64,000 bases of DNA from Prostheceraeus crozeri. Its lineage: Eukaryota > Platyhelminthes > Polycladida > Euryleptidae. Shown in pieces: positions 1 through 64,000 of the stretch. The stretch's first letter is position 1. Every line of letters starts with the position of its first letter. The translations under genes were made by a program, and so were the position numbers. The notes below the pieces were generated by a model, which saw nothing but the letters and a program-made list of their open reading frames with translations, was not told the DNA's origin and made no database searches. Location of the stretch: positions 372,001-436,000 of the forward strand of contig CAJQUW010016163.1 of assembly GCA_907163375.1 (NCBI GenBank), read 5' to 3'.

Positions 1-2
1 GT

Positions 3-542
3 GGTGATACAGATAGTTTCTTTTTAGGAATTACCACTCAAAAAGATTTAAATTTTAATGAAGTAGGTAAGTCATTAGAAAAATATTTCGATACATCTAA
101 CTACAATCCCACTCATCCACTCTATTCCATACAGAATAAAGCCAAACTTGGTTGTTTTAAGGATGAAACAGCAGGAAAGGAAATAGATGAAATGATTCTC
201 CTCCGTCCTAAAATGTATTCCATGAAACTAAAAGAATGTGCAGATAGTATTAAGCGTGCTAAAGGTATATCAAAATCCATTGTTCATAAAATGAAACATC
301 GGTCCTATAAGAAGGCCTATAAAAATAAAACTATAACGTTTGTCAATATGACAATCTTAAAATCTCAAGTTCATACTGTGAAAACGTACACGTTCAAGAA
401 ACGAGCACTTTCGGCATGGGAGGATAAGAGGTGTTGGATAGGACATAACACATCTCTTCCACATGGACATCCTGACACAAACATACCTCCACCCAAAAGA
501 ATAAAACTCACGCTACCACATTCAGGAGATGTATTGACATAA
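3..542 (+). CDS. pPolB: Protein-primed family B DNA polymerase, C-terminal 179 residues (partial)
   Basis: The frame is open from base 3 to the stop at 540-542; the gene begins outside the window. The first residues read GDTDSFF, the family B motif C (YxDTDS) that binds the catalytic metals. Next come LLRPKMYS and a KRAKGIS stretch typical of the thumb region of Polinton polymerases, then a tail with KKRALSAWEDKR. In this family the enzyme copies the element from a terminal protein primer and is encoded near one end, which fits its position. The gene is plus strand and convergent with the gene ending at 721. A poly(A) signal AATAAA lies at 700-705. Nothing in the visible part is broken. The upstream exonuclease and palm regions cannot be seen. 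Confidence 0.9.
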   Translation, partial: GDTDSFFLGITTQKDLNFNEVGKSLEKYFDTSNYNPTHPLYSIQNKAKLGCFKDETAGKEIDEMILLRPKMYSMKLKECADSIKRAKGISKSIVHKMKHRSYKKAYKNKTITFVNMTILKSQVHTVKTYTFKKRALSAWEDKRCWIGHNTSLPHGHPDTNIPPPKRIKLTLPHSGDVLT

Positions 543-691
543 TCAACTTTAACTCAGTATTTTGATGTTGCTTTTTGTAGATATACATGGTTGTTTTATG
601 TATCGCATGAGATCGTTTCTTCCTTGTGAATATATGCCTACAGTCAGCCCATTCCCCTATATCTGTGAAAAGACTTTTTCATATACATATT

Positions 692-705
692 TTTATTTCA
701 ATAAA
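692..705. terminator. Overlapping convergent poly(A) signals
   Basis: AATAAA on the plus strand (700-705) follows the polymerase gene. Its mirror AATAAA on the minus strand (697-692) follows the gene ending at 721. The two signals sit back to back within 14 bp, serving convergent genes. Confidence 0.65.
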
Positions 706-720
706 CATATCACAATGACT

Positions 721-2241
721 TCACTTTGTTTTCCGAAACACTAAAGTTACGAGGGATTTAGTATCTTTCACATGGATACACTCTTGTAAACCATTGGTAA
801 TTTTGATAGCAATAGAGGGTATAGTTTGTTTGACGACGGGATGATAGAAAATAGATTCAAACATCTTCTCGACTATTCCATATGAAGCGTCTTTATCATG
901 AATGAAATCACGTAAAATGTATTCTTTTTTCTCGCCAACAGAAATAGGTAAAATCAAATCACTTTGAATGTAAAGGTGTTGTTCATGTTTATCAAGTGTC
1001 ATTGGTGTTTCTATACCAATCGTATGCGCAGCAGCAAACACAGTTTGTAGCATTGAAAAGCCAAAGAGTTTTTTCAAATTTTTACTCAATTGACATTGAA
1101 TGTCATCACCCAGTTTCAGAACAACGCGTTGTTTTTCAATTGAAAACGAAATGTGGTGTGTCTTTACATCATATTTACTTTTCATCACATGCTTCAACTT
1201 CTGTTGTATATAAGGATTTACTACATGAATGAAGCTTTCAACTGTATGATATAGACGCGGCATTATATTGATAGCAACTTTAGATTCTTCATAAGACTGA
1301 TAAATTTTCTTGATGCGATCGCCATAGATGTCCACCCACCATTCATCATTAACTGAATCAGCTTTAGTGTGATATTCATGAGAACCATACACCACACCGC
1401 TTCCAATAATAGGCGTATAATGTCTTACAAAATGACGCAAGGTTGGAGAGAAATAAACTGTAAGTTTGTCATTATATTTCTGAATAACCAACTTATTTTT
1501 GTCCGCCATAATTTTCTCTCCATACTTCTTACCCACAGTCTCATTCCATCGTTTTACTAACTCAATAAGTGATAAAGGTTGAACACCACGCTTTTTCAAA
1601 ATGATGCGTTCTTCGCATTCTACAACATCTTCATCAAATATTTTAAATCTATAATGAAATTTGTTGATTCGAGTTGAATAAACTTTTTTAACATTTGCAG
1701 TAGCAATTGACGTTAGATGTAGTCCATGACCAAAACCAAGATGTGGATAGAATTCACTATCCAACCTCAGCGTAAGACCTTTAGTAAAAGAATGAAAGCG
1801 GAGGAACTGTCTCCCACTCCAATGATAGATAGTAAACTCATAAGCTTTCTGATTTTTATTCTTCATGATGGAAGTATTACCACTGTTGAATGCCTTAATA
1901 ATTTTCTCATTCCCAAATGGCTCATAAGAATCTGATTTTATCTGAATCCATTCATAGTTCCACTTTCCATCTGATGTTAAATTGTATGGGAACTGAAATG
2001 CATTATTCATCGTTATTCCATCATGGGTGCGAGGAGTCAATATCATTTCTTCCAAATCATTCACATTCTGAATATTGCTATCATAGCAAATACTAGAAAC
2101 GCCAACTTCCCATTCACCTTCTAAATGCAGTGGCCGATTTAATTCTACTCGATAGTCTGATGGTTTATTTTTGGGAAATTTATTCATAGAAGCATTACTG
2201 GGCAAGTAGATTAGAAACGAGTCCTTATTTTCACTTTCCAT
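721..2241 (-). CDS. Polinton structural-type protein with N-terminal LPSNAS/WEVGV domain (506 aa)
   Basis: I recognise the N-terminal pattern (LPSNAS, then GEWEVGV about 30 residues later, then a Tyr/Asn-rich strand) as a domain common in Polinton-borne proteins. It is usually thought to be a minor capsid, penton or fibre component; that role is inferred. The rest is beta-rich with no catalytic motif I can name. The adjacent gene (2,281-3,678) is a divergent paralogue with the same opening. The frame has an ATG at 2,271, but I chose 2,241 because it places the conserved FLIYLPSNAS segment a few residues from the start, as in the paralogue, and leaves the ATGCAAA motif (2,275-2,281) 33 nt upstream. 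The stop is followed by a poly(A) signal at 697-692. Confidence 0.75.
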   Translation of the reverse strand: MESENKDSFLIYLPSNASMNKFPKNKPSDYRVELNRPLHLEGEWEVGVSSICYDSNIQNVNDLEEMILTPRTHDGITMNNAFQFPYNLTSDGKWNYEWIQIKSDSYEPFGNEKIIKAFNSGNTSIMKNKNQKAYEFTIYHWSGRQFLRFHSFTKGLTLRLDSEFYPHLGFGHGLHLTSIATANVKKVYSTRINKFHYRFKIFDEDVVECEERIILKKRGVQPLSLIELVKRWNETVGKKYGEKIMADKNKLVIQKYNDKLTVYFSPTLRHFVRHYTPIIGSGVVYGSHEYHTKADSVNDEWWVDIYGDRIKKIYQSYEESKVAINIMPRLYHTVESFIHVVNPYIQQKLKHVMKSKYDVKTHHISFSIEKQRVVLKLGDDIQCQLSKNLKKLFGFSMLQTVFAAAHTIGIETPMTLDKHEQHLYIQSDLILPISVGEKKEYILRDFIHDKDASYGIVEKMFESIFYHPVVKQTIPSIAIKITNGLQECIHVKDTKSLVTLVFRKTK

Positions 2242-2270
2242 ATTATTCACATTGGAAAAATATATTAGCA

Positions 2271-2284
2271 TACTTTTGCATTAA
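2271..2284 (-). promoter_or_regulatory. ATGCAAA promoter-like motif, copy 1
   Basis: Minus strand TTAATGCAAAAGTA. The core (2,281-2,275) lies 33 nt upstream of the ATG at 2,241 and overlaps the stop codon of the preceding gene. Confidence 0.45.
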
Positions 2285-3678
2285 CTCTTCATTCGGAAAT
2301 GGAGTGTAATACTTGTCACAGCATCTTTATGAAAAGGAATCAACGCACCAGCATCATCATAAATGGCAATATCAATTTGTGGGATGTAGTTTGATTTCAG
2401 CTTTGTATAATGCACTTTCTTGAAAGTATGCTCAGATAAAATACTGCAGCTTTTTGGCTGGTATGGTATCATTGCTAGCAATGGAGCTTCAACATCTCCC
2501 ACACGTACATCTTCACCAATATTGGAATATATCTGAAAATAGTTAATACGACGCGATAGCGACATGTCTGCGCTAGCTTTGGTTACAGTACCACTTTTAA
2601 AGATATTTTGATCAAAACCCAAAATGTCCATTAGAGTTTTATCCATAATTAGTTCAATACCTTTTCCATTTATAGTGAGAGACAAAGTACCTTCTTTTTC
2701 AGAAAATGAAATATGTTGCTCATTAATCACTTCATTTAAATAATCTACAACCAATTTAACCGAAGTAATAATGCGAGGCATCAACACTCTTGTTTCATGT
2801 AAGAAGCCACCAAAAGGCTCTACACACTTTCTGTATAAAGATACGGCCCATTCTGTATCAAATTGATTTGACCTTTCACATGGTAAATGTTGCATATCAG
2901 ATTTTCCATGAACAGCTGCAGAACGATGTCGTAAGAACTGATGAAAATCTTTTGAACAAACTAATACTAGATCATCATCATTTAATTTGCTTATTGCAAT
3001 ATGATTAGATGATTTAATATAAGTCAATGTTGCCACTTGTTTGTCATCAACTCGAAGGAGATAATTAAATTTCTTCAATAATGTTTCAGGAGTCATGTTT
3101 GTCTTTCTTGCCTTAATCACAATCTTCTTCACCAACGTCTTCTCATTTCTTGGAATAAGATCTACATAATAAGCTTCCTCTCGATATATTAACTGTTTAT
3201 GACCACTTATGTGGTAATTAACGTTAAAATTATCATAGCTTGTTAAGGCGCTAGCGAGGTAGCCTAAATCATTTCTTAAACTTGGACTTAAACCAACAAT
3301 CCAATCTTTCTCAACTACATGATGTACATAATTATAATCATCATTGTGTGGAGTAAATTGGACAATATGTTTACACGCTTTATTCAAGAAATCATATATA
3401 AACTTTTTACATGATAAGAGATCTTTCTTTGGCCACTGTGGAATGTATACTCGGCACCCCTTTTCACATTGATAAGCAGCTGTACGCCTCATATTAATAG
3501 TCATCACCTCATGATCAAAAGTATAGACACAGTTGCTATAAACAAGTTGAGTGACACCCACTTCCCAATTCCCATTTAGCTGTTGTGCATGATCAATGGG
3601 AGTAGAAAAGAGTGCGGCTCGATTGCTAGTAAATCTCTTTGTAGCCGCATTGCTAAGCAAAATATGATAAAACGACAT
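2281..3678 (-). CDS. Second Polinton structural-type protein with WEVGV domain (465 aa)
   Basis: This is a paralogue of the next gene downstream. It opens with MSFYHILLSNAATKRF and has GNWEVGV about 30 residues further in, the same layout as LPSNAS/GEWEVGV in the neighbour. It shares similar internal strands, including a region with FLRHRSAAVHG in this protein and FVRHYTPIIG in the other. No enzyme motif is visible. A role as minor capsid, penton or fibre-like protein is likely for the family but not shown by sequence alone. The frame is open to 3,699 without a better ATG, so I start at 3,678. The gene is divergent from the plus-strand gene at 3,714, leaving only 35 bp between start codons. 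Its ATGCAAA core is 22 nt upstream. Confidence 0.75.
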   Translation of the reverse strand: MSFYHILLSNAATKRFTSNRAALFSTPIDHAQQLNGNWEVGVTQLVYSNCVYTFDHEVMTINMRRTAAYQCEKGCRVYIPQWPKKDLLSCKKFIYDFLNKACKHIVQFTPHNDDYNYVHHVVEKDWIVGLSPSLRNDLGYLASALTSYDNFNVNYHISGHKQLIYREEAYYVDLIPRNEKTLVKKIVIKARKTNMTPETLLKKFNYLLRVDDKQVATLTYIKSSNHIAISKLNDDDLVLVCSKDFHQFLRHRSAAVHGKSDMQHLPCERSNQFDTEWAVSLYRKCVEPFGGFLHETRVLMPRIITSVKLVVDYLNEVINEQHISFSEKEGTLSLTINGKGIELIMDKTLMDILGFDQNIFKSGTVTKASADMSLSRRINYFQIYSNIGEDVRVGDVEAPLLAMIPYQPKSCSILSEHTFKKVHYTKLKSNYIPQIDIAIYDDAGALIPFHKDAVTSITLHFRMKS

Positions 3679-3696
3679 TTTTATATTGCTAATCTG

Positions 3697-3710
3697 CAAC
3701 TTTGCATAAC
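3697..3710 (-). promoter_or_regulatory. ATGCAAA promoter-like motif, copy 2 (in a 35-bp divergent intergenic gap)
   Basis: Minus strand GTTATGCAAAGTTG. The core (3,707-3,701) is 22 nt before the ATG at 3,678. The same short gap must also start the divergent gene at 3,714. Confidence 0.45.
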
Positions 3711-3713
3711 ATC

Positions 3714-4070
3714 ATGAAGACTTGGATTTTGGACTCTCTACAATATATCAGAGTTGATCGTGATGGAAACGTACATTTCAAAAATTCTCATGGTCATACA
3801 TCAAGAGGAATTACATTAACATGGCGACAATTTGTCAACCTCAATGATATCATGAGGGATTTGGAATATTTTGAAACATTAAGATTCATCTCCTTGGGTG
3901 ATCAAGTTTGGCTTCAACATTACAGAAATGAAATTCAAATCTACCATTCTCATTCCGCAAACTGTTTCTCATTTCGCAAATACAATTGGGAGAAGTATAG
4001 AAGATACATACATCGCTCCATCATGACATTTATTCGTCGTGAGTTCATCGCCCTACTATGCAAATCTTAA
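3714..4070 (+). CDS. PC4-like (ssDNA-binding transcription coactivator-like) protein 1, 118 aa
   Basis: Residues 11-50 follow the PC4/Sub1 pattern: YIRVDRDGNVHF, then RGITLTWRQFVNLNDIM, which parallels the GIxL-x3-QW-x2-L strand-helix unit of PC4. A second similar half follows: VWLQHY, an Ile/Tyr strand, then FSFRKYNWEKY and HRSI. It may therefore carry two PC4-like units. PC4 family proteins bind melted or single-stranded DNA and assist RNA polymerase II initiation. I infer a role in transcription or replication of the element; no search was possible. The start is the ATG at 3,714. The next gene is a clear paralogue and the one after that is TBP-like, which supports a transcription cassette. 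Confidence 0.55.
   Translation: MKTWILDSLQYIRVDRDGNVHFKNSHGHTSRGITLTWRQFVNLNDIMRDLEYFETLRFISLGDQVWLQHYRNEIQIYHSHSANCFSFRKYNWEKYRRYIHRSIMTFIRREFIALLCKS
4055..4068 (+). promoter_or_regulatory. ATGCAAA promoter-like motif, plus-strand copy
   Basis: ACTATGCAAATCTT. The core (4,058-4,064) is inside the last codons of the preceding gene and 28 nt before the ATG at 4,093. It is oriented with the plus-strand cassette. Confidence 0.4.
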
Positions 4071-4092
4071 TCAGATATGATTACCACGCACC

Positions 4093-4743
4093 ATGAGTTG
4101 GAAATTAGATTCCCTACAACATATTGAAACGGATCATGATCGAAACGTCTATTTCAAAGATTCAACTGGAAATGTGAGAAGAGAGTTTGTTTTATCTTAT
4201 CGTCATTTTCAATCTCTACATCATATCATGAAGGACTTGAAATACTTCTATATGAAAAGACATTCACGTATTGGAAATCGCATCTGGCTGCGCGTCAACA
4301 ATCGGCGAATTCAACTCTATCATTCCCAACTTCATACTAACTTCACATTTCATCAAGGTAGTTGGGAAAAGTATAAAAGGAAGGTACATCGCTCAATTTA
4401 CTCATTCTTTCATCATGAAGCGCCATCGCTACACCATCGTCAACATTCTCCGTCGCTTCAGACTCTACACCAAAATCGATCTCACAACATTACGCCAACA
4501 GCTTCCAAACAGCAAGTATTACCCGGGCCGTCCTCAAATGTTAGTGGTGAAGATGAACAATTCACGGAATCTTCAACTCTTCCCAAATGGGACTGTACAG
4601 ATTCTCGGCGCCCTTTCTCATTCATCGGCGCAGTCAATGCGCTTAGAGCTACAGAGACTACTACGTCGGATATGGAAGAGGGAGAGGTGTGTGATGTCGA
4701 ATCTGACTGTGGACAATATGGTGATCTCTACTCAATTGAGTGA
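4093..4743 (+). CDS. PC4-like protein 2 with C-terminal extension overlapping the TBP-like gene (216 aa)
   Basis: Residues 1-107 align throughout with the preceding protein: MSWKLDSLQHI against MKTWILDSLQYI, SYRHFQSLHHIMKDL against TWRQFVNLNDIMRDL, and GSWEKYKRKVHRSI against YNWEKYRRYIHRSI. The pair is a tandem duplication. From residue 108 on, the reading frame runs through the TBP-like gene (4,415-4,960) in another frame. The extra 109 residues are rich in Ser, His, Gln and Thr and have no counterpart in protein 1. The extension may be an overprinted tail, or the real C-terminus may be formed otherwise, for example by splicing. The N-terminal half is secure; the tail is doubtful. Confidence 0.55.
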   Translation: MSWKLDSLQHIETDHDRNVYFKDSTGNVRREFVLSYRHFQSLHHIMKDLKYFYMKRHSRIGNRIWLRVNNRRIQLYHSQLHTNFTFHQGSWEKYKRKVHRSIYSFFHHEAPSLHHRQHSPSLQTLHQNRSHNITPTASKQQVLPGPSSNVSGEDEQFTESSTLPKWDCTDSRRPFSFIGAVNALRATETTTSDMEEGEVCDVESDCGQYGDLYSIE

Positions 4744-4960
4744 CAGTCTATCATTTTTGAAGATTCGTACCAGCAGTTACAGTTTGTGTTATGAACCCGA
4801 ACTTTTTCCTGCAGCTCTCATTAGTTGTTGGTTGCCTGTGCATGTGGCAATCTTTCATAATAGTAAAGTGATCATTACTGGACTAAAATCTCATGAACAA
4901 GCAAATATGATCCTAGACTATCTCATTGAGTATGTACGTACCCAGCGGATTGTAAAATAA
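4415..4960 (+). CDS. TATA-binding protein (TBP)-like protein, two-repeat saddle (181 aa)
   Basis: Both TBP repeats are visible. Repeat 1 (about 8-90) has a TIVN opening, KYYPGRP (compare YNPKR in TBP) and LFPNGTVQILGA (compare LIFxSGKxVCTGA). Repeat 2 (about 99-181) has VDNMV (compare IQNMV), CYEPELFPAAL (the TBP signature YEPELFPGL) and AIFHNSKVIITGLKS (compare IFxSGKVVLTGAK). The length is about that of the conserved TBP core. Phe at 56, 131 and 147 sit where TBP uses intercalating phenylalanines; the fourth is Pro40. The frame is open upstream to 4,271, but similarity begins after the ATG at 4,415. I infer an element-encoded initiation factor binding DNA in the nucleus. The stop codon overlaps its poly(A) signal (4,956-4,961). 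The frame is intact and very diverged from host TBP, so a recent host capture is unlikely. Confidence 0.82.
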   Translation: MKRHRYTIVNILRRFRLYTKIDLTTLRQQLPNSKYYPGRPQMLVVKMNNSRNLQLFPNGTVQILGALSHSSAQSMRLELQRLLRRIWKRERCVMSNLTVDNMVISTQLSDSLSFLKIRTSSYSLCYEPELFPAALISCWLPVHVAIFHNSKVIITGLKSHEQANMILDYLIEYVRTQRIVK

Positions 4961-4991
4961 AAAACAATTTTTCCAACATGATGTTTTTATT
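4956..4991. terminator. Convergent poly(A) signals overlapping both stop codons
   Basis: Plus-strand AATAAA (4,956-4,961) contains the TAA of the TBP-like gene (4,958-4,960). Minus-strand AATAAA (4,991-4,986) contains the TAA of the protease gene (4,989-4,987). Coding and 3' end signals share bases, a sign of strong compaction. Confidence 0.65.
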
Positions 4992-5448
4992 TCAAATCAT
5001 GATAGAACTTACAAATCATTTTTTCATTAGAGGATGGATTACATGAAAAGTTTTGAATAACAGATGCAAATCGAGATACATGTAAACGTTTTAAGATGAA
5101 GTACAGTACAAAAGCACCACACGTTGATGAAAGTGGATGTTGTAGTATGCGTTCATTTCGCTGATATTGACGCGTATGTTTTCTCAACCACTGCTGTGTT
5201 GGTATATTTGGAGGTTGAGCAAGAGAGTCAAATAGTTCACCACGTCGGTCTTCTCCAATAAAGATCGCTTTCCAATGCTCACCGCCTAAATTCTGTGAAT
5301 GAGTGTTTAGCACAATAAAGATGGGATAGTGATTTACTGCAGGTGGTAAGGTATCGAGTGAATAGACATTATCGAAAGCTTTCAACGTCGCTTCGTCTGC
5401 ATTACGCTGCACTTTAGTCTTAATATCGTCAGCAGTCAACCAACTCAT
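4987..5448 (-). CDS. PRO: Adenain-like cysteine protease (153 aa)
   Basis: Residues match the adenovirus-type (C5/Ulp1-like) protease layout: GGEHW with His58, LFDSL with Asp74, and LQHPLSSTCGAF with Gln103 and Cys110. The seven-residue Gln-Cys spacing is that of adenain. These would form the catalytic triad plus oxyanion Gln. In Polintons and adenoviruses this enzyme matures capsid proteins during particle assembly. The ATG (5,448) overlaps the stop of the capsid gene as TAATG, so the two are probably translated from one transcript by reinitiation. It is the last gene of the cluster pX-like, capsid, protease, and its stop lies within a poly(A) signal. All key residues are present. Confidence 0.92.
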   Translation of the reverse strand: MSWLTADDIKTKVQRNADEATLKAFDNVYSLDTLPPAVNHYPIFIVLNTHSQNLGGEHWKAIFIGEDRRGELFDSLAQPPNIPTQQWLRKHTRQYQRNERILQHPLSSTCGAFVLYFILKRLHVSRFASVIQNFSCNPSSNEKMICKFYHDLK

Positions 5449-6725
5449 TAACGATTATACTGAAGAATCACGTCACGATACTTTGTAATTTCAATATTTG
5501 AATCGAAGACTGCATAAATTAATACATTGATCGTCTCAGGTAGTGTTCTTTTGAACGTCAAATCCAAACGAATATTATGAGGCACGTTCGCTTGACGATA
5601 GGGTGCACTAATATCGCTGTCAGCAGTCAAATCAAATGCATAAATAGTATATCCACTCTTAAACTCTTTCATAGTCAGTCCGTTGGTATCATCCGTATTG
5701 TAAAAGCCAAAGACATCCATAAAATCAACATAACTGCGCATAAATTGATCCGAAGCAAAATCTGGTTTGTAGGGTGGACCAGGATGACTCACACCATTAA
5801 CACGTAAAGCAATTTCACTTAACTGATTGTGTTTAAAATTGAAAGGATTCTTCTTTATATTACCATTAAATGCATCATTTTCAACCATTGCCACCATGAG
5901 GAGCTTTGGTGCTTCCGATGGAAAGAGGCCATCTTTCATGAAACTCTTTTGATCTTTCGGAATTGTAAAGGTGAGAAGCTTTGTATGCTGAATGGGGTAA
6001 ATGGCATTTTGGCGGTTAAGGCCTTCAGCATGCCCTCTAATGACACTTGGATTCGGTACTACTCGACGAATGTATAGTGCAATATCTTCCACATGAATTC
6101 TAAAATTGTCAACTTTAGCAAATGCATTCAGCGCAAATTCAGGCTTATTCAATGTCAGCTTGAGTCGCATGCTGGTATTACACAGTAAAAACTTTGACTG
6201 TCTAAAGAAGTCTAAATTCAGCGGACCATATAGCTGACATACTCTACTATCTTTAATCATAGCAGATCGCTTTACAAAGCCACTGTTTGTTTCAACATCA
6301 AATTTTCCTGCTTCATCTCTGTACCATCCCATGGCTTCCATATGACTTTTTTGTGCTGCTGGATGAAACTGTGATACATGATTGAAATATGATTTATAGG
6401 GATAATCGCTTTGACCACCTTCCACTTGCTGCTCTCCAATCGTTAGAGAAACATCACGAAGTAATGTAGTCAATGGTAAATTGTTCAGTCCAACTTTATG
6501 TGCATCGTCAATAGCAGTTCCATCTGCTTGCTGAATTCTAAACCTCAAATCAAGCATCGCATAACTCAAATCTATGTAGTCATCACTACCACCAGGAATA
6601 ACAAATTCAATGGGGCCAGCATTCTCAGCTGTTCGAGGATGATAATCTACAATACTTGAACTAAGAATATCTGTCTGTATGGCTTGTTGATCGAACAAAC
6701 AAAAACCGGAAGTTTTACACTCCAT
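5448..6725 (-). CDS. MCP: Major capsid protein, double jelly-roll (Polinton type, 425 aa)
   Basis: I recognise this as the Polinton capsid family often labelled F54H12.2-like in animal genomes. Features seen are an N-terminal strand region with ILSSSIVDYHP and GGSDDYIDL, then NLPLTTLLRDVSLTI with a following YPYKSYF, a capsid-like segment shared with virophage and adintovirus capsids, and beta-rich sequence to the end. In this family the trimer forms the hexagonal capsomer of an icosahedral particle. The length agrees with the short Polinton form. It starts 2 nt after the stop of the basic pX-like gene and overlaps the protease start by 1 nt. The frame is intact, so this copy could still specify a capsid subunit. 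Family assignment is confident; the fold is known from relatives, not shown here. Confidence 0.85.
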   Translation of the reverse strand: MECKTSGFCLFDQQAIQTDILSSSIVDYHPRTAENAGPIEFVIPGGSDDYIDLSYAMLDLRFRIQQADGTAIDDAHKVGLNNLPLTTLLRDVSLTIGEQQVEGGQSDYPYKSYFNHVSQFHPAAQKSHMEAMGWYRDEAGKFDVETNSGFVKRSAMIKDSRVCQLYGPLNLDFFRQSKFLLCNTSMRLKLTLNKPEFALNAFAKVDNFRIHVEDIALYIRRVVPNPSVIRGHAEGLNRQNAIYPIQHTKLLTFTIPKDQKSFMKDGLFPSEAPKLLMVAMVENDAFNGNIKKNPFNFKHNQLSEIALRVNGVSHPGPPYKPDFASDQFMRSYVDFMDVFGFYNTDDTNGLTMKEFKSGYTIYAFDLTADSDISAPYRQANVPHNIRLDLTFKRTLPETINVLIYAVFDSNIEITKYRDVILQYNR

Positions 6726-6727
6726 GA

Positions 6728-7183
6728 TTAGAAGTTATAGCAGCGTCGTCGTTTAGCGCCTGATGAATGATTAGAGCCTCTGCGACGTTTGCGTGAATGC
6801 CTTTTGACTGAAGATCGCACCTTACCAGCTCCGCGATGTTTCCTCCTTCCTTTATTCATTCGTTTAGGTGATTTCTTTCCTTGAGTAACACCAGCAATGG
6901 TCTGCTTCAATGTTTTTAAACCGCGTTCCTTCCCACGATTCAACAAACTGCTCTTGAAACTTCTACCTCTGGAAAGATCACTAGCAACATCACCAGCAAA
7001 GCCAACGGCATTACTTAAAACATTTCGTTTTAAAGATCTACCGACATTGGATATGAGAGGTGCTACAACAGATTTCAGTGCACCAAGTATGCTACCTCCA
7101 CGTTGGCGGCGAGCACCGATGTAAATTTGTCCTCCGCCACTTACATAGGAGGGTCGTGAATAAAATGAGGCAGTTGGATTCAT
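6728..7183 (-). CDS. Small basic pX/pVI-like core or membrane-active protein (151 aa)
   Basis: The N-terminal half is Gly-rich with GGSILGALKSVVAPLI and GRSLKRNVLSNAVG, an amphipathic helix pattern. A middle SFKSSLLNRGKERGLKTLK and a strongly Arg/Lys-rich tail ending in KRRR follow. This order is common to a Polinton/adintovirus gene compared with adenovirus pX or pVI, which bind genome DNA or disrupt membranes. It is first in the cluster pX-like, capsid, protease. The ATGCAAA core (7,221-7,215) is 31 nt before its ATG, and the stop is 2 nt from the capsid ATG. Tail composition suggests DNA binding. No cysteine or catalytic motif is present. Confidence 0.72.
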   Translation of the reverse strand: MNPTASFYSRPSYVSGGGQIYIGARRQRGGSILGALKSVVAPLISNVGRSLKRNVLSNAVGFAGDVASDLSRGRSFKSSLLNRGKERGLKTLKQTIAGVTQGKKSPKRMNKGRRKHRGAGKVRSSVKRHSRKRRRGSNHSSGAKRRRCYNF

Positions 7184-7210
7184 AGCTCAAACCCTAAACA
7201 TTGTTAGTTA

Positions 7211-7224
7211 CAACTTTGCATGAA
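7211..7224 (-). promoter_or_regulatory. ATGCAAA promoter-like motif, upstream of pX-like/capsid/protease cluster
   Basis: Minus strand TTCATGCAAAGTTG, directly after the integrase stop and 31 nt upstream of the ATG at 7,183. It would serve the whole three-gene cluster. Confidence 0.5.
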
Positions 7225-8445
7225 TCACTGTCGATCACTTAGATGAAAGATGTCGGCACGACGCATCCAAGAGTTCATACTTGAAGGATAACCAGCCCAT
7301 TTAACAAGACACCATTCTTCACCTTGCCGTTTTTTACATCGAATGATTTTCTCTACCAAATATGTTTCACTTTCAGTGACTACCTCAATCTCATCGCGGT
7401 AAAAGCTACCCTCAATTTCTTCATTATCGTAATCTTTCAACTTGTAGGTGGTCGGAGAGTCTTTTTGATTAATCCTTGATACTGTAAATACCTCCTCTGT
7501 CCAATTCGGAAGGTACCCTTTAGCAAAAACACTTTTCACTTTTGAGATACGAACTTTATCGCCAATTTTCACATCACTTTTCACATGAGTGCGTTTACGT
7601 TGGAATGATTCGCGCACTTTATCTACATTGTCAGCATTTACATCTACTGGTCTGAGTCCAATAGAACGATGGATAGAGTGATTGTAGGCATGGAGTATAT
7701 CTTGTAGAACCTTTGTCCAATTTTGTGTCAAGTTGGCAGTAAAATGTCGCCACAAGCGATTTTTTAATGTGCGATTAAAACGTTCAACGAGTGCAGCTTT
7801 ATAAGCGCTCTTTACACTAAACAACTCAATGTCATGCCTCTCAAATAATCTTGTCACATGCTGATTTTCAAACTCTTTTCCTTGATCACTCTGAATTCTT
7901 TTTGGAATGCGACCTTCTCGAAAAATTGTTTGGAATGCTTTTGCTACTCCTTTCCCTTCTTTAGTTTTTAAAGGTTGAGCCCACGCATAACGCGAGAAAA
8001 TATCAATGACGGTTAAAATAAAATTATTGCCCGAGTTATGTTTTGAAATGGAGGCAACATCGCACAAATCTGCTTGCCACTGTTCATCGATGTCATGAAC
8101 AATATAATGGCGGGTGCGGTACTTCTTTTTCGCTTGTTTGTGGAGTGTATAGGTAGCCTGACCCTTTAACCATCGTTTCACTTGTGATTGTGGAAGACCA
8201 CTCGCTTTTGATAATTTCTTGATAGATGCAAATCCTGCCGGATGTTTTACATCATAATAGATTGACTTCAAACGTTCAGTCGATGACGGCTGACTCTTTT
8301 TCCTCCTTCTCATCTTTTTTCTTTCTTGCCTTTCTACATTTACAACAACTGCAGCATTTAGCTTTAGCGGTTTTGCGATCGTGTTCACATTGCTTAGGGG
8401 TTTCATTATGAGAGCTGGCGCAGCAAGTGCAAGTGACAACGACAT
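7225..8445 (-). CDS. INT: Retrovirus-type integrase with C-terminal chromodomain (Polinton integrase)
   Basis: The DDE core is visible: WQADLCDV (Asp126), IQSDQGKEFEN (Asp187) and ALVERFNRTLKNRL (Glu221), with 33 residues between the last two, as in retroviral integrases. The C-terminus (about 360-402) has a chromodomain pattern, VEKIIRCKKRQG then WCLVKWAGYPSSMNSW, which may steer insertion to marked chromatin. The enzyme joins element ends to host DNA. The first 44 residues overlap a Cys-rich frame (8,276-8,491) and look non-homologous. Initiation at the ATG at 8,313 would give a 362-residue protein starting MRRRKKSQPSSTERLK and may be the true start. No HHCC zinc finger is in frame. Confidence 0.93.
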   Translation of the reverse strand: MSLSLALAAPALIMKPLSNVNTIAKPLKLNAAVVVNVERQERKKMRRRKKSQPSSTERLKSIYYDVKHPAGFASIKKLSKASGLPQSQVKRWLKGQATYTLHKQAKKKYRTRHYIVHDIDEQWQADLCDVASISKHNSGNNFILTVIDIFSRYAWAQPLKTKEGKGVAKAFQTIFREGRIPKRIQSDQGKEFENQHVTRLFERHDIELFSVKSAYKAALVERFNRTLKNRLWRHFTANLTQNWTKVLQDILHAYNHSIHRSIGLRPVDVNADNVDKVRESFQRKRTHVKSDVKIGDKVRISKVKSVFAKGYLPNWTEEVFTVSRINQKDSPTTYKLKDYDNEEIEGSFYRDEIEVVTESETYLVEKIIRCKKRQGEEWCLVKWAGYPSSMNSWMRRADIFHLSDRQ

Positions 8446-8491
8446 TCACCTCTGGCGGCTCATTACATGGCAAGCAACACATCTGCTTCAT
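8276..8491 (-). CDS. Small Cys-rich, Lys-rich protein overlapping the integrase start (71 aa)
   Basis: The first half has eleven or so cysteines in CC, CxC and CxxC groups (CCLPC, CTCC, CSCCKC) plus two His, suggesting metal binding. The tail is alternating Lys and Glu. Its ATG is 1 nt after the stop of the 230-residue gene, continuing the cluster from the ATPase. It overlaps the integrase N-terminus in another frame. It could be an independent small zinc protein, or a zinc-binding N-domain of the integrase joined by +1 shift or splicing; a standard -1 shift would not connect the frames. I do not recognise a family. Confidence 0.5.
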   Translation of the reverse strand: MKQMCCLPCNEPPEVNVVVTCTCCASSHNETPKQCEHDRKTAKAKCCSCCKCRKARKKKDEKEEKESAVID

Positions 8492-8492
8492 A

Positions 8493-9185
8493 TTAATAGT
8501 CTGAGAACATGTATTTCCTAGGAGGAGCTGTTTTACGTTTTCCTTTTACCAGTTTTAGTGGCGATGTAGATCTACGTCGAGTTCTTCCTCTTGTTTGCTT
8601 AGTGAGTGTGGGAGGGGATGTAGCAGGTGACGTCTTAAACCAATTTGTTGGCATTTTCATCGCCTGAAGCATTGGAGTAGTAGCCACTGTTGAATCAAGT
8701 TCTTTCAATGTCTCATTATTTAAAGCAAATTTTGGCACATTATGCTTTTTCAATAGTTTAAGAAAGTATGACCAACCAGGTGGAACATAGCCCTGACGGC
8801 GCTTTCTACGTGTCGCATACTGAATCAAGTCTTCATAACGTGAAGCATCAATCACTTTATTTTCATCTGTAATGATTTCTCCTCTATCATTTACATTGAG
8901 ATGGGGTTCAATACTGTTGAAAAGAGATATGGCATGTGCGCGAGATGCTAAAGGTGTAGCAGTCGATACAGAGTCACGCATCTTATTCTTCAAGTTTTTC
9001 AATTGCTCAACAGTTTCCGATTGTAATAATACAGCACGATGTGGATCTTTGATGTGAACATTTTGCTGATAATCTATTTCTTTCCTATACATTTGATTTG
9101 CAAGAGGTTGCTTTACTTGCTGCATGGCAGTCAATTGTACATATTCATCCTGAGGAATAACAATCATGCGAGAATAAGAACTCAT
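8493..9185 (-). CDS. Conserved Polinton-type protein of unknown function (230 aa)
   Basis: The N-terminus is MIVIPQDEYVQL, followed by predicted helices with a QLKNLKNKMRD segment. Then comes ARSYED-type sequence (SRYEDLIQYATRRKRR) and a PPGWSYFLKLLKKHNVPKFALNN region. The Arg/Ser/Pro/Lys-rich tail is probably disordered and DNA- or RNA-binding. I recall proteins with this layout beside ATPase and integrase genes in other Polintons, but no biochemical role is known to me. The ATG overlaps the ATPase stop as ATGA, and the stop is 1 nt from the Cys-rich gene, so it is the second cistron of a four-gene cluster. A scaffold or packaging role is a guess from position. Confidence 0.65.
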   Translation of the reverse strand: MSSYSRMIVIPQDEYVQLTAMQQVKQPLANQMYRKEIDYQQNVHIKDPHRAVLLQSETVEQLKNLKNKMRDSVSTATPLASRAHAISLFNSIEPHLNVNDRGEIITDENKVIDASRYEDLIQYATRRKRRQGYVPPGWSYFLKLLKKHNVPKFALNNETLKELDSTVATTPMLQAMKMPTNWFKTSPATSPPTLTKQTRGRTRRRSTSPLKLVKGKRKTAPPRKYMFSDY

Positions 9186-9799
9186 AGTTTGTAGATAATC
9201 ATGGGAGTTTTCAAAATATCACTTCGAAATCTAAATTCTTCCGGACACTCTTGCGTAAAGTCAATGAATAAGTAACCGTATGGTTTTTCAGTAGCTGCTT
9301 GAAAAATTTCAATTAAGGCTTTTGATCCTCTGGGTGCAACTTGTCGCGCTAAAATTTCAAATTGACTTTTATCTCGCGGATTCTTGAAAATAGCATAATA
9401 GTGTGTATTCAGGTTTCGTGTACGAGCTTCTTTTCCATCAGGAAACAAATTTTGTGTAATATAGATGATAAAACACCTTTTATGGTGTGCTGCGCGAGTG
9501 AACATATCTGTAACATCTTTTGAATTCTTACTTTCTTTTAATAAATCATCCAATACAACAACATCATTAGACTGAAGTTTATCCACTGGAATAATTCCTT
9601 CATGTCGAATAAAGTTGCGACTTTGCAATTCCTGAAACAGCGACGGTTGATAAATACCATAACACCAAATCACTCGATTGATAGGTTCCTTAAACAACTC
9701 CCTTCTTTTATCCAATAAATTCAGCGTGAAAACAGTTTTACCTGCATGAGATGGACCTGATACAGTCAGAACTTTATCACATTGAAGTCTGAAATCCAT
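9182..9799 (-). CDS. ATP: DNA-packaging ATPase, FtsK/HerA (A32) type (205 aa)
   Basis: Walker A is GPSHAGKT (15-22) and Walker B is VVVLDD (80-85), followed by a sensor-like FIIYITQNLF strand. The C-terminal half has NTHYYAIFKNPRDKSQ, matching the A32-like ATPases of Polintons, adintoviruses and virophages that pump DNA into capsids. The frame is open to 9,847 without an ATG beyond 9,799. Starting at MDFRLQCDKV puts the first strand and Walker A in the usual place and leaves an ATGCAAA core 22 nt upstream. It is the first cistron of ATPase, 230-aa protein, Cys-rich protein and integrase, with an ATGA overlap to the second. All nucleotide-binding residues are intact. Confidence 0.93.
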   Translation of the reverse strand: MDFRLQCDKVLTVSGPSHAGKTVFTLNLLDKRRELFKEPINRVIWCYGIYQPSLFQELQSRNFIRHEGIIPVDKLQSNDVVVLDDLLKESKNSKDVTDMFTRAAHHKRCFIIYITQNLFPDGKEARTRNLNTHYYAIFKNPRDKSQFEILARQVAPRGSKALIEIFQAATEKPYGYLFIDFTQECPEEFRFRSDILKTPMIIYKL

Positions 9800-9816
9800 T
9801 TTATTACTTTGAGACT

Positions 9817-9832
9817 CAACATTTGCATAATT
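9817..9832 (-). promoter_or_regulatory. ATGCAAA promoter-like motif, upstream of ATPase-integrase cluster
   Basis: Minus strand AATTATGCAAATGTTG. The core (9,828-9,822) follows the stop of the 118-aa gene almost directly and ends 22 nt before the ATPase ATG. Confidence 0.5.
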
Positions 9833-10187
9833 AACGCTTAGAGCCAAAGATATTTCCCAATAGGTTGCCCACGGCAGGAGCTATCATTGGAAGTATTGCT
9901 GAAAGGAAACCGCCCTTTTGTGTTAGAGTTTTCCTCTTTCTTTGAAGGGCGACTTTAGGATTGGAGATGAAACGCAATTTCGTAGCATATCGCTTAAGTA
10001 ACTTTCGTTGTTTTGGTGCTAATTTCTTCGTCCTCAACTTCCTCACATGAGAAATAATTTCACAAATGAATTTATCGTTAGCATGTCGTATAGCATTGTA
10101 TCGCTGATTTGCTTTCATTCGTCGGAGAGCTTGAATGGCTGAAGAAAACTTTTGACTTTTACGTTTCGTCATTTTACGTTTCGCCAT
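9831..10187 (-). CDS. Second small basic pVI/pX-like protein with C-terminal hydrophobic helix (118 aa)
   Basis: A Lys/Arg-rich N-terminus and helical middle (ISHVRKLRTKKLAPKQRKLL) are followed by TLTQKGGFLSAILPMIAPAVG, a Gly-Gly then hydrophobic amphipathic helix, and a basic end GSKR. This tail is frequent in Polinton and adintovirus small proteins compared with adenovirus pVI or pX; in adenovirus the corresponding helix disrupts endosomal membranes or condenses DNA. Here that is inference by pattern. The KGG could be a cleavage site of the adenain-like protease, which favours small residues such as Gly-Gly, but this is unproved. The gene has its own ATGCAAA core 39 nt upstream. Confidence 0.72.
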   Translation of the reverse strand: MAKRKMTKRKSQKFSSAIQALRRMKANQRYNAIRHANDKFICEIISHVRKLRTKKLAPKQRKLLKRYATKLRFISNPKVALQRKRKTLTQKGGFLSAILPMIAPAVGNLLGNIFGSKR

Positions 10188-10221
10188 TTTCCGTGTTAGT
10201 CTTTGCTAAAACCTATCTTTA

Positions 10222-10236
10222 CCACATTTGCATAGG
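10222..10236 (-). promoter_or_regulatory. ATGCAAA promoter-like motif, upstream of 118-aa gene
   Basis: Minus strand CCTATGCAAATGTGG. The core (10,233-10,227) is 39 nt before the ATG at 10,187. Confidence 0.4.
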
Positions 10237-10238
10237 TA

Positions 10239-10562
10239 CTAACTATTGCGACATAAGTGACACTCGAAATGAGCAATGTCACAGTGGTTACATTGGCAAA
10301 GTTGAATGCAATTACGTATGAAACAGCGTTGACAAAAAGCATGCTTACATCTCTTGAAGATGCGCTTTTCATTTCCATCCTTTCGCTTACATACATCGCA
10401 ACACATAGTTTCACCGTTACTGATGTCTATAGCAAGTCTTTTTGAAGATATGAATTTGCTAGCCTTTTCTAAATAATAGACGCATGTACAGAAGGAATAT
10501 ACTTCGAGAGTGAGCAGACATAGCTCGAAAACCAGTTGTGCTACAATCAAGTACCACTGCAT
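10239..10562 (-). CDS. Membrane-anchored RING-finger-like protein (107 aa)
   Basis: Residues 3-31 are hydrophobic (LIVAQLVFELCLLTL and on), probably one membrane segment. A RING-type zinc module follows: CDVC, a 13-residue loop, RCKHAFCQRC (Cys-x-His-x2-Cys-x2-Cys), then CQC/CNHC and CHLC. Such proteins usually act as E3 ubiquitin ligases; membrane-bound viral RING proteins often remove host surface proteins, but that role here is only a possibility. The ATG is 2 nt after the stop of the 136-residue gene, so the two form a pair. The frame is open to 10,568, but 10,562 is the first usable ATG. A second, shorter RING-like frame lies at 11,646-11,771. Confidence 0.6.
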   Translation of the reverse strand: MQWYLIVAQLVFELCLLTLEVYSFCTCVYYLEKASKFISSKRLAIDISNGETMCCDVCKRKDGNEKRIFKRCKHAFCQRCFIRNCIQLCQCNHCDIAHFECHLCRNS

Positions 10563-10564
10563 TT

Positions 10565-10975
10565 TCAATTTTTCTTTATGGAAAGTTGAATGTGAATATC
10601 TGAAATCGCTTCAATCACTAGACTGCTACCATGATGGTTAAATGCGTTAAGACGTTCAGCAATTTTTATCATATGTCTTTTAAAAAATTCTTCGGGGTGA
10701 TCTACCACTTCCATTGAATAAGAAGCAAAATGGAAAGAGCGACTTTCCACCTCTTCCTTTCCAAAATGACTAAACTTAATTTTCGCAACTAATCGCGCCA
10801 TGACAATGCTATCAGAGAATGTATTCATTAACTCTAGAAATAGAGTGCTAGCATCATCTACCACTGCTTCGATGTCGGTCTCATCTTTATGAAAATTTAT
10901 CACATAATCTTGAACAGCTCCTTTTAAACTTTGCCTATGAAAACGTAATGTTCCGCAGTCGTTTGAGAAAGACAT
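10565..10975 (-). CDS. Unrecognised protein, possibly related to a region preceding Polinton polymerases (136 aa)
   Basis: Predicted alternating strands and helices; the middle has VVDDASTLFLELMN and MARLVAKIKFSHFG. The end, IAERLNAFNHHGSSLVIEAISDI, resembles the F-x4-GSGW-x4-I-x2-L segment I recall at the front of many Polinton polymerase proteins. If so, this is a stand-alone copy of that domain; function unknown. It is the first cistron of a pair with the RING gene, and a variant motif ATGCAAT lies 24 nt before its ATG. No membrane segment or catalytic motif is seen. It could equally be an unrelated accessory protein. Confidence 0.5.
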   Translation of the reverse strand: MSFSNDCGTLRFHRQSLKGAVQDYVINFHKDETDIEAVVDDASTLFLELMNTFSDSIVMARLVAKIKFSHFGKEEVESRSFHFASYSMEVVDHPEEFFKRHMIKIAERLNAFNHHGSSLVIEAISDIHIQLSIKKN

Positions 10976-10999
10976 GATCGCCCTTTAACTAACCCATCC

Positions 11000-11006
11000 A
11001 TTGCAT
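11000..11006 (-). promoter_or_regulatory. ATGCAAT, variant of the promoter-like motif
   Basis: Minus strand TTCATGCAATGG context. It is 24 nt before the ATG at 10,975, within the spacing range of the other copies. Confidence 0.3.
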
Positions 11007-11062
11007 GAAAACAACAACTCTTCTCATAGTAACATTTATTGAATAACGGTAACAAGCATGCA

Positions 11063-11593
11063 TTATAAATCAATGGTTTGAAAGAGATAAAATAGATACA
11101 GCTGATAACTATCATACAGCGAGCAATGATAACCATACAGGACTTTGGCAGTGTTGAGGTAAGGAGGAAAGAAGCATTGGTTATGAACGTAGCTACTACA
11201 ACGAACAGACAAAATAGGAACACACAAATCCTTAAAACGTTTCGTGACTTCATGATAATGTTGATTCACTCTACTATCCCAAGGCGGGAGCAAAATATCA
11301 TCAATGATTAGATTGGGAAATACTTTCCTCTCCTTACCAGGATTATTACAAAAGATGCGTATAACATTGAAAGCAGCTAACCATCGTTTAAAGTCAATAA
11401 GAAGAGCACTCTCACAAGAAAAGCCATAGTCTTGCAAATATTTCAGATTAAGTCCATGAATGTGTTTTCTCGCCCATTGATCAACATTGGGATCACAGTT
11501 GGCATGTTGATGATAGACACTAACAATCTGATATGTCCAATTGTTCATAGCAATAGCACTGAGCTCCTGTACAGGTTCACCCTCACAATCCAT
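11063..11593 (-). CDS. DEDD-type exonuclease-like protein of Polintons (176 aa or longer)
   Basis: The N-terminus MDCEGEPVQELSAI carries the Asp-x-Glu of motif I. Conserved WARKHIHGLN and a later YHCSLYDSYQLYLF follow, placing a final Asp near the end. I recognise this arrangement from Polinton-associated proteins related to DnaQ-like 3'-5' exonucleases; it probably trims or proofreads DNA, though activity is inferred. Codons before the ATG read as a hydrophobic strand (SIIIF), as expected before motif I. A TTTCCGTTTTAG sequence just upstream looks like a splice acceptor, so the true N-terminus may come from an upstream exon. The pattern is otherwise complete. Confidence 0.65.
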   Translation of the reverse strand: MDCEGEPVQELSAIAMNNWTYQIVSVYHQHANCDPNVDQWARKHIHGLNLKYLQDYGFSCESALLIDFKRWLAAFNVIRIFCNNPGKERKVFPNLIIDDILLPPWDSRVNQHYHEVTKRFKDLCVPILSVRCSSYVHNQCFFPPYLNTAKVLYGYHCSLYDSYQLYLFYLFQTIDL

Positions 11594-11645
11594 AAAAATG
11601 ATGATAGAAGCCTAAAACGGAAATTTACACATCTAAGGAAGCGTT

Positions 11646-11771
11646 CTATAACATATTACAAAATGAAGAATTACATCGATGCTTTTCACGACAAAATACA
11701 CAAATGATATGATGGCAACGAAGAAGTAAAATGTATCTAATAAGACCACGTCTACGACACTCAAAGCACAT
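11646..11771 (-). CDS. Very short RING-like Cys/His protein (41 aa)
   Basis: From the ATG at 11,771 the frame reads CFEC, 12 residues, then RCHHIICVFC (Cys-x-His-x2-Cys-x2-Cys) and a last CNSSFC. The spacing is RING-like but the second half is truncated. The frame extends upstream to 11,894, but there it overlaps the end of the 235-residue gene and looks non-homologous. It may be a relic of a duplicated RING gene, or an exon spliced onto something else such as the exonuclease. Expression is uncertain. Confidence 0.35.
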   Translation of the reverse strand: MCFECRRRGLIRYILLLRCHHIICVFCREKHRCNSSFCNML

Positions 11772-11805
11772 AAGCGAATTGTCATAGGGTAGAGTTAGGA
11801 AAGGA

Positions 11806-12581
11806 CTAGTAATTCTCCTTCTTTGATTTGCGTTTTGATGTAGCATTCTTCTCCGACTTGCGCTTCGTACCACTGCTGTTAAGGATTTGATCAATTATGT
11901 CGTCCACGTTGGGTGGTTTCGGAATATATAAAATGGATTCCATATGCATGGAGAGAGAGGCTATTTTATTATCCTTGTGTCGACCATAATATAGCCCATT
12001 CACTTTGAAAAGGATATCCCAAGTACCTTCTCCAAGCTCATCACATCTGATGGGTATTGAATGATCTCCATCCTTCTTATAGTAAGTACACCAATGTGAT
12101 ACCGGTAGGCAAATGTGATTACCATCCCAAATCTTTCTATAGGGAGTATCCTTGTCATCTCTCGCCTTCCACTCTTGAGCAAGAGGAGTAGGAATGTCCA
12201 TATTTAATGTCACGTACTCCTCAATAATATCAAGTTGGTGGCGAATGTACGGACTCACGGGGATCAGTATGTAGTCCCCATACTGATTGTGCATTATCTT
12301 GACATCCGTGGAAGGGAGCATTCCCGTTTGGAGTACTACGCTATGATCATCATAACGCAAGGCTTGTTTAAATTTACGCTGTAGCGGTGTAGGATTATGT
12401 ACCTTGGATGTTTCTTCCACTGGCCTCAGTTGTAGATGATCTGACCGTAGCGAACCTTGTAACGTTTGACCGCCATTTTGTCCTACTAGTGCAGCAGATG
12501 GAGTAGATGCCTGAAAATGAAAAAAGATTGTATTAAGTTTACGTTCAAGGGAGGAGAGGGAGGGAAGTAGCGACTTACCAT
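11806..12581 (-). CDS. Spliced gene with start codon alone in exon 1; 235-aa protein of unknown function
   Basis: Exon 1 coding is only the ATG at 12,581-12,579, followed directly by donor GTAAGT. A 68-bp intron (12,511-12,578) ends TTTTTTCATTTTCAG, and exon 2 (12,510-11,806) continues in frame without a stop. The protein has a Gln/Ser-rich N-terminus, a folded middle with YGDYILIPVSPYI, LPVSHWCTYYKKDGD and GTWDILFKVNGLYYG, and a basic KRKSKK-type tail suitable for nuclear import. I do not recognise a family; the strand pattern could suit an OB-fold ssDNA-binding protein, a weak guess. It has a TATA box about 100 nt upstream. It is the outermost gene, next to the terminal repeat. Confidence 0.7.
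12511..12578 (-). other. 68-bp spliceosomal intron
   Basis: Donor GTAAGT immediately follows ATG (12,578-12,573). The acceptor has a T-rich tract ending in CAG (12,513-12,511). Removing it joins the ATG to an open frame that otherwise lacks a proper start codon. Confidence 0.75.
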
Positions 12582-12681
12582 TTTAGTTGGGTAATAGAAC
12601 AGGGAACTAGAGAGAGAGAAAATGTGCGTCCGTCACTCGTGTGATTCAACGATGGAATGATTCTCACTGTGGAAGGCTCGC

Positions 12682-12729
12682 TATTTATAAAGAAATGCTT
12701 GATTCTCATTGGATGATGATCCTCATTGG
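12682..12729 (-). promoter_or_regulatory. TATA box and two CCAAT boxes
   Basis: On the minus strand, TATAAATA lies at 12,689-12,682, about 100 nt before the ATG at 12,581. CCAAT pentamers lie at 12,712-12,708 and 12,729-12,725. This is an ordinary host-type RNA polymerase II promoter, unlike the ATGCAAA motif of the other genes. Confidence 0.65.
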
Positions 12730-13345
12730 ACAATAACATCAAGCTGATTCCAAATCTGGTCTCTGTTTTCCAATCCGATGCTTCGTTTTGAAGCTAGAGT
12801 CCAAAACGTCCCAAATTCTAACTCTGTCGTTTTTCGCCAATGTCCCAAAATCTTAAATGGCGTCTCACATCTAAACGAAGACAGATAGGAACAAGCCGAT
12901 TGTTTCACTGAATTTGTCTCACTCTTAGCTTTCAAACGAGCTATCGCACGACAAAATCCGTCCACTGGAAGCCAAAATCGAAGCAAGCTGTCCAGAGGGG
13001 GGGGGGACGTCAGCCGAAAATTTTTTCTCTCCGATTTCGCTGGAAACATCCTTCCTAACCCAAAATTTCACGTAGATTCCGAATCTGGACTCCGTTTTCT
13101 CATCCGAACACTCCTTCCACTCGAAACAACCCATTTACAACCCAACATTCAGCAGATTGCACCAAAAACATCACACACTATAGCCTCAACACTAATCCTG
13201 GCGGTCGCCCAAGTCCACCACGACACTCTATCGTTCCAGAGGGGGGGGGGACTCAGACCCGAAGCACCACGGCGGCCGACCACGACACTCTGCCGTTCCA
13301 GAGGGGGGGGGGCGCCGGTCGAGTGTTTGTCATTTGCTTACTACT
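12720..13345. repeat. Probable right terminal repeat region of the Polinton, with three CCAGA-G10 tracts
   Basis: This non-coding block is richer in G+C than its flank. It holds three CCAGAGGGGGGGGGG tracts (G runs at 12,997-13,006, 13,241-13,250 and 13,303-13,312). The last two belong to a direct repeat with CACGACACTCT before them, 62 bp apart. Another direct repeat, GATTCCRAATCTGG followed by YGTTTTC and ATCCGA, starts near 12,735 and again near 13,076. Two frames here (12,723-13,049 and 12,925-13,134) look random. The matching left repeat is outside the window, so the terminal-repeat identity is inferred. Confidence 0.45.
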
Positions 13346-15581
13346 CCCAGGGTAAGCTATTAGAAACGAAAAGCAAAAAATTGCACCCGGCGATGCAAAC
13401 TTGGGAAAAACCCGACATAATGGCAAGTCTTTGTTTGAATGATTATAGATGAGATTGGATAATTCAAATTAGTTTCAAAACATATCCTTTTAAAAATGAC
13501 AAATTTCGATCAATGTGTGCATGACAAGATGTTAAAAAAAAGGATTTGAACTAAAAGTCTCGAAATGTCAGTTTTGTCATAATTGACCAGACGTGTGGAG
13601 ATCATATTCGTTTCTTCAAATGAGGTTAAGTAAAACTTTCCAAAGTTTGGTCAAAATTTATTCTTTGGTTTAAAAATCAAAGTAAAAAAGTTAGAGGGCT
13701 TTCGGCGTCATGCACCTTCAATCGGTCGATGGTGGCGGCCGAGATTAAAAAATCAAATAAACAATTTGAATAAAATTGACAATTTCGATAAGAGTATAGA
13801 AAATATCAAAAAGTAATTATCATTCATTTGTTATAGTTATGAAAGTGAATACAATAATAAGGCCTACAAGCAAATAAGAGGAGTGCCGATTGACAGTTAT
13901 TTCGTCCCAACATTCGCAATCAGATTTCCGAATGAAATACATGTAGAAGCTAGAGCTTTAAAATTGTTGGATTTCAGTCATATATAAGAGGCATATAGAC
14001 GACGTCATACTAGTTTACTTTACATTTGATGGAAATAAATTCAATCAAATAGTAAAAGCATTTACATGTGATTCAATAAACCACAAATTAAATTTACTAT
14101 CGAAAGGCCAAACGAATGGATGAACTTGTGTAGATATTAAAATATAAATTGATAATGGAAAAATCAAGTATTCTAGATATCAAAAAGAATGCCATTCCAA
14201 CATAAGTTAGAGAAAGATTTCTCTTTACAATGACACGCAAAAACAAATTACATAACGAATAGTACACTATACATATACAATATCTAGACTCTGTAGCGAT
14301 GAAGAAATAAAATGACAGTTTAGCAGAATTTGATAAAACTCAGAAACAAAATGTCTTCAACATAAAAGAACGCGAGATAACTAAATACAAACGTCAAATA
14401 AAAACTTACGAAAGTAGCATATATTTTAAGTCGCCACATGTTAATGAAAGGTGTAATCGTAAAAAACGCAAGATCTAAGAGACGATACAAATGGCCAAAA
14501 TTTGACTGCCTCAAGGTTATGATTCTCACTTATGATAACGATGAATGCTGACATCACTGTGATTATTATCATTGATCTTCACATCATGACCTTGACAGTC
14601 TCAGCAAAAATCATTGACTTGTATAGCAAAGTTTCTTATAACTTAGCAGTGATTATGCACACTGAAAGCTTAAAAATTAGTTCAAATAAAGCGTCATATC
14701 ACAAAAAATGGACACCACACAAATACTGATACTTACTAAGCATTCAGAGTGATACGAAATCACCACTAATCCACGCAATTCCACTTTGCTAGAATTATCC
14801 ATGCATTATTTCATACACATTCCCATGCAAATGTCATCTGACATAACTAAAAAATGGTTCGCATACTTCACCAAAAGAACAAATCCAGTTATACTTCAAG
14901 ACATAAATTACGTCAACCAACATGTGGACGCATACATGAAAAAGATTGTTGGGAAACTTTTAAAGCGAGGAAACTTTACATATGTTCTTATCACAGACAA
15001 ATGTTTTGCATAAACTGAACGGAAAATCCTTTTTGGAAATTGTAAAATATTGATTTTGGAATGAGATTGCACGCACAGATAAAGCTTTCCACGATGTACA
15101 TAATCAATATGGTAAAGTTCATCTGCAAGTCAGGATCATGCTAAAGTCATCATAATCTGCTTCACAAAACATTTGCGAGATTAAAATTATTTGAAATATT
15201 GATTACTTGTGCTTCAGTTTTACTTTTCAAGAAGACAAAAATAAAAATACAAAAACGTTGATTGTCTAACAGTCTCTGATAAATTATACTGCTGTAGCTA
15301 GGATATTTTCCGGAAAATGTGAAAAGTTTGTCAATTAATTAGTGAGTTTAATTTGAACAAACCGATAAACAGCTACGAGCGGAAAGAGTGCATTGCGTCC
15401 GAAATGTCGGTGTCAATAATGTGTTATTTTTGACTTGTTTTCGAACACAACAGAAAGCAAGCTACAGTAGGCATTTACTATATTGTGCAATAACAAGTGC
15501 TTGTATTGTATACAGCTGGCTTTACAGAATGACAGAGAGATAAGCCAAACACAGGATTGATCTCAAAAAAGGGAATTAAAA
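13346..15581. other. A+T-rich intergenic DNA, no gene recognised
   Basis: Only short chance reading frames are present. No repeat ends, splice-bounded exon or RNA gene was seen. Confidence 0.6.
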
Positions 15582-15602
15582 ATTAATAATAATAATAATA
15601 AT
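15582..15602 (+). repeat. (AAT)n microsatellite at retrotransposon 3' end
   Basis: Seven or so AAT units. On the element strand this is the 3' terminal (ATT)n, a likely priming repeat. Confidence 0.7.
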
Positions 15603-15723
15603 CCGTTTATTTGAGAAAATAACATTGCCCCAGTACTGAAAATCGTGGGGCCAAAGGCAATGTAAAGAAGACATTTATTAAATAAAAAATAACTTAACAA
15701 AAAACGTTTAATGAAGAGTACGT

Positions 15724-16320
15724 TCATAAAGTAAAGTTGCTGTCATGAAGTCGTGACATTTGTATGATAAAACATTTACTGCGAAGAGCTGTTCTTGAGA
15801 TTGGTATACGAAACTTTCCGGAATATGGCATAACTGATGGGAGAAGATGATGAAGAATGTGTTCATTATTTCCCAATATACTTTCAAAAAATCTGAAACT
15901 AAGGATAGTTCTGCGATACTCAAGCGGAACGAAATTGAGACATTCGCAATCGTGTGTGTTACAAATCACAAAATGAACTCGGCGTTGAATCTGCTCTAAT
16001 TTAATGACTAATTTGCGTGGTAAGTCCGAAAACAGAGGTGCTCCATATTCAAGTAAGCTTCTTATGCAATTTTGGTATACTAAGGTTAGTTCGGAAGTCG
16101 GTAAATAGTCACGTAATTGCCGAATTACATACAGTCTCGATGAGGCTCTTTTACAAATATGGTTAAAATGCAGATTCCACTTTAGATTGCATTCAAATGT
16201 TATACCAAGTATTTTCATGCTATTCACCACAGGAATGTTAGGCAATGCAAATTGTTCTGGACTGAATGAACGAGATAGTGTAAACAGCATCTGCTGACAC
16301 TTTTCTTCTTTGATGTCCAT
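15724..16320 (-). pseudogene. Non-LTR RT C-terminal domain (retrotransposon 1)
   Basis: After a frame change from the RT segment, it has the standard post-RT region: MKILGITFECNLKWNLHFNHI, then KRASSRLYVIRQLRDYLP and SLLEYGAPLFSDLP, as in CR1/Jockey-type polyproteins. This thumb-like part follows the palm in the same polypeptide in active elements. The join to the upstream RT frame is at about 16,330. The segment ends at a stop shortly before the 3' tail, so the C-terminus itself is complete. Confidence 0.8.
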
Positions 16321-17467
16321 ATAACTTTTCTGGGTCCAGTCTATTATACTTTCGTATGTTTTTAACCAAATTAGAAGATGAGTCTCCTCTACGTATGGTG
16401 CAGCTAATAAAAATGTCGTCAGCGTATTTGAAAATCATGGAGTCTTGCACACCACTTGTATTTGAGATTGTCAAGTCGGAAATGAAGTAGCCAAATAACA
16501 ATGGGCCTAAGGATGATCCTTGAGGGATCCCACTCGGCATCATCAAAACAACGCTGCGTTTGTCCTTCCATTTGACTTTAAAGCTCCTTTGCTGTAAATA
16601 ATTCCGCACAAATGTTATTGTAAACCCGCTAAAATCATCTTGAATCATTCTGTTAATGAGAATATCATGAGGTACCCTATCGAAACCCTTAAGAAGATCG
16701 ATTGAAAGAGCATGGCACGCAATAATATCTGCATTATCTAAACTTCTCTTCAGATAATCTTCAAGGTCAATTAGGGCACAGATAGTTGAACTATTAGGTC
16801 GATAGGCGTACTGTTGGTTGTCAAATTTTAACAAGAATTCAGCTTTAATCCGCTTTAACAAACACTTCTCAAAGATTCTCTCTGGCATTGAAAGCAAAGA
16901 TATAGGTCTCAAGGCAGTTAAGTTTGGTGGAGACGTTTTTGGTAATGGCACAATATTCGCCATTTTCCATTTAACTGGTAAATCAGCAACTTGAACACAA
17001 ACATTAAAAATTGCAGTCAATGGTTTCACAATGTCATCAGCGAACAACGACCAGACTTTTGAGGGGATTTCATCAGATCCAAACGATTTTGAAGGACTAA
17101 TTTTCCGTAGCATATCGTGTATCTCAGCTTCTTTAAATTGAAAAGGCGTCATGAATGGAAAACATTGCATTGGGATATTTGTCTTTTGGTTGAAACTAGA
17201 ATCAATATTTGTTTTAATGTTCTCAAGTATGGACTCGACGCTATTATCGGGATCACAATTAGGCAACCAGTTTCCCATTGCATTTCTCTCACCCTTCAAC
17301 TTCTTGTAAACGTCCCATACCGAGTTTCCAGTTTTTAGCATTCGATCTCCCCAACTTTTCTTTGCGTTGAAAATTGCTGTTCTCACTTTTTCCTTGTAGT
17401 GTCGGTATAATTGCCAATCTTTACTTTTAAATGCTTGGTACCGTTTATTAATGAGGACTTTAATCAC
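16238..17467 (-). pseudogene. Non-LTR reverse transcriptase domain (retrotransposon 1)
   Basis: Ordered RT motifs are present: ALRPISLLSMPERIFEKCLL, a QQYAYRPNSSTICALIDL block, SIDLLKGFDRVPHDIL, SGIPQGSSLGPLLFGYFISD and the catalytic FKYADDIFIS. The metal-binding Asp pair is intact. A leading segment with WGDRMLKTGNSVWDVYKKLKG is the usual linker from the endonuclease. The frame ends by frameshift near 16,330 in sequence that should continue into the C-terminal domain, and it is offset from the endonuclease near 17,490 at an A-run. It is an old inactive copy. Confidence 0.85.
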
Positions 17468-18219
17468 ATTCGTAATCCAAGGAGGATCTTTGACTGTTTT
17501 TTCACATAGTCGACAGGCAGCATATTAAGACAGGTATCAAGATGATAATAGAAAAGCTCACACATACTGTTCAGGTCACAGTCCAAAAAAACAGAATTCC
17601 AATCAATAGAAGATAAGTATCGCGAAACAGATAACAAATTTGATTTGCGGAAATCATATACTTTCACATAAGTATCATCAGGAATCACGGCTGATTTCGA
17701 GCGGACAAATACAATGTTGTGATCACTAGAACAGAGTGGAGCATAAATCTCACAAGGTAGATAGAACTGAACATACTTCTCAGGGATAAGAATTAAATCC
17801 AGAATAGCATCTTTACGAGTAGATTTCAAAATAACATTTCTTATACAAAGGCTTGATTGAAACAAATCCACACTAAAACGATTGAAATCTCCAATAAAGA
17901 TGACATCATGATTAGGATAAGACAAAATATGACGATCAACCACGGCAATAATACTAATAGAAATTTGTTGCTGTTTGTCTTCGTTGAACGTACTTCCGTG
18001 AGGAAAATATAAATTAACAATGATCCCATGAAATTTATTACAGGATATACGAACAATCAGAATTTCAAAATCATCGATATCAGTAATAAATTCAAGTGTT
18101 TCTGATCTAAAAGAACTGCTGACAATACAACATATTCCACCACCTTTTTTCGAAGTATTACGATCAACACGGTGTGTGGTGTAATGAGAAAAAGAAACGA
18201 AATTATCACCAACGGAACT
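17464..18219 (-). pseudogene. Apurinic-type endonuclease domain, 5'-truncated (retrotransposon 1)
   Basis: The open segment shows KKGGGICCIV, IVNLYFPHGS, DVIFIGDFNRF (the GDFN metal-binding motif) and SSDHNIVF (the catalytic SDH motif). This is the C-terminal two thirds of a non-LTR APE-type endonuclease, which nicks target DNA to prime reverse transcription. The first conserved motifs are absent, because similarity stops at an in-frame TAA (18,222-18,220). The C-terminal end shifts frame relative to the RT. Confidence 0.8.
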
Positions 18220-18222
18220 TTA

Positions 18223-21200
18223 GCGTAATGCTTCCCCACAAGATATTTGAACGGTGCATCAGACTTCTGCTGGAGTGATATAGTAGTTCTAGTCTGCTGC
18301 TCACCCTGTCGACTTCAAATGACACTCTTGGGGCTCGATCACACGACGAAAAGATTGCAACGCCAGCCGCTAGCCACAGTGTTGCTATATGTTTACATCG
18401 TATGGCCCTGATAATTGACCTTGAACTGAATCTTTGTGTAATTACAAAATCATGTCTTTGACCTATCATAACTTACGACCAATCGTGTGTTTTTCTAAGT
18501 ACATAATCTATTCTGGAATCTCACAATGGTCAGTAGTTTTACTAGACTAGAAAAAGATTGGGTAATATGAATGAAACCGATTCCTCTTCAGTATTTACAT
18601 TATGTTTAAAAGCAGGTTAGTTATTTACAAATAAAAACTGTCTACCCATCGCACCATCAATATTTCAAAGCGTGTAGTGCAAAACATCAATGCGCAAACC
18701 AGTCAAATACTTGGCAATGAGTCTGGCCTTTATCAGAGGAGTAACAAATCCAGGAGATCATGCTTGCGGTTTGCTTTCAATTGATGTCTGCGAATGGATG
18801 TGAATTCAGTCAGGATAAAATTTGCTCACAACAGTAGCGAGATCGGCTTCGGAATAAGAGTTTTGGGCACTTTTTAGTGGGATTGACTGGGGTTTCTCCG
18901 TTTCCAGTTATTAAGGATTGCATTTCTCTAATCCATTCAATCTTGATTTGCTTAATACAGTATTGTAATTAGAAAATCTTCAGATATCAGGAGTGTAAGA
19001 AACCATTTCGATGGGGTATCGTAAACAAAAACGAAGCATTCGATCTTCAGTAAAATATTAAGGTTCCCACACACGGTCCAGCACTTAATAAGGCCTACTC
19101 TCCCTAGAAAACATTGTTATCAATATACTACAGAATTGCTTCATCGATGCTTGAAGAGAGTGCCTACATTGATTCTAGGTCAAGCATGAAATTTCTTGGT
19201 TGAATCACTGTGTTGGTCATAGAAGAAGCTTGTCAAAGTTGAGGTAATGGGAACAGTGTCTGTCATAATTATCCGAGGCAGCTTGTGTTCGACCTCAGGC
19301 AACAATACCAGCGTTCAAGATATATTTGCCAAGTATATTTAATCGAACAGAGGGCGAACGATAAGGCATCAACCTTACTTGATAGTCAAAGGCCACCATT
19401 TGGTAATTTGAGAAATTCTAATTGTTACAATTATTTGGTGTCGAAAACCCATATCAAACAAAAATGGTAGGGTGTTGTTGGGCGACCCTCTGGATCCTAC
19501 GTGCCGGCGCCCATGTAACTAATGATTCTTTGGTGTGTGATTAAGTTTGAATTCTCTAACTCCAGAAAGCTAGTCGATTTCAATATTCAAAAAGTCACAG
19601 AATTAATGAGGAAAACCGTTGAATGGCTATCTATGAGTACGTCCTTTTCATTCTCATTCACCTCTGACAAGGTGAAGCGCTCATCGATCATCATTCAGTT
19701 GTACTTTATACTTATAAGATTCGCAGTTCTAGTATTCAGATTTTTGGCATCAATCAATGAGCATAGACTGTCAAAGCAAGCGTACTTTCTCATAAATCTT
19801 CTTTGCTTCCATCAATAGATTACTGACCTTTCAGTTGTACTGATCCTATGCTGTCGTTTATTCTCACTTTATTCTTACTTGATGAGATAATTGTGATGGA
19901 TCCAATACAGTCGCAACTCTAAGACAAGTCTTGCAATTCATACATAATTGATTACTGTGTGCTTGGTTGATCAGGCATTGATGTTCTGAATAAGCTGTTA
20001 AGAAGACATGCACAAGTTGCATAAGGTGCAGTATATAGGTGACCAATTCATCGGTTATGCAATTCGAATATCTGCCAGATGTGTTCCAGTTTCATTTAAC
20101 AATTGAAGTATGTGAACTTTAGAAGACCAACAGGTAGGCTTGTCAGCTCAATTGCCATTTAGAAAGAGTCGACAACCCTCGAGCTGTTTTGCGAGTGAAA
20201 CTGGGGATTCTAAGTTTTATGTGTTGATGTCCTTAACCTTAACCTCATTTCATCAAAGTGCATTTTATTGACTGAGAGGTTAATACATTTCTCTGCTTTT
20301 TATCCTTTATTGTAAAATCGCGTGCATAGAATAAAATTGATCTGTGAGAGGCGTGTAGACAATGAGGATTTGCAGAAAGGACTAATATAATAACTTATTA
20401 GAAAATGCACCGTGCAAACGTAATGCAGTTTTTTGCATATGGCCAAAAAAACGTGTGACTTAGTGTCGTAGCAGCCGTCTAAGGTCCCTGCATTTGACGA
20501 TGCTATGAAAACAATAATGAGCTTAACACTACTTGCGAAAACTTCATAGTTATTATCGCATTGTATTTGTAAAAAGCACTGTCTGAAGCTCAAAACATCT
20601 GATCAGGTCGGTTTTTCTTCTTCATTGTTGCGCAGTGTGCACACCCCTGATATCATGAAGCCACACTGTCTTTGAACACTACCTTTACCTTCATGACATA
20701 CTTCGTGTTGTGGCTGCAAAGGCCCCACAGTCCTCGGAGAACGTAGCACGATTCACTTGCCCTGTAGATGCCCAACCAGACCGAATTCCACGGTTCACAT
20801 TTATCCTCACATGCGTTGAGTTGTCAGATTTGATATTCCCTTCCATTGGTTGCTACGACATAGCTTGCATGGTGCCATCTTTCTACTCCGGAGAAGTTTC
20901 TGTTCTTGCTGTTCTCTTTGTTCACCACTGATGTTGCTGAGAGTGGTCTCCATCTCATTCATAATATCCCTTGCACGAAACACTCGAGTTTGTTGAGCCG
21001 CTACTTTAGCATGGAGGGTAACTGCTAATGCTCGAAGAAAGGCTCTTACTTCAGGAAATCTGTGTCGATCTAACATCGATCGGAAATTCAGTACATTACG
21101 CTAAGCTTCCATAAAGTTGCCCTTCGTATACTCAATTATGATTCTCATCCCTTCACTTTGTCTAGCTTCCAAACTTTGTAAATGCGTTCTGGATACATCA

Positions 21201-24200
21201 TATTATATATTTGTTGCCTATGTTTACTTTAGAATCAAGTGATTGTGAAGAGACAGTCGAATTAACGCTAAAATCCATGCTGACTTTGAAAGATATCATT
21301 TTGTCACATCGAGATGTCGTTTTGAAATTTCATTGTTTATGTGCAATTTTGCTACTCCGATTGTACTCGACCGGGGACGCCGGAAGGGTGCTGCAGGTAT
21401 GGCATCTGCAACATCTGCCTTAAATCCAGTTGTTGCAGCCGTTGCATATATACCCTCCTCGGAAATTACGGAAGATATCTCATGACGTTTTATTATGCTT
21501 CATCCTGTCGACTCATAAATATTACTGATCATGTCGCATTTCATCCGATATTTGGGTCATCAATCAATTGTCTCTAAACGTTTTTTTGTCTATTATGCTA
21601 CCATCTCATCATCCATGATCACCGGCTGATGAAGCAGCAGGTTCGCGATGCATGGAATATTGTTAATGCATAATTTTGGCAGATTGGTCTTTTATTTATC
21701 ACATTCCCTGTTAGATTTATCGTGTATAAACTACAAAGAATCCAAAAAACTACCTGCTAGCATTAATGACCTGTAATTAAGTAATTTCAGAGCAGTGCTG
21801 ACTCTAGGCTCCAAGCTGTGCGATGAATTAAAGTGCGTGATGTGTACGTTTCGTCGCAGTTTACCGCTCTGGCCCGCCGTGGACATAGCAAGTTTATGCC
21901 TGATTTACAAAGCTTGTCAATGGTCAGAAATCGACTTGAAGGTCATCCATTGCTTGTAGCTTCTCTCTCCCAAAAGACAGCCAAAGTGCAATGACAATAA
22001 GGACTTCTGTAGCATGTTTTTGTATTGAACAAATTTTAGAAGTTCCTTGTTCTTTTTCAAAGATAAAGTGTCATGATCACTTCGTGTGCATGGAGATTAA
22101 TCATCAGGTTAAGGAATTGAGTTATTTTGCATATCGCTCCATTGCTTAAGCAATATAGGCTAGAAATTCTTTTTGTTTCAAAACAAAGAAATATATAGAA
22201 GCATAATGTACGGTATGCATCATATTTTTTCAATTTGTATTGTTTCCTTTGATCTATCACAATTTAGACACAAAATAGCACTACGGTGCTTGCAACAATT
22301 AAGCAGAGTTGCATTATTTTAGAGCAATATTCGTAGTTAAAATTGCTGCCAAGACGCTTGATGGGCATTGATTTCATAGGCCAAGTGAAAAAGTAATAAA
22401 TAGAATTTCTGATGTATTTTCCAGTGGATAAATGCATGCCCAGTACAAGCCATTTCCAGATAAAAAGAACCATGTTGCTTAATTTGCTATTTGAATAGCA
22501 TGAGACTTTCCATTATTTAAATTTGTCTTGCAGTGAAAAAAGATGTCACGTCATTTATGCATAGAGTAATATATTTGCAGAATTTGACTTGCTGGAAATG
22601 TGTTGCATTTAGGCTGAAATTGACAACAAAGTGCTTTTTACTCATTCGATTTACATACTCATGTATCGAAATAATTGTTGTCCGATGAGTATGGAATAGT
22701 TATCAATTATCTAAAGTTAACAGGTGCAAACCTGTGTGCAAGCTATGCTATGCGCAAAAGCATACTATGCAGAGCCTTCATAGGCTTATAACGCAATATA
22801 TAACGATACATTTTATCAAACGAAGCACAAAGTTGATCAAATTTATTTTATTTTATTTTGAAGCCTGTCCAGAGAAGGATTGAAAAACCAATTCAATATT
22901 TTTTGCGCAATTGCAGGCATACTTAACTTCATATCTGTTCACATTCTTGTTCAACTGTTGCCAAGTACCTGGCAATCAAAGTCAGGTGGGATGGCATCAG
23001 AGAGTTGCAAAAATATATATTGATGACATTGAAATTAATGGCACGTACATGCACATTTTTAATGTTTTCCTGACTTATTTCGTTCAGAGTAAGAGAGAGA
23101 AACACAAGACTTAACATATTGAAAGGCATCTATAGTACTAAATCACATGATAATGCATTGTTTACTGTGCGATCAGATAGGACAGATCAAGTTTTGAGAT
23201 GTCATTTTTATGTAGGTTCCCTTTTTAACAAAGTGAACAGGACATTGATTCTCACAGCAATTGAATTTTCCGGACTCAAAAACATTTATTCTAGCTTGAC
23301 ATAAATGACGCATGGCCTGGCATCTAAAGTATAACTTTCAAACTTACGTGGTAAATTCAGGGAAAATGCGCGTCAATGCGTTGCATCGCAGACACCTTGT
23401 GCTTTTTAATGATATTGCCGAGAATATTAGGTGACTGAAGGTCCCGTTGCCTGTTTTGATATGATGCAGATTGCCACTTCATCAAGACTCCTATTTTATG
23501 ACTGAGAAAAGCATCATTTAAGCATGACATCAACTTAGTAGCCAGTCTATATATTTAATTAGCATTTTAGTCTTTGATTTGGACATCAACCAATATTCAT
23601 AGAAGGAACTCTCTGAATCATCATGCCTATCCAACCGTGATGCTGACTAGAAAGCATGCAAACTTAAGTCATGAAATCTAAATTTGAGAATTGTGTCTGC
23701 AACAGGCGTGAAACTGGCAATGTATTTTACCAATGAAATTGCAATACATTAGAAAATACAAGAAAATTATCTAGAAACGTGAATGAGCAATCTTGGATGA
23801 TCGGGATGACATTGGATAAAAGAATTTTGGCCACAATCTCAGTAAACTGCCCAGCAGGTGACATTCGAGGAAGCATCGGTAAATGTGACTGGCTGGTAGT
23901 AGATCGCTAAACTACTGACATTGTTAAAAGTTTGTGGGCAGATACTCTAAATAAGCATAGCCAAAAGTGTTTCACATCGGAGAATGTAGAACGCAATACA
24001 TTTACAAAACCGTATTCCACACTTTACGTATTACAGCCAATTTAATTTTATATTCTTATTCCATTCCTTTTGAGACTGTTATTTTCCTACAAATCGGCAC
24101 CCCATTGTAAATATACACCGCACTTGTTTTAAGGCAAACTAAAGATGCATGCCAAATTTAGCGAAGTAGACTAATCAATTTTCAAACAACTAATTCTCTG

Positions 24201-24880
24201 GTCGAAAACTAAATACGACTTCTAGAGGGTCATATACTGAATTAGAAAAGCAATCCAAGTTTAACTTTCGATTCATGAGATTACTGGTGACTATATAATT
24301 AGAATAAAGTCTCCTCGTAGCCACATTGCTCGAACTTTCAGTGGAGAAACTAAGCCCACCCTTTCATCTCCCGACTGATGTACTAAAGGGAGCAAATGGT
24401 CCTAAAATAATGAAAAAGTCCTACAAAATATGCACGCAGGTGGTTGGAAGCTGAAACCCCCGAAATTTAAAAATAGTAAATTAGAGCTGAAAACAATTAG
24501 AATAATTTTGAGCTTATTTTTTCATGTAGATTCTTCAATCGACCTAGAATCTAATTTTGATGTTACTATTAGGGGTCATAAAACAAAATTGGAATTAATT
24601 TCAGGCAAGCAATCAATTAACTGCAATGATGCGATTATACCAATTAATTAATTGCAGTTATTTGATGACAGCAATACATTATTTGCAGTCAATATGGTGT
24701 CATCAATCAATTAATTACAATTATTTATCATTACCGTCAGAACTGACAAATTCTTGATTTCAAATTTTTCACTCTGTCATTTCAATTCAGCGGATTATAG
24801 GCCACATGGCTCTGCATGCTTTAGAGCTGCACAATAGCCTTCAATTTGGATAGTGGCTTTTTTAGGAAACAGACTACGAA
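18223..24880. other. Intergenic DNA, no gene recognised
   Basis: Mostly A+T-rich with short chance frames. A somewhat G+C-richer patch near 20.7-21.5 kb has an 89-residue minus-strand frame (20,807-21,076) that I do not recognise; it may be a decayed transposon or an exon. An AATTGC-rich patch is listed separately. Confidence 0.5.
24560..24730. repeat. AATTGC/TTAATT-rich degenerate repeat, copy 1
   Basis: Starts at an AGGGGTCAT edge and continues as repeated CAATTAATT and TTGCAGT units. A related block in opposite orientation lies at 29,600-29,725, so both may be copies of one non-autonomous element. Confidence 0.35.
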
Positions 24881-25150
24881 AGGCCGGAGCCTATACCCCG
24901 ATGGGCCTAGCTGTGAGGAAGTATGGGAGCCTTAACTACAGACAATTTATTAAAAATAAAAATAACAAAGTGAACTCACTCATACAACTATAACAAGCAC
25001 TATCTCTCAATCATATAAACGGATTAACTAAATCAACTACAAACATTGACAACAAACAAAGTAAAATGCGAAAGGATGAATACCAGATACAACTGCTAAC
25101 AAGACGAAGTTAAGATAACAAGCAAGATTTGAAGTATACATAGTAAAACT

Positions 25151-25786
25151 TTAAGCGTTAGTAAGTGACTGCTTGTTGATCGACTGTTTGAACTTTTGCA
25201 AGTCATACAATGCTGGAAAGCAAGTTGACGGAAGAGCATTCCAAAGCCATGCAGTGCGCATGAAGAAAGACGGTTTGACAATGGCAGTTCTACAAGTAGG
25301 CACGACAACAGAGTAGGGATGTGCTGATGTAGTCTGCCTGGAGACCCTGTTAGCAGTCAACGTGAGTGGAGGAGGAACACAAACCGAAAGCTCTGAGGAA
25401 CAGGCTCCAAAAAAGTAGCGGTAGAAATGACTTCAGCTGGCAACTGCTCGACGATGAGACAATGGTTGAAGATGAGAGGTTAGCTTGATACCATTAATAA
25501 GCCAAATAGCCCTCGCTTGAACTTTGTCGAGGATTTTCAAACTGATAGCAGGAGCACTACCCCAGATATGAGAGCAATACTCTATCACAAGTCTGACCTG
25601 AGCTTTGTACAGAAGTGACAGTTCTCTGGGAGAGAAGAATGAATTATCTGGCAGGAAAAAGATAACCAAGTTTTGAGAAGCTCTTTTGGTAATAGCGTTA
25701 ATGTGGTCATTCCACGCGAGATGCGATGAGATACAAAGACCAAGAATCGATACAGAGGAGCTATTTACTAAGGCATTACAGACCAT
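25151..25786 (-). pseudogene. RT C-terminal domain (retrotransposon 2)
   Basis: The segment 25,786-25,433 has VSILGLCISSHLAWNDHI, KRASQNLVIFF, then LVIEYCSHIWGSAPA and LDKVQARAIWLI. These are typical of the region after the RT palm in Jockey/CR1 elements. A second frame (25,360-25,151) continues with FFMRTAWLWNALPSTCFP, the usual end of such polyproteins. The two pieces are joined by a frameshift near 25,400. No catalytic residues are expected here. Confidence 0.75.
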
Positions 25787-26334
25787 AGTAACAGAAGGGA
25801 ACTCCTGAGATTCCTTAGTGGAATTGCGAGATGTTGCGTTTTAGATGAGTTGAAATCTACAAGGTTGTCAGAGCCCCTCACAACGAGATATTCAAAAACT
25901 TTAGAAATGATGGAAACTATCGATATGGGACGATAGCTATTAGCAGAAGTACGGTCACCACGCTTGTGAGTAGGAGCAACATGAGAAAGTTTCCAAACAG
26001 ATGGGAAAACGCCTGTTGTAACTGATAAAGAGAACAACTTCTGTAAGACGGGTGCTAATCCTGGAGCACATTTCCTTGGGAGAATCGCCGGAATGCCATC
26101 AGGGCCAACACATTTATTCGTATCCAAGTTCTGTAGGGGATGGCGGACCTGTCTAGTGGTGATATTCATTCTACGCATGAAGTCCGTATGATCAAGTGGT
26201 GATGGGTCAAAGCTTGGAGCGTTAATCTGTGAACTACTGGCAAAAAATTGAGCAAAGGCATTAGCTTTCTCTAGGGGTGTTGAACAGATTTCACCATTAG
26301 AGAGCTTTAGAGGGTGGGAGCAAAGAATCTCCAA
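25768..26334 (-). pseudogene. RT fragment lacking the catalytic core (retrotransposon 2)
   Basis: The front of the RT is clear: KANAFAQFFAS, NKCVGPDGIPA, ANSYRPISIVSIISKVFEYL. It then jumps directly to SDNLVDFNSSKTQHLA, a segment that in complete relatives follows the YADD motif. The palm motifs between them, including both catalytic Asp residues, are gone with no loss of frame at the junction near 25,880. The copy cannot be active. Confidence 0.8.
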
Positions 26335-26749
26335 AGTTGCGAGAAATGAAGTGTGCTAGAGACCAGAATCGACGATCATAGCTTGGGGACTCAGAGAGCT
26401 TCTCGGCTATTTTATTGATAAAAGAGTCTTTGACATTGGTAATGGTGGACGTGCATGCATTTCGAAGGCGAAGCACTTAGATCGAGTTTCTGGGGCTGGA
26501 TTTCTTTTCCAAATTTTGAAAGCCTTGTTTTTTGTCTGCTACAGAGTTCCACTACTTCTGTCTGCTACTTCCGAACCACTTTGGATCCTGCGACATAATG
26601 CTCTCCAAAAAATGCAGAATATGGGTTTCCATACTCATAAGAATGATTTCAGTAACTAAATTAGAGGGGCAGTCAGAGAAGCCAACATCCTTCCATGAAA
26701 AAGTAAAATAGAAGGTACGGAGATTATCCCAATCAGCCTCTTCATATTT

Positions 26750-27513
26750 TCACAGAAGACGCGTGTTGGAAACAGATTTCCGAGTCATCAAGATTTCATG
26801 CTCCAGAGTGACAAGAAAATGGTCAGACGAGCCGAGAGGCGCAGAGACAGTGACTCCGTACTGTTCGGGTCTGTGCGTGAGAAGCAGGTCGAGAGTCTGA
26901 GGACGATCCGTAGAACAGTCAGGAATACGAGTGGGATTACAAACCAGCCGAGAGAAAAAGTTGACGATGGTTAACTGTTCTGCTTCTTTACCTAATGAAT
27001 CGGTTTTGTATGAGTGACTCAACCAATGGACATTGTGGACATTGAAATCGCCGAGAATGGTGATTTTCGACCTGGGTGTTGTCGAACAAGGATGCTGTCG
27101 ATTTGCTGACTTATCTCATTGAAGTTTTGGATAAACTCTGTCATTAAGAGAACGGTAGAGAGAACAAACATGCTTGACATAACCCAAAATGATTGGAATC
27201 GTGGTTTGCAAATGGTAAAATTTGTCAATTCACAGGGAGAGAGCATAGTCTTGATGCAAGCACATATATTGCCCTTGTACTGGAAATTTGAAAACAACGT
27301 ATAGCCGGGAAAAGTCAGATGAGTGGAGTCCAACGGTTCTTTTATCTGAGTCTCAGAAAGAAATAAACAATCGGGTGACTTGGTCTGGAGATGTTGATGG
27401 ACGTCATTCAAGTTGGATTGGATTCCACGGATGTTGCAGAAGTTGATGGACTGACGACGGGTATTTAGCCTCCGGTTGCCAGACGGAGGGTGAAAAGGAG
27501 TGGAAGAAACCAT
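26750..27513 (-). pseudogene. Endonuclease domain in two frames (retrotransposon 2)
   Basis: The N-terminal piece (27,513-27,019) has SINFCNIRGIQSNL and CLFLSETQIKEP, the first strands and metal-binding Glu of APE-type endonucleases. The C-terminal piece (27,022-26,750) has LLTHRPEQYGV and GSSDHFLVTLEH, with the SDH motif. The two meet at a frameshift near 27,020. Between 26,340 and 26,750 the linker to the RT is decayed. Confidence 0.75.
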
Positions 27514-27995
27514 GAAAAAAAAGAGAAATCCCCCGTTTCCCTAATTCCCACCGGTGTACTTTGCGCTGTCAACTTAATGACACTCCGGGAACATGCCACC
27601 ACTATTCGTGGTACTAAGGATGGGCATGGCTGCCAGCCGAGTGTGGTCAGCCACTCGACACCACCCATATCTGATAACTCAGTACTCACATCCTATCAGA
27701 CAGAGCTCCCTATCAGAAAAAAAATAGTAGCCAGAAATCAAGCAAAAAGAACGATACCTCCCTCTGACCAGAGAAGTCCACTAATTCCGCAACAAAATCC
27801 AAGGACGGTCCTAAATCCAGGTTCCCAATGGATAACCAGTCAAACTGCTTGGAGTGGCGAACCACTGAAGGCAGTGTAAGAATGGGTGGTGCTGCTGCCC
27901 TACTCGATGAATGCCCATCAACGGGACGGGGTAAATCTACCACCTTGCTCTCTTTGTCGCCTCTTACAACATGCTCGAGCTTGCAGTAGCGCTAT

Positions 27996-30900
27996 TCTAG
28001 CCACAGGCTACAGGGGATATCACAGGAGTTTTTACCAGACATGAACGGACCCTTTGCATGAAACACATATGACTACAAACCGTTTCAGAAATAATTGCAC
28101 AAAGTATTAACCCATTTTCAAATGTAATTTTTAGGTTGAAGTCCTGGCTCAAATTCCCTGGCAAACTTCAAATTTGTATTATTCCCATACTCAGCCACTT
28201 GGTGGGTCATTATATCCCTCGGTTGAGATCAAAAGATGTTTTTTCGAATCTCAGATCAGACAAGTCCTTGTCCGCTTGCCTCCACTTGTTGTTGACAAAC
28301 AAAAGCAATTCTTCACGCTAAGGTTTCAATGCCCGGATTCGCTAACATCTGTTTTTAGGCAGTCAAGCTACTCGTATATGAAGACGGAGTAACAAGGCTC
28401 ATCGATCCGTGTAAGAATGAACGTGAACGCTTGTGAGTCATCTATGGTGTGTACTGTACACATGCAATGCGTGAAATGTGAATGTTAAATTGATTTTAGT
28501 GCATCTTTGTGCATCATGACAAAAATTATTTACTTTCATTGATATCAAAAGATAAATCTATGTTCAGGCAGTCGAGAGAAAGAAAGAAAGAGAGCGTTAT
28601 GCGTACACAAGCGCACTAATATTTAATGAATCATTGAAGCAATTATTATACAATATCGAGTTTTTACCAGACGTCACAAAAATCGCGGGACTTGCATTTC
28701 GATTTGAAAATCACATACCAAGATTTAATGCAGTAACGTTCATTGTGTGCGATAACCAGATATACTTATTGCCATAGTTCATGTTTGCATGTGAAAAGAA
28801 AACTTATAATTAAATCATGGACATTTAGGTACATGTCTACAAGTCATGAGTTGTAATGTACAGTGCATCGTTCAAAATGCTCGTCTAAGAATTTAAAACA
28901 GCGCCTAGTATTGTTCAGCCTGCGCGCTAACCTAAGCATACTATCAGAAAATGCATTAAGCTTACTAATCCCGAGGGATAAATTCCGGGATCGCAAAAAA
29001 ATCACGGGATTTTGAAAACCCTACTTCACGCCGCAGTTGCTGACGCTTGCGTCCGATAAGTGGGTCGACAAGATTTTTAGCAACGCAATCAATGATGACA
29101 GGACAGACGAGGGCGGACATGAAGTGATCAGCTATGACGTCACAAACTTCCAATCACTAAATACTTCATTTACTTAGGCAGACCACACTGTTTCCTAAAC
29201 CTACATGTAGTATCTCGACTGGCCTAGTGAATAAATTTAATAATCAATCAATTATGAGCTCACGATTAAATTTGATGAGAATAAGCAAAAGATAATAGAA
29301 ATTTTCGGGTTGTGCAACGATTTAGGAAACGGAGTATATGTTCTTAATTGCATGTGAATATTGATAAATTTTACTACAAACTTAAGTTCACACATCATGA
29401 TTATACTAATGATCAATTACTGAAACAGGTAAATGAATAATCATTTAAAAAACTATCATAAAAGTGTTGTTATGCAGAGATACTAAATGCGTTTGCACCA
29501 AATAGCTCCTGATTTGATTCCTGAAAGCGATCAGTTAACAAGATATACTCACAATGGTGAGTGGTGACGGCATTGTAAAATAAATCAATCAACCAAATTC
29601 CCACTATAATGCAAATAATTCAAGTAATTGCAATTATTGACTGCAACCTATCAATTTGTTGCAATTTTTTGATAGCAGCAATCAATTAGTTGCAATGCAA
29701 TTAATTTTTGATAACCCCTGATATGATAGCGCAGTTGACATGCGTAAATCTGCTTATGTCCTAGAGAGCACCAATGAGAGTGACTATAAGAATCTGTCAA
29801 AACAGTTGTTCTTTCGAAGGCAGTGGATTGGTCAATTTCTTATGCTGCTGTTTCGCCAGACTTTCATCTATAGCCAGTAAGCCTATATTCAAAATTTTGG
29901 CTTTGCCAAGCCATCTGTGTTGCAAAGGTACACGGCATGACTGTAATGAATAACATCGTCAATTTTGAAGATGATCGAAGCTCAGAAAGGGACACTGATT
30001 TTGAAGTATTGGATGTTATTTATGTTCAGTACCAGAATATATATAGAGTGGGATGATCCATATGGGGACGGCCGCACAAGAACACTTTTTCAATTAGCTG
30101 CAGAACTCTGCTTGGATTTTGTGAGATTCGAATTTCCAAAATTCACTATAATAAAAATATCACACCCATCAACAAGAAGTCGAAAATTTTGGGCATCAAA
30201 ACTGTGCTAGTAGTCATGCCCTGCAGAGAGATTGAAATGCTCTGCTTTCAGGGCTGTAAATCAATGCTTGTAATGCTGCTCAACTGTAGACTATTGCGCC
30301 CTAGTAAGGCAGTAGTGCACAAAATCTCTGGTGCAATCCCCAGTAATGACAGCACTGAGGTAGAATGGTTGTCAGTTCTTTGTAATATCTCTTCTCTTGC
30401 ACTCGAACGCGAGGATGAAAACCTCGATTTCTTGACTCACATGGGGCAATACCGAAGCATCCAACGAGAACAATATCTTTGAACCACCGAGATTTCGATT
30501 GGCTACACGTCATCCGATTTGGTGGAGCCATCTACACAGGACTTCGACGTGACTGCGACGTGGATGGTAGGACTCCTGCATGAACAACGAACAGCTGATC
30601 ACCGATCACACCTTTGTCTAATCAGTCATACAATTCCCACGCCAGCAATGAAGACACCTTAGCGACTTTCTGGCAGATTGCTACCATCGGATTCTACCAC
30701 ATTCAACTGTTCTCTTTTGACAATACGTGGAGGCCTTCTGTACCTCCTGTATGCTTTATCGGACACTGCAAAATCTCTCAACATCATACTTCCCTGCAAG
30801 ATTGACGTTTTTGGTTACACATAATGTGTTCTAAAATAGTGTGGAAACGCACCCTTGCCGTTTGCACACCTCTGGATGAAGTAAGCTTTACAATGACCAG

Positions 30901-33900
30901 AAATTTATCGCTGAGTTAATGTCCAGTGCCAATTGACTACCATATAGCCAAACATAAAAAATATGAGCTGAATTAAAAACAAATCGATTATTCGATGTAA
31001 TGAGAAGACATCCGAAGATGAATTAAACATGCCAAGTGCAAGAAATATATTTTCAATGCAATCTTCTTCACTTACTTCGCTTCAAGAACTGCGTTAGTTA
31101 GAGTTGCCATTTAGTAACAGATATTGCATGATTACTCCAAGGAAGATGGATTTCCTTCAATGTGCGATTCCGATGTATGTTTGTGAACTAAAGACATGAT
31201 AGCACTTATGGAATCCATCATTGTCACACTGCTACGAAAAAAACTGACATTTTGTCACAAACTTTTCACAGTTTTTACTTCATGATTGACTAGGCTCACA
31301 ATAGATTTATTCAGCATCGGGATAACACAGACGAAGACGAAAGCTGTTTGTAGAACGTTCTACGTTGAGCAGAATCGCTTCCATTCTCTTCACTCGGCGT
31401 GTTGACATTGACAGTAGAATCATTAGATAATACGATAAATTGATTATCGCTTGATATTGTGAAAGATTACAGAGACGCAGAGAGAACTGTGATGAGATTG
31501 CCAACTTGTACTCAGAAATCACGAGTAAAACGATGCTGTTTCAGCAGAGCCGCCAAGAACTCTAACCATCAATTAGTCAGAGGAACTCGCAAGGTCAAAT
31601 AGAATGATGCCAAACGCTTCATTATTTTAATTCATTGGAAATGCTGGTAGTGACGCATTATTTCCATTGTCACTTACAAAACAATATAATGTTCAGGTAG
31701 TGAGAAAGAAATTAAAGAAACCAAACTCTACAGCCTCTGACTTCCAATTACTTCTTCCCTTGGGAAGATGAATATGGAAGGCGTGGGACTTTGAATAGCC
31801 TTTAATTATTGAAATCATTGCTTTCACTTGTGCTGCAACTTCATTAGATCTATTTTACTAGCATGAATGAATAGTTTATGAGACCAGAGAAGGTTTATAT
31901 CCATGAAACACATAGCACTTTGACTATCTTGTAACCCCTCCTACGACCGACTCTCCCAGGATCAACAAGCGACCGACTTAGAAAAGAATTCGTGATTTCG
32001 TTTCTAAATATTGAAAATATGACCACATAGAACGATCTTTTGGAAGGCAGCAGTGCGAATGAATAAATATGCATAATGAATGAATTATGTGACTCTCATT
32101 GGTATACCTACATATACTACTTGTCTTTCAACCTGCAGGAAGGCAGACTTAAAGAAAGAAATCAAAATTAAGGGATTTATTGTGGTTTGGTGGAGCATAA
32201 TTAAATAATAAAGTGATGTCATAGACAATCTAATTTATACAGAAGTAAAAATGCCGGATAATTTATCATACGGAATCAGATACAGGATTAATTGAAGGTA
32301 TCAAAATGTTCTGAAATTCATATGAATCAATGATTCAGCTTTAAGACTATCAATATTTTTATGCATCACCGCTGATCTTAACAACGGTTAGAAAATATAT
32401 CTATTATATATAAAACAGATTAGCATGATTTTAGGGCAATATGCAATTTACAGCTATCTGTGAAAACCGATAAAGAAGCTCCAGTTAAAATATAAGATTT
32501 GCATGAAATTAGTAGAAAATGATTTCAAAGCGCGTCCATTGAGTTGCATGAATGACACAATGTAATGGAAAAATGATAGAATATGGCCTGCATATTTTGA
32601 ATAGAAATCACACACTTTTGTGAGAGTTTAGCATTGGCTTGAAGATATCTATAAAATTATTTCCTTGACACATTCGTTGAATTTTATCTTGAGAAAAACT
32701 TAATAAAAAGGAAAAATAAAGAATTTGGCTTTGCCACATCTTTCTAAATGTTCGCTTAGTTTTACTTGCATATATTCGGCTTTACTATCCTGTTGTCTAT
32801 GCACTCTCAACCAATGCTAAATTCTTACAATAACGTCTGATTTCTATTCAAAATATGCTGGTCATATTTATGTGCTTCATGAATATTTATGTCACAATAA
32901 TTAACTATATTTAAAAAAATTTTAAATGCTGTGCGTAATATCATGATGTACATGTACATCTGACTCACTTGTTATGACATTTTTGTATGATAAGCAAGTG
33001 AAGATTGAGAAATAAAGCGCTTGTGCTTGATGATTATATTTGCTCGCTCGGCACAACACACCTTTAGAATTGGTTTTATAAGCGCTCTTTCCCGGACCAC
33101 TGAAATCTTCATAGACTTCATAGTCATTCAAGAAACGCGCAAAATAGTTTTCTAATGGAGAGATTAATACACGTTGCTTTTTCCTTACGTGATGGTATAT
33201 ATTTTACCGTTATATTATATTATTCTCACAGTAGCTTCCAGTATGCATCATGATCCATGTATGTTCAAACATTGAATAAATTCATTGCATCTATTTCATT
33301 ACAAATTGTAAATAATTCATTAAATGCTTGAGTTGGTGCTATCAATAGGACCATTTGCAGGATTGCTGAATCACTGTATTTAGCTTACTTTGAGAGAATT
33401 TTGATAAGTCTCTCACAATCGCTGTGCTTTAATCAACTTTAATTTCAGCAATAAATTGGTTATGGCTTCTCATTCTCACATCTTCAAGGAGAGCAAAATG
33501 TATTTCAGTCACGTGCTCTCGTATATAATTCTGACATTTAAACAATAACTGTGCGCATGCTTTTGAGAAAGAAGGAGTGAGAAAATTGATTGAGAGAAGA
33601 GGAGAGAGAGAGAAAAAAAGAGAGTTAGAAAAATGCATTAATGGATCCAATATTTGACCAAACGGTGAACTGAACTTGTTTATGAGGTAATACTATTGCT
33701 GCATTTCAGCAAAGCGTTGCAACTTCTAAGGTTTAATTATAGACCATTCATTTATAAACCGTTGTCTGATGTCATTCAGAAGACCACTAACTCTTGAAAT
33801 TTGATAAACTATAAATATTTTCTATCAAGCATCAGTGGACACATTGAAAGCAGAATGATATTTATAGCAATAAAATAAGTATTCAATTCAGACAAATGGC

Positions 33901-36190
33901 TTTGATTACATTTTCAATGCATATTCTAATTTATCTTGCTGATTACCATCAATTAAATAGGCGTAACCAATAAAGTAATGCTTCAAAGTCATCAATCATA
34001 ACATTTTGATTTGCTAGTAACTATTATGAAAACTCGCGAAAAAACCAGGATAAACATGGTTACTTTCCAAATGAAGATCTTGGATTTTGGCTGTGAGGAT
34101 TCGATTGGTGTGATTTTTTTTCATGCGATGAATTTATCACTGAGAAAGATCGGGAGAGAGATCAATAACTTCACCTACCAAACTGATTTTCATGACTGAC
34201 TGTCGATTGTAATCTACGTCGTAAAAAATTGAGTGCGATTGCGATATGATGAGTCAATCATAATTACTTCGCTGTCGATTTTGTCTCCGACTGTGTATCC
34301 GTCATGCGCACTATTGAGAATATGACATCTGTATAGAAATCTCTAGGTTAACACGCAAACAGAAGAAATTAATTTCTGTGAGATGATCATTTTTAGCAAA
34401 TCAAATTGTCCCTGTTCTTAATTAACCAACATTGTACATAGCAATTGATAGTCATTAACATCGAACAGGTTGTCAAAGTTTCTGGTATGCATAATCCTGA
34501 AGTTTCCGGGTCTGTTTTTGAACATTGCATATAGAAACATGAACATTATTTATGATTCAATAAAGAAAACAGAAAATAGTGAAAGGATTTTTAAAACTCA
34601 TTTTCCTCTGAGTTGGCCACTCTGGCATTTCTCACATTGCCGAACTCAAGCCCCTGACCAGCTGTCAGGACCATGACGGATGACATTCAAATCGTACGGA
34701 GTGAATCTGAAAACGTGGCTCGTCGAAAGAGAAACCATACTTTTGAATTCGAAGAACAATCAGTCATTACGAAGCTCCAGTTTACGAGATAGAATTCTCA
34801 GATATAGTTTAATATTCATTTACGCAGAGGAAAGACTCATCAACTTCCCTACAGCAAGTCTACCTTCCATCACCGGAAAAACAAGCAAATCACGCTCGAT
34901 TTGCTCAGGTGGATGTAGCCTTGATAGCGCTTATACTTGACCAATGACCCCTTATCGATGTTTCACCATAATCGTATCGCATATCTATGATTTATCTTGC
35001 ATAAACGCATCACAGGTAAGGGCGGTAGCGCTCAAAGATTCTGTAGAGGCACGGAATAACGCCGAACAAAAATAAGTTTATCATTGCACAAGTTATCCTT
35101 TATCTTTTCCATGACAATCACTATTGTCATCGCAATGAATTCAGGTGAGTACTAAGCTGTGAGCCTCAGTTTGCTAACCATATCAAACTTGGTTATCAAG
35201 TTTGCTGGGGAGCATTTGAACCATTAGACTACTGGAAAAACGTATACAAATATGAAATTTTTAACAAAGGTTGTCCTACGGACGTTATAAAACAAAATAA
35301 TAGACAGATTATGAAACAGAAATACCCACCCCTCTCATTTTCATAAACATTAAGATAATTGAATGCTGCATTCATCACACCGTTCGTCAGTTACTAAAAA
35401 GGATAAAGTAAAAATAGCGTAAACTCACCGGTAAAGATAATATGAATCAGAAAGTCAATCAGATTGATAAAGATGCAAGCAAGTTCTCGCACATGCTCAA
35501 GAGTAACAAAACCTGAAATTAAGTTATTTTTTCATATGATGTTGTTTGTGACATAAATTATTCAAAATTTTAGACTTATCTTTGACGCAATTACCGATTG
35601 TCGATGAGCAAGTCACATCTGTGCCTCTTCATGTTTCTCTTTAGATTCTCACTCGCAATTCTTTGACTTTTGTTTTTCTTCTACTACCAGATGATTCAAT
35701 ACTTGGAACCAGAAATGTAACTGATTATGAGATTTATGTTGTTGATGAACTTCATAAAATTGTTATGAAAAGTTAACGCAAATTTCAGATCTTTATGGGT
35801 ATGATTATTTACCATTTAGGAATGTGGTGTGCATTTTGGAATGCTGTACTGATTGTGAACGGAATTATGAAAATGTGAGAATTGTGACAAGCAAAACTAA
35901 TCAAAAATGAATTTCATACTTAAAATTCCGGAAATAAAATAGCCTCAAATGGAGTTCAATGCCAATGCAAAGTAACTACACGATGAGTGGAATCTTTTCA
36001 AAAATATCAGTGTTTAACATAATGAAGACAATATTCAATATCTTTATTGCATTTCTGAACATTAAGCAAAAAAATAGATATTAATAATAATATTCTTACA
36101 TTCATCTGATAGGACCAATATCGTCATTTTGAATTTGGAAATGGAAGGGTCAGAAGATATTCTAAATAGAAAATATCAGTATTTCTGTCA
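27996..36190. other. A+T-rich intergenic DNA, no gene recognised
   Basis: Contains purine simple repeats (AGAAAGAAAG near 28,575; GAGAGAGAGA near 33,602) and the AATTGC-rich block listed below. A patch at 29.97-30.8 kb with frames on both strands (for example 30,301-30,531 minus) is less A+T-rich and could be a decayed transposon, but no motif was recognised. Confidence 0.5.
29600..29725. repeat. AATTGC-rich degenerate repeat, copy 2 (inverted relative to copy 1)
   Basis: Repeated TTGCAATTA and CAATCAATTAGTTGC units end in TTTTTGATAACCCCTGAT, the reverse complement of the AGGGGTCAT edge of the copy near 24,560. Confidence 0.35.
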
Positions 36191-36198
36191 GACCCTTG

Positions 36199-37575
36199 TA
36201 GTGGTTCTCAATCGGTAGCCGCGAAAGACTAGTGAATGTCGCCGACTATGGGGATACATAACGGGGGCTACTACCCGCCCGAATACTTGAATGAGGCATG
36301 GGTCCCACTAACAGCGGGGATACAACAAGGGGGTTGCGCCGACTCCGAGGATGCTGCACTCGTACACTCACAGAAGCAAGTGAATAAATAAGCAATCCCC
36401 GTGAATATTTTGCCAACAACTAGATCAGTAATTCATCTACAAACTACATATATTTGCGAAATCTGATATAAATTATAGATCATTTGGTTTCATTTATGTC
36501 TTTATCATCACGATAATAGCAAGAGTTTCTGACGTCACTTTGATTAATACACGTACAGTGTTGCTAGCACAAAAAACTCATGCAATAATAGCATATGCGT
36601 TTAAATTTTGTAAAATATATTACTTGTATTTTTCTATGATTTCATGAATAATGCCGCATCAGCAGAACGTTTATTGGTACTCTGCTTCATACATGTTTCA
36701 TAGCACTCCAATCCATTCATGTTCCTCAGCACAAATGTAACTTCTTTTCAAAAATGTGATGCATTCAAGTAAAAAGGTTGAGACAACAAACTTGAAAATA
36801 TGGCTATGAAGAAACGTCATGAGTATCCAAATGCTTCATTTCGTATTCAATCAGAAATTTAGTGAATCATGGATTGAAGCGGTACATGTGCTTTCTACAG
36901 CTCATTATTCTCTATTTCAGTCTCGACTATTGTTCGACTATTACAAGCGAAAAAGTAGTTTAATAGACAGCAGTAGCAGATGATTAACAGATAACAGACA
37001 GACAGCAGCATAATGTATAATGGTACGATAATGGTAGGATAGCTCAGTTGGCTAAGGGCCACGCCTAGGTTCGGGGTGCAGATGGTCTAGGGCTCGAGTC
37101 TGTTCGCCTCGGGAAGTGCCACCGGCATCAGAGGTTACTAACCCTAACCTGGAGAGAGTTGCCAGCGTGTGAAAGCTGTCCCACTCCTAGAATGTTCCTT
37201 TGGAGGTGCAGGGATGAGTGAAAAGTCATTATTATTTTAATTAAGCACCAAAAAACAGAACCACCACAAACTTACAAAGCTAATTCATGTGCATGCATAT
37301 TGTTTTTCATTAACAAAAAGTGGTGGAAATACAAAAGGAACACCATACGCTGAAGGTCAGATACAGTAAACATACTTGTAAGTGACAGTCATTAACGCAC
37401 TAATGACTAAAAGAAAATAAATTGAAGCAATTTGATTAAATATAGGTAATTATTATTATTTATGCTATTATACAGGTATTATTACATTTTAGTATTGCAA
37501 ATTAAGTATAGGGAAACCATCGAATGTGAGATAATAAACAAGGATACCCCGATGCGAAAAGGTTGAGAAACACTG
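36199..37575. mobile_element. hAT-like non-autonomous element (MITE) containing a SINE
   Basis: The left end is TAGTGGTTCTCAATC and the right end, reversed, CAGTGTTTCTCAACC, short inverted repeats of hAT type. Flanking octamers GACCCTTG (36,191-36,198) and GACTCTTA (37,576-37,583) match at 6 of 8 positions, as expected for an aged 8-bp target duplication. No transposase is present. Near the left end, GGGGATACATAACGGGGG and GGGGATACAACAAGGGGG form an imperfect repeat. Confidence 0.6.
37033..37240 (+). mobile_element. tRNA-derived SINE
   Basis: The head resembles a tRNA gene with an A box TAGCTCAGTTGG (37,040-37,051) and a B box GGGCTCGAGTCT (37,090-37,101), the internal RNA polymerase III promoter. 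There is no CCA-ready acceptor stem. The sequence continues about 130 bp as an unrelated body and ends in CATTATTATTTT, a tail like the (ATT)n of the non-LTR element at 15.6 kb, which may supply its reverse transcriptase. It sits inside the hAT-like MITE. Confidence 0.7.
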
Positions 37576-37583
37576 GACTCTTA

Positions 37584-40440
37584 CTGTTTTGTCTCCCTAA
37601 TTGAATTGCGGTTGAAATTGATTCCATGACCAATGATTTGAGAAGTATCTCTATAATAGCTTTTTACATTGTTGCTTGAGTTTCAATGATTTTGCTCCAA
37701 GTAACGAGCGTATGACAATTTTCTAAATTTTTGTTTCATTAAATAGTAGAACCAAGTGGACAGAATTTAGGGACGAAATCGGGTCCAGTGGTGCATGAAA
37801 CTAGGTAATGTAAATATATTTGTAAATACTTGTATTTAATGATTGTGATCATTGGCAACAAGCATGTATATGGAAATCAGGGTCAGAAAAAGGCTTGTAT
37901 TTGAGACCCATACCCGACCCGATATATTGACTTTTGGCTGAAGCCATTGTGAAAATGCTTATAAACCGTATTAAAATCCATTAAGAACCAAGGCAATAAA
38001 ATCTCACATTTTCAGCATGATATTGCGTGATATAGACCGTAAGGCACTAATAATACAAATATCACAGATCTAAGAGTGTGTTTATTATTAAATCCTATTT
38101 TGAGCACGGTCCTATTTTAAGGATAACATATTTACGTATATTAATGTGTTACGGAAACACTTTTCATTAAGTAATGATGGATCTGCATTAACTGTATACA
38201 GATAAATGAATGCATGATAATGTCAAATCTGGACAAATTAGACTTGTGAATATATTGAAAATTTTAGATGCACTGTAAAATATTTGAAATTAATCAATAT
38301 ACTGAAGACCTCTACGATTTCATGCATGGCACTATGATTTTTTTATGGCAAAAGCATGTATGAGCAACACAATAGGCCTACTAACTCATAACACATTGCT
38401 TTATTGCTCCTTTAGGAACTGCAAACGGTTCAAGGGTGTGTGATTTGAGGAATTTTGATAGATTTCGTTAAGCCTACTCTTAACCAAAGCTCGGTCTATA
38501 CCATCTGGATGTCAACCGTGACGATTGGAGACGGGGGGCATGCAGCTGCTGTCATTCCAATCGTAGATGAAAATCGGAATCTCCTTGCTTGTTATCATTT
38601 ATCTGTTTTTTCCTCTGTGTTATTTTATCGAGAATGAATATTCGATTGAAGCATTCTGCATTTAATTAGTGCATAGTCCTAATGTTCTTACCTTCTTCTT
38701 GGATTCTAGGTGTTCGAAAATCGGAAGGGATGGATGCAAAATGTCATACTGTTGGCAACTCATTGAATCGCAAGCAACCGAGACTCTAGTGCCCAAGTGA
38801 GGCATCGTGTTGCCCTTCATAGCACATTCATTTGGCTCCACTCGCACTGAATCATGTAGCATTTTTCAGATGAAATGCACCATGCCCTAATATCCAAATA
38901 GGACTTGCTATCCATGGATGTGGTTTGCGCTTGGCACCATGTCGACTGTAGTTTAGTATTATCGAAGGCATCTTGTTAGAATAAATTTCCGGAATATACA
39001 CGTTTATATCTCAAGTATGTAAAATATGAGTTTACTGATAAATTGGTAACTCAAGTGTCTACCGTCCTAAAAAAAGGACGGGTTGAAATCATTCTGAAAT
39101 ATTTTTGATAGAGCCATTTTTTGTAAGGCCCAGGCTAGGTATGATGGCTCCAAATCTAATGGGAATTGATTAGTCCAGCATATAAACTATGTTTTCCAAA
39201 CCAAAGATAGAGCCTGATTTGAATAGACAATGCACTTTGAGAAAATAATGTTTTTTGTCTGCATTGGTAATAAATAACATTACCGTGATGCGCACTAAGT
39301 ATTGAAACAGACTGAAGAAATGTAAGTGGCACTTCAGAACCAAAAAAGAGCATCATGGTAAATAGGAGAATTCATTTTGAGTTGATCTCAAATTGTGAGA
39401 TGCTCCGCACGGAAAAGTTCATCGCTTGCATTAACTTTAAATTCTATCTAGCTCGTATAAAAAAAAACAATTCTAAGAGAAATGTTTAAAATTTTGGTTT
39501 CTGTATTTTATTTTAGAACCTGTCTGGCAACTTAGAGCTTGGAAGATTCATAACTTGTGTTACATAACTTTTAATTCAATCGACACAAAGATCCGCCATA
39601 CATTGTGCTGATATTCCGATCAGAAAACAATATAAATTTCATTGGATTGTGTCAGCGGTCAACTTCAACTCGAAAACTTTTGTAGTTTGTTTTCGCAGTC
39701 AAAATCAGCTAGCTTTTGCAGTCTTCAGTTTGCCGTGCAGCATTTTAGATAAAGAGACCCACAGCAAATATTACTCTAAAAGCACAACCATGCAATTTTT
39801 CCGATTTTTGTCGTAATTCCGGCAGTATCCGCGAGAGTTTTTCAGCAAGCATGTTGCTTTCTAGTATGAAAGGTTTTCACTCAGATATGCTAATTTCTAG
39901 TTGGGCCCCTTCAGGTGAAATACTAACCGCAAAATTATTTACATCACGAAAAGCAAAGTGCATCAAGTGATACAAAGAACATATACAACTCAAAAGAGAC
40001 CGAAATCAAGATTATCTTTGAGAATTTTGTATCTTAAAAATCAAACTTCCTGCCATTTAACTTTCAGCCTGTCAGTATCGATCTGTACACGAGCATGTAT
40101 ATTTTTAGGCATCAAAAATTATAAAGAAAATTATTCATTATTTATTTGCAAAGTTTTAGCTTTTTATTCTAGACTTCGTTACAAAGGGGATGGATTTAAA
40201 CAACTTTTTAAAGAAATGAAAAATTCAGAGTCAAAAAGCCATGAAAGCTAAAGAAATGTATCGAACTGAAATAAAGTACTTTGGAAATCGAATTTAGAGT
40301 GGTGGGATAAAATAAGCTTATGTCAAGCGCGTTATATCAAATCAGCAACTCCGCAACAGAATAATGTACAGCTGTCACACCAGACCCAAGTAAAAGGAAA
40401 AAGGCAAATAAAGCGGACTACAACGCAGAAAGGAAAGAGG
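37584..40440. other. A+T-rich intergenic DNA, no gene recognised
   Basis: Only short chance frames. If the candidate gene starting at 40.6 kb is real, this stretch would hold its first intron. Confidence 0.5.
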
Positions 40441-40458
40441 ATCACCCACAAAACTCAC

Positions 40459-40609
40459 CGAAGCTGCAAGGCCTCAATTGCGGAGTATTCTCCACCTTCG
40501 GTGGCTCCGCCATTCCGTCGATTTTTTGAGTTTCCACTTTTCGTGCGGTCCTCGGAGTCTCGGGAGGAGTGATGAGTTCGTCTGAACAGAAACAAACCCC
40601 CTCCGTCAT
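40459..40609 (-). CDS. Candidate first coding exon of an unrecognised host gene
   Basis: On the minus strand an ATG at 40,609 opens a 50-residue reading frame (MTEGVCFCSDELITPPETPR and on, Pro/Glu/Thr-rich). It runs to a donor-like CTTCG/GTGAGT at 40,459/40,458, ending in codon phase 1. The exon is distinctly rich in CpG in an A+T-rich neighbourhood. A TATATAA lies about 60 nt upstream. An earlier in-frame ATG at 40,639 is too close to the expected transcription start. The composition suits a disordered N-terminus of a regulatory protein, but I do not recognise it, and no second exon was found in the window. Confidence 0.35.
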
Positions 40610-40667
40610 CGATACGTTTTTGAACAGAAGCGTGTACATTCATTGCATAAGATGGAATGAGGGAAAT

Positions 40668-40674
40668 TTATATA
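40668..40674 (-). promoter_or_regulatory. Possible TATA box of the candidate host gene
   Basis: Minus strand TATATAA. A start about 30 nt downstream (near 40,640) would give a 5' leader of about 30 nt before the ATG at 40,609. Confidence 0.3.
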
Positions 40675-40679
40675 ATGTA

Positions 40680-43600
40680 CGTTCTCTGTCACAGTTCCAA
40701 ATGGAAAGTGAAGAGATTTTGTTTGAATTACAGATGAAGCATAATATGGTTGATGACACTCAGCGAGTACTCACAGCACACAAGGAGAAATTTGCTTATT
40801 ATTTGATGTAAGAAAATTTCGGAATCCAGGGATACAGCACTACGTTATCCTATACACGAATGGACATTGCGATCTGTACGACGCATGTTTGCAGTCTTCG
40901 GTAAAATACTTCCACCATCTCATGAGTGACTCGTGGGGAAAGGCAATGTTGATGATACACGTACGAATCAAATCCCCAGAGGAGAATACGACGAATGAGG
41001 ACCGGACTGAACGACGATTAACCGTAGCGTTACAATATTTAAGTCGCTACTTCCTATAAAAGTTATCAAGCTTCCATGCTTCTCAAAATGAACAGATTCA
41101 ATAATGTGCGATTGAACGGGAAAACGTGTTGATCTTCCATATGTAAACAGACGTGATAGATAGAAATGAATGCAACTGCAACTGATATGTAAAGGCTGGA
41201 ATAAATTATTGAAAGTATCCTCCGAAAATGGAGAAAGGTAAAATGTGATATTGGTCAACTGCAAAACTGTTTGATAATGTTCGTAATCAAATTGTTTCTC
41301 CAGGCAATGCCAGAACTGTAAGGTGACCTATGCTTGATGTGCAATTATAAATGCAGTGTGAAAGTATGTATGAATCGTAGATCTGTTTCACAGATGTATT
41401 TTGTGTGAATGAGTGCGCGAATGTATTGCAACTTGTGTATGCTTGCTTGTGAAAATTATAGCAGGCGGGATAGAGGCGCAACGTCAGACGACACACTTCA
41501 CTACTGCAAGATCTCTATTTCCCTCTTCGCGATCTGCCTGCTACTAGATCAACGAACGATTCCTGCAACCGGCGAGGGTAGAAATGCACAAGGGCTAAAA
41601 ATAGTCTAGTCTTGGATATTCATAGATCTCTTCAACTACCGGTGCTCGCGCTCTCATCCCATTTTGTATGCGCGCGAGCGTGCGCGCTTGTGTGACTTAA
41701 TACATGTGGTGTTGTTGCAAGTCCCATGGAATCTTGTGAGTACATAAAGGATTCGTGGAACTGGAACATTTGCGTGCTTGCATGCAATATATGAATCCTT
41801 GTGGCTCCTATATGGCAATTAGACAGAATGAGGGGGAGGATGAGAGGAAAAGTGATCGCACGTGATAAGGATAAGGAGTGAGGGCAAGCTAAAAAGAGGA
41901 TGAGAGATGTGGGTGTCGAGCAAGCCGATGCAAATTTGGGAATTTGCGTCTGTCGTATCGTGGAAAGATGCGGGAGAATCTGCGCTCTTGTCATTGCGAC
42001 GAGCTTGACTTGAAACGTTGGTGAGTTTGCAAGCGAATGCGAAATTAAGTGCCTTTGTCTTCTCTTGTCATCCAAATTTTCAAGCACCGAAAAATCTGGT
42101 TAATAGTTAAACCTAATAAAACAACAGTAATCTCGAATGATAAAAAGTAATCTTCTGTCACACAATTCTTTCTTACAAAAGTAACATTAGAAAACACTGC
42201 GTTGCTGGAACCATTCCCCTATGTAATGACGTCGATATCTGGGCCATGTTAGCTTGGCTTGCCCATGTGAGCTCTTTATTAAAAAACAAATGCAAATAGT
42301 TCGACATCGACAACACCAGAGTCACAGTCAGTAATTTTTTGTTCAATACTCAATTTGATGCACAGAACATGATAACCACTATGTTGGAGCTGCGATGTTT
42401 ACAAGGTGAGGATGTGGGTCGTAGAGGTTGTTGCTGAGATATCCTTTCATAGTTAGTCTCTTTGTCGAATTTACTTTTTAGCTAACCTTTGTATATGAAT
42501 TAAACATCTATCATGAAGCCTACTGGGAAGATGTTCTACACAAATCTGAAGTATGACAATCACAAAAAACTGAAGCTATCAATTAATCAAAATATGCTTT
42601 AGTTAACGCATAATTGAGATTGATAACGCACCATGGATTTCTATATACCAGCTTTGGAGATCAAAATATTAAATCTCTTCGTTGCCTAATTCAAGCAAGT
42701 CGATCTAGGCCCTACATTATTACTTCAGTCATTATTACTTCTTATTTACTCAGTTTGTAAATATACCTTCATTTTGTGCTCCTAATTTCGGCATCATGCA
42801 TGTATATGTAATCTGTAGTAACTGATCAAAGATGCTTTCAAATATATGGCCCAATCATGCATTCCAAGTAGTCCACAAAGGCACGCAACAAAGTCTGTAA
42901 TTTGAAATAATCTACATATTTCACATTTATCTTATTTGTTCATTGATTCATAATAAGTGAGAAAATGAATTATTTGATTTAGATTATTTTTAATTATTTG
43001 TGTGCAATATCGGCTATATAAGCATACAGACATGACCATCCTCAAGCATGAGAAAATATAGACATTTACAATATGCAAGTTACCAAGGAATGCTTCATGA
43101 CAAGAAACAAGAATAAAATATGCATTGGCAGAGTGGGTAACGCAACCATAATCATTGATTGCCCTCTCCTCTGCCAATGCTTATGATGCCTTGTGTATTC
43201 TGAATATTGCACATTTTCATATTTCATTTTGTTTGAAGATGGCTGTGGCTATGTAATCAATTAGGTCATAAATAAAAGGATCACCAAATAGATCTACTTA
43301 ACATTTTTAGCCAGTGGGCAATTCGATAATGAATTTTAACTACCCCTAATGGACATTGTTTATGAAATAAAAAATTGAAATAGAATTTCGTCCTTTCATT
43401 TGTTGATGGACCTTCAAGCTATTAACATGACGGAAAGCCGTTCATTCATGCAGCAAGCTGTGTTTGGCTAGAATGCTATTTGAAACTCCCAGCCATGAAA
43501 TGTTTGTATAGGCCTTTGTATACAACTCAAACCAATTTGTCATAACCTGACCAATTTACAGAAATCATCCCTTGGAATGAATATTAATTAGATCTCTCAT

Positions 43601-44519
43601 TCGTAGATTATATACTCGTATTTACATATACTCGCAGATTTCTGGTTTCATCACGTAATTGGAAAGATGTAAAAATTGATTCATTTTCCTTTTGTAGCCT
43701 TTGTGAACCGGTTCTGACAATTATCTCGCAATAACGCAGACAAATTGAAAAGTATGTAGGGTAAGTAGGTCAGCTATCGGCATCGCTATAAAGCGGCGAA
43801 CACAGACCAGGCACACAAACCTTGAGCAAACAATTAAAGACGATTTAGGCCTTATAGGTATTCAGTCATTCACACAAAGTATGAATATAAAAAAGATGTC
43901 CATAAATAAGCCATTTAAATGATTCAACGTTCTAACACAAGCAGAAAGCCAACATTGGTTACATCATGATGCGATTTATTAGAACACACATTTCACATAC
44001 CTGCAGTGCACCATTAAAGCAACGGAATTAACACATACAATAATATTTTTAAACTTTAAACCGCAAAAGATCTGCTAATCAGTCGAACCTAAAAACAAAT
44101 GTAAATTGATTATTTTAATGCATTCAATTGATCTTCTTTAAATGTCTTCAAACCATCTGTGTTAAGCCATTTTTCACTTTTACCTTATAAAGAAAGATAA
44201 CTTATTTAAATTATAAACGGATTGCTTAGACCATAAAGATCGCAATTACAAATTACGTTTTTGACGTTCTAGATGCACACTACTCACTATAATACCGCGC
44301 ACCGATTAGTTAGCACATTCGCAACGAATCTGCCAATTTTTAGTATAGTATTTTAACTATGGGTCTGGAACGGAACGGAACTAAAGTAGGAGGTAAATCC
44401 GAGCGGAATCGCAAAGAGCTCGGAGCTGAGACTTCATTTAATCATCATCTCAAGAAAACCTGTCATCAAATACACCTGCACTTTAGTGAAGTCAGCATCT
44501 CATCACTCATTATGTGATT
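40680..44519. other. Intergenic DNA, no gene recognised
   Basis: A 151-residue minus-strand frame (41,632-42,087) has no recognisable domain and is judged chance. A CGCGCGAGCGTGCGCGC purine-pyrimidine run lies near 41,670. The rest is A+T-rich. Confidence 0.5.
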
Positions 44520-44523
44520 CATG
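44520..44523. other. Target-site duplication CATG, left
   Basis: CATG directly before the left LTR; the same four bases follow the right LTR at 50,571-50,574. Confidence 0.8.
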
Positions 44524-45080
44524 TGTTACGGGTAATGTTTAATTATCCCCAAAACATAAAGTTGAGAAACAAAAAAGATAATTTGCTTGTGTAACATTCA
44601 CTTTTCTTGAGGAGGAATGCAGGTGGCCCTCAGGAGGGCCGTTTAAGCGTTCACAGTCAAGTCACACCACTGATAATTGATTAAGTGTTTGTGTCCGTTC
44701 ACTCCTTCTTCTCGTTCTCGCCTGTCTTCTCGTGAGCGTTTTGATGTTGTTGTTGATTTGCCGCCAGTCAGCGCATGTGCGCGAGCATGTATCGTAGAAT
44801 TCTCTCTCCCTCTCGCTCCTCACGCCTTGCCTTGATGAATGCACGATTAGAGGTCCACCGGCGTGTGTCCTGCTGTTTTTATATGGAAGGCGAAATCGAT
44901 AGTCTTCCATTCTCTTCCTTGGCCACTCGACACAGAAGGTTAAGAAATAAAATACTAAAGTTGGACAAGTGCTCCGAGAAAATGATAAAACCTGAAAACT
45001 ATCAGCTACACCCTACTGAAGATTAGCAAAATAAAATATGAAGCAAGCTATTATTTACATCAATTGCGCTCCACGCTACA
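44524..45080 (-). repeat. 3' LTR (557 bp)
   Basis: Begins TG and ends CA on the plus strand. It matches the other LTR except GTAATGTTT against GTGATGCTT near its left edge. The 82/83-residue frames inside it are not genes. Confidence 0.92.
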
Positions 45081-45116
45081 CACCCTCACTAAAAAAATGA
45101 AAATTGTTTTCGATTT

Positions 45117-45737
45117 TCATTTTGGGTCATTCTCTACCATCGAAGTAGGAGAGCGGGAAAGACAGTCAGCAATAACGTTGTCTCTTCCTTTTATGTGTTG
45201 AATTTCTATTTCATATTCCTGCAACTGGAGACTCCAGCGGAGCAACCTTTGGTTGTCATTTTTCATTTTGTTTATATAGATTAGTGGATTATGGTCCGTC
45301 AAAACTTTTACTGGAAATCTTCCTTGTTTCAGGTAGTAGGCAAAGTGCTTCAAGCTATTCACTAGGGCCAGAGCTTCTTTTTCTATAGTCGAATAATTTC
45401 GTTGTTGCTTGTCAAATTTTCTCGAAAAGAAGGCAACCGGATGCTCAACTTCTTGATCGTCATTCTGAGATAAAACTGCTCCAATGCCCAGACCACTTGC
45501 ATCGAGCATTAGATTAAAGGGTTTTTCGAATGAAGGAATTGCCAGTATTGGTGGGGAAATCAGCATCAGCTTGACTTCTTCAAATGCCACTTGACATTCT
45601 GGTGTCCATCGAAATTCAATCTTAGGGCTTGTGAGATGTGTTAGGGGAAGGACCACATGTGCATAATTTTTGCAAAGTTTTCTGCCATGCCCAGGAATCT
45701 TCGTACTCTTTTCTCGTTGAAGGTGAAGGCATATCAA
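45117..45737 (-). pseudogene. RNase H domain of the Gmr1-like pol
   Basis: The connection region FRWTPECQVAFEEVKLML is followed by PFNLMLDASGLGIGAVLSQ (first catalytic Asp), HPVAFFSRKF, YSTIEKEALALV (catalytic Glu) and VLTDHNPLIYI (catalytic Asp). The end has HIKGRDNVIADCLSR. This degrades RNA in the RNA-DNA hybrid during reverse transcription. The domain is complete but out of frame with the RT; two small indels near 45,690-45,740 separate them. The stop is 36 bp from the 3' LTR, so this is the true C-terminus of Pol. Confidence 0.9.
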
Positions 45738-46563
45738 TCAAATGGTCCACTTTGGCTTGCTGAGGCTTGATTTTTCCGTATCCAATATTGTGTCCCAAAT
45801 CATTCACTGATGTTTTTCCAATTTCGCTTTTTGCTAAGTTGACTGTCAGTTTCGCTTTTTTCAATCGACAGAAAAGTTCTTTCAAGCGTTGAATATGTGA
45901 CGCCCAATCTTCGCTGTATACGATGATGTCATCTACATAAACTGAGCAACCTTCAAGATTCTCAATAACTCGATTTGCAAGACGTTGAAATGTAGCAGCT
46001 GAGTTTCTCATTCCAAAGGCCATAACTTTGTATTGCCATAGTCCATCATATGTCGTGAATGCTGATATTCGCTTGGCTCTCTCAGTTAGTGGCACTTGGT
46101 AGTATCCTTTCGAGAGGTCGAATTTACTTATGTACATGTGTCTAGCCTGACCGACTTGTTCAGCGCAATCTTGAATTGTAGGAATAGGAAAATTATCGGG
46201 AATTGCCACTGCGTTCATTTTTCTGTAGTCTGTGCAGAATCTATTGCTTCCATCCGATTTAGGGACAATGAGACAAGAAGAGCTCCATTCACTGTTACTT
46301 TCTTCAATTAAATCATTTTCTTTCAAGTATTGGATTTCCTTTCTCATGTTTTCTCTCCTGATCGGATTCACACGATATGGAGATTGCTTTATCGGTTTGC
46401 AATCCTTTAGCTCAATGTCATGTTCTGCCCATGTAGTTATTGTTGGATGATCCGAAAATATCTGTTTGAAATAGCTTATCAATTCCTTAGCCTCGATTTG
46501 GCTTTCCTGGTTAAGGTGACTCAGGTATTGTTCCAAATTTTGTAAAATCTCTGAATTCTGCAA
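45622..46563 (-). pseudogene. Ty3/gypsy reverse transcriptase of the Gmr1-like pol
   Basis: Motifs in order: SSSCLIVPKSDGSNRFCTDYR, SKFDLSKGYYQVPL, FTTYDGLWQYKVMAFGM, SAATFQRL and the catalytic SVYVDDIIVYS. This makes cDNA from the element RNA. It lies in the same frame as the integrase segment but is separated from it by a TAA codon at about 46,578-46,580. That codon could be a mutation, or a readthrough stop, but no readthrough context is evident. Downstream the frame is lost at the tether to RNase H. Confidence 0.9.
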
Positions 46564-46578
46564 TTTTTGAGGACGCGG

Positions 46579-48774
46579 TTACATTGATGCATAATTTTGC
46601 GACTGGGACATTTCTTTCGTGGTCATCATGACTGTCCGATCAATTTCCTCATTCTCACGATCATGATACTCCTTCAACATGTTTACATGACATAAGCGAT
46701 TTTTCTTCCGGCGATCGGGTGTTTCGATTATGTAATTTACATCGCTGGCTTTCTTTTGTATAGTGTATGGTCCATAGTACTTTACTTTCAAGGGATCACC
46801 AGGAATCGGCAGAAGCATCAAGACTTTGTCGCCAAGGGAAAAAGATCTCTCCACAGTTTTCAAGTCAAAGCGCTTTTTCATCTTTTCTTGAGAGGCTTTC
46901 AAGTTTCGTCTTGCGATTTCTCCAACTTCGTATAATTTCTCTTTGAAATTTGAGACGTAATCAAGCAGATTCGTTTTATCTTCTACAATGCCCAACCATT
47001 TCTCTTTCATGAGCTTCAAAGGTCCCCGTACTTCATAGCCATATATCAACTCAAATGGACTGAATCCCGTTGACTCTTGCATGGTCTCACGAGCAGCGAA
47101 TAGTAATAGCGTAATTCCCATTTGCCAATCCTGTTTATGGTCTTCACAATCGGCTCTCATCATGGTCTTGAGAGTTTGGTGAAACCTTTCTAGTGCTCCT
47201 TGACTTTTGGGGTGGTACGCGCTTGTACAGATGTGCTTGATTCCCAAAATTTGTGATAGCTGATTAAATATTTTCGACATGGAGTTGCTGCCTTGGTCAG
47301 ATTGAATTGACCTAGGCAACCCGAACATCGTGAAGAAATTAATCAATGCGTTGCAGATGTTTTTGGCATTAATGCTCCTCAATGGAATTGCTTCAGGAAA
47401 TCGAGTTGATACACACATAATAGTAAAAAGGTATTCATGTCCTGATTTGGTCTTTGGTAATGGCCCGACGTAATCAACAATAATGTGACTGAATGCTTCA
47501 CCGAAGGCTGGGATTGGCATCAATGGTGCTTTTGGCGGCGTCTGCTGAGGCTTCCCGATCACTTGACAAGTATGACATGTTTTACAGTAGCTCGATACAT
47601 CTTTGCTCATCTTCGGCCAGTAAAAATGCTTGTTCAAGCGATAAAGAGTTTTCCGAACTCCCAGATGACCACTTAGCGGACATTCATGAGCAATGCTCAG
47701 AACTTGATCTCGGTATCGACTTGGTAGCACAATCTGATGAACTGATCGCCAATGCTCATCTGCAGTTGTATCTTGCGGTTTCCAATGTCTCATTAAGACA
47801 CCGTCTCTTTTGTAGAAGGAGGTCGACTCTGTCTCCGCATCTCTCTCTTCTATAGTCTTGACTATTTCACTGAGTTCAGGATCATTTTCCTGCTCTTGTA
47901 TCAATTTCGATTTGTCAATTTCAAATTCTTTCAAGCATCTTTCCCCATCATCTTGGCCGCTGTCCTTTGCATCGGCCTTATTCATTGATCTTGTAGTCAC
48001 TGCAACTGCCTTCACTTCAGGTTGATTTTCTGAGGCTGAACTATCGATATTATCATCGGTATCTTCGATAGGCCTTGGTACCAAGTCGGGCACACATCCT
48101 ACTTTTGATCCTGCAGCATCATTGCCCAGAAGAAGTCCAATCCCGTGTATAGGCAGCTCTCTAATAAGTCCAACCGTAATGTAGCCTTTTGCCACATCAG
48201 TTTCAATGTAAACTTTATGTAGCGGGGCTAGGACCACACCACCAATTCCTCTAACGGGAACGCTCGCATCTATTGATGATTCCTTTGCAATAGGGATCAC
48301 ACCTTCTACCAGCATTGATTGGAAAGACCCTGTATCTCGCCAGACTCTGACCGGTCTCATTCCTTGCTCATCGGTGCCGACGAATCCATCAGTACAGAAA
48401 GCCTTTTCACCTTCTTTGATTAAGGCTCTTTCTGACTTTGTTTCTGGTCGATCATTCATTGCACTTTTGTGAGTCGTTAGCAGAACGGGTTTCTGATCAG
48501 TCCGTGCGGATTTATTTGGTTTGCCATGAAGTTGCCAACATTCTGATTTTGCGTGACCTCGCCTCTTGCAGTGTTCACACTCAAGTTTGCCCTTCGCCGT
48601 TGCCTGTAGGCTCGATTTTCCCCTCTCAGATATTTCTAGTTTCTCTTCAGATCCTTGCCTGACTTCGTAACTATTCTTCTGAAAGTTGCTGGGATGCCTT
48701 ATCCTGTGCGTTAGGTCATATTGATCAGCTAACTTCGCAGCTTCTGCTAAGTCTCTTGGCATTCTTTCATCCAA
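46579..48774 (-). pseudogene. Gag zinc knuckle, protease and integrase of the Gmr1-like element (731 aa)
   Basis: The front is the end of Gag with a zinc knuckle CEHCKRRGHAKSECW. Next is a retropepsin-like segment: VWRDTGSFQSML carries the Asp-Thr-Gly, and HGIGLLLGND is the later flap-side strand. Integrase follows: GHLGVRKTLYRLNKHFYWP with CKTCHTC (HHCC zinc finger), HIIVDYVGP (Asp), IQSDQGSNS (Asp) and GALERFHQTLK (Glu). A C-terminal GPYTIQKKASDVNYII region closes it. All catalytic residues are present. The frame begins after a shift from Gag near 48,790, where a short imperfect duplication (CTCACATACG / CTCACC) lies, and ends at the TAA before the RT. Confidence 0.88.
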
Positions 48775-49607
48775 GTATGTGTAGGTGAGCGTATGTGAGA
48801 GTTAACACAGTTTTTGAATTCTTCAATCAAGATCATTTCTCTCATCGCTTCAAAAGTTGTGACCTTTTCAGAATTGCACCATTTGTCAAATAACATCCCT
48901 TTCTCTTTTGAAAACTCAAGATGGCTCTGCTGTCTTGCCTTTTTCCAACTCTGAAACTTCTGACGGTAGGCCTCGGGAATCAACTCGCAAGCCCTCAGTA
49001 TAGTTTGCTTTACTATACCATAATCTTTTGCATCCTCATTCGACAGAGATGCATAAGCTTTCTGCGCTTTACCAGTCAGTACAGTTTGAAGCAAAAAGGT
49101 CCATTGAACTTCTGGCCAGTTCGATGTCTCAGCTGCCCCCTCAAAGCATTGAAAATACTGTTCGACATCTTTCTCAGAGAATCTAGGGACCAGTGATGCG
49201 TTTTTTGACAAGGAATTTTCAGTCTTCTTACAAGTCTCCATGTAGGAATTTCGTATTTTTTCGATCTCAATTTCCTTTTGAATTTCCAGTTTTCTTTCTT
49301 CTAATTCCAGTGCTTTGCGCCTCAATTCTAATTCTTGCTTTTGGCGATTTTCTTCGACCTCTAATTCCATTCTCTTTATTTCTATGGCAATCGACGAGTC
49401 CGCTCCAGACGTGGTTCCGAACTCATTCAGTATTTCTTCGCTAAGCATGTTGTCATCGACGAAATGCTCTACCCCGACCTGGAGAATCATGGATTTTCGC
49501 ATATGCTGCTTGACCGATAACCTCAAGTATGACCCCAAATTGTACAGGTCCGTCTTCCTCAGAGCTGTTAGGGCTTCTTGTTTCGGATCATTGGCAAATT
49601 CTTCCAA
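48747..49607 (-). pseudogene. gag: SCAN-like Gag of the Gmr1-like element (286 aa)
   Basis: The N-terminal 70 residues are helical (TALRKTDLYNLGSYL). A coiled coil of Glu/Arg/Lys (MELEVEENRQKQELELRRKA) follows. Residues from about 145 form a capsid-like part: RFSEKDVEQYFQCFE, WTFLLQTVLTGKAQKAY and EAYRQKFQSWKKA. This is the retroviral capsid C-domain that gave rise to SCAN domains. Gag builds the particle. The frame runs off by a small insertion at about 48,790, after which the true continuation is in the next frame. Confidence 0.82.
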
Positions 49608-49991
49608 AAAGTTTTTCGGCTAAAAATCCATAGTCTTTATTTTACCTATCGTTCCTATGAAAAATCTAGCCCGAAATTTAATAAATGATACAGTAGAAAA
49701 TCCTAAGACAGGGACAACAAAAAAAATTTAAAAGGTGCTAGCTAAGCTTACCCTTTATTAGTAAGTCCTTAACTTTTAATATTAGGTCTTAGTCTTAACT
49801 TAGCCTATTGTTCTTACGGGATCCGTTACTAATCTGATGTACCCGATCAAAATCAGCAAATTCAACAGTTGACAAGGTCCAAAACTCTGGCGTGCACTGG
49901 TGTGCCGCTTGGGTATAACATGTGCCAGGCAGACAGCAAGTCAGATTGAAAAACCAACCGACCTCAATCAAATAGATTAGAGAGTCAACGA

Positions 49992-50009
49992 GTCCTGGCG
50001 TGGTCGCCA
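49992..50009 (-). other. Primer-binding site
   Basis: TGGCGACCACGCCAGGAC begins 4 nt inside the 5' LTR. It would pair with a tRNA 3' end in CGTGGTCGCCA, which suits an arginine tRNA whose 5' end is GACCACG; the tRNA identity is tentative. Confidence 0.65.
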
Positions 50010-50013
50010 ACTA

Positions 50014-50570
50014 TGTTACGGGTGATGCTTAATTATCCCCAAAACATAAAGTTGAGAAACAAAAAAGATAATTTGCTTGTGTAACATTCACTTTTCTTGA
50101 GGAGGAATGCAGGTGGCCCTCAGGAGGGCCGTTTAAGCGTTCACAGTCAAGTCACACCACTGATAATTGATTAAGTGTTTGTGTCCGTTCACTCCTTCTT
50201 CTCGTTCTCGCCTGTCTTCTCGTGAGCGTTTTGATGTTGTTGTTGATTTGCCGCCAGTCAGCGCATGTGCGCGAGCATGTATCGTAGAATTCTCTCTCCC
50301 TCTCGCTCCTCACGCCTTGCCTTGATGAATGCACGATTAGAGGTCCACCGGCGTGTGTCCTGCTGTTTTTATATGGAAGGCGAAATCGATAGTCTTCCAT
50401 TCTCTTCCTTGGCCACTCGACACAGAAGGTTAAGAAATAAAATACTAAAGTTGGACAAGTGCTCCGAGAAAATGATAAAACCTGAAAACTATCAGCTACA
50501 CCCTACTGAAGATTAGCAAAATAAAATATGAAGCAAGCTATTATTTACATCAATTGCGCTCCACGCTACA
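50014..50570 (-). repeat. 5' LTR (557 bp)
   Basis: TG...CA ends, followed by CATG target duplication at 50,571-50,574. A TATA-like CATATAAAAA on the minus strand (50,375-50,366) is a likely promoter. Nearly identical to the 3' LTR. Confidence 0.92.
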
Positions 50571-50574
50571 CATG

Positions 50575-52525
50575 GTACAACCGAATAGGGATAGAGATGC
50601 GAAATAGTAGAACAGCTTCAATGTCAATGAAATACATGATTGGGCCAATTTTGTCACTAGGTTATAATTTGATAATATCGGCTACACTGTTGATAGTTAT
50701 TTCAAATATACATGAGACCAAATATACAGCATGTTGAAATTGCAGCAGAGCCGATCCAGAAGACGTGTGGTGCGTAGCAGAGGTGGTAAGATTGCACCGC
50801 TCCAGATCCCTGTAACACGTACCCCGAGATGTGCATTAATGCCTAAAGAATTATCTGCAGCTACATGTAGTTTGCAACTGGCATTGGCGTGTGGTATTAC
50901 GATTCCACAGATCTGCTTATTTGGTACGTTGACCACAAATGAGACACATGAGACTTTGGTAACACATGAAGGACTTCAAATTGGATGCTCTTCGCTCTGT
51001 GTTTGCGAAGCGCGCGCATATCAGCGGTTTCTTCGCACGGTTGCTGGAGGCATCCAGAAAATGTATTGTAAAAATCCTTTTGTTAATAGAGTGAATTTAG
51101 CTAAGTGCTATTTTTGGATTATCATAATTGGTCCACAACACACTTCCTGACAAAAGCCTATTTCTCTTTTGATCGAACCTAATTCGCATTTTGGGAAAGG
51201 CAATAATTTCACCTTATTGAGTTCTGCCTTATGCGTCCATGCATTTTATTCAGTTGAGAGGCGTGTGTGCCAGTCATAAGGGAAACTTACACAGTTTTCC
51301 AAACACAAATTTTGAAATATTGTCTGGTTTGAAATGTGACATTGAGCATAATCCTCTCAATATCCGATCAATCATAAATAAACCGGAAAAAATCTTTGAA
51401 ATCTATATGTAAAATCTGTTCAGATATGCTTCTTTTCGCTATGATGAGATAGTCATATGAAAGGAAATGCTTACAGGAAGTTAAGGAGGCTTGGCTTGTC
51501 TAAGGTGGGCCCCTTCAGTCTGTCAGCTTCGGCCAAATTAACTACAAGCTTGCGGCAGATGTTTAATCAATTTCTCAGACAGTTATATTCTATCAACTTA
51601 GATGCTTAAAAATCGACAAGCTTTCCAGGTAAGTTAAACTTCTCAACGTCATCTATTACAGCCAATAGCAGCCAATATGCAAAATTAAGTAGCTGTGAAA
51701 TAACAACCCTTAAATATATTAACTTAATGTATTATTACTGTCATGAAAGAAGAAGCAATTTTTTATCTTCCCGAAACGAAGGACAGTCGAATACCATTAC
51801 ATCAAGTTAATTGATTCCTCCACTTTTGCACTACTTTCAGAAATTAATAGTAACTACTTGGTTTAGTTTGTTTAGATTATGTTCGCGATAAGAAAATGTA
51901 TTGATGCATCTGTCGCATGTGAGACATATCTGTCTGATACTTCTTAAGAGTCAGTCAGAGACAGAATATGAGTAATTAATCAATAGATAGAACTGCTGCA
52001 GAAGTTGCTGGTAAATAACAGCAAAAAATGATGATAATATATGAATCTGCATGAAACAGTCGTGTGAAAAATGATGCATAAAGTTTTGCACATTGGGCTA
52101 CTCATAGCTGTCGCTGACGAGTCGAAAAATTTGATCCGCTTCTGTCATGAATTATCAATAATTTTCTAAACAAATGGGCATCCAATTACCGCGACTGAAT
52201 GATTCGCATCGATAATAGTGATCCGTAGGCGATCGAAGATCCATGACAGAACTGATCTAGACTACAGATGGGTTCGAGTCTTGCACGACACACTTTGTAT
52301 GGTACGATAAAAATTCCAAAATATTTAAATATATTAGCATATATGATATATTATTATATATATTATTAAATATAAATTTAAAAATATTTAAATATTTTCG
52401 CATCGTCAACCGATCCGTCGCATTGAACTGATTATCTAAATTTTAAAACGATAAAAAATCCATTCATTCTACTCTGCAACTCGTTTCGTGACAGGACAAA
52501 ATTTTGCGATTGGATACATTTAGAG
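50575..52525. other. Intergenic DNA, no gene recognised
   Basis: A plus-strand frame at 50,731-51,150 (139 residues, Arg-rich start, several Cys) has no motif I recognise. An A+T-only block is listed separately. The last 8 bp before 52,526 are the left target octamer of the next element. Confidence 0.5.
52315..52400. repeat. A+T-only partly palindromic block
   Basis: Repeated AAATATTTAAATAT and TATATTATTA units; both edges carry AAATATTTAAATAT, so the strand can fold on itself. Confidence 0.5.
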
Positions 52526-53241
52526 CAGTGGTTTTCAAGGTAGGCCATGTGGCACAAAAGTGGGTCACAAGCTTTCGAAAATGGACCCCGGACTTTTGGA
52601 GGTGTACTTCCTAAGTGTAGGTAAGTTCCAGTAAAACGAATGTCAGTTTTTGAAATGAAGCAATTATTTGATCAGAATTTAACAGGCAAGATTATAAAAA
52701 CATGTTTTAAACACCATTATGAATTTCGCTACGTTTATGCTGGAAACCGATAAAAATGCACCCAGACCAAGGCAGTCATTGAGACTCAAACAACTTCTTG
52801 TATTTTATTGTATTCGTATTTAAATGTTATCTCTAACAAAGAAAACGCTTTTTTCGCTTATTACTTTCCTTTCTGCAAAATTGCGCTTTTCAAATTAAGT
52901 TAAGTGTTATGTTTTTAGTGGCATCTGTCGCAAAAAGTTATAGATAGATTTGAAATATTTTTCATCTTTTGTTTATCAGGGCTTCAACATTTTTGAGTTT
53001 ATCATAAGTGATGTATACAAAGTCTGTACCTAAAGGTTACGAAATATCGTGCCTTTCTGGTGAAAATATGGCAGTATATATTTCAAGTACTCGACTTACA
53101 AAAATAATAAGTTTATTTGATCATCTCATTTTTGTTTTCAAGGCAGGTCCTGCAGAAACAGTTTTGGTTAAAATATTTGGGCCATTATCTCCTGATTAAG
53201 GGAAATTTGGACCACATGACATTAAGCGTTGAGAAACACTG
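52526..53241. mobile_element. hAT-like MITE 2
   Basis: The left end is CAGTGGTTTTCAAGG and the right end, reversed, CAGTGTTTCTCAACG. Flanks ATTTAGAG and ATTAGACC are a weak 8-bp duplication. There is no transposase and the 63-residue frame inside is chance. The ends resemble those of the element at 36.2 kb, so both may be moved by one hAT transposase. Confidence 0.55.
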
Positions 53242-53249
53242 ATTAGACC

Positions 53250-56200
53250 AAGAACTTGCGGTCAAAAGTGTGCGAAAACAATATATGGATGATCGTATGA
53301 CATGTACATTGGGATGCTCTGCAAGACTAAGTCTGCTAATACAAAAATTCAGCACGCTTAGAATGCAATGCACTAACTTTTGCCCTTAGTGCCAATATCC
53401 TCATTAGAAACTTGAATTTTCAGAATTTGACTCCAAACAATTTTTTTAAAATTAAGTTAGTCATCTCTCTTGATTGTTTGTAAATTGTGATATGGCTTTC
53501 AGCCAAGAGTCTTCAATATTTACTGATTCTGAAATTTGAGAAAAATCACTTGTGATCTGCTAACAATGAACCAGTGTCCACCATCATTGTGTCCTCATTC
53601 TTTCGTCGGAAGCTTTTGCGCTAACAATCGTTAGATTATTTCTATACTAGATTCGAAATCTGTGTGACACTTATTAAGCGAAGAAGATTGAAAATTCAAT
53701 CAAGTATCAGAATAACTTACCATGAATTAAAAACAAAATTTTATGAATTAATGAAAATATAACTCGATGATCTTTGTCATCATTTTTGTAGGCGGCTTGC
53801 ACTTCCATGCTACACTGCGCATATTATGCGATGCCTTATGGGAAACACAAACATAGTGTGAGGTTTGAAATTCAGCAAACGGCTGAATGTTATTCGAAAT
53901 GCACTTGAAATGCAAATAAAAAAATAAGTCAAAGCTGTTGAGAATAACTTAACAACTTGTTGCTCTATATTTCGCCAACCGGCCATCTCAAAAGATGCAA
54001 TTTAAGAATGTTGTTTTTTATACTGAGCTGTATCTCATGAGAGGCCGGCTGTCGATTACAGAGAAATAAGTTACTAAGTTATTTTCCTCGGTTTTGGCCT
54101 ATTTTCCTTGCTTCCTTTACACAAAAATGCTGCTTACAAATAGCTGCAAATAGCTATTGACAGATGAAATTTTGTTGATATTTGCTATTGATACAAATAG
54201 ATGTTTGTTGATTTATCAAATGAATATACAAATCCTGATTATATGCCACAACTAAAATTTATATTTCAGACAGAAAATAGCTCACTATTATTGACAGTGA
54301 CACATATTGCTCCAAATCATTCTATGGTCGAATATGCGACTTTGCATTTGAAATGTATTTATATTTGCTCAAGTATCTGCGGTCAAGACTACCTTGCTTC
54401 CTGCAGCTTTCATCTTTTGGGCTCAAAAATCAAAACACAGCACTGCTGAGTCCTGAGTGAAACATACACTGAAAGTTGCAGGAAGGACTTTGGTCATACA
54501 GCAAGTATGTTAGGTAGAGTAGTAACTCAGTTAAATCCCCAATGTGTAAGCAGTTTCGATTTTATTAAATGAACTCGAGTTGAGACTCAGTACCAAATAT
54601 GAGATAAGCAAACTTTTGCAGTATTGAAGAAATTGCCACAGAATTAACTGATCACGACAACAATGCAGAAGGAATAATATTATTTACAAATCCTCCGTGT
54701 CATGACATCCTTTAGAGAGGCAATACTTGTTTTCAAAAATTAGCCTGGATGGAAGTGCCTTACTTAAATGCTCAGCCTTACTAGCTGATAAGAGTCACTG
54801 AGAGAACAGTATCACAATCAAAAACGATGATCATAATGAACTGGGAAAGATGCAAATGAGTCTACTTTACTATTCAATTTCAAGAAATGAAACATAAATT
54901 TAGTGAATTATAATATCATATCCATGAAAATTGAATTATTTCCATGAAGACTTGCATTATAATTCGATTCATGAAAATTCTTTGATAACCAGGTTAATTT
55001 CCGTTGATATAAGACACTTGCTAGCAAATTTGCATTCGTTTTGATATCTAAAAAATTTCATGCTACTTATATAGAGGTACGAAATCGCTAGTATATAAAC
55101 ATAGGAATAATTTGGAAAAATTTAACTTCTTAAAAATTGATCAAATATTGTTTTTGGACCGCAGGAAAGAAATCTACTCAAAAAACTGAATATTTTTATA
55201 TAAAAACTTTCACTGTATACTGACATTTTTTTAGTCGACTGACGTTTAATGTATGCACAATTGTGCATTTTGACATGATGAATGAGAAATATTTGCGTTT
55301 CATATCACTAGGCGAAAATGTAGGCCTATTTGCTTCAAGCCCGCACTTACGTGCACTATGATGTTGTTCGCAACACTTAAAATATTTTGTTTGACATTCA
55401 AATACTGATAATATAATGATTTCCCATCGTACATGTTGTCAGACACCGTTTAAGATGACATCCAAAAGAATCAAAATAGATGCAAGATCGCGATAAGGTA
55501 GCTCCGGGTTTAAATGACATCTGACAGCGTCAGTGAAATCATTCTACTTAATAACATTGTACAAGTATTTGAACCTTGTCATACAAATTTGACCGCTGTC
55601 AAGATGTTGAAACCACAACTTGATTCTTAGCGACAAGAAAGACATGAAAGAGAACTATAAAAACTTCAAATGATTGCTGTATTGTTGACGTTTCTAATCT
55701 ACTGATTGTCATTGCCATAAATAAAAGCATTCATTCACACTGTCAATAACCGCTGATTGAATAATCTCTTTTATATCATCGCAACCTCCAATGGAAGTGA
55801 TTATTGTCAACCCCATTTTAGATCTGTTGGTGTAGTAAACTATGAAAATGGAGCTAATATCGACGTTTGCGTGATACTGAATGATGAAAATGGTATCTTA
55901 CACACAATTCTGTGAAATATGAAGGGTTAAACTACGCCTGCTCCAGGCTTCAAGCAACGAACCAGATTCCGGCTCGCCACGCTTTAATGGTAAACAATTT
56001 ATCCGACTCTAGCTGCGGATGAGCTGCCGCTGTTGGGCATAGGTTTATTGGAACTCAGATGAGATTTAAACCTGCTCGTTGCCTGGACTAATTGATAGGG
56101 CAAAGATGAAAAACAAGCATTATAACTATGAACTCAAGATTTCCGACCCTGCCCAGGCACGTCACAAAAAGTCCATTCCTAAAACATATCATCAGGAGGT

Positions 56201-56503
56201 TTAACGGCCAGGCTCACTTATTTTGGGCCATTGATACCTAGAATGATAGACGTATATGAGAATTAGAATAATTCACATTTTTTAATTTTGTAAACTTGAT
56301 GAATTTGAGTCATTTTTTGCCGCAACAGGGACAGTCTAAAATTAATTTTCTGACAACATGTAAACAAGCGATAAAGTCGTTTCGATTTACTTCATGATAT
56401 AAAGGCATGTATAACATTGAAAACGCACCCCGTCAATAATGTCATGGATCTTTCTAAATTTAGTCAGCGACATTAGCATTGTCGTGAATGTCATTTATAT
56501 ATA
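53250..56503. other. A+T-rich intergenic DNA, no gene recognised
   Basis: Short chance frames only. A G+C-richer patch near 55,930-56,110 has loosely inverted CCAGGC/AACGA motifs at its edges and might be a small decayed MITE. Confidence 0.5.
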
Positions 56504-56505
56504 TA

Positions 56506-56706
56506 CAGGGTGATTCCGATCTTCCCGTCACTTTTCAAGTAAGGACTACAGCTGTATCACATGTCTGGTTGTAGTGATGGTTCATGATTTATATACTACG
56601 TTTCATGGCCTTTCAAATCGTATATTATTTATTTTCTTGTGATCTGCATTTCTGCTGATACGAGCAATTGAAATTGTTTACCCATATTACAACTTTTTAA
56701 ATCAAT
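56506..56706 (+). repeat. Left terminal inverted repeat, mariner
   Basis: 201 bp, identical to the reverse complement of 58,085-58,285. Confidence 0.9.
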
Positions 56707-56857
56707 TTTAAGTACTTTTTTAATTTTTTTATTCCTAGTCTACTATTTATTTATTTTATTTTACTATTTAAGTTTTTTTTTCATTTGATTTCGAAAAACA
56801 TTTCAGATCCAAAAAACTTCATTATAAGTGACAGGTATGCAGTAACGCAAAATTAAC

Positions 56858-57925
56858 TCACGAGAACTGTTTAAAGTGACCACCACCACTCTCAGAGCAC
56901 AACTCGCATCGGCGCAAGAATGACCTGTACGAAGATCGCATCATCTCGACCTCCACGCTATCGAGTAAGCTCGTAAGTCTTTCTTGCAAAGCTTCAAGAG
57001 TACGAGGACGTGGATTTCTGTATAGTCTGTCACGAATATAGCCCCAAAGCCAGAAATCGTTTACTGCTAAATCAGGGCTTCTTGGTGGCCAGTGTATCGG
57101 TCCACCACGACCAATCCATCGGTTCTTCAGCTTGACGTTCAGCAGAAAACGAACAGAATTGGCATAATGTGCAGGTGCACCATCCTGCTGATAAAATTGA
57201 CGTCGATTTCGTCTATCACTTAGTAGCGGCACAACTTTGTCTTCAAGGATAGACTGGTAGCGCTGTCCATTCATTATTTCTTTTTACACATGGTAAGTGA
57301 TGCCGTGGTGTGGTGATATCATTGCCCAGCAAGTGATGGAAGCAGACTTTAATGGTTTCACGATAACAGCGTGAGGATTTTCTTTCGCGTATATGAAGGC
57401 GTTGTGAAGGTTCACAGATCCATTCAAGTGAAACGTTGCTTCATCGGAGAAAACGATATTTGCAACGAAATTACTGTCGCGTTGTTGATGTTGAAGGATA
57501 AGGTTAGAAAACTGGAGTCTTTGAACTTTATCGTCGTCCGAGATCTCTTGCACGCGGGTAAACTTCCAAGCTCTCAAACCTTCATCTTTCAACACTCTGT
57601 TCACCGACGATTGTGAAACGCTGCAGAGCTGAGCTGGCTTTCGTTGCGAAAGTGTTGGATCATCACCATAGGCCTCGACTATTTCGTCTCGTTTGTCGTC
57701 GGAAAGCCGTCGATCTGAATGGTCACCGACTCTTGCATTTTTGGTGAGAGATAGCGAGGTTTTATAACGCCTTGCCCACCCAATTAAGGTTGTGCGTGGT
57801 GGAGCTTCTTTCTTAAAATCTACACGAAATCGTCGCCTTGCATCTTCAGGATATGAAGAGATGGTATAGGCCACGGCCGTCGCAATTTCTTCATTCGTGA
57901 AGCCAGGATAGTTAATTGCTGCCAA
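56858..57925 (-). pseudogene. DD41D mariner transposase interrupted by one stop codon
   Basis: The N-terminal part has two helix-turn-helix regions (NEEIATAVAYTI; SQRKPAQLCSVSQSSVNRVL), which bind the inverted repeats. The catalytic part has VFSDEATFHLNG (Asp 1), QQDGAPAHYA (Asp 2) and SPDLAVNDFWLWG (Asp 3, the Asp before Phe-Trp). Between Asp 2 and Asp 3 lie 41 residues. A TAA at 57,284-57,286 splits the frame between ITYHV and MNGQRYQSIL; both sides are in the same frame with no other lesion seen. The enzyme cuts and pastes the element at TA. The damage is one base change at most, unless it is a sequencing error. Confidence 0.88.
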
Positions 57926-58084
57926 GTGTTGATAGTAAATAAATTTCAGCCAGTTTAATACCGTCTACACTGAAAAGTCAATCTCAATTAACTTTGCATG
58001 GTGTCGCTCAAAGCAAGCAATTATTAGATATCTATGCTGAATGCGGCTGATGATATTGATTGTTGCGATGTTCCTGTCATAGAT

Positions 58085-58285
58085 ATTGATTTAAAAAGTT
58101 GTAATATGGGTAAACAATTTCAATTGCTCGTATCAGCAGAAATGCAGATCACAAGAAAATAAATAATATACGATTTGAAAGGCCATGAAACGTAGTATAT
58201 AAATCATGAACCATCACTACAACCAGACATGTGATACAGCTGTAGTCCTTACTTGAAAAGTGACGGGAAGATCGGAATCACCCTG
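58085..58285 (-). repeat. Right terminal inverted repeat, mariner
   Basis: 201 bp, inverse of the left arm, followed by TA. Confidence 0.9.
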
Positions 58286-59100
58286 TATACAGGCTATTCT
58301 ACTACGAGAAAAATTATCCAATAACAAAAATCACATTTATGCAATGCAGATTTGTGTAAATTTGAATTCGCATGTTTTTATTTGCTGCACTAGATTCGCG
58401 TGATTCGTGTATGTGAATGTGAGCCCCAAATTAGTAATCTTCACACTAGCCTCAACAGCATCTCGAGAATGACAACGTTGTTCCTCTACTTTTGCATCGA
58501 TACAAACAAAAGGAAATTTATTTTATGGCCTATTCTTGAAATATCATCTTCGAGGTATTATATAAAGGCATTATATATAAGGTATTTCAATATGTTTGAA
58601 AATGCTGTCTAAAACATGCTCAAAACCACAACATGCATGTGCTATCATGTTTACAAAGTAAAAAATCTGATTTTCAAAAGCGTGGTTTTAATACTTTGAA
58701 TTTCAGATTTTTTTGATGGATTGTTTTGTATTTTTACATTACTTTTAATGTTTTGAAACAATAAACAAAGCACGATTTTAAAAGCAATTTTGAGATATTG
58801 TTTTAAAAAGGACACTGCGACAAAACTGTTACTTTTGTCCCTTTGTCAATTATACTGTCCCATTGAAATTAGAAACTTGATCATATTTAGTAAAACGCAA
58901 CAGGCGGTAATAGTGCCTTACGATAGTTGCGTATTAGCATTATTGCATGTAAAAGTACAATTAGTGACTATTGTTAATAATTAGTTACAACACGATTCTG
59001 CGAACAACTTACACACTGGAGGCGCTAAATTTGTCGAGATGGAGCAGCGATCTCATTGGAACACAATCATCATAATTATCTATCGTGGTTTTACATATAG

Positions 59101-59167
59101 GTCGTCATTCATTCCTAATTCGAAGTAGGCCTAATATGCCTACTTCGAATTAGGAATAAATGACGAC
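59101..59167. repeat. Near-perfect hairpin, 30-bp arms, 7-nt loop
   Basis: Left arm 59,101-59,130 (GTCGTCATTCATTCC...) and right arm 59,138-59,167 (...AATAAATGACGAC) are inverse copies with one mismatch. The loop is CTAATAT. The length and small loop suit either a foldback MITE or an RNA hairpin such as a pre-miRNA. Confidence 0.8.
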
Positions 59168-59607
59168 ATGCTGAATTGTAGATCGCTACGTCGAGTGTCA
59201 GTGTTATTGAGTTATATATTGTTCCACGGGAAAAACATGAAATTGAAAATATCGATTGAATGCGATTTTTGATTCCATTGAAACTTGCGATTTTACGATT
59301 CTTAATAAATTTATGTTTCATATATACACAGTATATAAATACCTGTATTTTTTTGTACGTATTTATGTGTAAAAATATAAAGTATGACATGTAGAAACAA
59401 TAAGCTCTGGATTAATTCTCTTCAACTATATCACTACATGTACATGCTCGTGCATTGAAGTTGCTCCTGATATCAAATACATCAATAGATACAATACGAA
59501 CTAACTGAAATGAATTCAAGCTAACATTGTTTAAAAAACAATGTCTTCGCTAATGCTTATGACCAAGCGAGTTTCAAGCCTTGCCGATCAGAAATTGTTA
59601 AGCTCGA

Positions 59608-59847
59608 TCATGACAATAGTAGCCACCTAAATGATTGCGCATTCTTTAAATATTGTCTAGGACCATTGCAGCAAAATTTCACAGACGTGGCCGCAACACT
59701 GGTAAAGACGCGTACTCCTTCTAAATGCATTTTACAAACAAGATTGAAGTCAAATTGCGTCACATTAGATCCCTTGTCTTTATTATAAGCTACAAGCACA
59801 ATATTTTGCATTGTGTTCAGATTTGTCCATCCATCTATCTTAAGCAT
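59608..59847 (-). pseudogene. Possible hAT transposase fragment
   Basis: The 79-residue frame starts MLKIDGWTNLNTMQNIVLVA. The DGWTN motif followed by a hydrophobic strand resembles the region around the first catalytic Asp of hAT transposases. The remaining sequence is not informative and no other conserved block was found nearby, so this is a weak call. Confidence 0.2.
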
Positions 59848-62800
59848 GATGACATTTCAAATAACCAGCATGCGAAGTAAAATGGGGGCGGATGGACGGA
59901 ATCGTTTCTAGCAGTTATCAGTGAGATCCCTCCTTGTGATCGACATATTTCCAACCCAGGAAGGATGCTGGATCCTTCCAATAACAATTATATCTCTTAT
60001 CAAAATGCAATGTGTAAAATGGTGGCGTTTTAGATTATTTTCATTCTCCTGTGCAGTTTGTTAATTTACACAAGGAAAGTCGTCCCTATATGTGTTCTTG
60101 TCCCCTGATCCCATCGGTCTTATATAAATTCTATCAGGCGTTTAAACCAATTTGTCTCGGCATGGAATGTTTTTCTACCGTCAAGTAAGATTCAGTGAGA
60201 CTTTATTTACTGATATGCATTTACCAAGCATTTGTTTAGACCGACTCAGTCCATGGACTCATAGAGCAAAAGTCAACATGTCATGTGAGGCTCCCTACAA
60301 TACATGTATTAACAAAAATTGAGAAACTTGTCATGGACTACAGCCGCAAGCAATCGACTTCGAGTTACTCCGATAAACAGAATTTCCTAAAATTGCTATC
60401 CTAGAATTGGAATCTGCAATAAAATCAGAAAGGACTAAACGAGAATATATATATGTACATAGGGATTAGCTGCGACTAAATTACCAAAAGTGGGAAAATG
60501 ATAAGATGTCAATAAAATCCAGTAAATGATTGCATGTATTAACAGGAATTCTCATTGCAACGCACTTATGAGAGTAATCATATGCTGATCATGCACTGCG
60601 GAGACTGCAATTGAAAAAGGAATAAGTAATGCGCTGCCTAGATGTAGAAATAACAAATATAGCCCAGAAACGAAACAAGTCCCGGCTCATTCAAGCACAG
60701 CTATTTACTCGACATTTAATTGATTTCAATAAATATTTCATTCTATTCTTTCCTGCACGCAGTCTAAATGTTTCTAACAATTATGACAATTTTTGCAATA
60801 AATAATTTTAAAATACATGTACATGTCCCATTTCGTCAACAATAATGATCATCAAAAATGATCACATGTTTCTCCAATCATTAGATGTTTTATATTCCTT
60901 AGATTTTCCATAATTGACAGTGACCACGATTTCATATTTGAAACCTATCAGCACTGCTATTGCAGTCGGTTACTCTTACACTATACAATTTCAGGCATAA
61001 AATATATTTTTAATATTTTAAAGAAAATTTTTAGTCGTACCGTGATTTAGATTAATCTAATACTACTCAGTTCAACGTGCACATAATGTTCTGAGCATTG
61101 AATCATGTTGTGCAGCAAGCACTAAACTACATATTTCACTTCGCTTTTTATTAAATTCCAAACATGTCCATCTGACTTCTGTATAGGGGAATTTATCTTC
61201 CCATGCCATCTTGCAGAACACAAGAAACTGTCTCACAAACAGGATATGTCCTTATATTCATCTTCCATAATCATACGGATTATTTTCGAGAAATATGCAG
61301 TGCTGGACAAATATTGAACGATTTACGTAGAAATTAATAACTTAGCTGAATATAGTTGCATGTCATTGAAAGATTAGAACAATTAAATGGGCCCTATAAA
61401 CATTTTTAAGTAATTCATAGATATGTGCTCAGGCAGTTTTGTGTCATCTACCTATAGATAAAAGCGTTTCAGAATAAGAAAGCATGAACGCTATTTATGT
61501 TGTCAAGCATAGTAGTTAAATAGATCGGTGATTCCCATAGATGAATATACTGCATTCAATATATTAATCTGTAAATTAAAATTTTGTGTTATTGACATTC
61601 CCGGGTCAATTTATTTTGCAACCCTACTTTCGATAAATAGGGAAATCTTGCCGAAGGGTTGATTTATTAGATAGATTAATTAGATTGATTAATTTATATT
61701 AATAAGAATTATAAATTATTATTAATTTATTAGATTGATTTTATAGATTGACAAGATTTAATTTTCCGGCGAACTGGAAAACATTTTTACATTGCTTTTA
61801 TTTTCATTCATTCAATCGCTTTTAAATCAGAATTAGACCATAATTTCTTTTGAAATAAAAGATGGCTATTAAAATGACGTCTGATCATTTTTAATATACT
61901 ATATCATGGATTTATCATCGTTAGTCAAAAAGAAATTTGCGAATGTGGGAATATGACCTGCACACTTAGGATGTGCATCCCTTTCTGCAATTTATTCTCA
62001 AAAACACATCTATCAGACTTTAATGAGTGACTACATTCATGTCATTCAAAAAAACGAGTACAGTATCGCAGGAAATTTTAGCCGCATTGAAAATTAGAAG
62101 CATTTGCAGATTAGGCTAAAAGCAATGTGTACAAGCAGACAAGCTTTTTCTGCACAGCAACATCATCAAGTTCAAAGCAAGGACATGATGATTAACTTTC
62201 CTTTGGACCAGAAAATTCTGCTATGCAGAGATAGCATTGCGCTTGTACGTAAGGCACTGTTTTCAGTCTATTTTGTAAATGCATCAAATCTCAGTGTGGA
62301 TAAAACTTCCTTTGAGACTACTCACTTTTTTACTATCATAGTCAATCATCATATGATCCCGCAATCAATCACATATATCATATCACACACGTCATGTGTC
62401 ATGAGATTGCTGAATCAAACATGAATTTGAAACCAAACAATTCAGATTAAGAGACTAACATCTTATCAAATTTGATTTATTGACTTGTTCATCTTTGAGG
62501 AAAAATATAGAAAATGGAAATGAAAATGACAAAGTTTTGTGTTACATTTGATCGGTCCTAAAAATTCAGTTATAATTGCAGCTTAAGAAAAACAAGATTT
62601 TTGACACAATATATTCAAGCGAGTTTTATTCGCAATAGAAATTTGATGTTCTGCTTAACTTTCATCATTCATTTATGCGTTCATTTTCTCTATGAAAGAT
62701 ATTTGCGAAACTCTGATCCAGAGGGCACGTTTAAAATAGCAGTTTGATCAATCTCATGCATGCATCTACGCAGTAATTCAGTACGGAATAAAAACAACGA

Positions 62801-64000
62801 ACTCGAATGCTACCGGAACGTAGAATCTAGAACAAAAAGGGAAGCCGTAGATCCAGGGTTTGATGTAGATAATCGAAATAAAACAGTCAATCTTATCAGG
62901 ATTGTGTCAGAGACTTATGCAAATGTGACTAAATAAGAGATTTTTTATGGTCATTTATCCTAAAAGTAGAGGTCACCAGCTTGTTATTTGGAACAAATAT
63001 GAATCAAAATAATAATTGCATTGGTCGATTTCCGGAGGAGAATTTGCCAAAAATGAATAAAGTTTCTGATTTTAGGCAGTCGATTCATGAAATTCGATAA
63101 ACCGAATAAATTATGTCATCTGCCTCAGAAAGTCGGAGTCGATCAGACATGTGGTTGCTGCGAAAACGATTGTCATCGACAAGCTGGGTGGTCTTATGAA
63201 AAATAGAATTCATTTCTAAACTTCAGTGTGACAAGTTGTGATAACAACTGACGGTCTGAATTTCTTTGCTAAAATCCATCATTCACTAATATTTCATTCA
63301 ATTGACCGTCACATTTAGCATCTATATGTTTGAAATTAATGATTCCAGACGGATGAGATAACGAATTCAGGGAACGAAGTTGTACCAGTTGCAGTGTCGC
63401 ATAATAATTTTGCATAATGCTTTACTTTACTGATGCCTTTATATGTGCACATGCATAGGCTATGCGTTGAAAGCCTTTCACAAGATTAAGACAACCTAAA
63501 GCAGATGGCATGTACCTATCAAAAGGCTTGCGTACTGACTTAAGCGTCGGTCCCGGTAGTGTAACTTAAGTTGCGGCATGTGGAAGCGCAATATTCCTCT
63601 GTATTTATCACCATTTTTGCTGTAACTTGTAGATCACTTTTCAGAGGAATACTTTTTTCCTGAATATGATCTCTGGAGGCTGACCGAAATATTTTGTACA
63701 TAATATCAATTGTTTAGCACCAAAACATTCATGATTCTTTTCAACATCAGTTCATATAAATGGTTAATCATGACTTTTTCACTTTTTGCTTCTGCATATT
63801 TTATTACTGAATATTTTCAACTCTCATCATTCTAAGTTCGCTAATCAAAAATCAGCTTCACAAATTTCACGTAGCATGAGTCTCAAGTCCAATGAACACT
63901 CCTTAATTCATTTCGGAAATAGAAATTAAGAATTTCCTGTAAAAAGTATTTGTATATTTCGTGAATGAAATAAATGGTTTCATTATATTGTTCAATACAC

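Follow-up and report, generated by a model that had tools for sequence, protein, structure and literature searches.

The window analyzed herein is the whole 64,000-nucleotide stretch from Prostheceraeus crozeri (GenBank assembly GCA_907163375.1, contig CAJQUW010016163.1, positions 372,001 to 436,000). Its left portion holds a gene for a homologue of the TATA-binding protein (TBP), a highly conserved core protein of promoter recognition in eukaryotes. The initial annotation placed this gene in a virus-like element, and the neighboring genes, the inverted ends and the recurrence of the gene neighborhood in other copies establish that placement. Judged from its sequence, the element belongs to the Polinton class; it is about 23 kb long, and its right part lies in the window. 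The following features were located.

3 to 542, forward strand: C-terminal part of a B-family DNA polymerase with the motif GDTDS, continuing past the left edge of the window into L027.
721 to 2271, reverse strand: 516-aa ORF of no known family, with ATG codons at 2271 and 2241.
2281 to 3699, reverse strand: 472-aa ORF of no known family, with an ATG at 3678.
3714 to 4070, forward strand: ORF1, a paralogue of ORF2 (44% over 112 aa).
4093 to 4743, forward strand: ORF2, 216 aa, its tail overlapping the TBP gene in another frame.
4415 to 4960, forward strand: gene of the TBP homologue, 181 aa (codons 4415 to 4957, stop 4958 to 4960).
4987 to 5448, reverse strand: probable Ulp1/adenain-type cysteine protease (Peptidase_C48 E 0.0012, 19.2 bits, under the cut-off of 20.7).
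5448 to 6725, reverse strand: 425-aa probable capsid protein with 268 relatives.
6728 to 7183, reverse strand: basic 151-aa protein.
7225 to 8445, reverse strand: retroviral-type integrase with a chromodomain (PF00665 9.1e-11, PF00385 1.3e-6, both above cut-off).
9182 to 9847, reverse strand: P-loop protein (GPSHAGKT), probable packaging ATPase, with an ATG at 9799 and a TTG at 9847.
12844 to 13312, reverse strand: right terminal inverted repeat, with its left partner at L027:318-873.

The motifs YADIE, DQNNLYG, NSLFG and GDTDS occur in this order in the polymerase, and we take them to be those of the B family. Searches of Pfam, NCBIfam and the PDB returned no polymerase for this ORF. An Endonuclease_7-like stretch was observed 5' of the polymerase motifs in the polymerase ORF at L027:7957-9999 (28.1 against the Pfam cut-off of 23.6); in the polymerase ORF at L020:390-3797, such a stretch scored 22.8, just below the same cut-off. 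The adjoining 516-aa and 472-aa ORFs (721-2271 and 2281-3699) share a GEWEVGV / GNWEVGV sequence close to their starts. The N-terminal half of ORF2 has a weak resemblance to PUR/Whirly-type single-strand DNA binders and is possibly one of them. Further matches of the protease ORF were C5 (E 0.043) and the S273R protease (E 0.015). The 425-aa protein is presumably the capsid protein; neither Pfam nor NCBIfam matched it, and no PDB match was convincing. P0067, an 87% relative of this protein, is recorded in a metagenome assembly assigned to Pseudomonadota, where DNA of an animal or a virus may have been binned among the bacterial sequences. The P-loop ORF matched Pox_A32 under cut-off (E 0.022), and its best PDB match was replication factor C (E 0.11).

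The inverted ends are 81.7% identical over 377 nt and 94.8% over 96 nt, and they lie about 23 kb apart. Part of the terminal repeat recurs in further copies within L027, and the homology of the right end extends to about 13345 in another copy. A 6-bp target-site duplication was searched for, and no exact duplicate was seen at the ends tried for this copy; the other copies left the ends unfixed.

The 181-aa product was confirmed as a real TBP homologue by sequence, with the fold predicted. Both TBP repeats are present, as had been read from the letters alone, and a Pfam profile search matched PF00352 in two stretches with 74.2 bits (cut-off 22.9). The CYEPELFP signature and the strands LFPNGTVQILGA and IFHNSKVIITG are all found in the protein. 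At E<=10, the PDB sequence search gave 37 different chains. TBPs and TBP fusions took the first 35 places, with E from 2.8e-14 to 3.9e-8, and the remaining two were TonB (E 1.6-1.7). The predicted structure has the two-repeat saddle and no other fold, and its matches in BFVD include TBPs of mirusviruses and large DNA viruses. Neither of the outcomes that the initial annotation named as refuting was seen. In structural alignments, the identity to cellular TBPs (the host copy G000:C9306 and solved eukaryotic and archaeal TBPs) was 19-27%. The reading frame is open 5' as far as a TTG at 4271. Several homologues start at or near the position of ATG 4415, and some are called longer.

Sixty database proteins match the TBP homologue with 34-81% identity, and PF00352 was found in 60/60. 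Residues were counted in the columns of alignment A1 (61 rows, the window protein and homologues), and the contact positions of yeast TBP were mapped onto the 181-aa protein by alignment. The numbers and roles of these yeast positions are mostly assumed by us, as is the choice of the four phenylalanines that intercalate. The element protein was described as keeping three of the four, and the alignment to solved TBP bears this out: F56, F131 and F147 align with three of them, and P40 aligns with the first. The proline is close to fixed (57 of 58 ungapped rows, for yeast F99), and F56 (yeast F116) is F in 61/61 rows. The other N-terminal contacts that differ from cellular TBP are Q54 for yeast L114 (Q in 57/61), Q62 for V122 (Q in 61/61) and L64 for T124 (L in 55/61), so that the altered contacts read P, Q, Q, L. 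The position of yeast V71 is mostly M or H in the 61 rows, and that of N69, also in the N-terminal half, is N in all 49 ungapped rows.

The C-terminal half preserves the yeast-numbered residues N159, V161, F190, P191, F207 and T215 across the 61 rows. In the numbering of the window protein, N101, V103, E129, P132 and F147 are each present in 61/61 rows, and F131, T155 and E127 in 60/61 each. Two further positions vary: yeast V213 is I in 43/61 rows, and yeast L205 is replaced by A in 45 rows and by T in 14 of 61. The stirrup that we take to contact TFIIB (E186, E188 and L189 in yeast) is kept in 60/61, 61/61 and 54/61 rows, respectively. E188 is also given as a TFIIB contact in PMC12529657. 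The C-terminal half keeps the DNA and TFIIB contact residues throughout the family, and the DNA face of the N-terminal half is altered. The protein was filed as a TBP homologue and rejected as a canonical TATA-binding TBP because only three of the four phenylalanines are present and Q54, Q62 and L64 stand in the N-terminal half.

Phylogenetic analysis was performed on 37 rows. The 31 element-type TBPs comprised 26 of the 61 A1 rows (window protein included) and five loci from the same genome; seven such loci were offered, the five without a stop were kept, and L006 and L024 were left out. The other six rows were the host TBP, a host TRF2-like protein, one microsporidian, one archaeal and two viral TBPs. 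All 31 element-type TBPs fell on one side of a long 100/100 branch, apart from the six other rows, and the comparison proposed in the initial annotation thus sets them off from host and viral TBPs. The host gene G000:C3829, which is TRF2-like in our reading, is a diverged TBP relative like the element TBP; however, it groups with the cellular TBPs, though it is long-branched. The metagenomic homologues are presumably Polinton TBPs.

Copies of the element were compared in 18 stretches of 10 kb (one of 8 kb) around PF00352 matches, a hand-picked and non-random set, using 18 window proteins. Three types were distinguished. Type A comprises eight of the stretches (TBP 81-97% identical), and type B comprises four (TBP 40-42%, capsid-like protein 52-54%), with the retroviral-type integrase found in type B as well. 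In these 12 of 18 stretches, the capsid-like, protease and integrase genes flank the TBP gene in the order of the window. In L018, the two large ORFs are placed differently, and ORF1 or ORF2 was undetected in some type B copies. Type C makes up the other six (L016, L019, L020, L022, L025 and L026; TBP 38-51% in the best piece). Here the polymerase end, TBP, ORF2 and three small genes were found, and no capsid, protease or integrase match was obtained in the six; the outer stretches of type C loci (L028-L030) matched none of the 18 window proteins. Type C may be capsid-less, or its capsid, protease and integrase genes may have been replaced.

An exact 32-mer of the TBP gene occurs 2,413 + 2,297 = 4,710 times in 2.05 Gb, and the reversed-pattern control gave 0. 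The best 150 of 11,886 candidate places in the same genome are 100% identical over the 181 residues and free of stops. These two results indicate that type A is very abundant and that much of the family is very young. The animal nucleus holds thousands of near-identical foreign TBP genes alongside its own TBP, an ordinary gene in several exons (G000:C9306).

ORF2 and the TBP gene overlap at 4415-4743 (about 330 nt) in different frames. Neither frame is interrupted here, be it in the window or in the diverged copy L024, which possibly reflects dual coding. Between the window and L024, the overlap gave dN 0.068 and dS 0.32 in the TBP frame, and dN 0.107 and dS 0.16 in the ORF2 frame; TBP therefore looks the stronger constraint. 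P0063 and P0064 conserve the final part of the ORF2 tail. The figures outside the overlap bear on whether the TBP gene is a mere passenger without function in the element. The part of the L024 gene outside the overlap, which holds a stop, has 13 synonymous and 30 non-synonymous changes from the window; six near copies together have 24 and 54, and the TBP frame is interrupted by a stop in two copies of this comparison (L015 and L024). These changes carry little sign of selection, as is expected of copies decaying after insertion, and they can be counted in favor of a passenger. Against it stand the low dN of the TBP frame in the overlap, the 150 identical stop-free places, the retention of the contact residues over 61 rows at identities down to about 31%, and the same position of the gene in types A and B. 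A passenger is accordingly disfavored as highly improbable.

The regions upstream of the genes were then considered for promoter boxes in types A and B. The heptamer ATGCAAA was noticed by eye first, and the k-mer scan came after. In type A, all k-mers were counted in the 70 nt upstream of 15 genes, and ATGCAAA was the commonest 7-mer (6/15 regions). None of 500 dinucleotide shuffles had any 7-mer as frequent, and the type A value was reached in 0/2000 random element segment sets for 7-mers, 16/2000 for 6-mers and 41/2000 for 8-mers. The six boxes are listed below.

2275 to 2281, reverse strand: ATGCAAA box upstream of the 516-aa ORF, at -40 of ATG 2241 and -10 of ATG 2271.
3701 to 3708, reverse strand: TATGCAAA box upstream of the 472-aa ORF, ATGCAAA at -29 of ATG 3678, between divergent genes.
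4057 to 4064, forward strand: TATGCAAA box upstream of ORF2, ATGCAAA at -35.
7215 to 7221, reverse strand: ATGCAAA box upstream of the basic 151-aa ORF, at -38.
9822 to 9829, reverse strand: TATGCAAA box upstream of ATG 9799 of the ATPase, ATGCAAA at -29, and within the reading frame should the start be TTG 9847.
10227 to 10234, reverse strand: TATGCAAA box upstream of the 118-aa ORF, ATGCAAA at -46.

With the chosen start codons, the boxes lie at -29 to -46, and two of the six distances depend on that choice (516-aa ORF and ATPase). On the strand with most genes, all five copies of ATGCAAA are found no more than 50 nt upstream of a start, and such zones make up 4.9% of the strand; the other strand has three copies, one of them upstream of ORF2. 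The heptamer is absent within 70 nt upstream of 9/15 genes, among them the genes for the probable capsid protein, protease and integrase.

The type B scan covered 12 upstream regions of 90 nt. The top 6-mer was AAGCAA (7/12, shuffle P 0.004, 19/2000 random sets), and the 5-mers (P 0.14) and 7-mers (P 0.082) were weaker. TAAGCA stands at -34 to -38 of the counterparts of the 472-aa gene, the 516-aa gene and one g118 gene, and some type B sites are as far as -80. These results also bear on another reading, in which ATGCAAA would bind a host POU-domain activator and the element TBP would have a different task, such as a part in replication or in bending the genome so that it can be packaged. In three of the six type A boxes, the sequence extends to ATGCAAAT, which resembles what we take to be the POU-factor octamer. 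However, type B has TAAGCAA at the matching genes, which is presumably not that octamer, and the length and distance of the box would suit a TATA-type element. A POU site is considered distinctly unlikely.

The TBP gene itself is preceded by a different box.

4372 to 4379, forward strand: TATAAAAG, proposed promoter of the TBP gene, 43 nt upstream of its ATG and within the ORF2 codons Y-K-R.

This is the sole copy of TATAAAAG on both strands of window positions 1-13312. Among 20 distinct loci of types A, B and C, TATAAAAG is present at this site in 17 and TATAAA in 19; L009 and L016 are one base off TATAAAAG, and L018 has none there. Copies within one type are not independent, and the three types are more nearly so. 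Constraint on the ORF2 protein (Y-K-R) may explain part of the conservation. At 14/15 other genes, TATAAA is absent within 70 nt upstream, and the single match is at -7. This absence, together with the four changed and nearly fixed N-terminal contact positions in the 61 rows, argues against a general TBP substitute or booster that works on ordinary TATA boxes without a specificity of its own, or that titrates TFIIB and lowers host transcription. Such a general role seems fairly unlikely.

The reading preferred here is that the diverged Polinton-class TBP is a promoter-switch factor, and on balance we lean towards it. Host TBP and Pol II would transcribe the element TBP gene from the canonical TATAAAAG box. 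The element TBP would then bind DNA through its ordinary C-terminal half and recruit host TFIIB via the retained YEPEL stirrup. Its altered N-terminal DNA face, with two glutamines and a proline for an intercalating phenylalanine, would let it read a box with GC at its centre (TATGCAAA for type A, TAAGCAA for type B), from which host Pol II would transcribe further element genes. The fuller form of this proposal, two-stage transcription by a single self-encoded factor, a TBP with one standard half and one rebuilt half reading TAWGCAAA, is put forward tentatively, as a serious possibility that falls short of even. The promoter evidence for the control over late transcription that the initial annotation expected is circumstantial. 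If the proposal is true, part of the element genes would be freed from ordinary TATA reading while still depending on host TFIIB and Pol II, and the box would differ between element lineages along with the protein, in an element present at thousands of copies.

The element TBP was also compared with known viral systems. ORF24 of KSHV, a gammaherpesvirus TBP mimic, acts at late promoters with the box TATTWAA (PMC12529657), which sets a precedent for a viral TBP that pairs a polar DNA face with a variant late box. Both proteins have a virus-type TBP-like fold with a polar DNA face. They differ in that ORF24 has further domains, has four phenylalanines at the TBP positions where the element TBP has lost one, and is without the TFIIB glutamates, whereas the element TBP keeps Glu at those places (PMC12529657). 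Membership in the herpesvirus late TBPs (ORF24-like) was rejected on the kept TFIIB glutamates. By analogy, the element TBP may nevertheless work like ORF24, and Polintons would then have a herpesvirus-like route to staged gene expression.

TBP genes are described in mirusviruses and large DNA viruses (PMC10132985, PMC11464507, PMC12085832 and PMC11410667). In a green alga, they occur sporadically in integrated elements of putative mirusvirus origin (PMC10675990). These cases resemble the present one as viral genomes or integrated viral elements with a TBP gene. However, the cases described there concern much larger genomes, or elements of putative mirusvirus origin without Polinton genes, whereas the element here is about 23 kb and no RNA polymerase subunit was found among its scanned proteins. 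A limited literature search that covered Polintons, Mavericks and adintoviruses found no description of a TBP in a Polinton, PMC10675990 being the nearest, and term look-ups in PMC11071296 and further Polinton-related papers turned up neither TBP nor TATA. A TBP in a Polinton is thus probably undescribed. The kind of function is known from other viruses, since giant viruses, mirusviruses and herpesviruses all include members with a TBP. The family offers a small TBP homologue with an N-terminal half rebuilt in a nearly fixed way, which is useful for learning how TBP reads DNA.

Other elements were observed in the rest of the window. Past the right end of the Polinton-class element, fragmented reverse-transcriptase ORFs lie at 15724-17943 (PF00078 2e-21 at 16238-17467), likely a broken non-LTR element. 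A Ty3/gypsy-type retroelement with reverse transcriptase and integrase is located at 45117-49607; its ORF at 48747-49607, probably the Gag, has a match to the SCAN domain (PF02023 4.2e-8). At 56502-58289, a Tc3-type transposase fragment (HTH_Tnp_Tc3_2 2.7e-6, under cut-off) sits between perfect inverted repeats of 205 nt that are separated by 1,378 nt, and this looks like a young mariner-like element.
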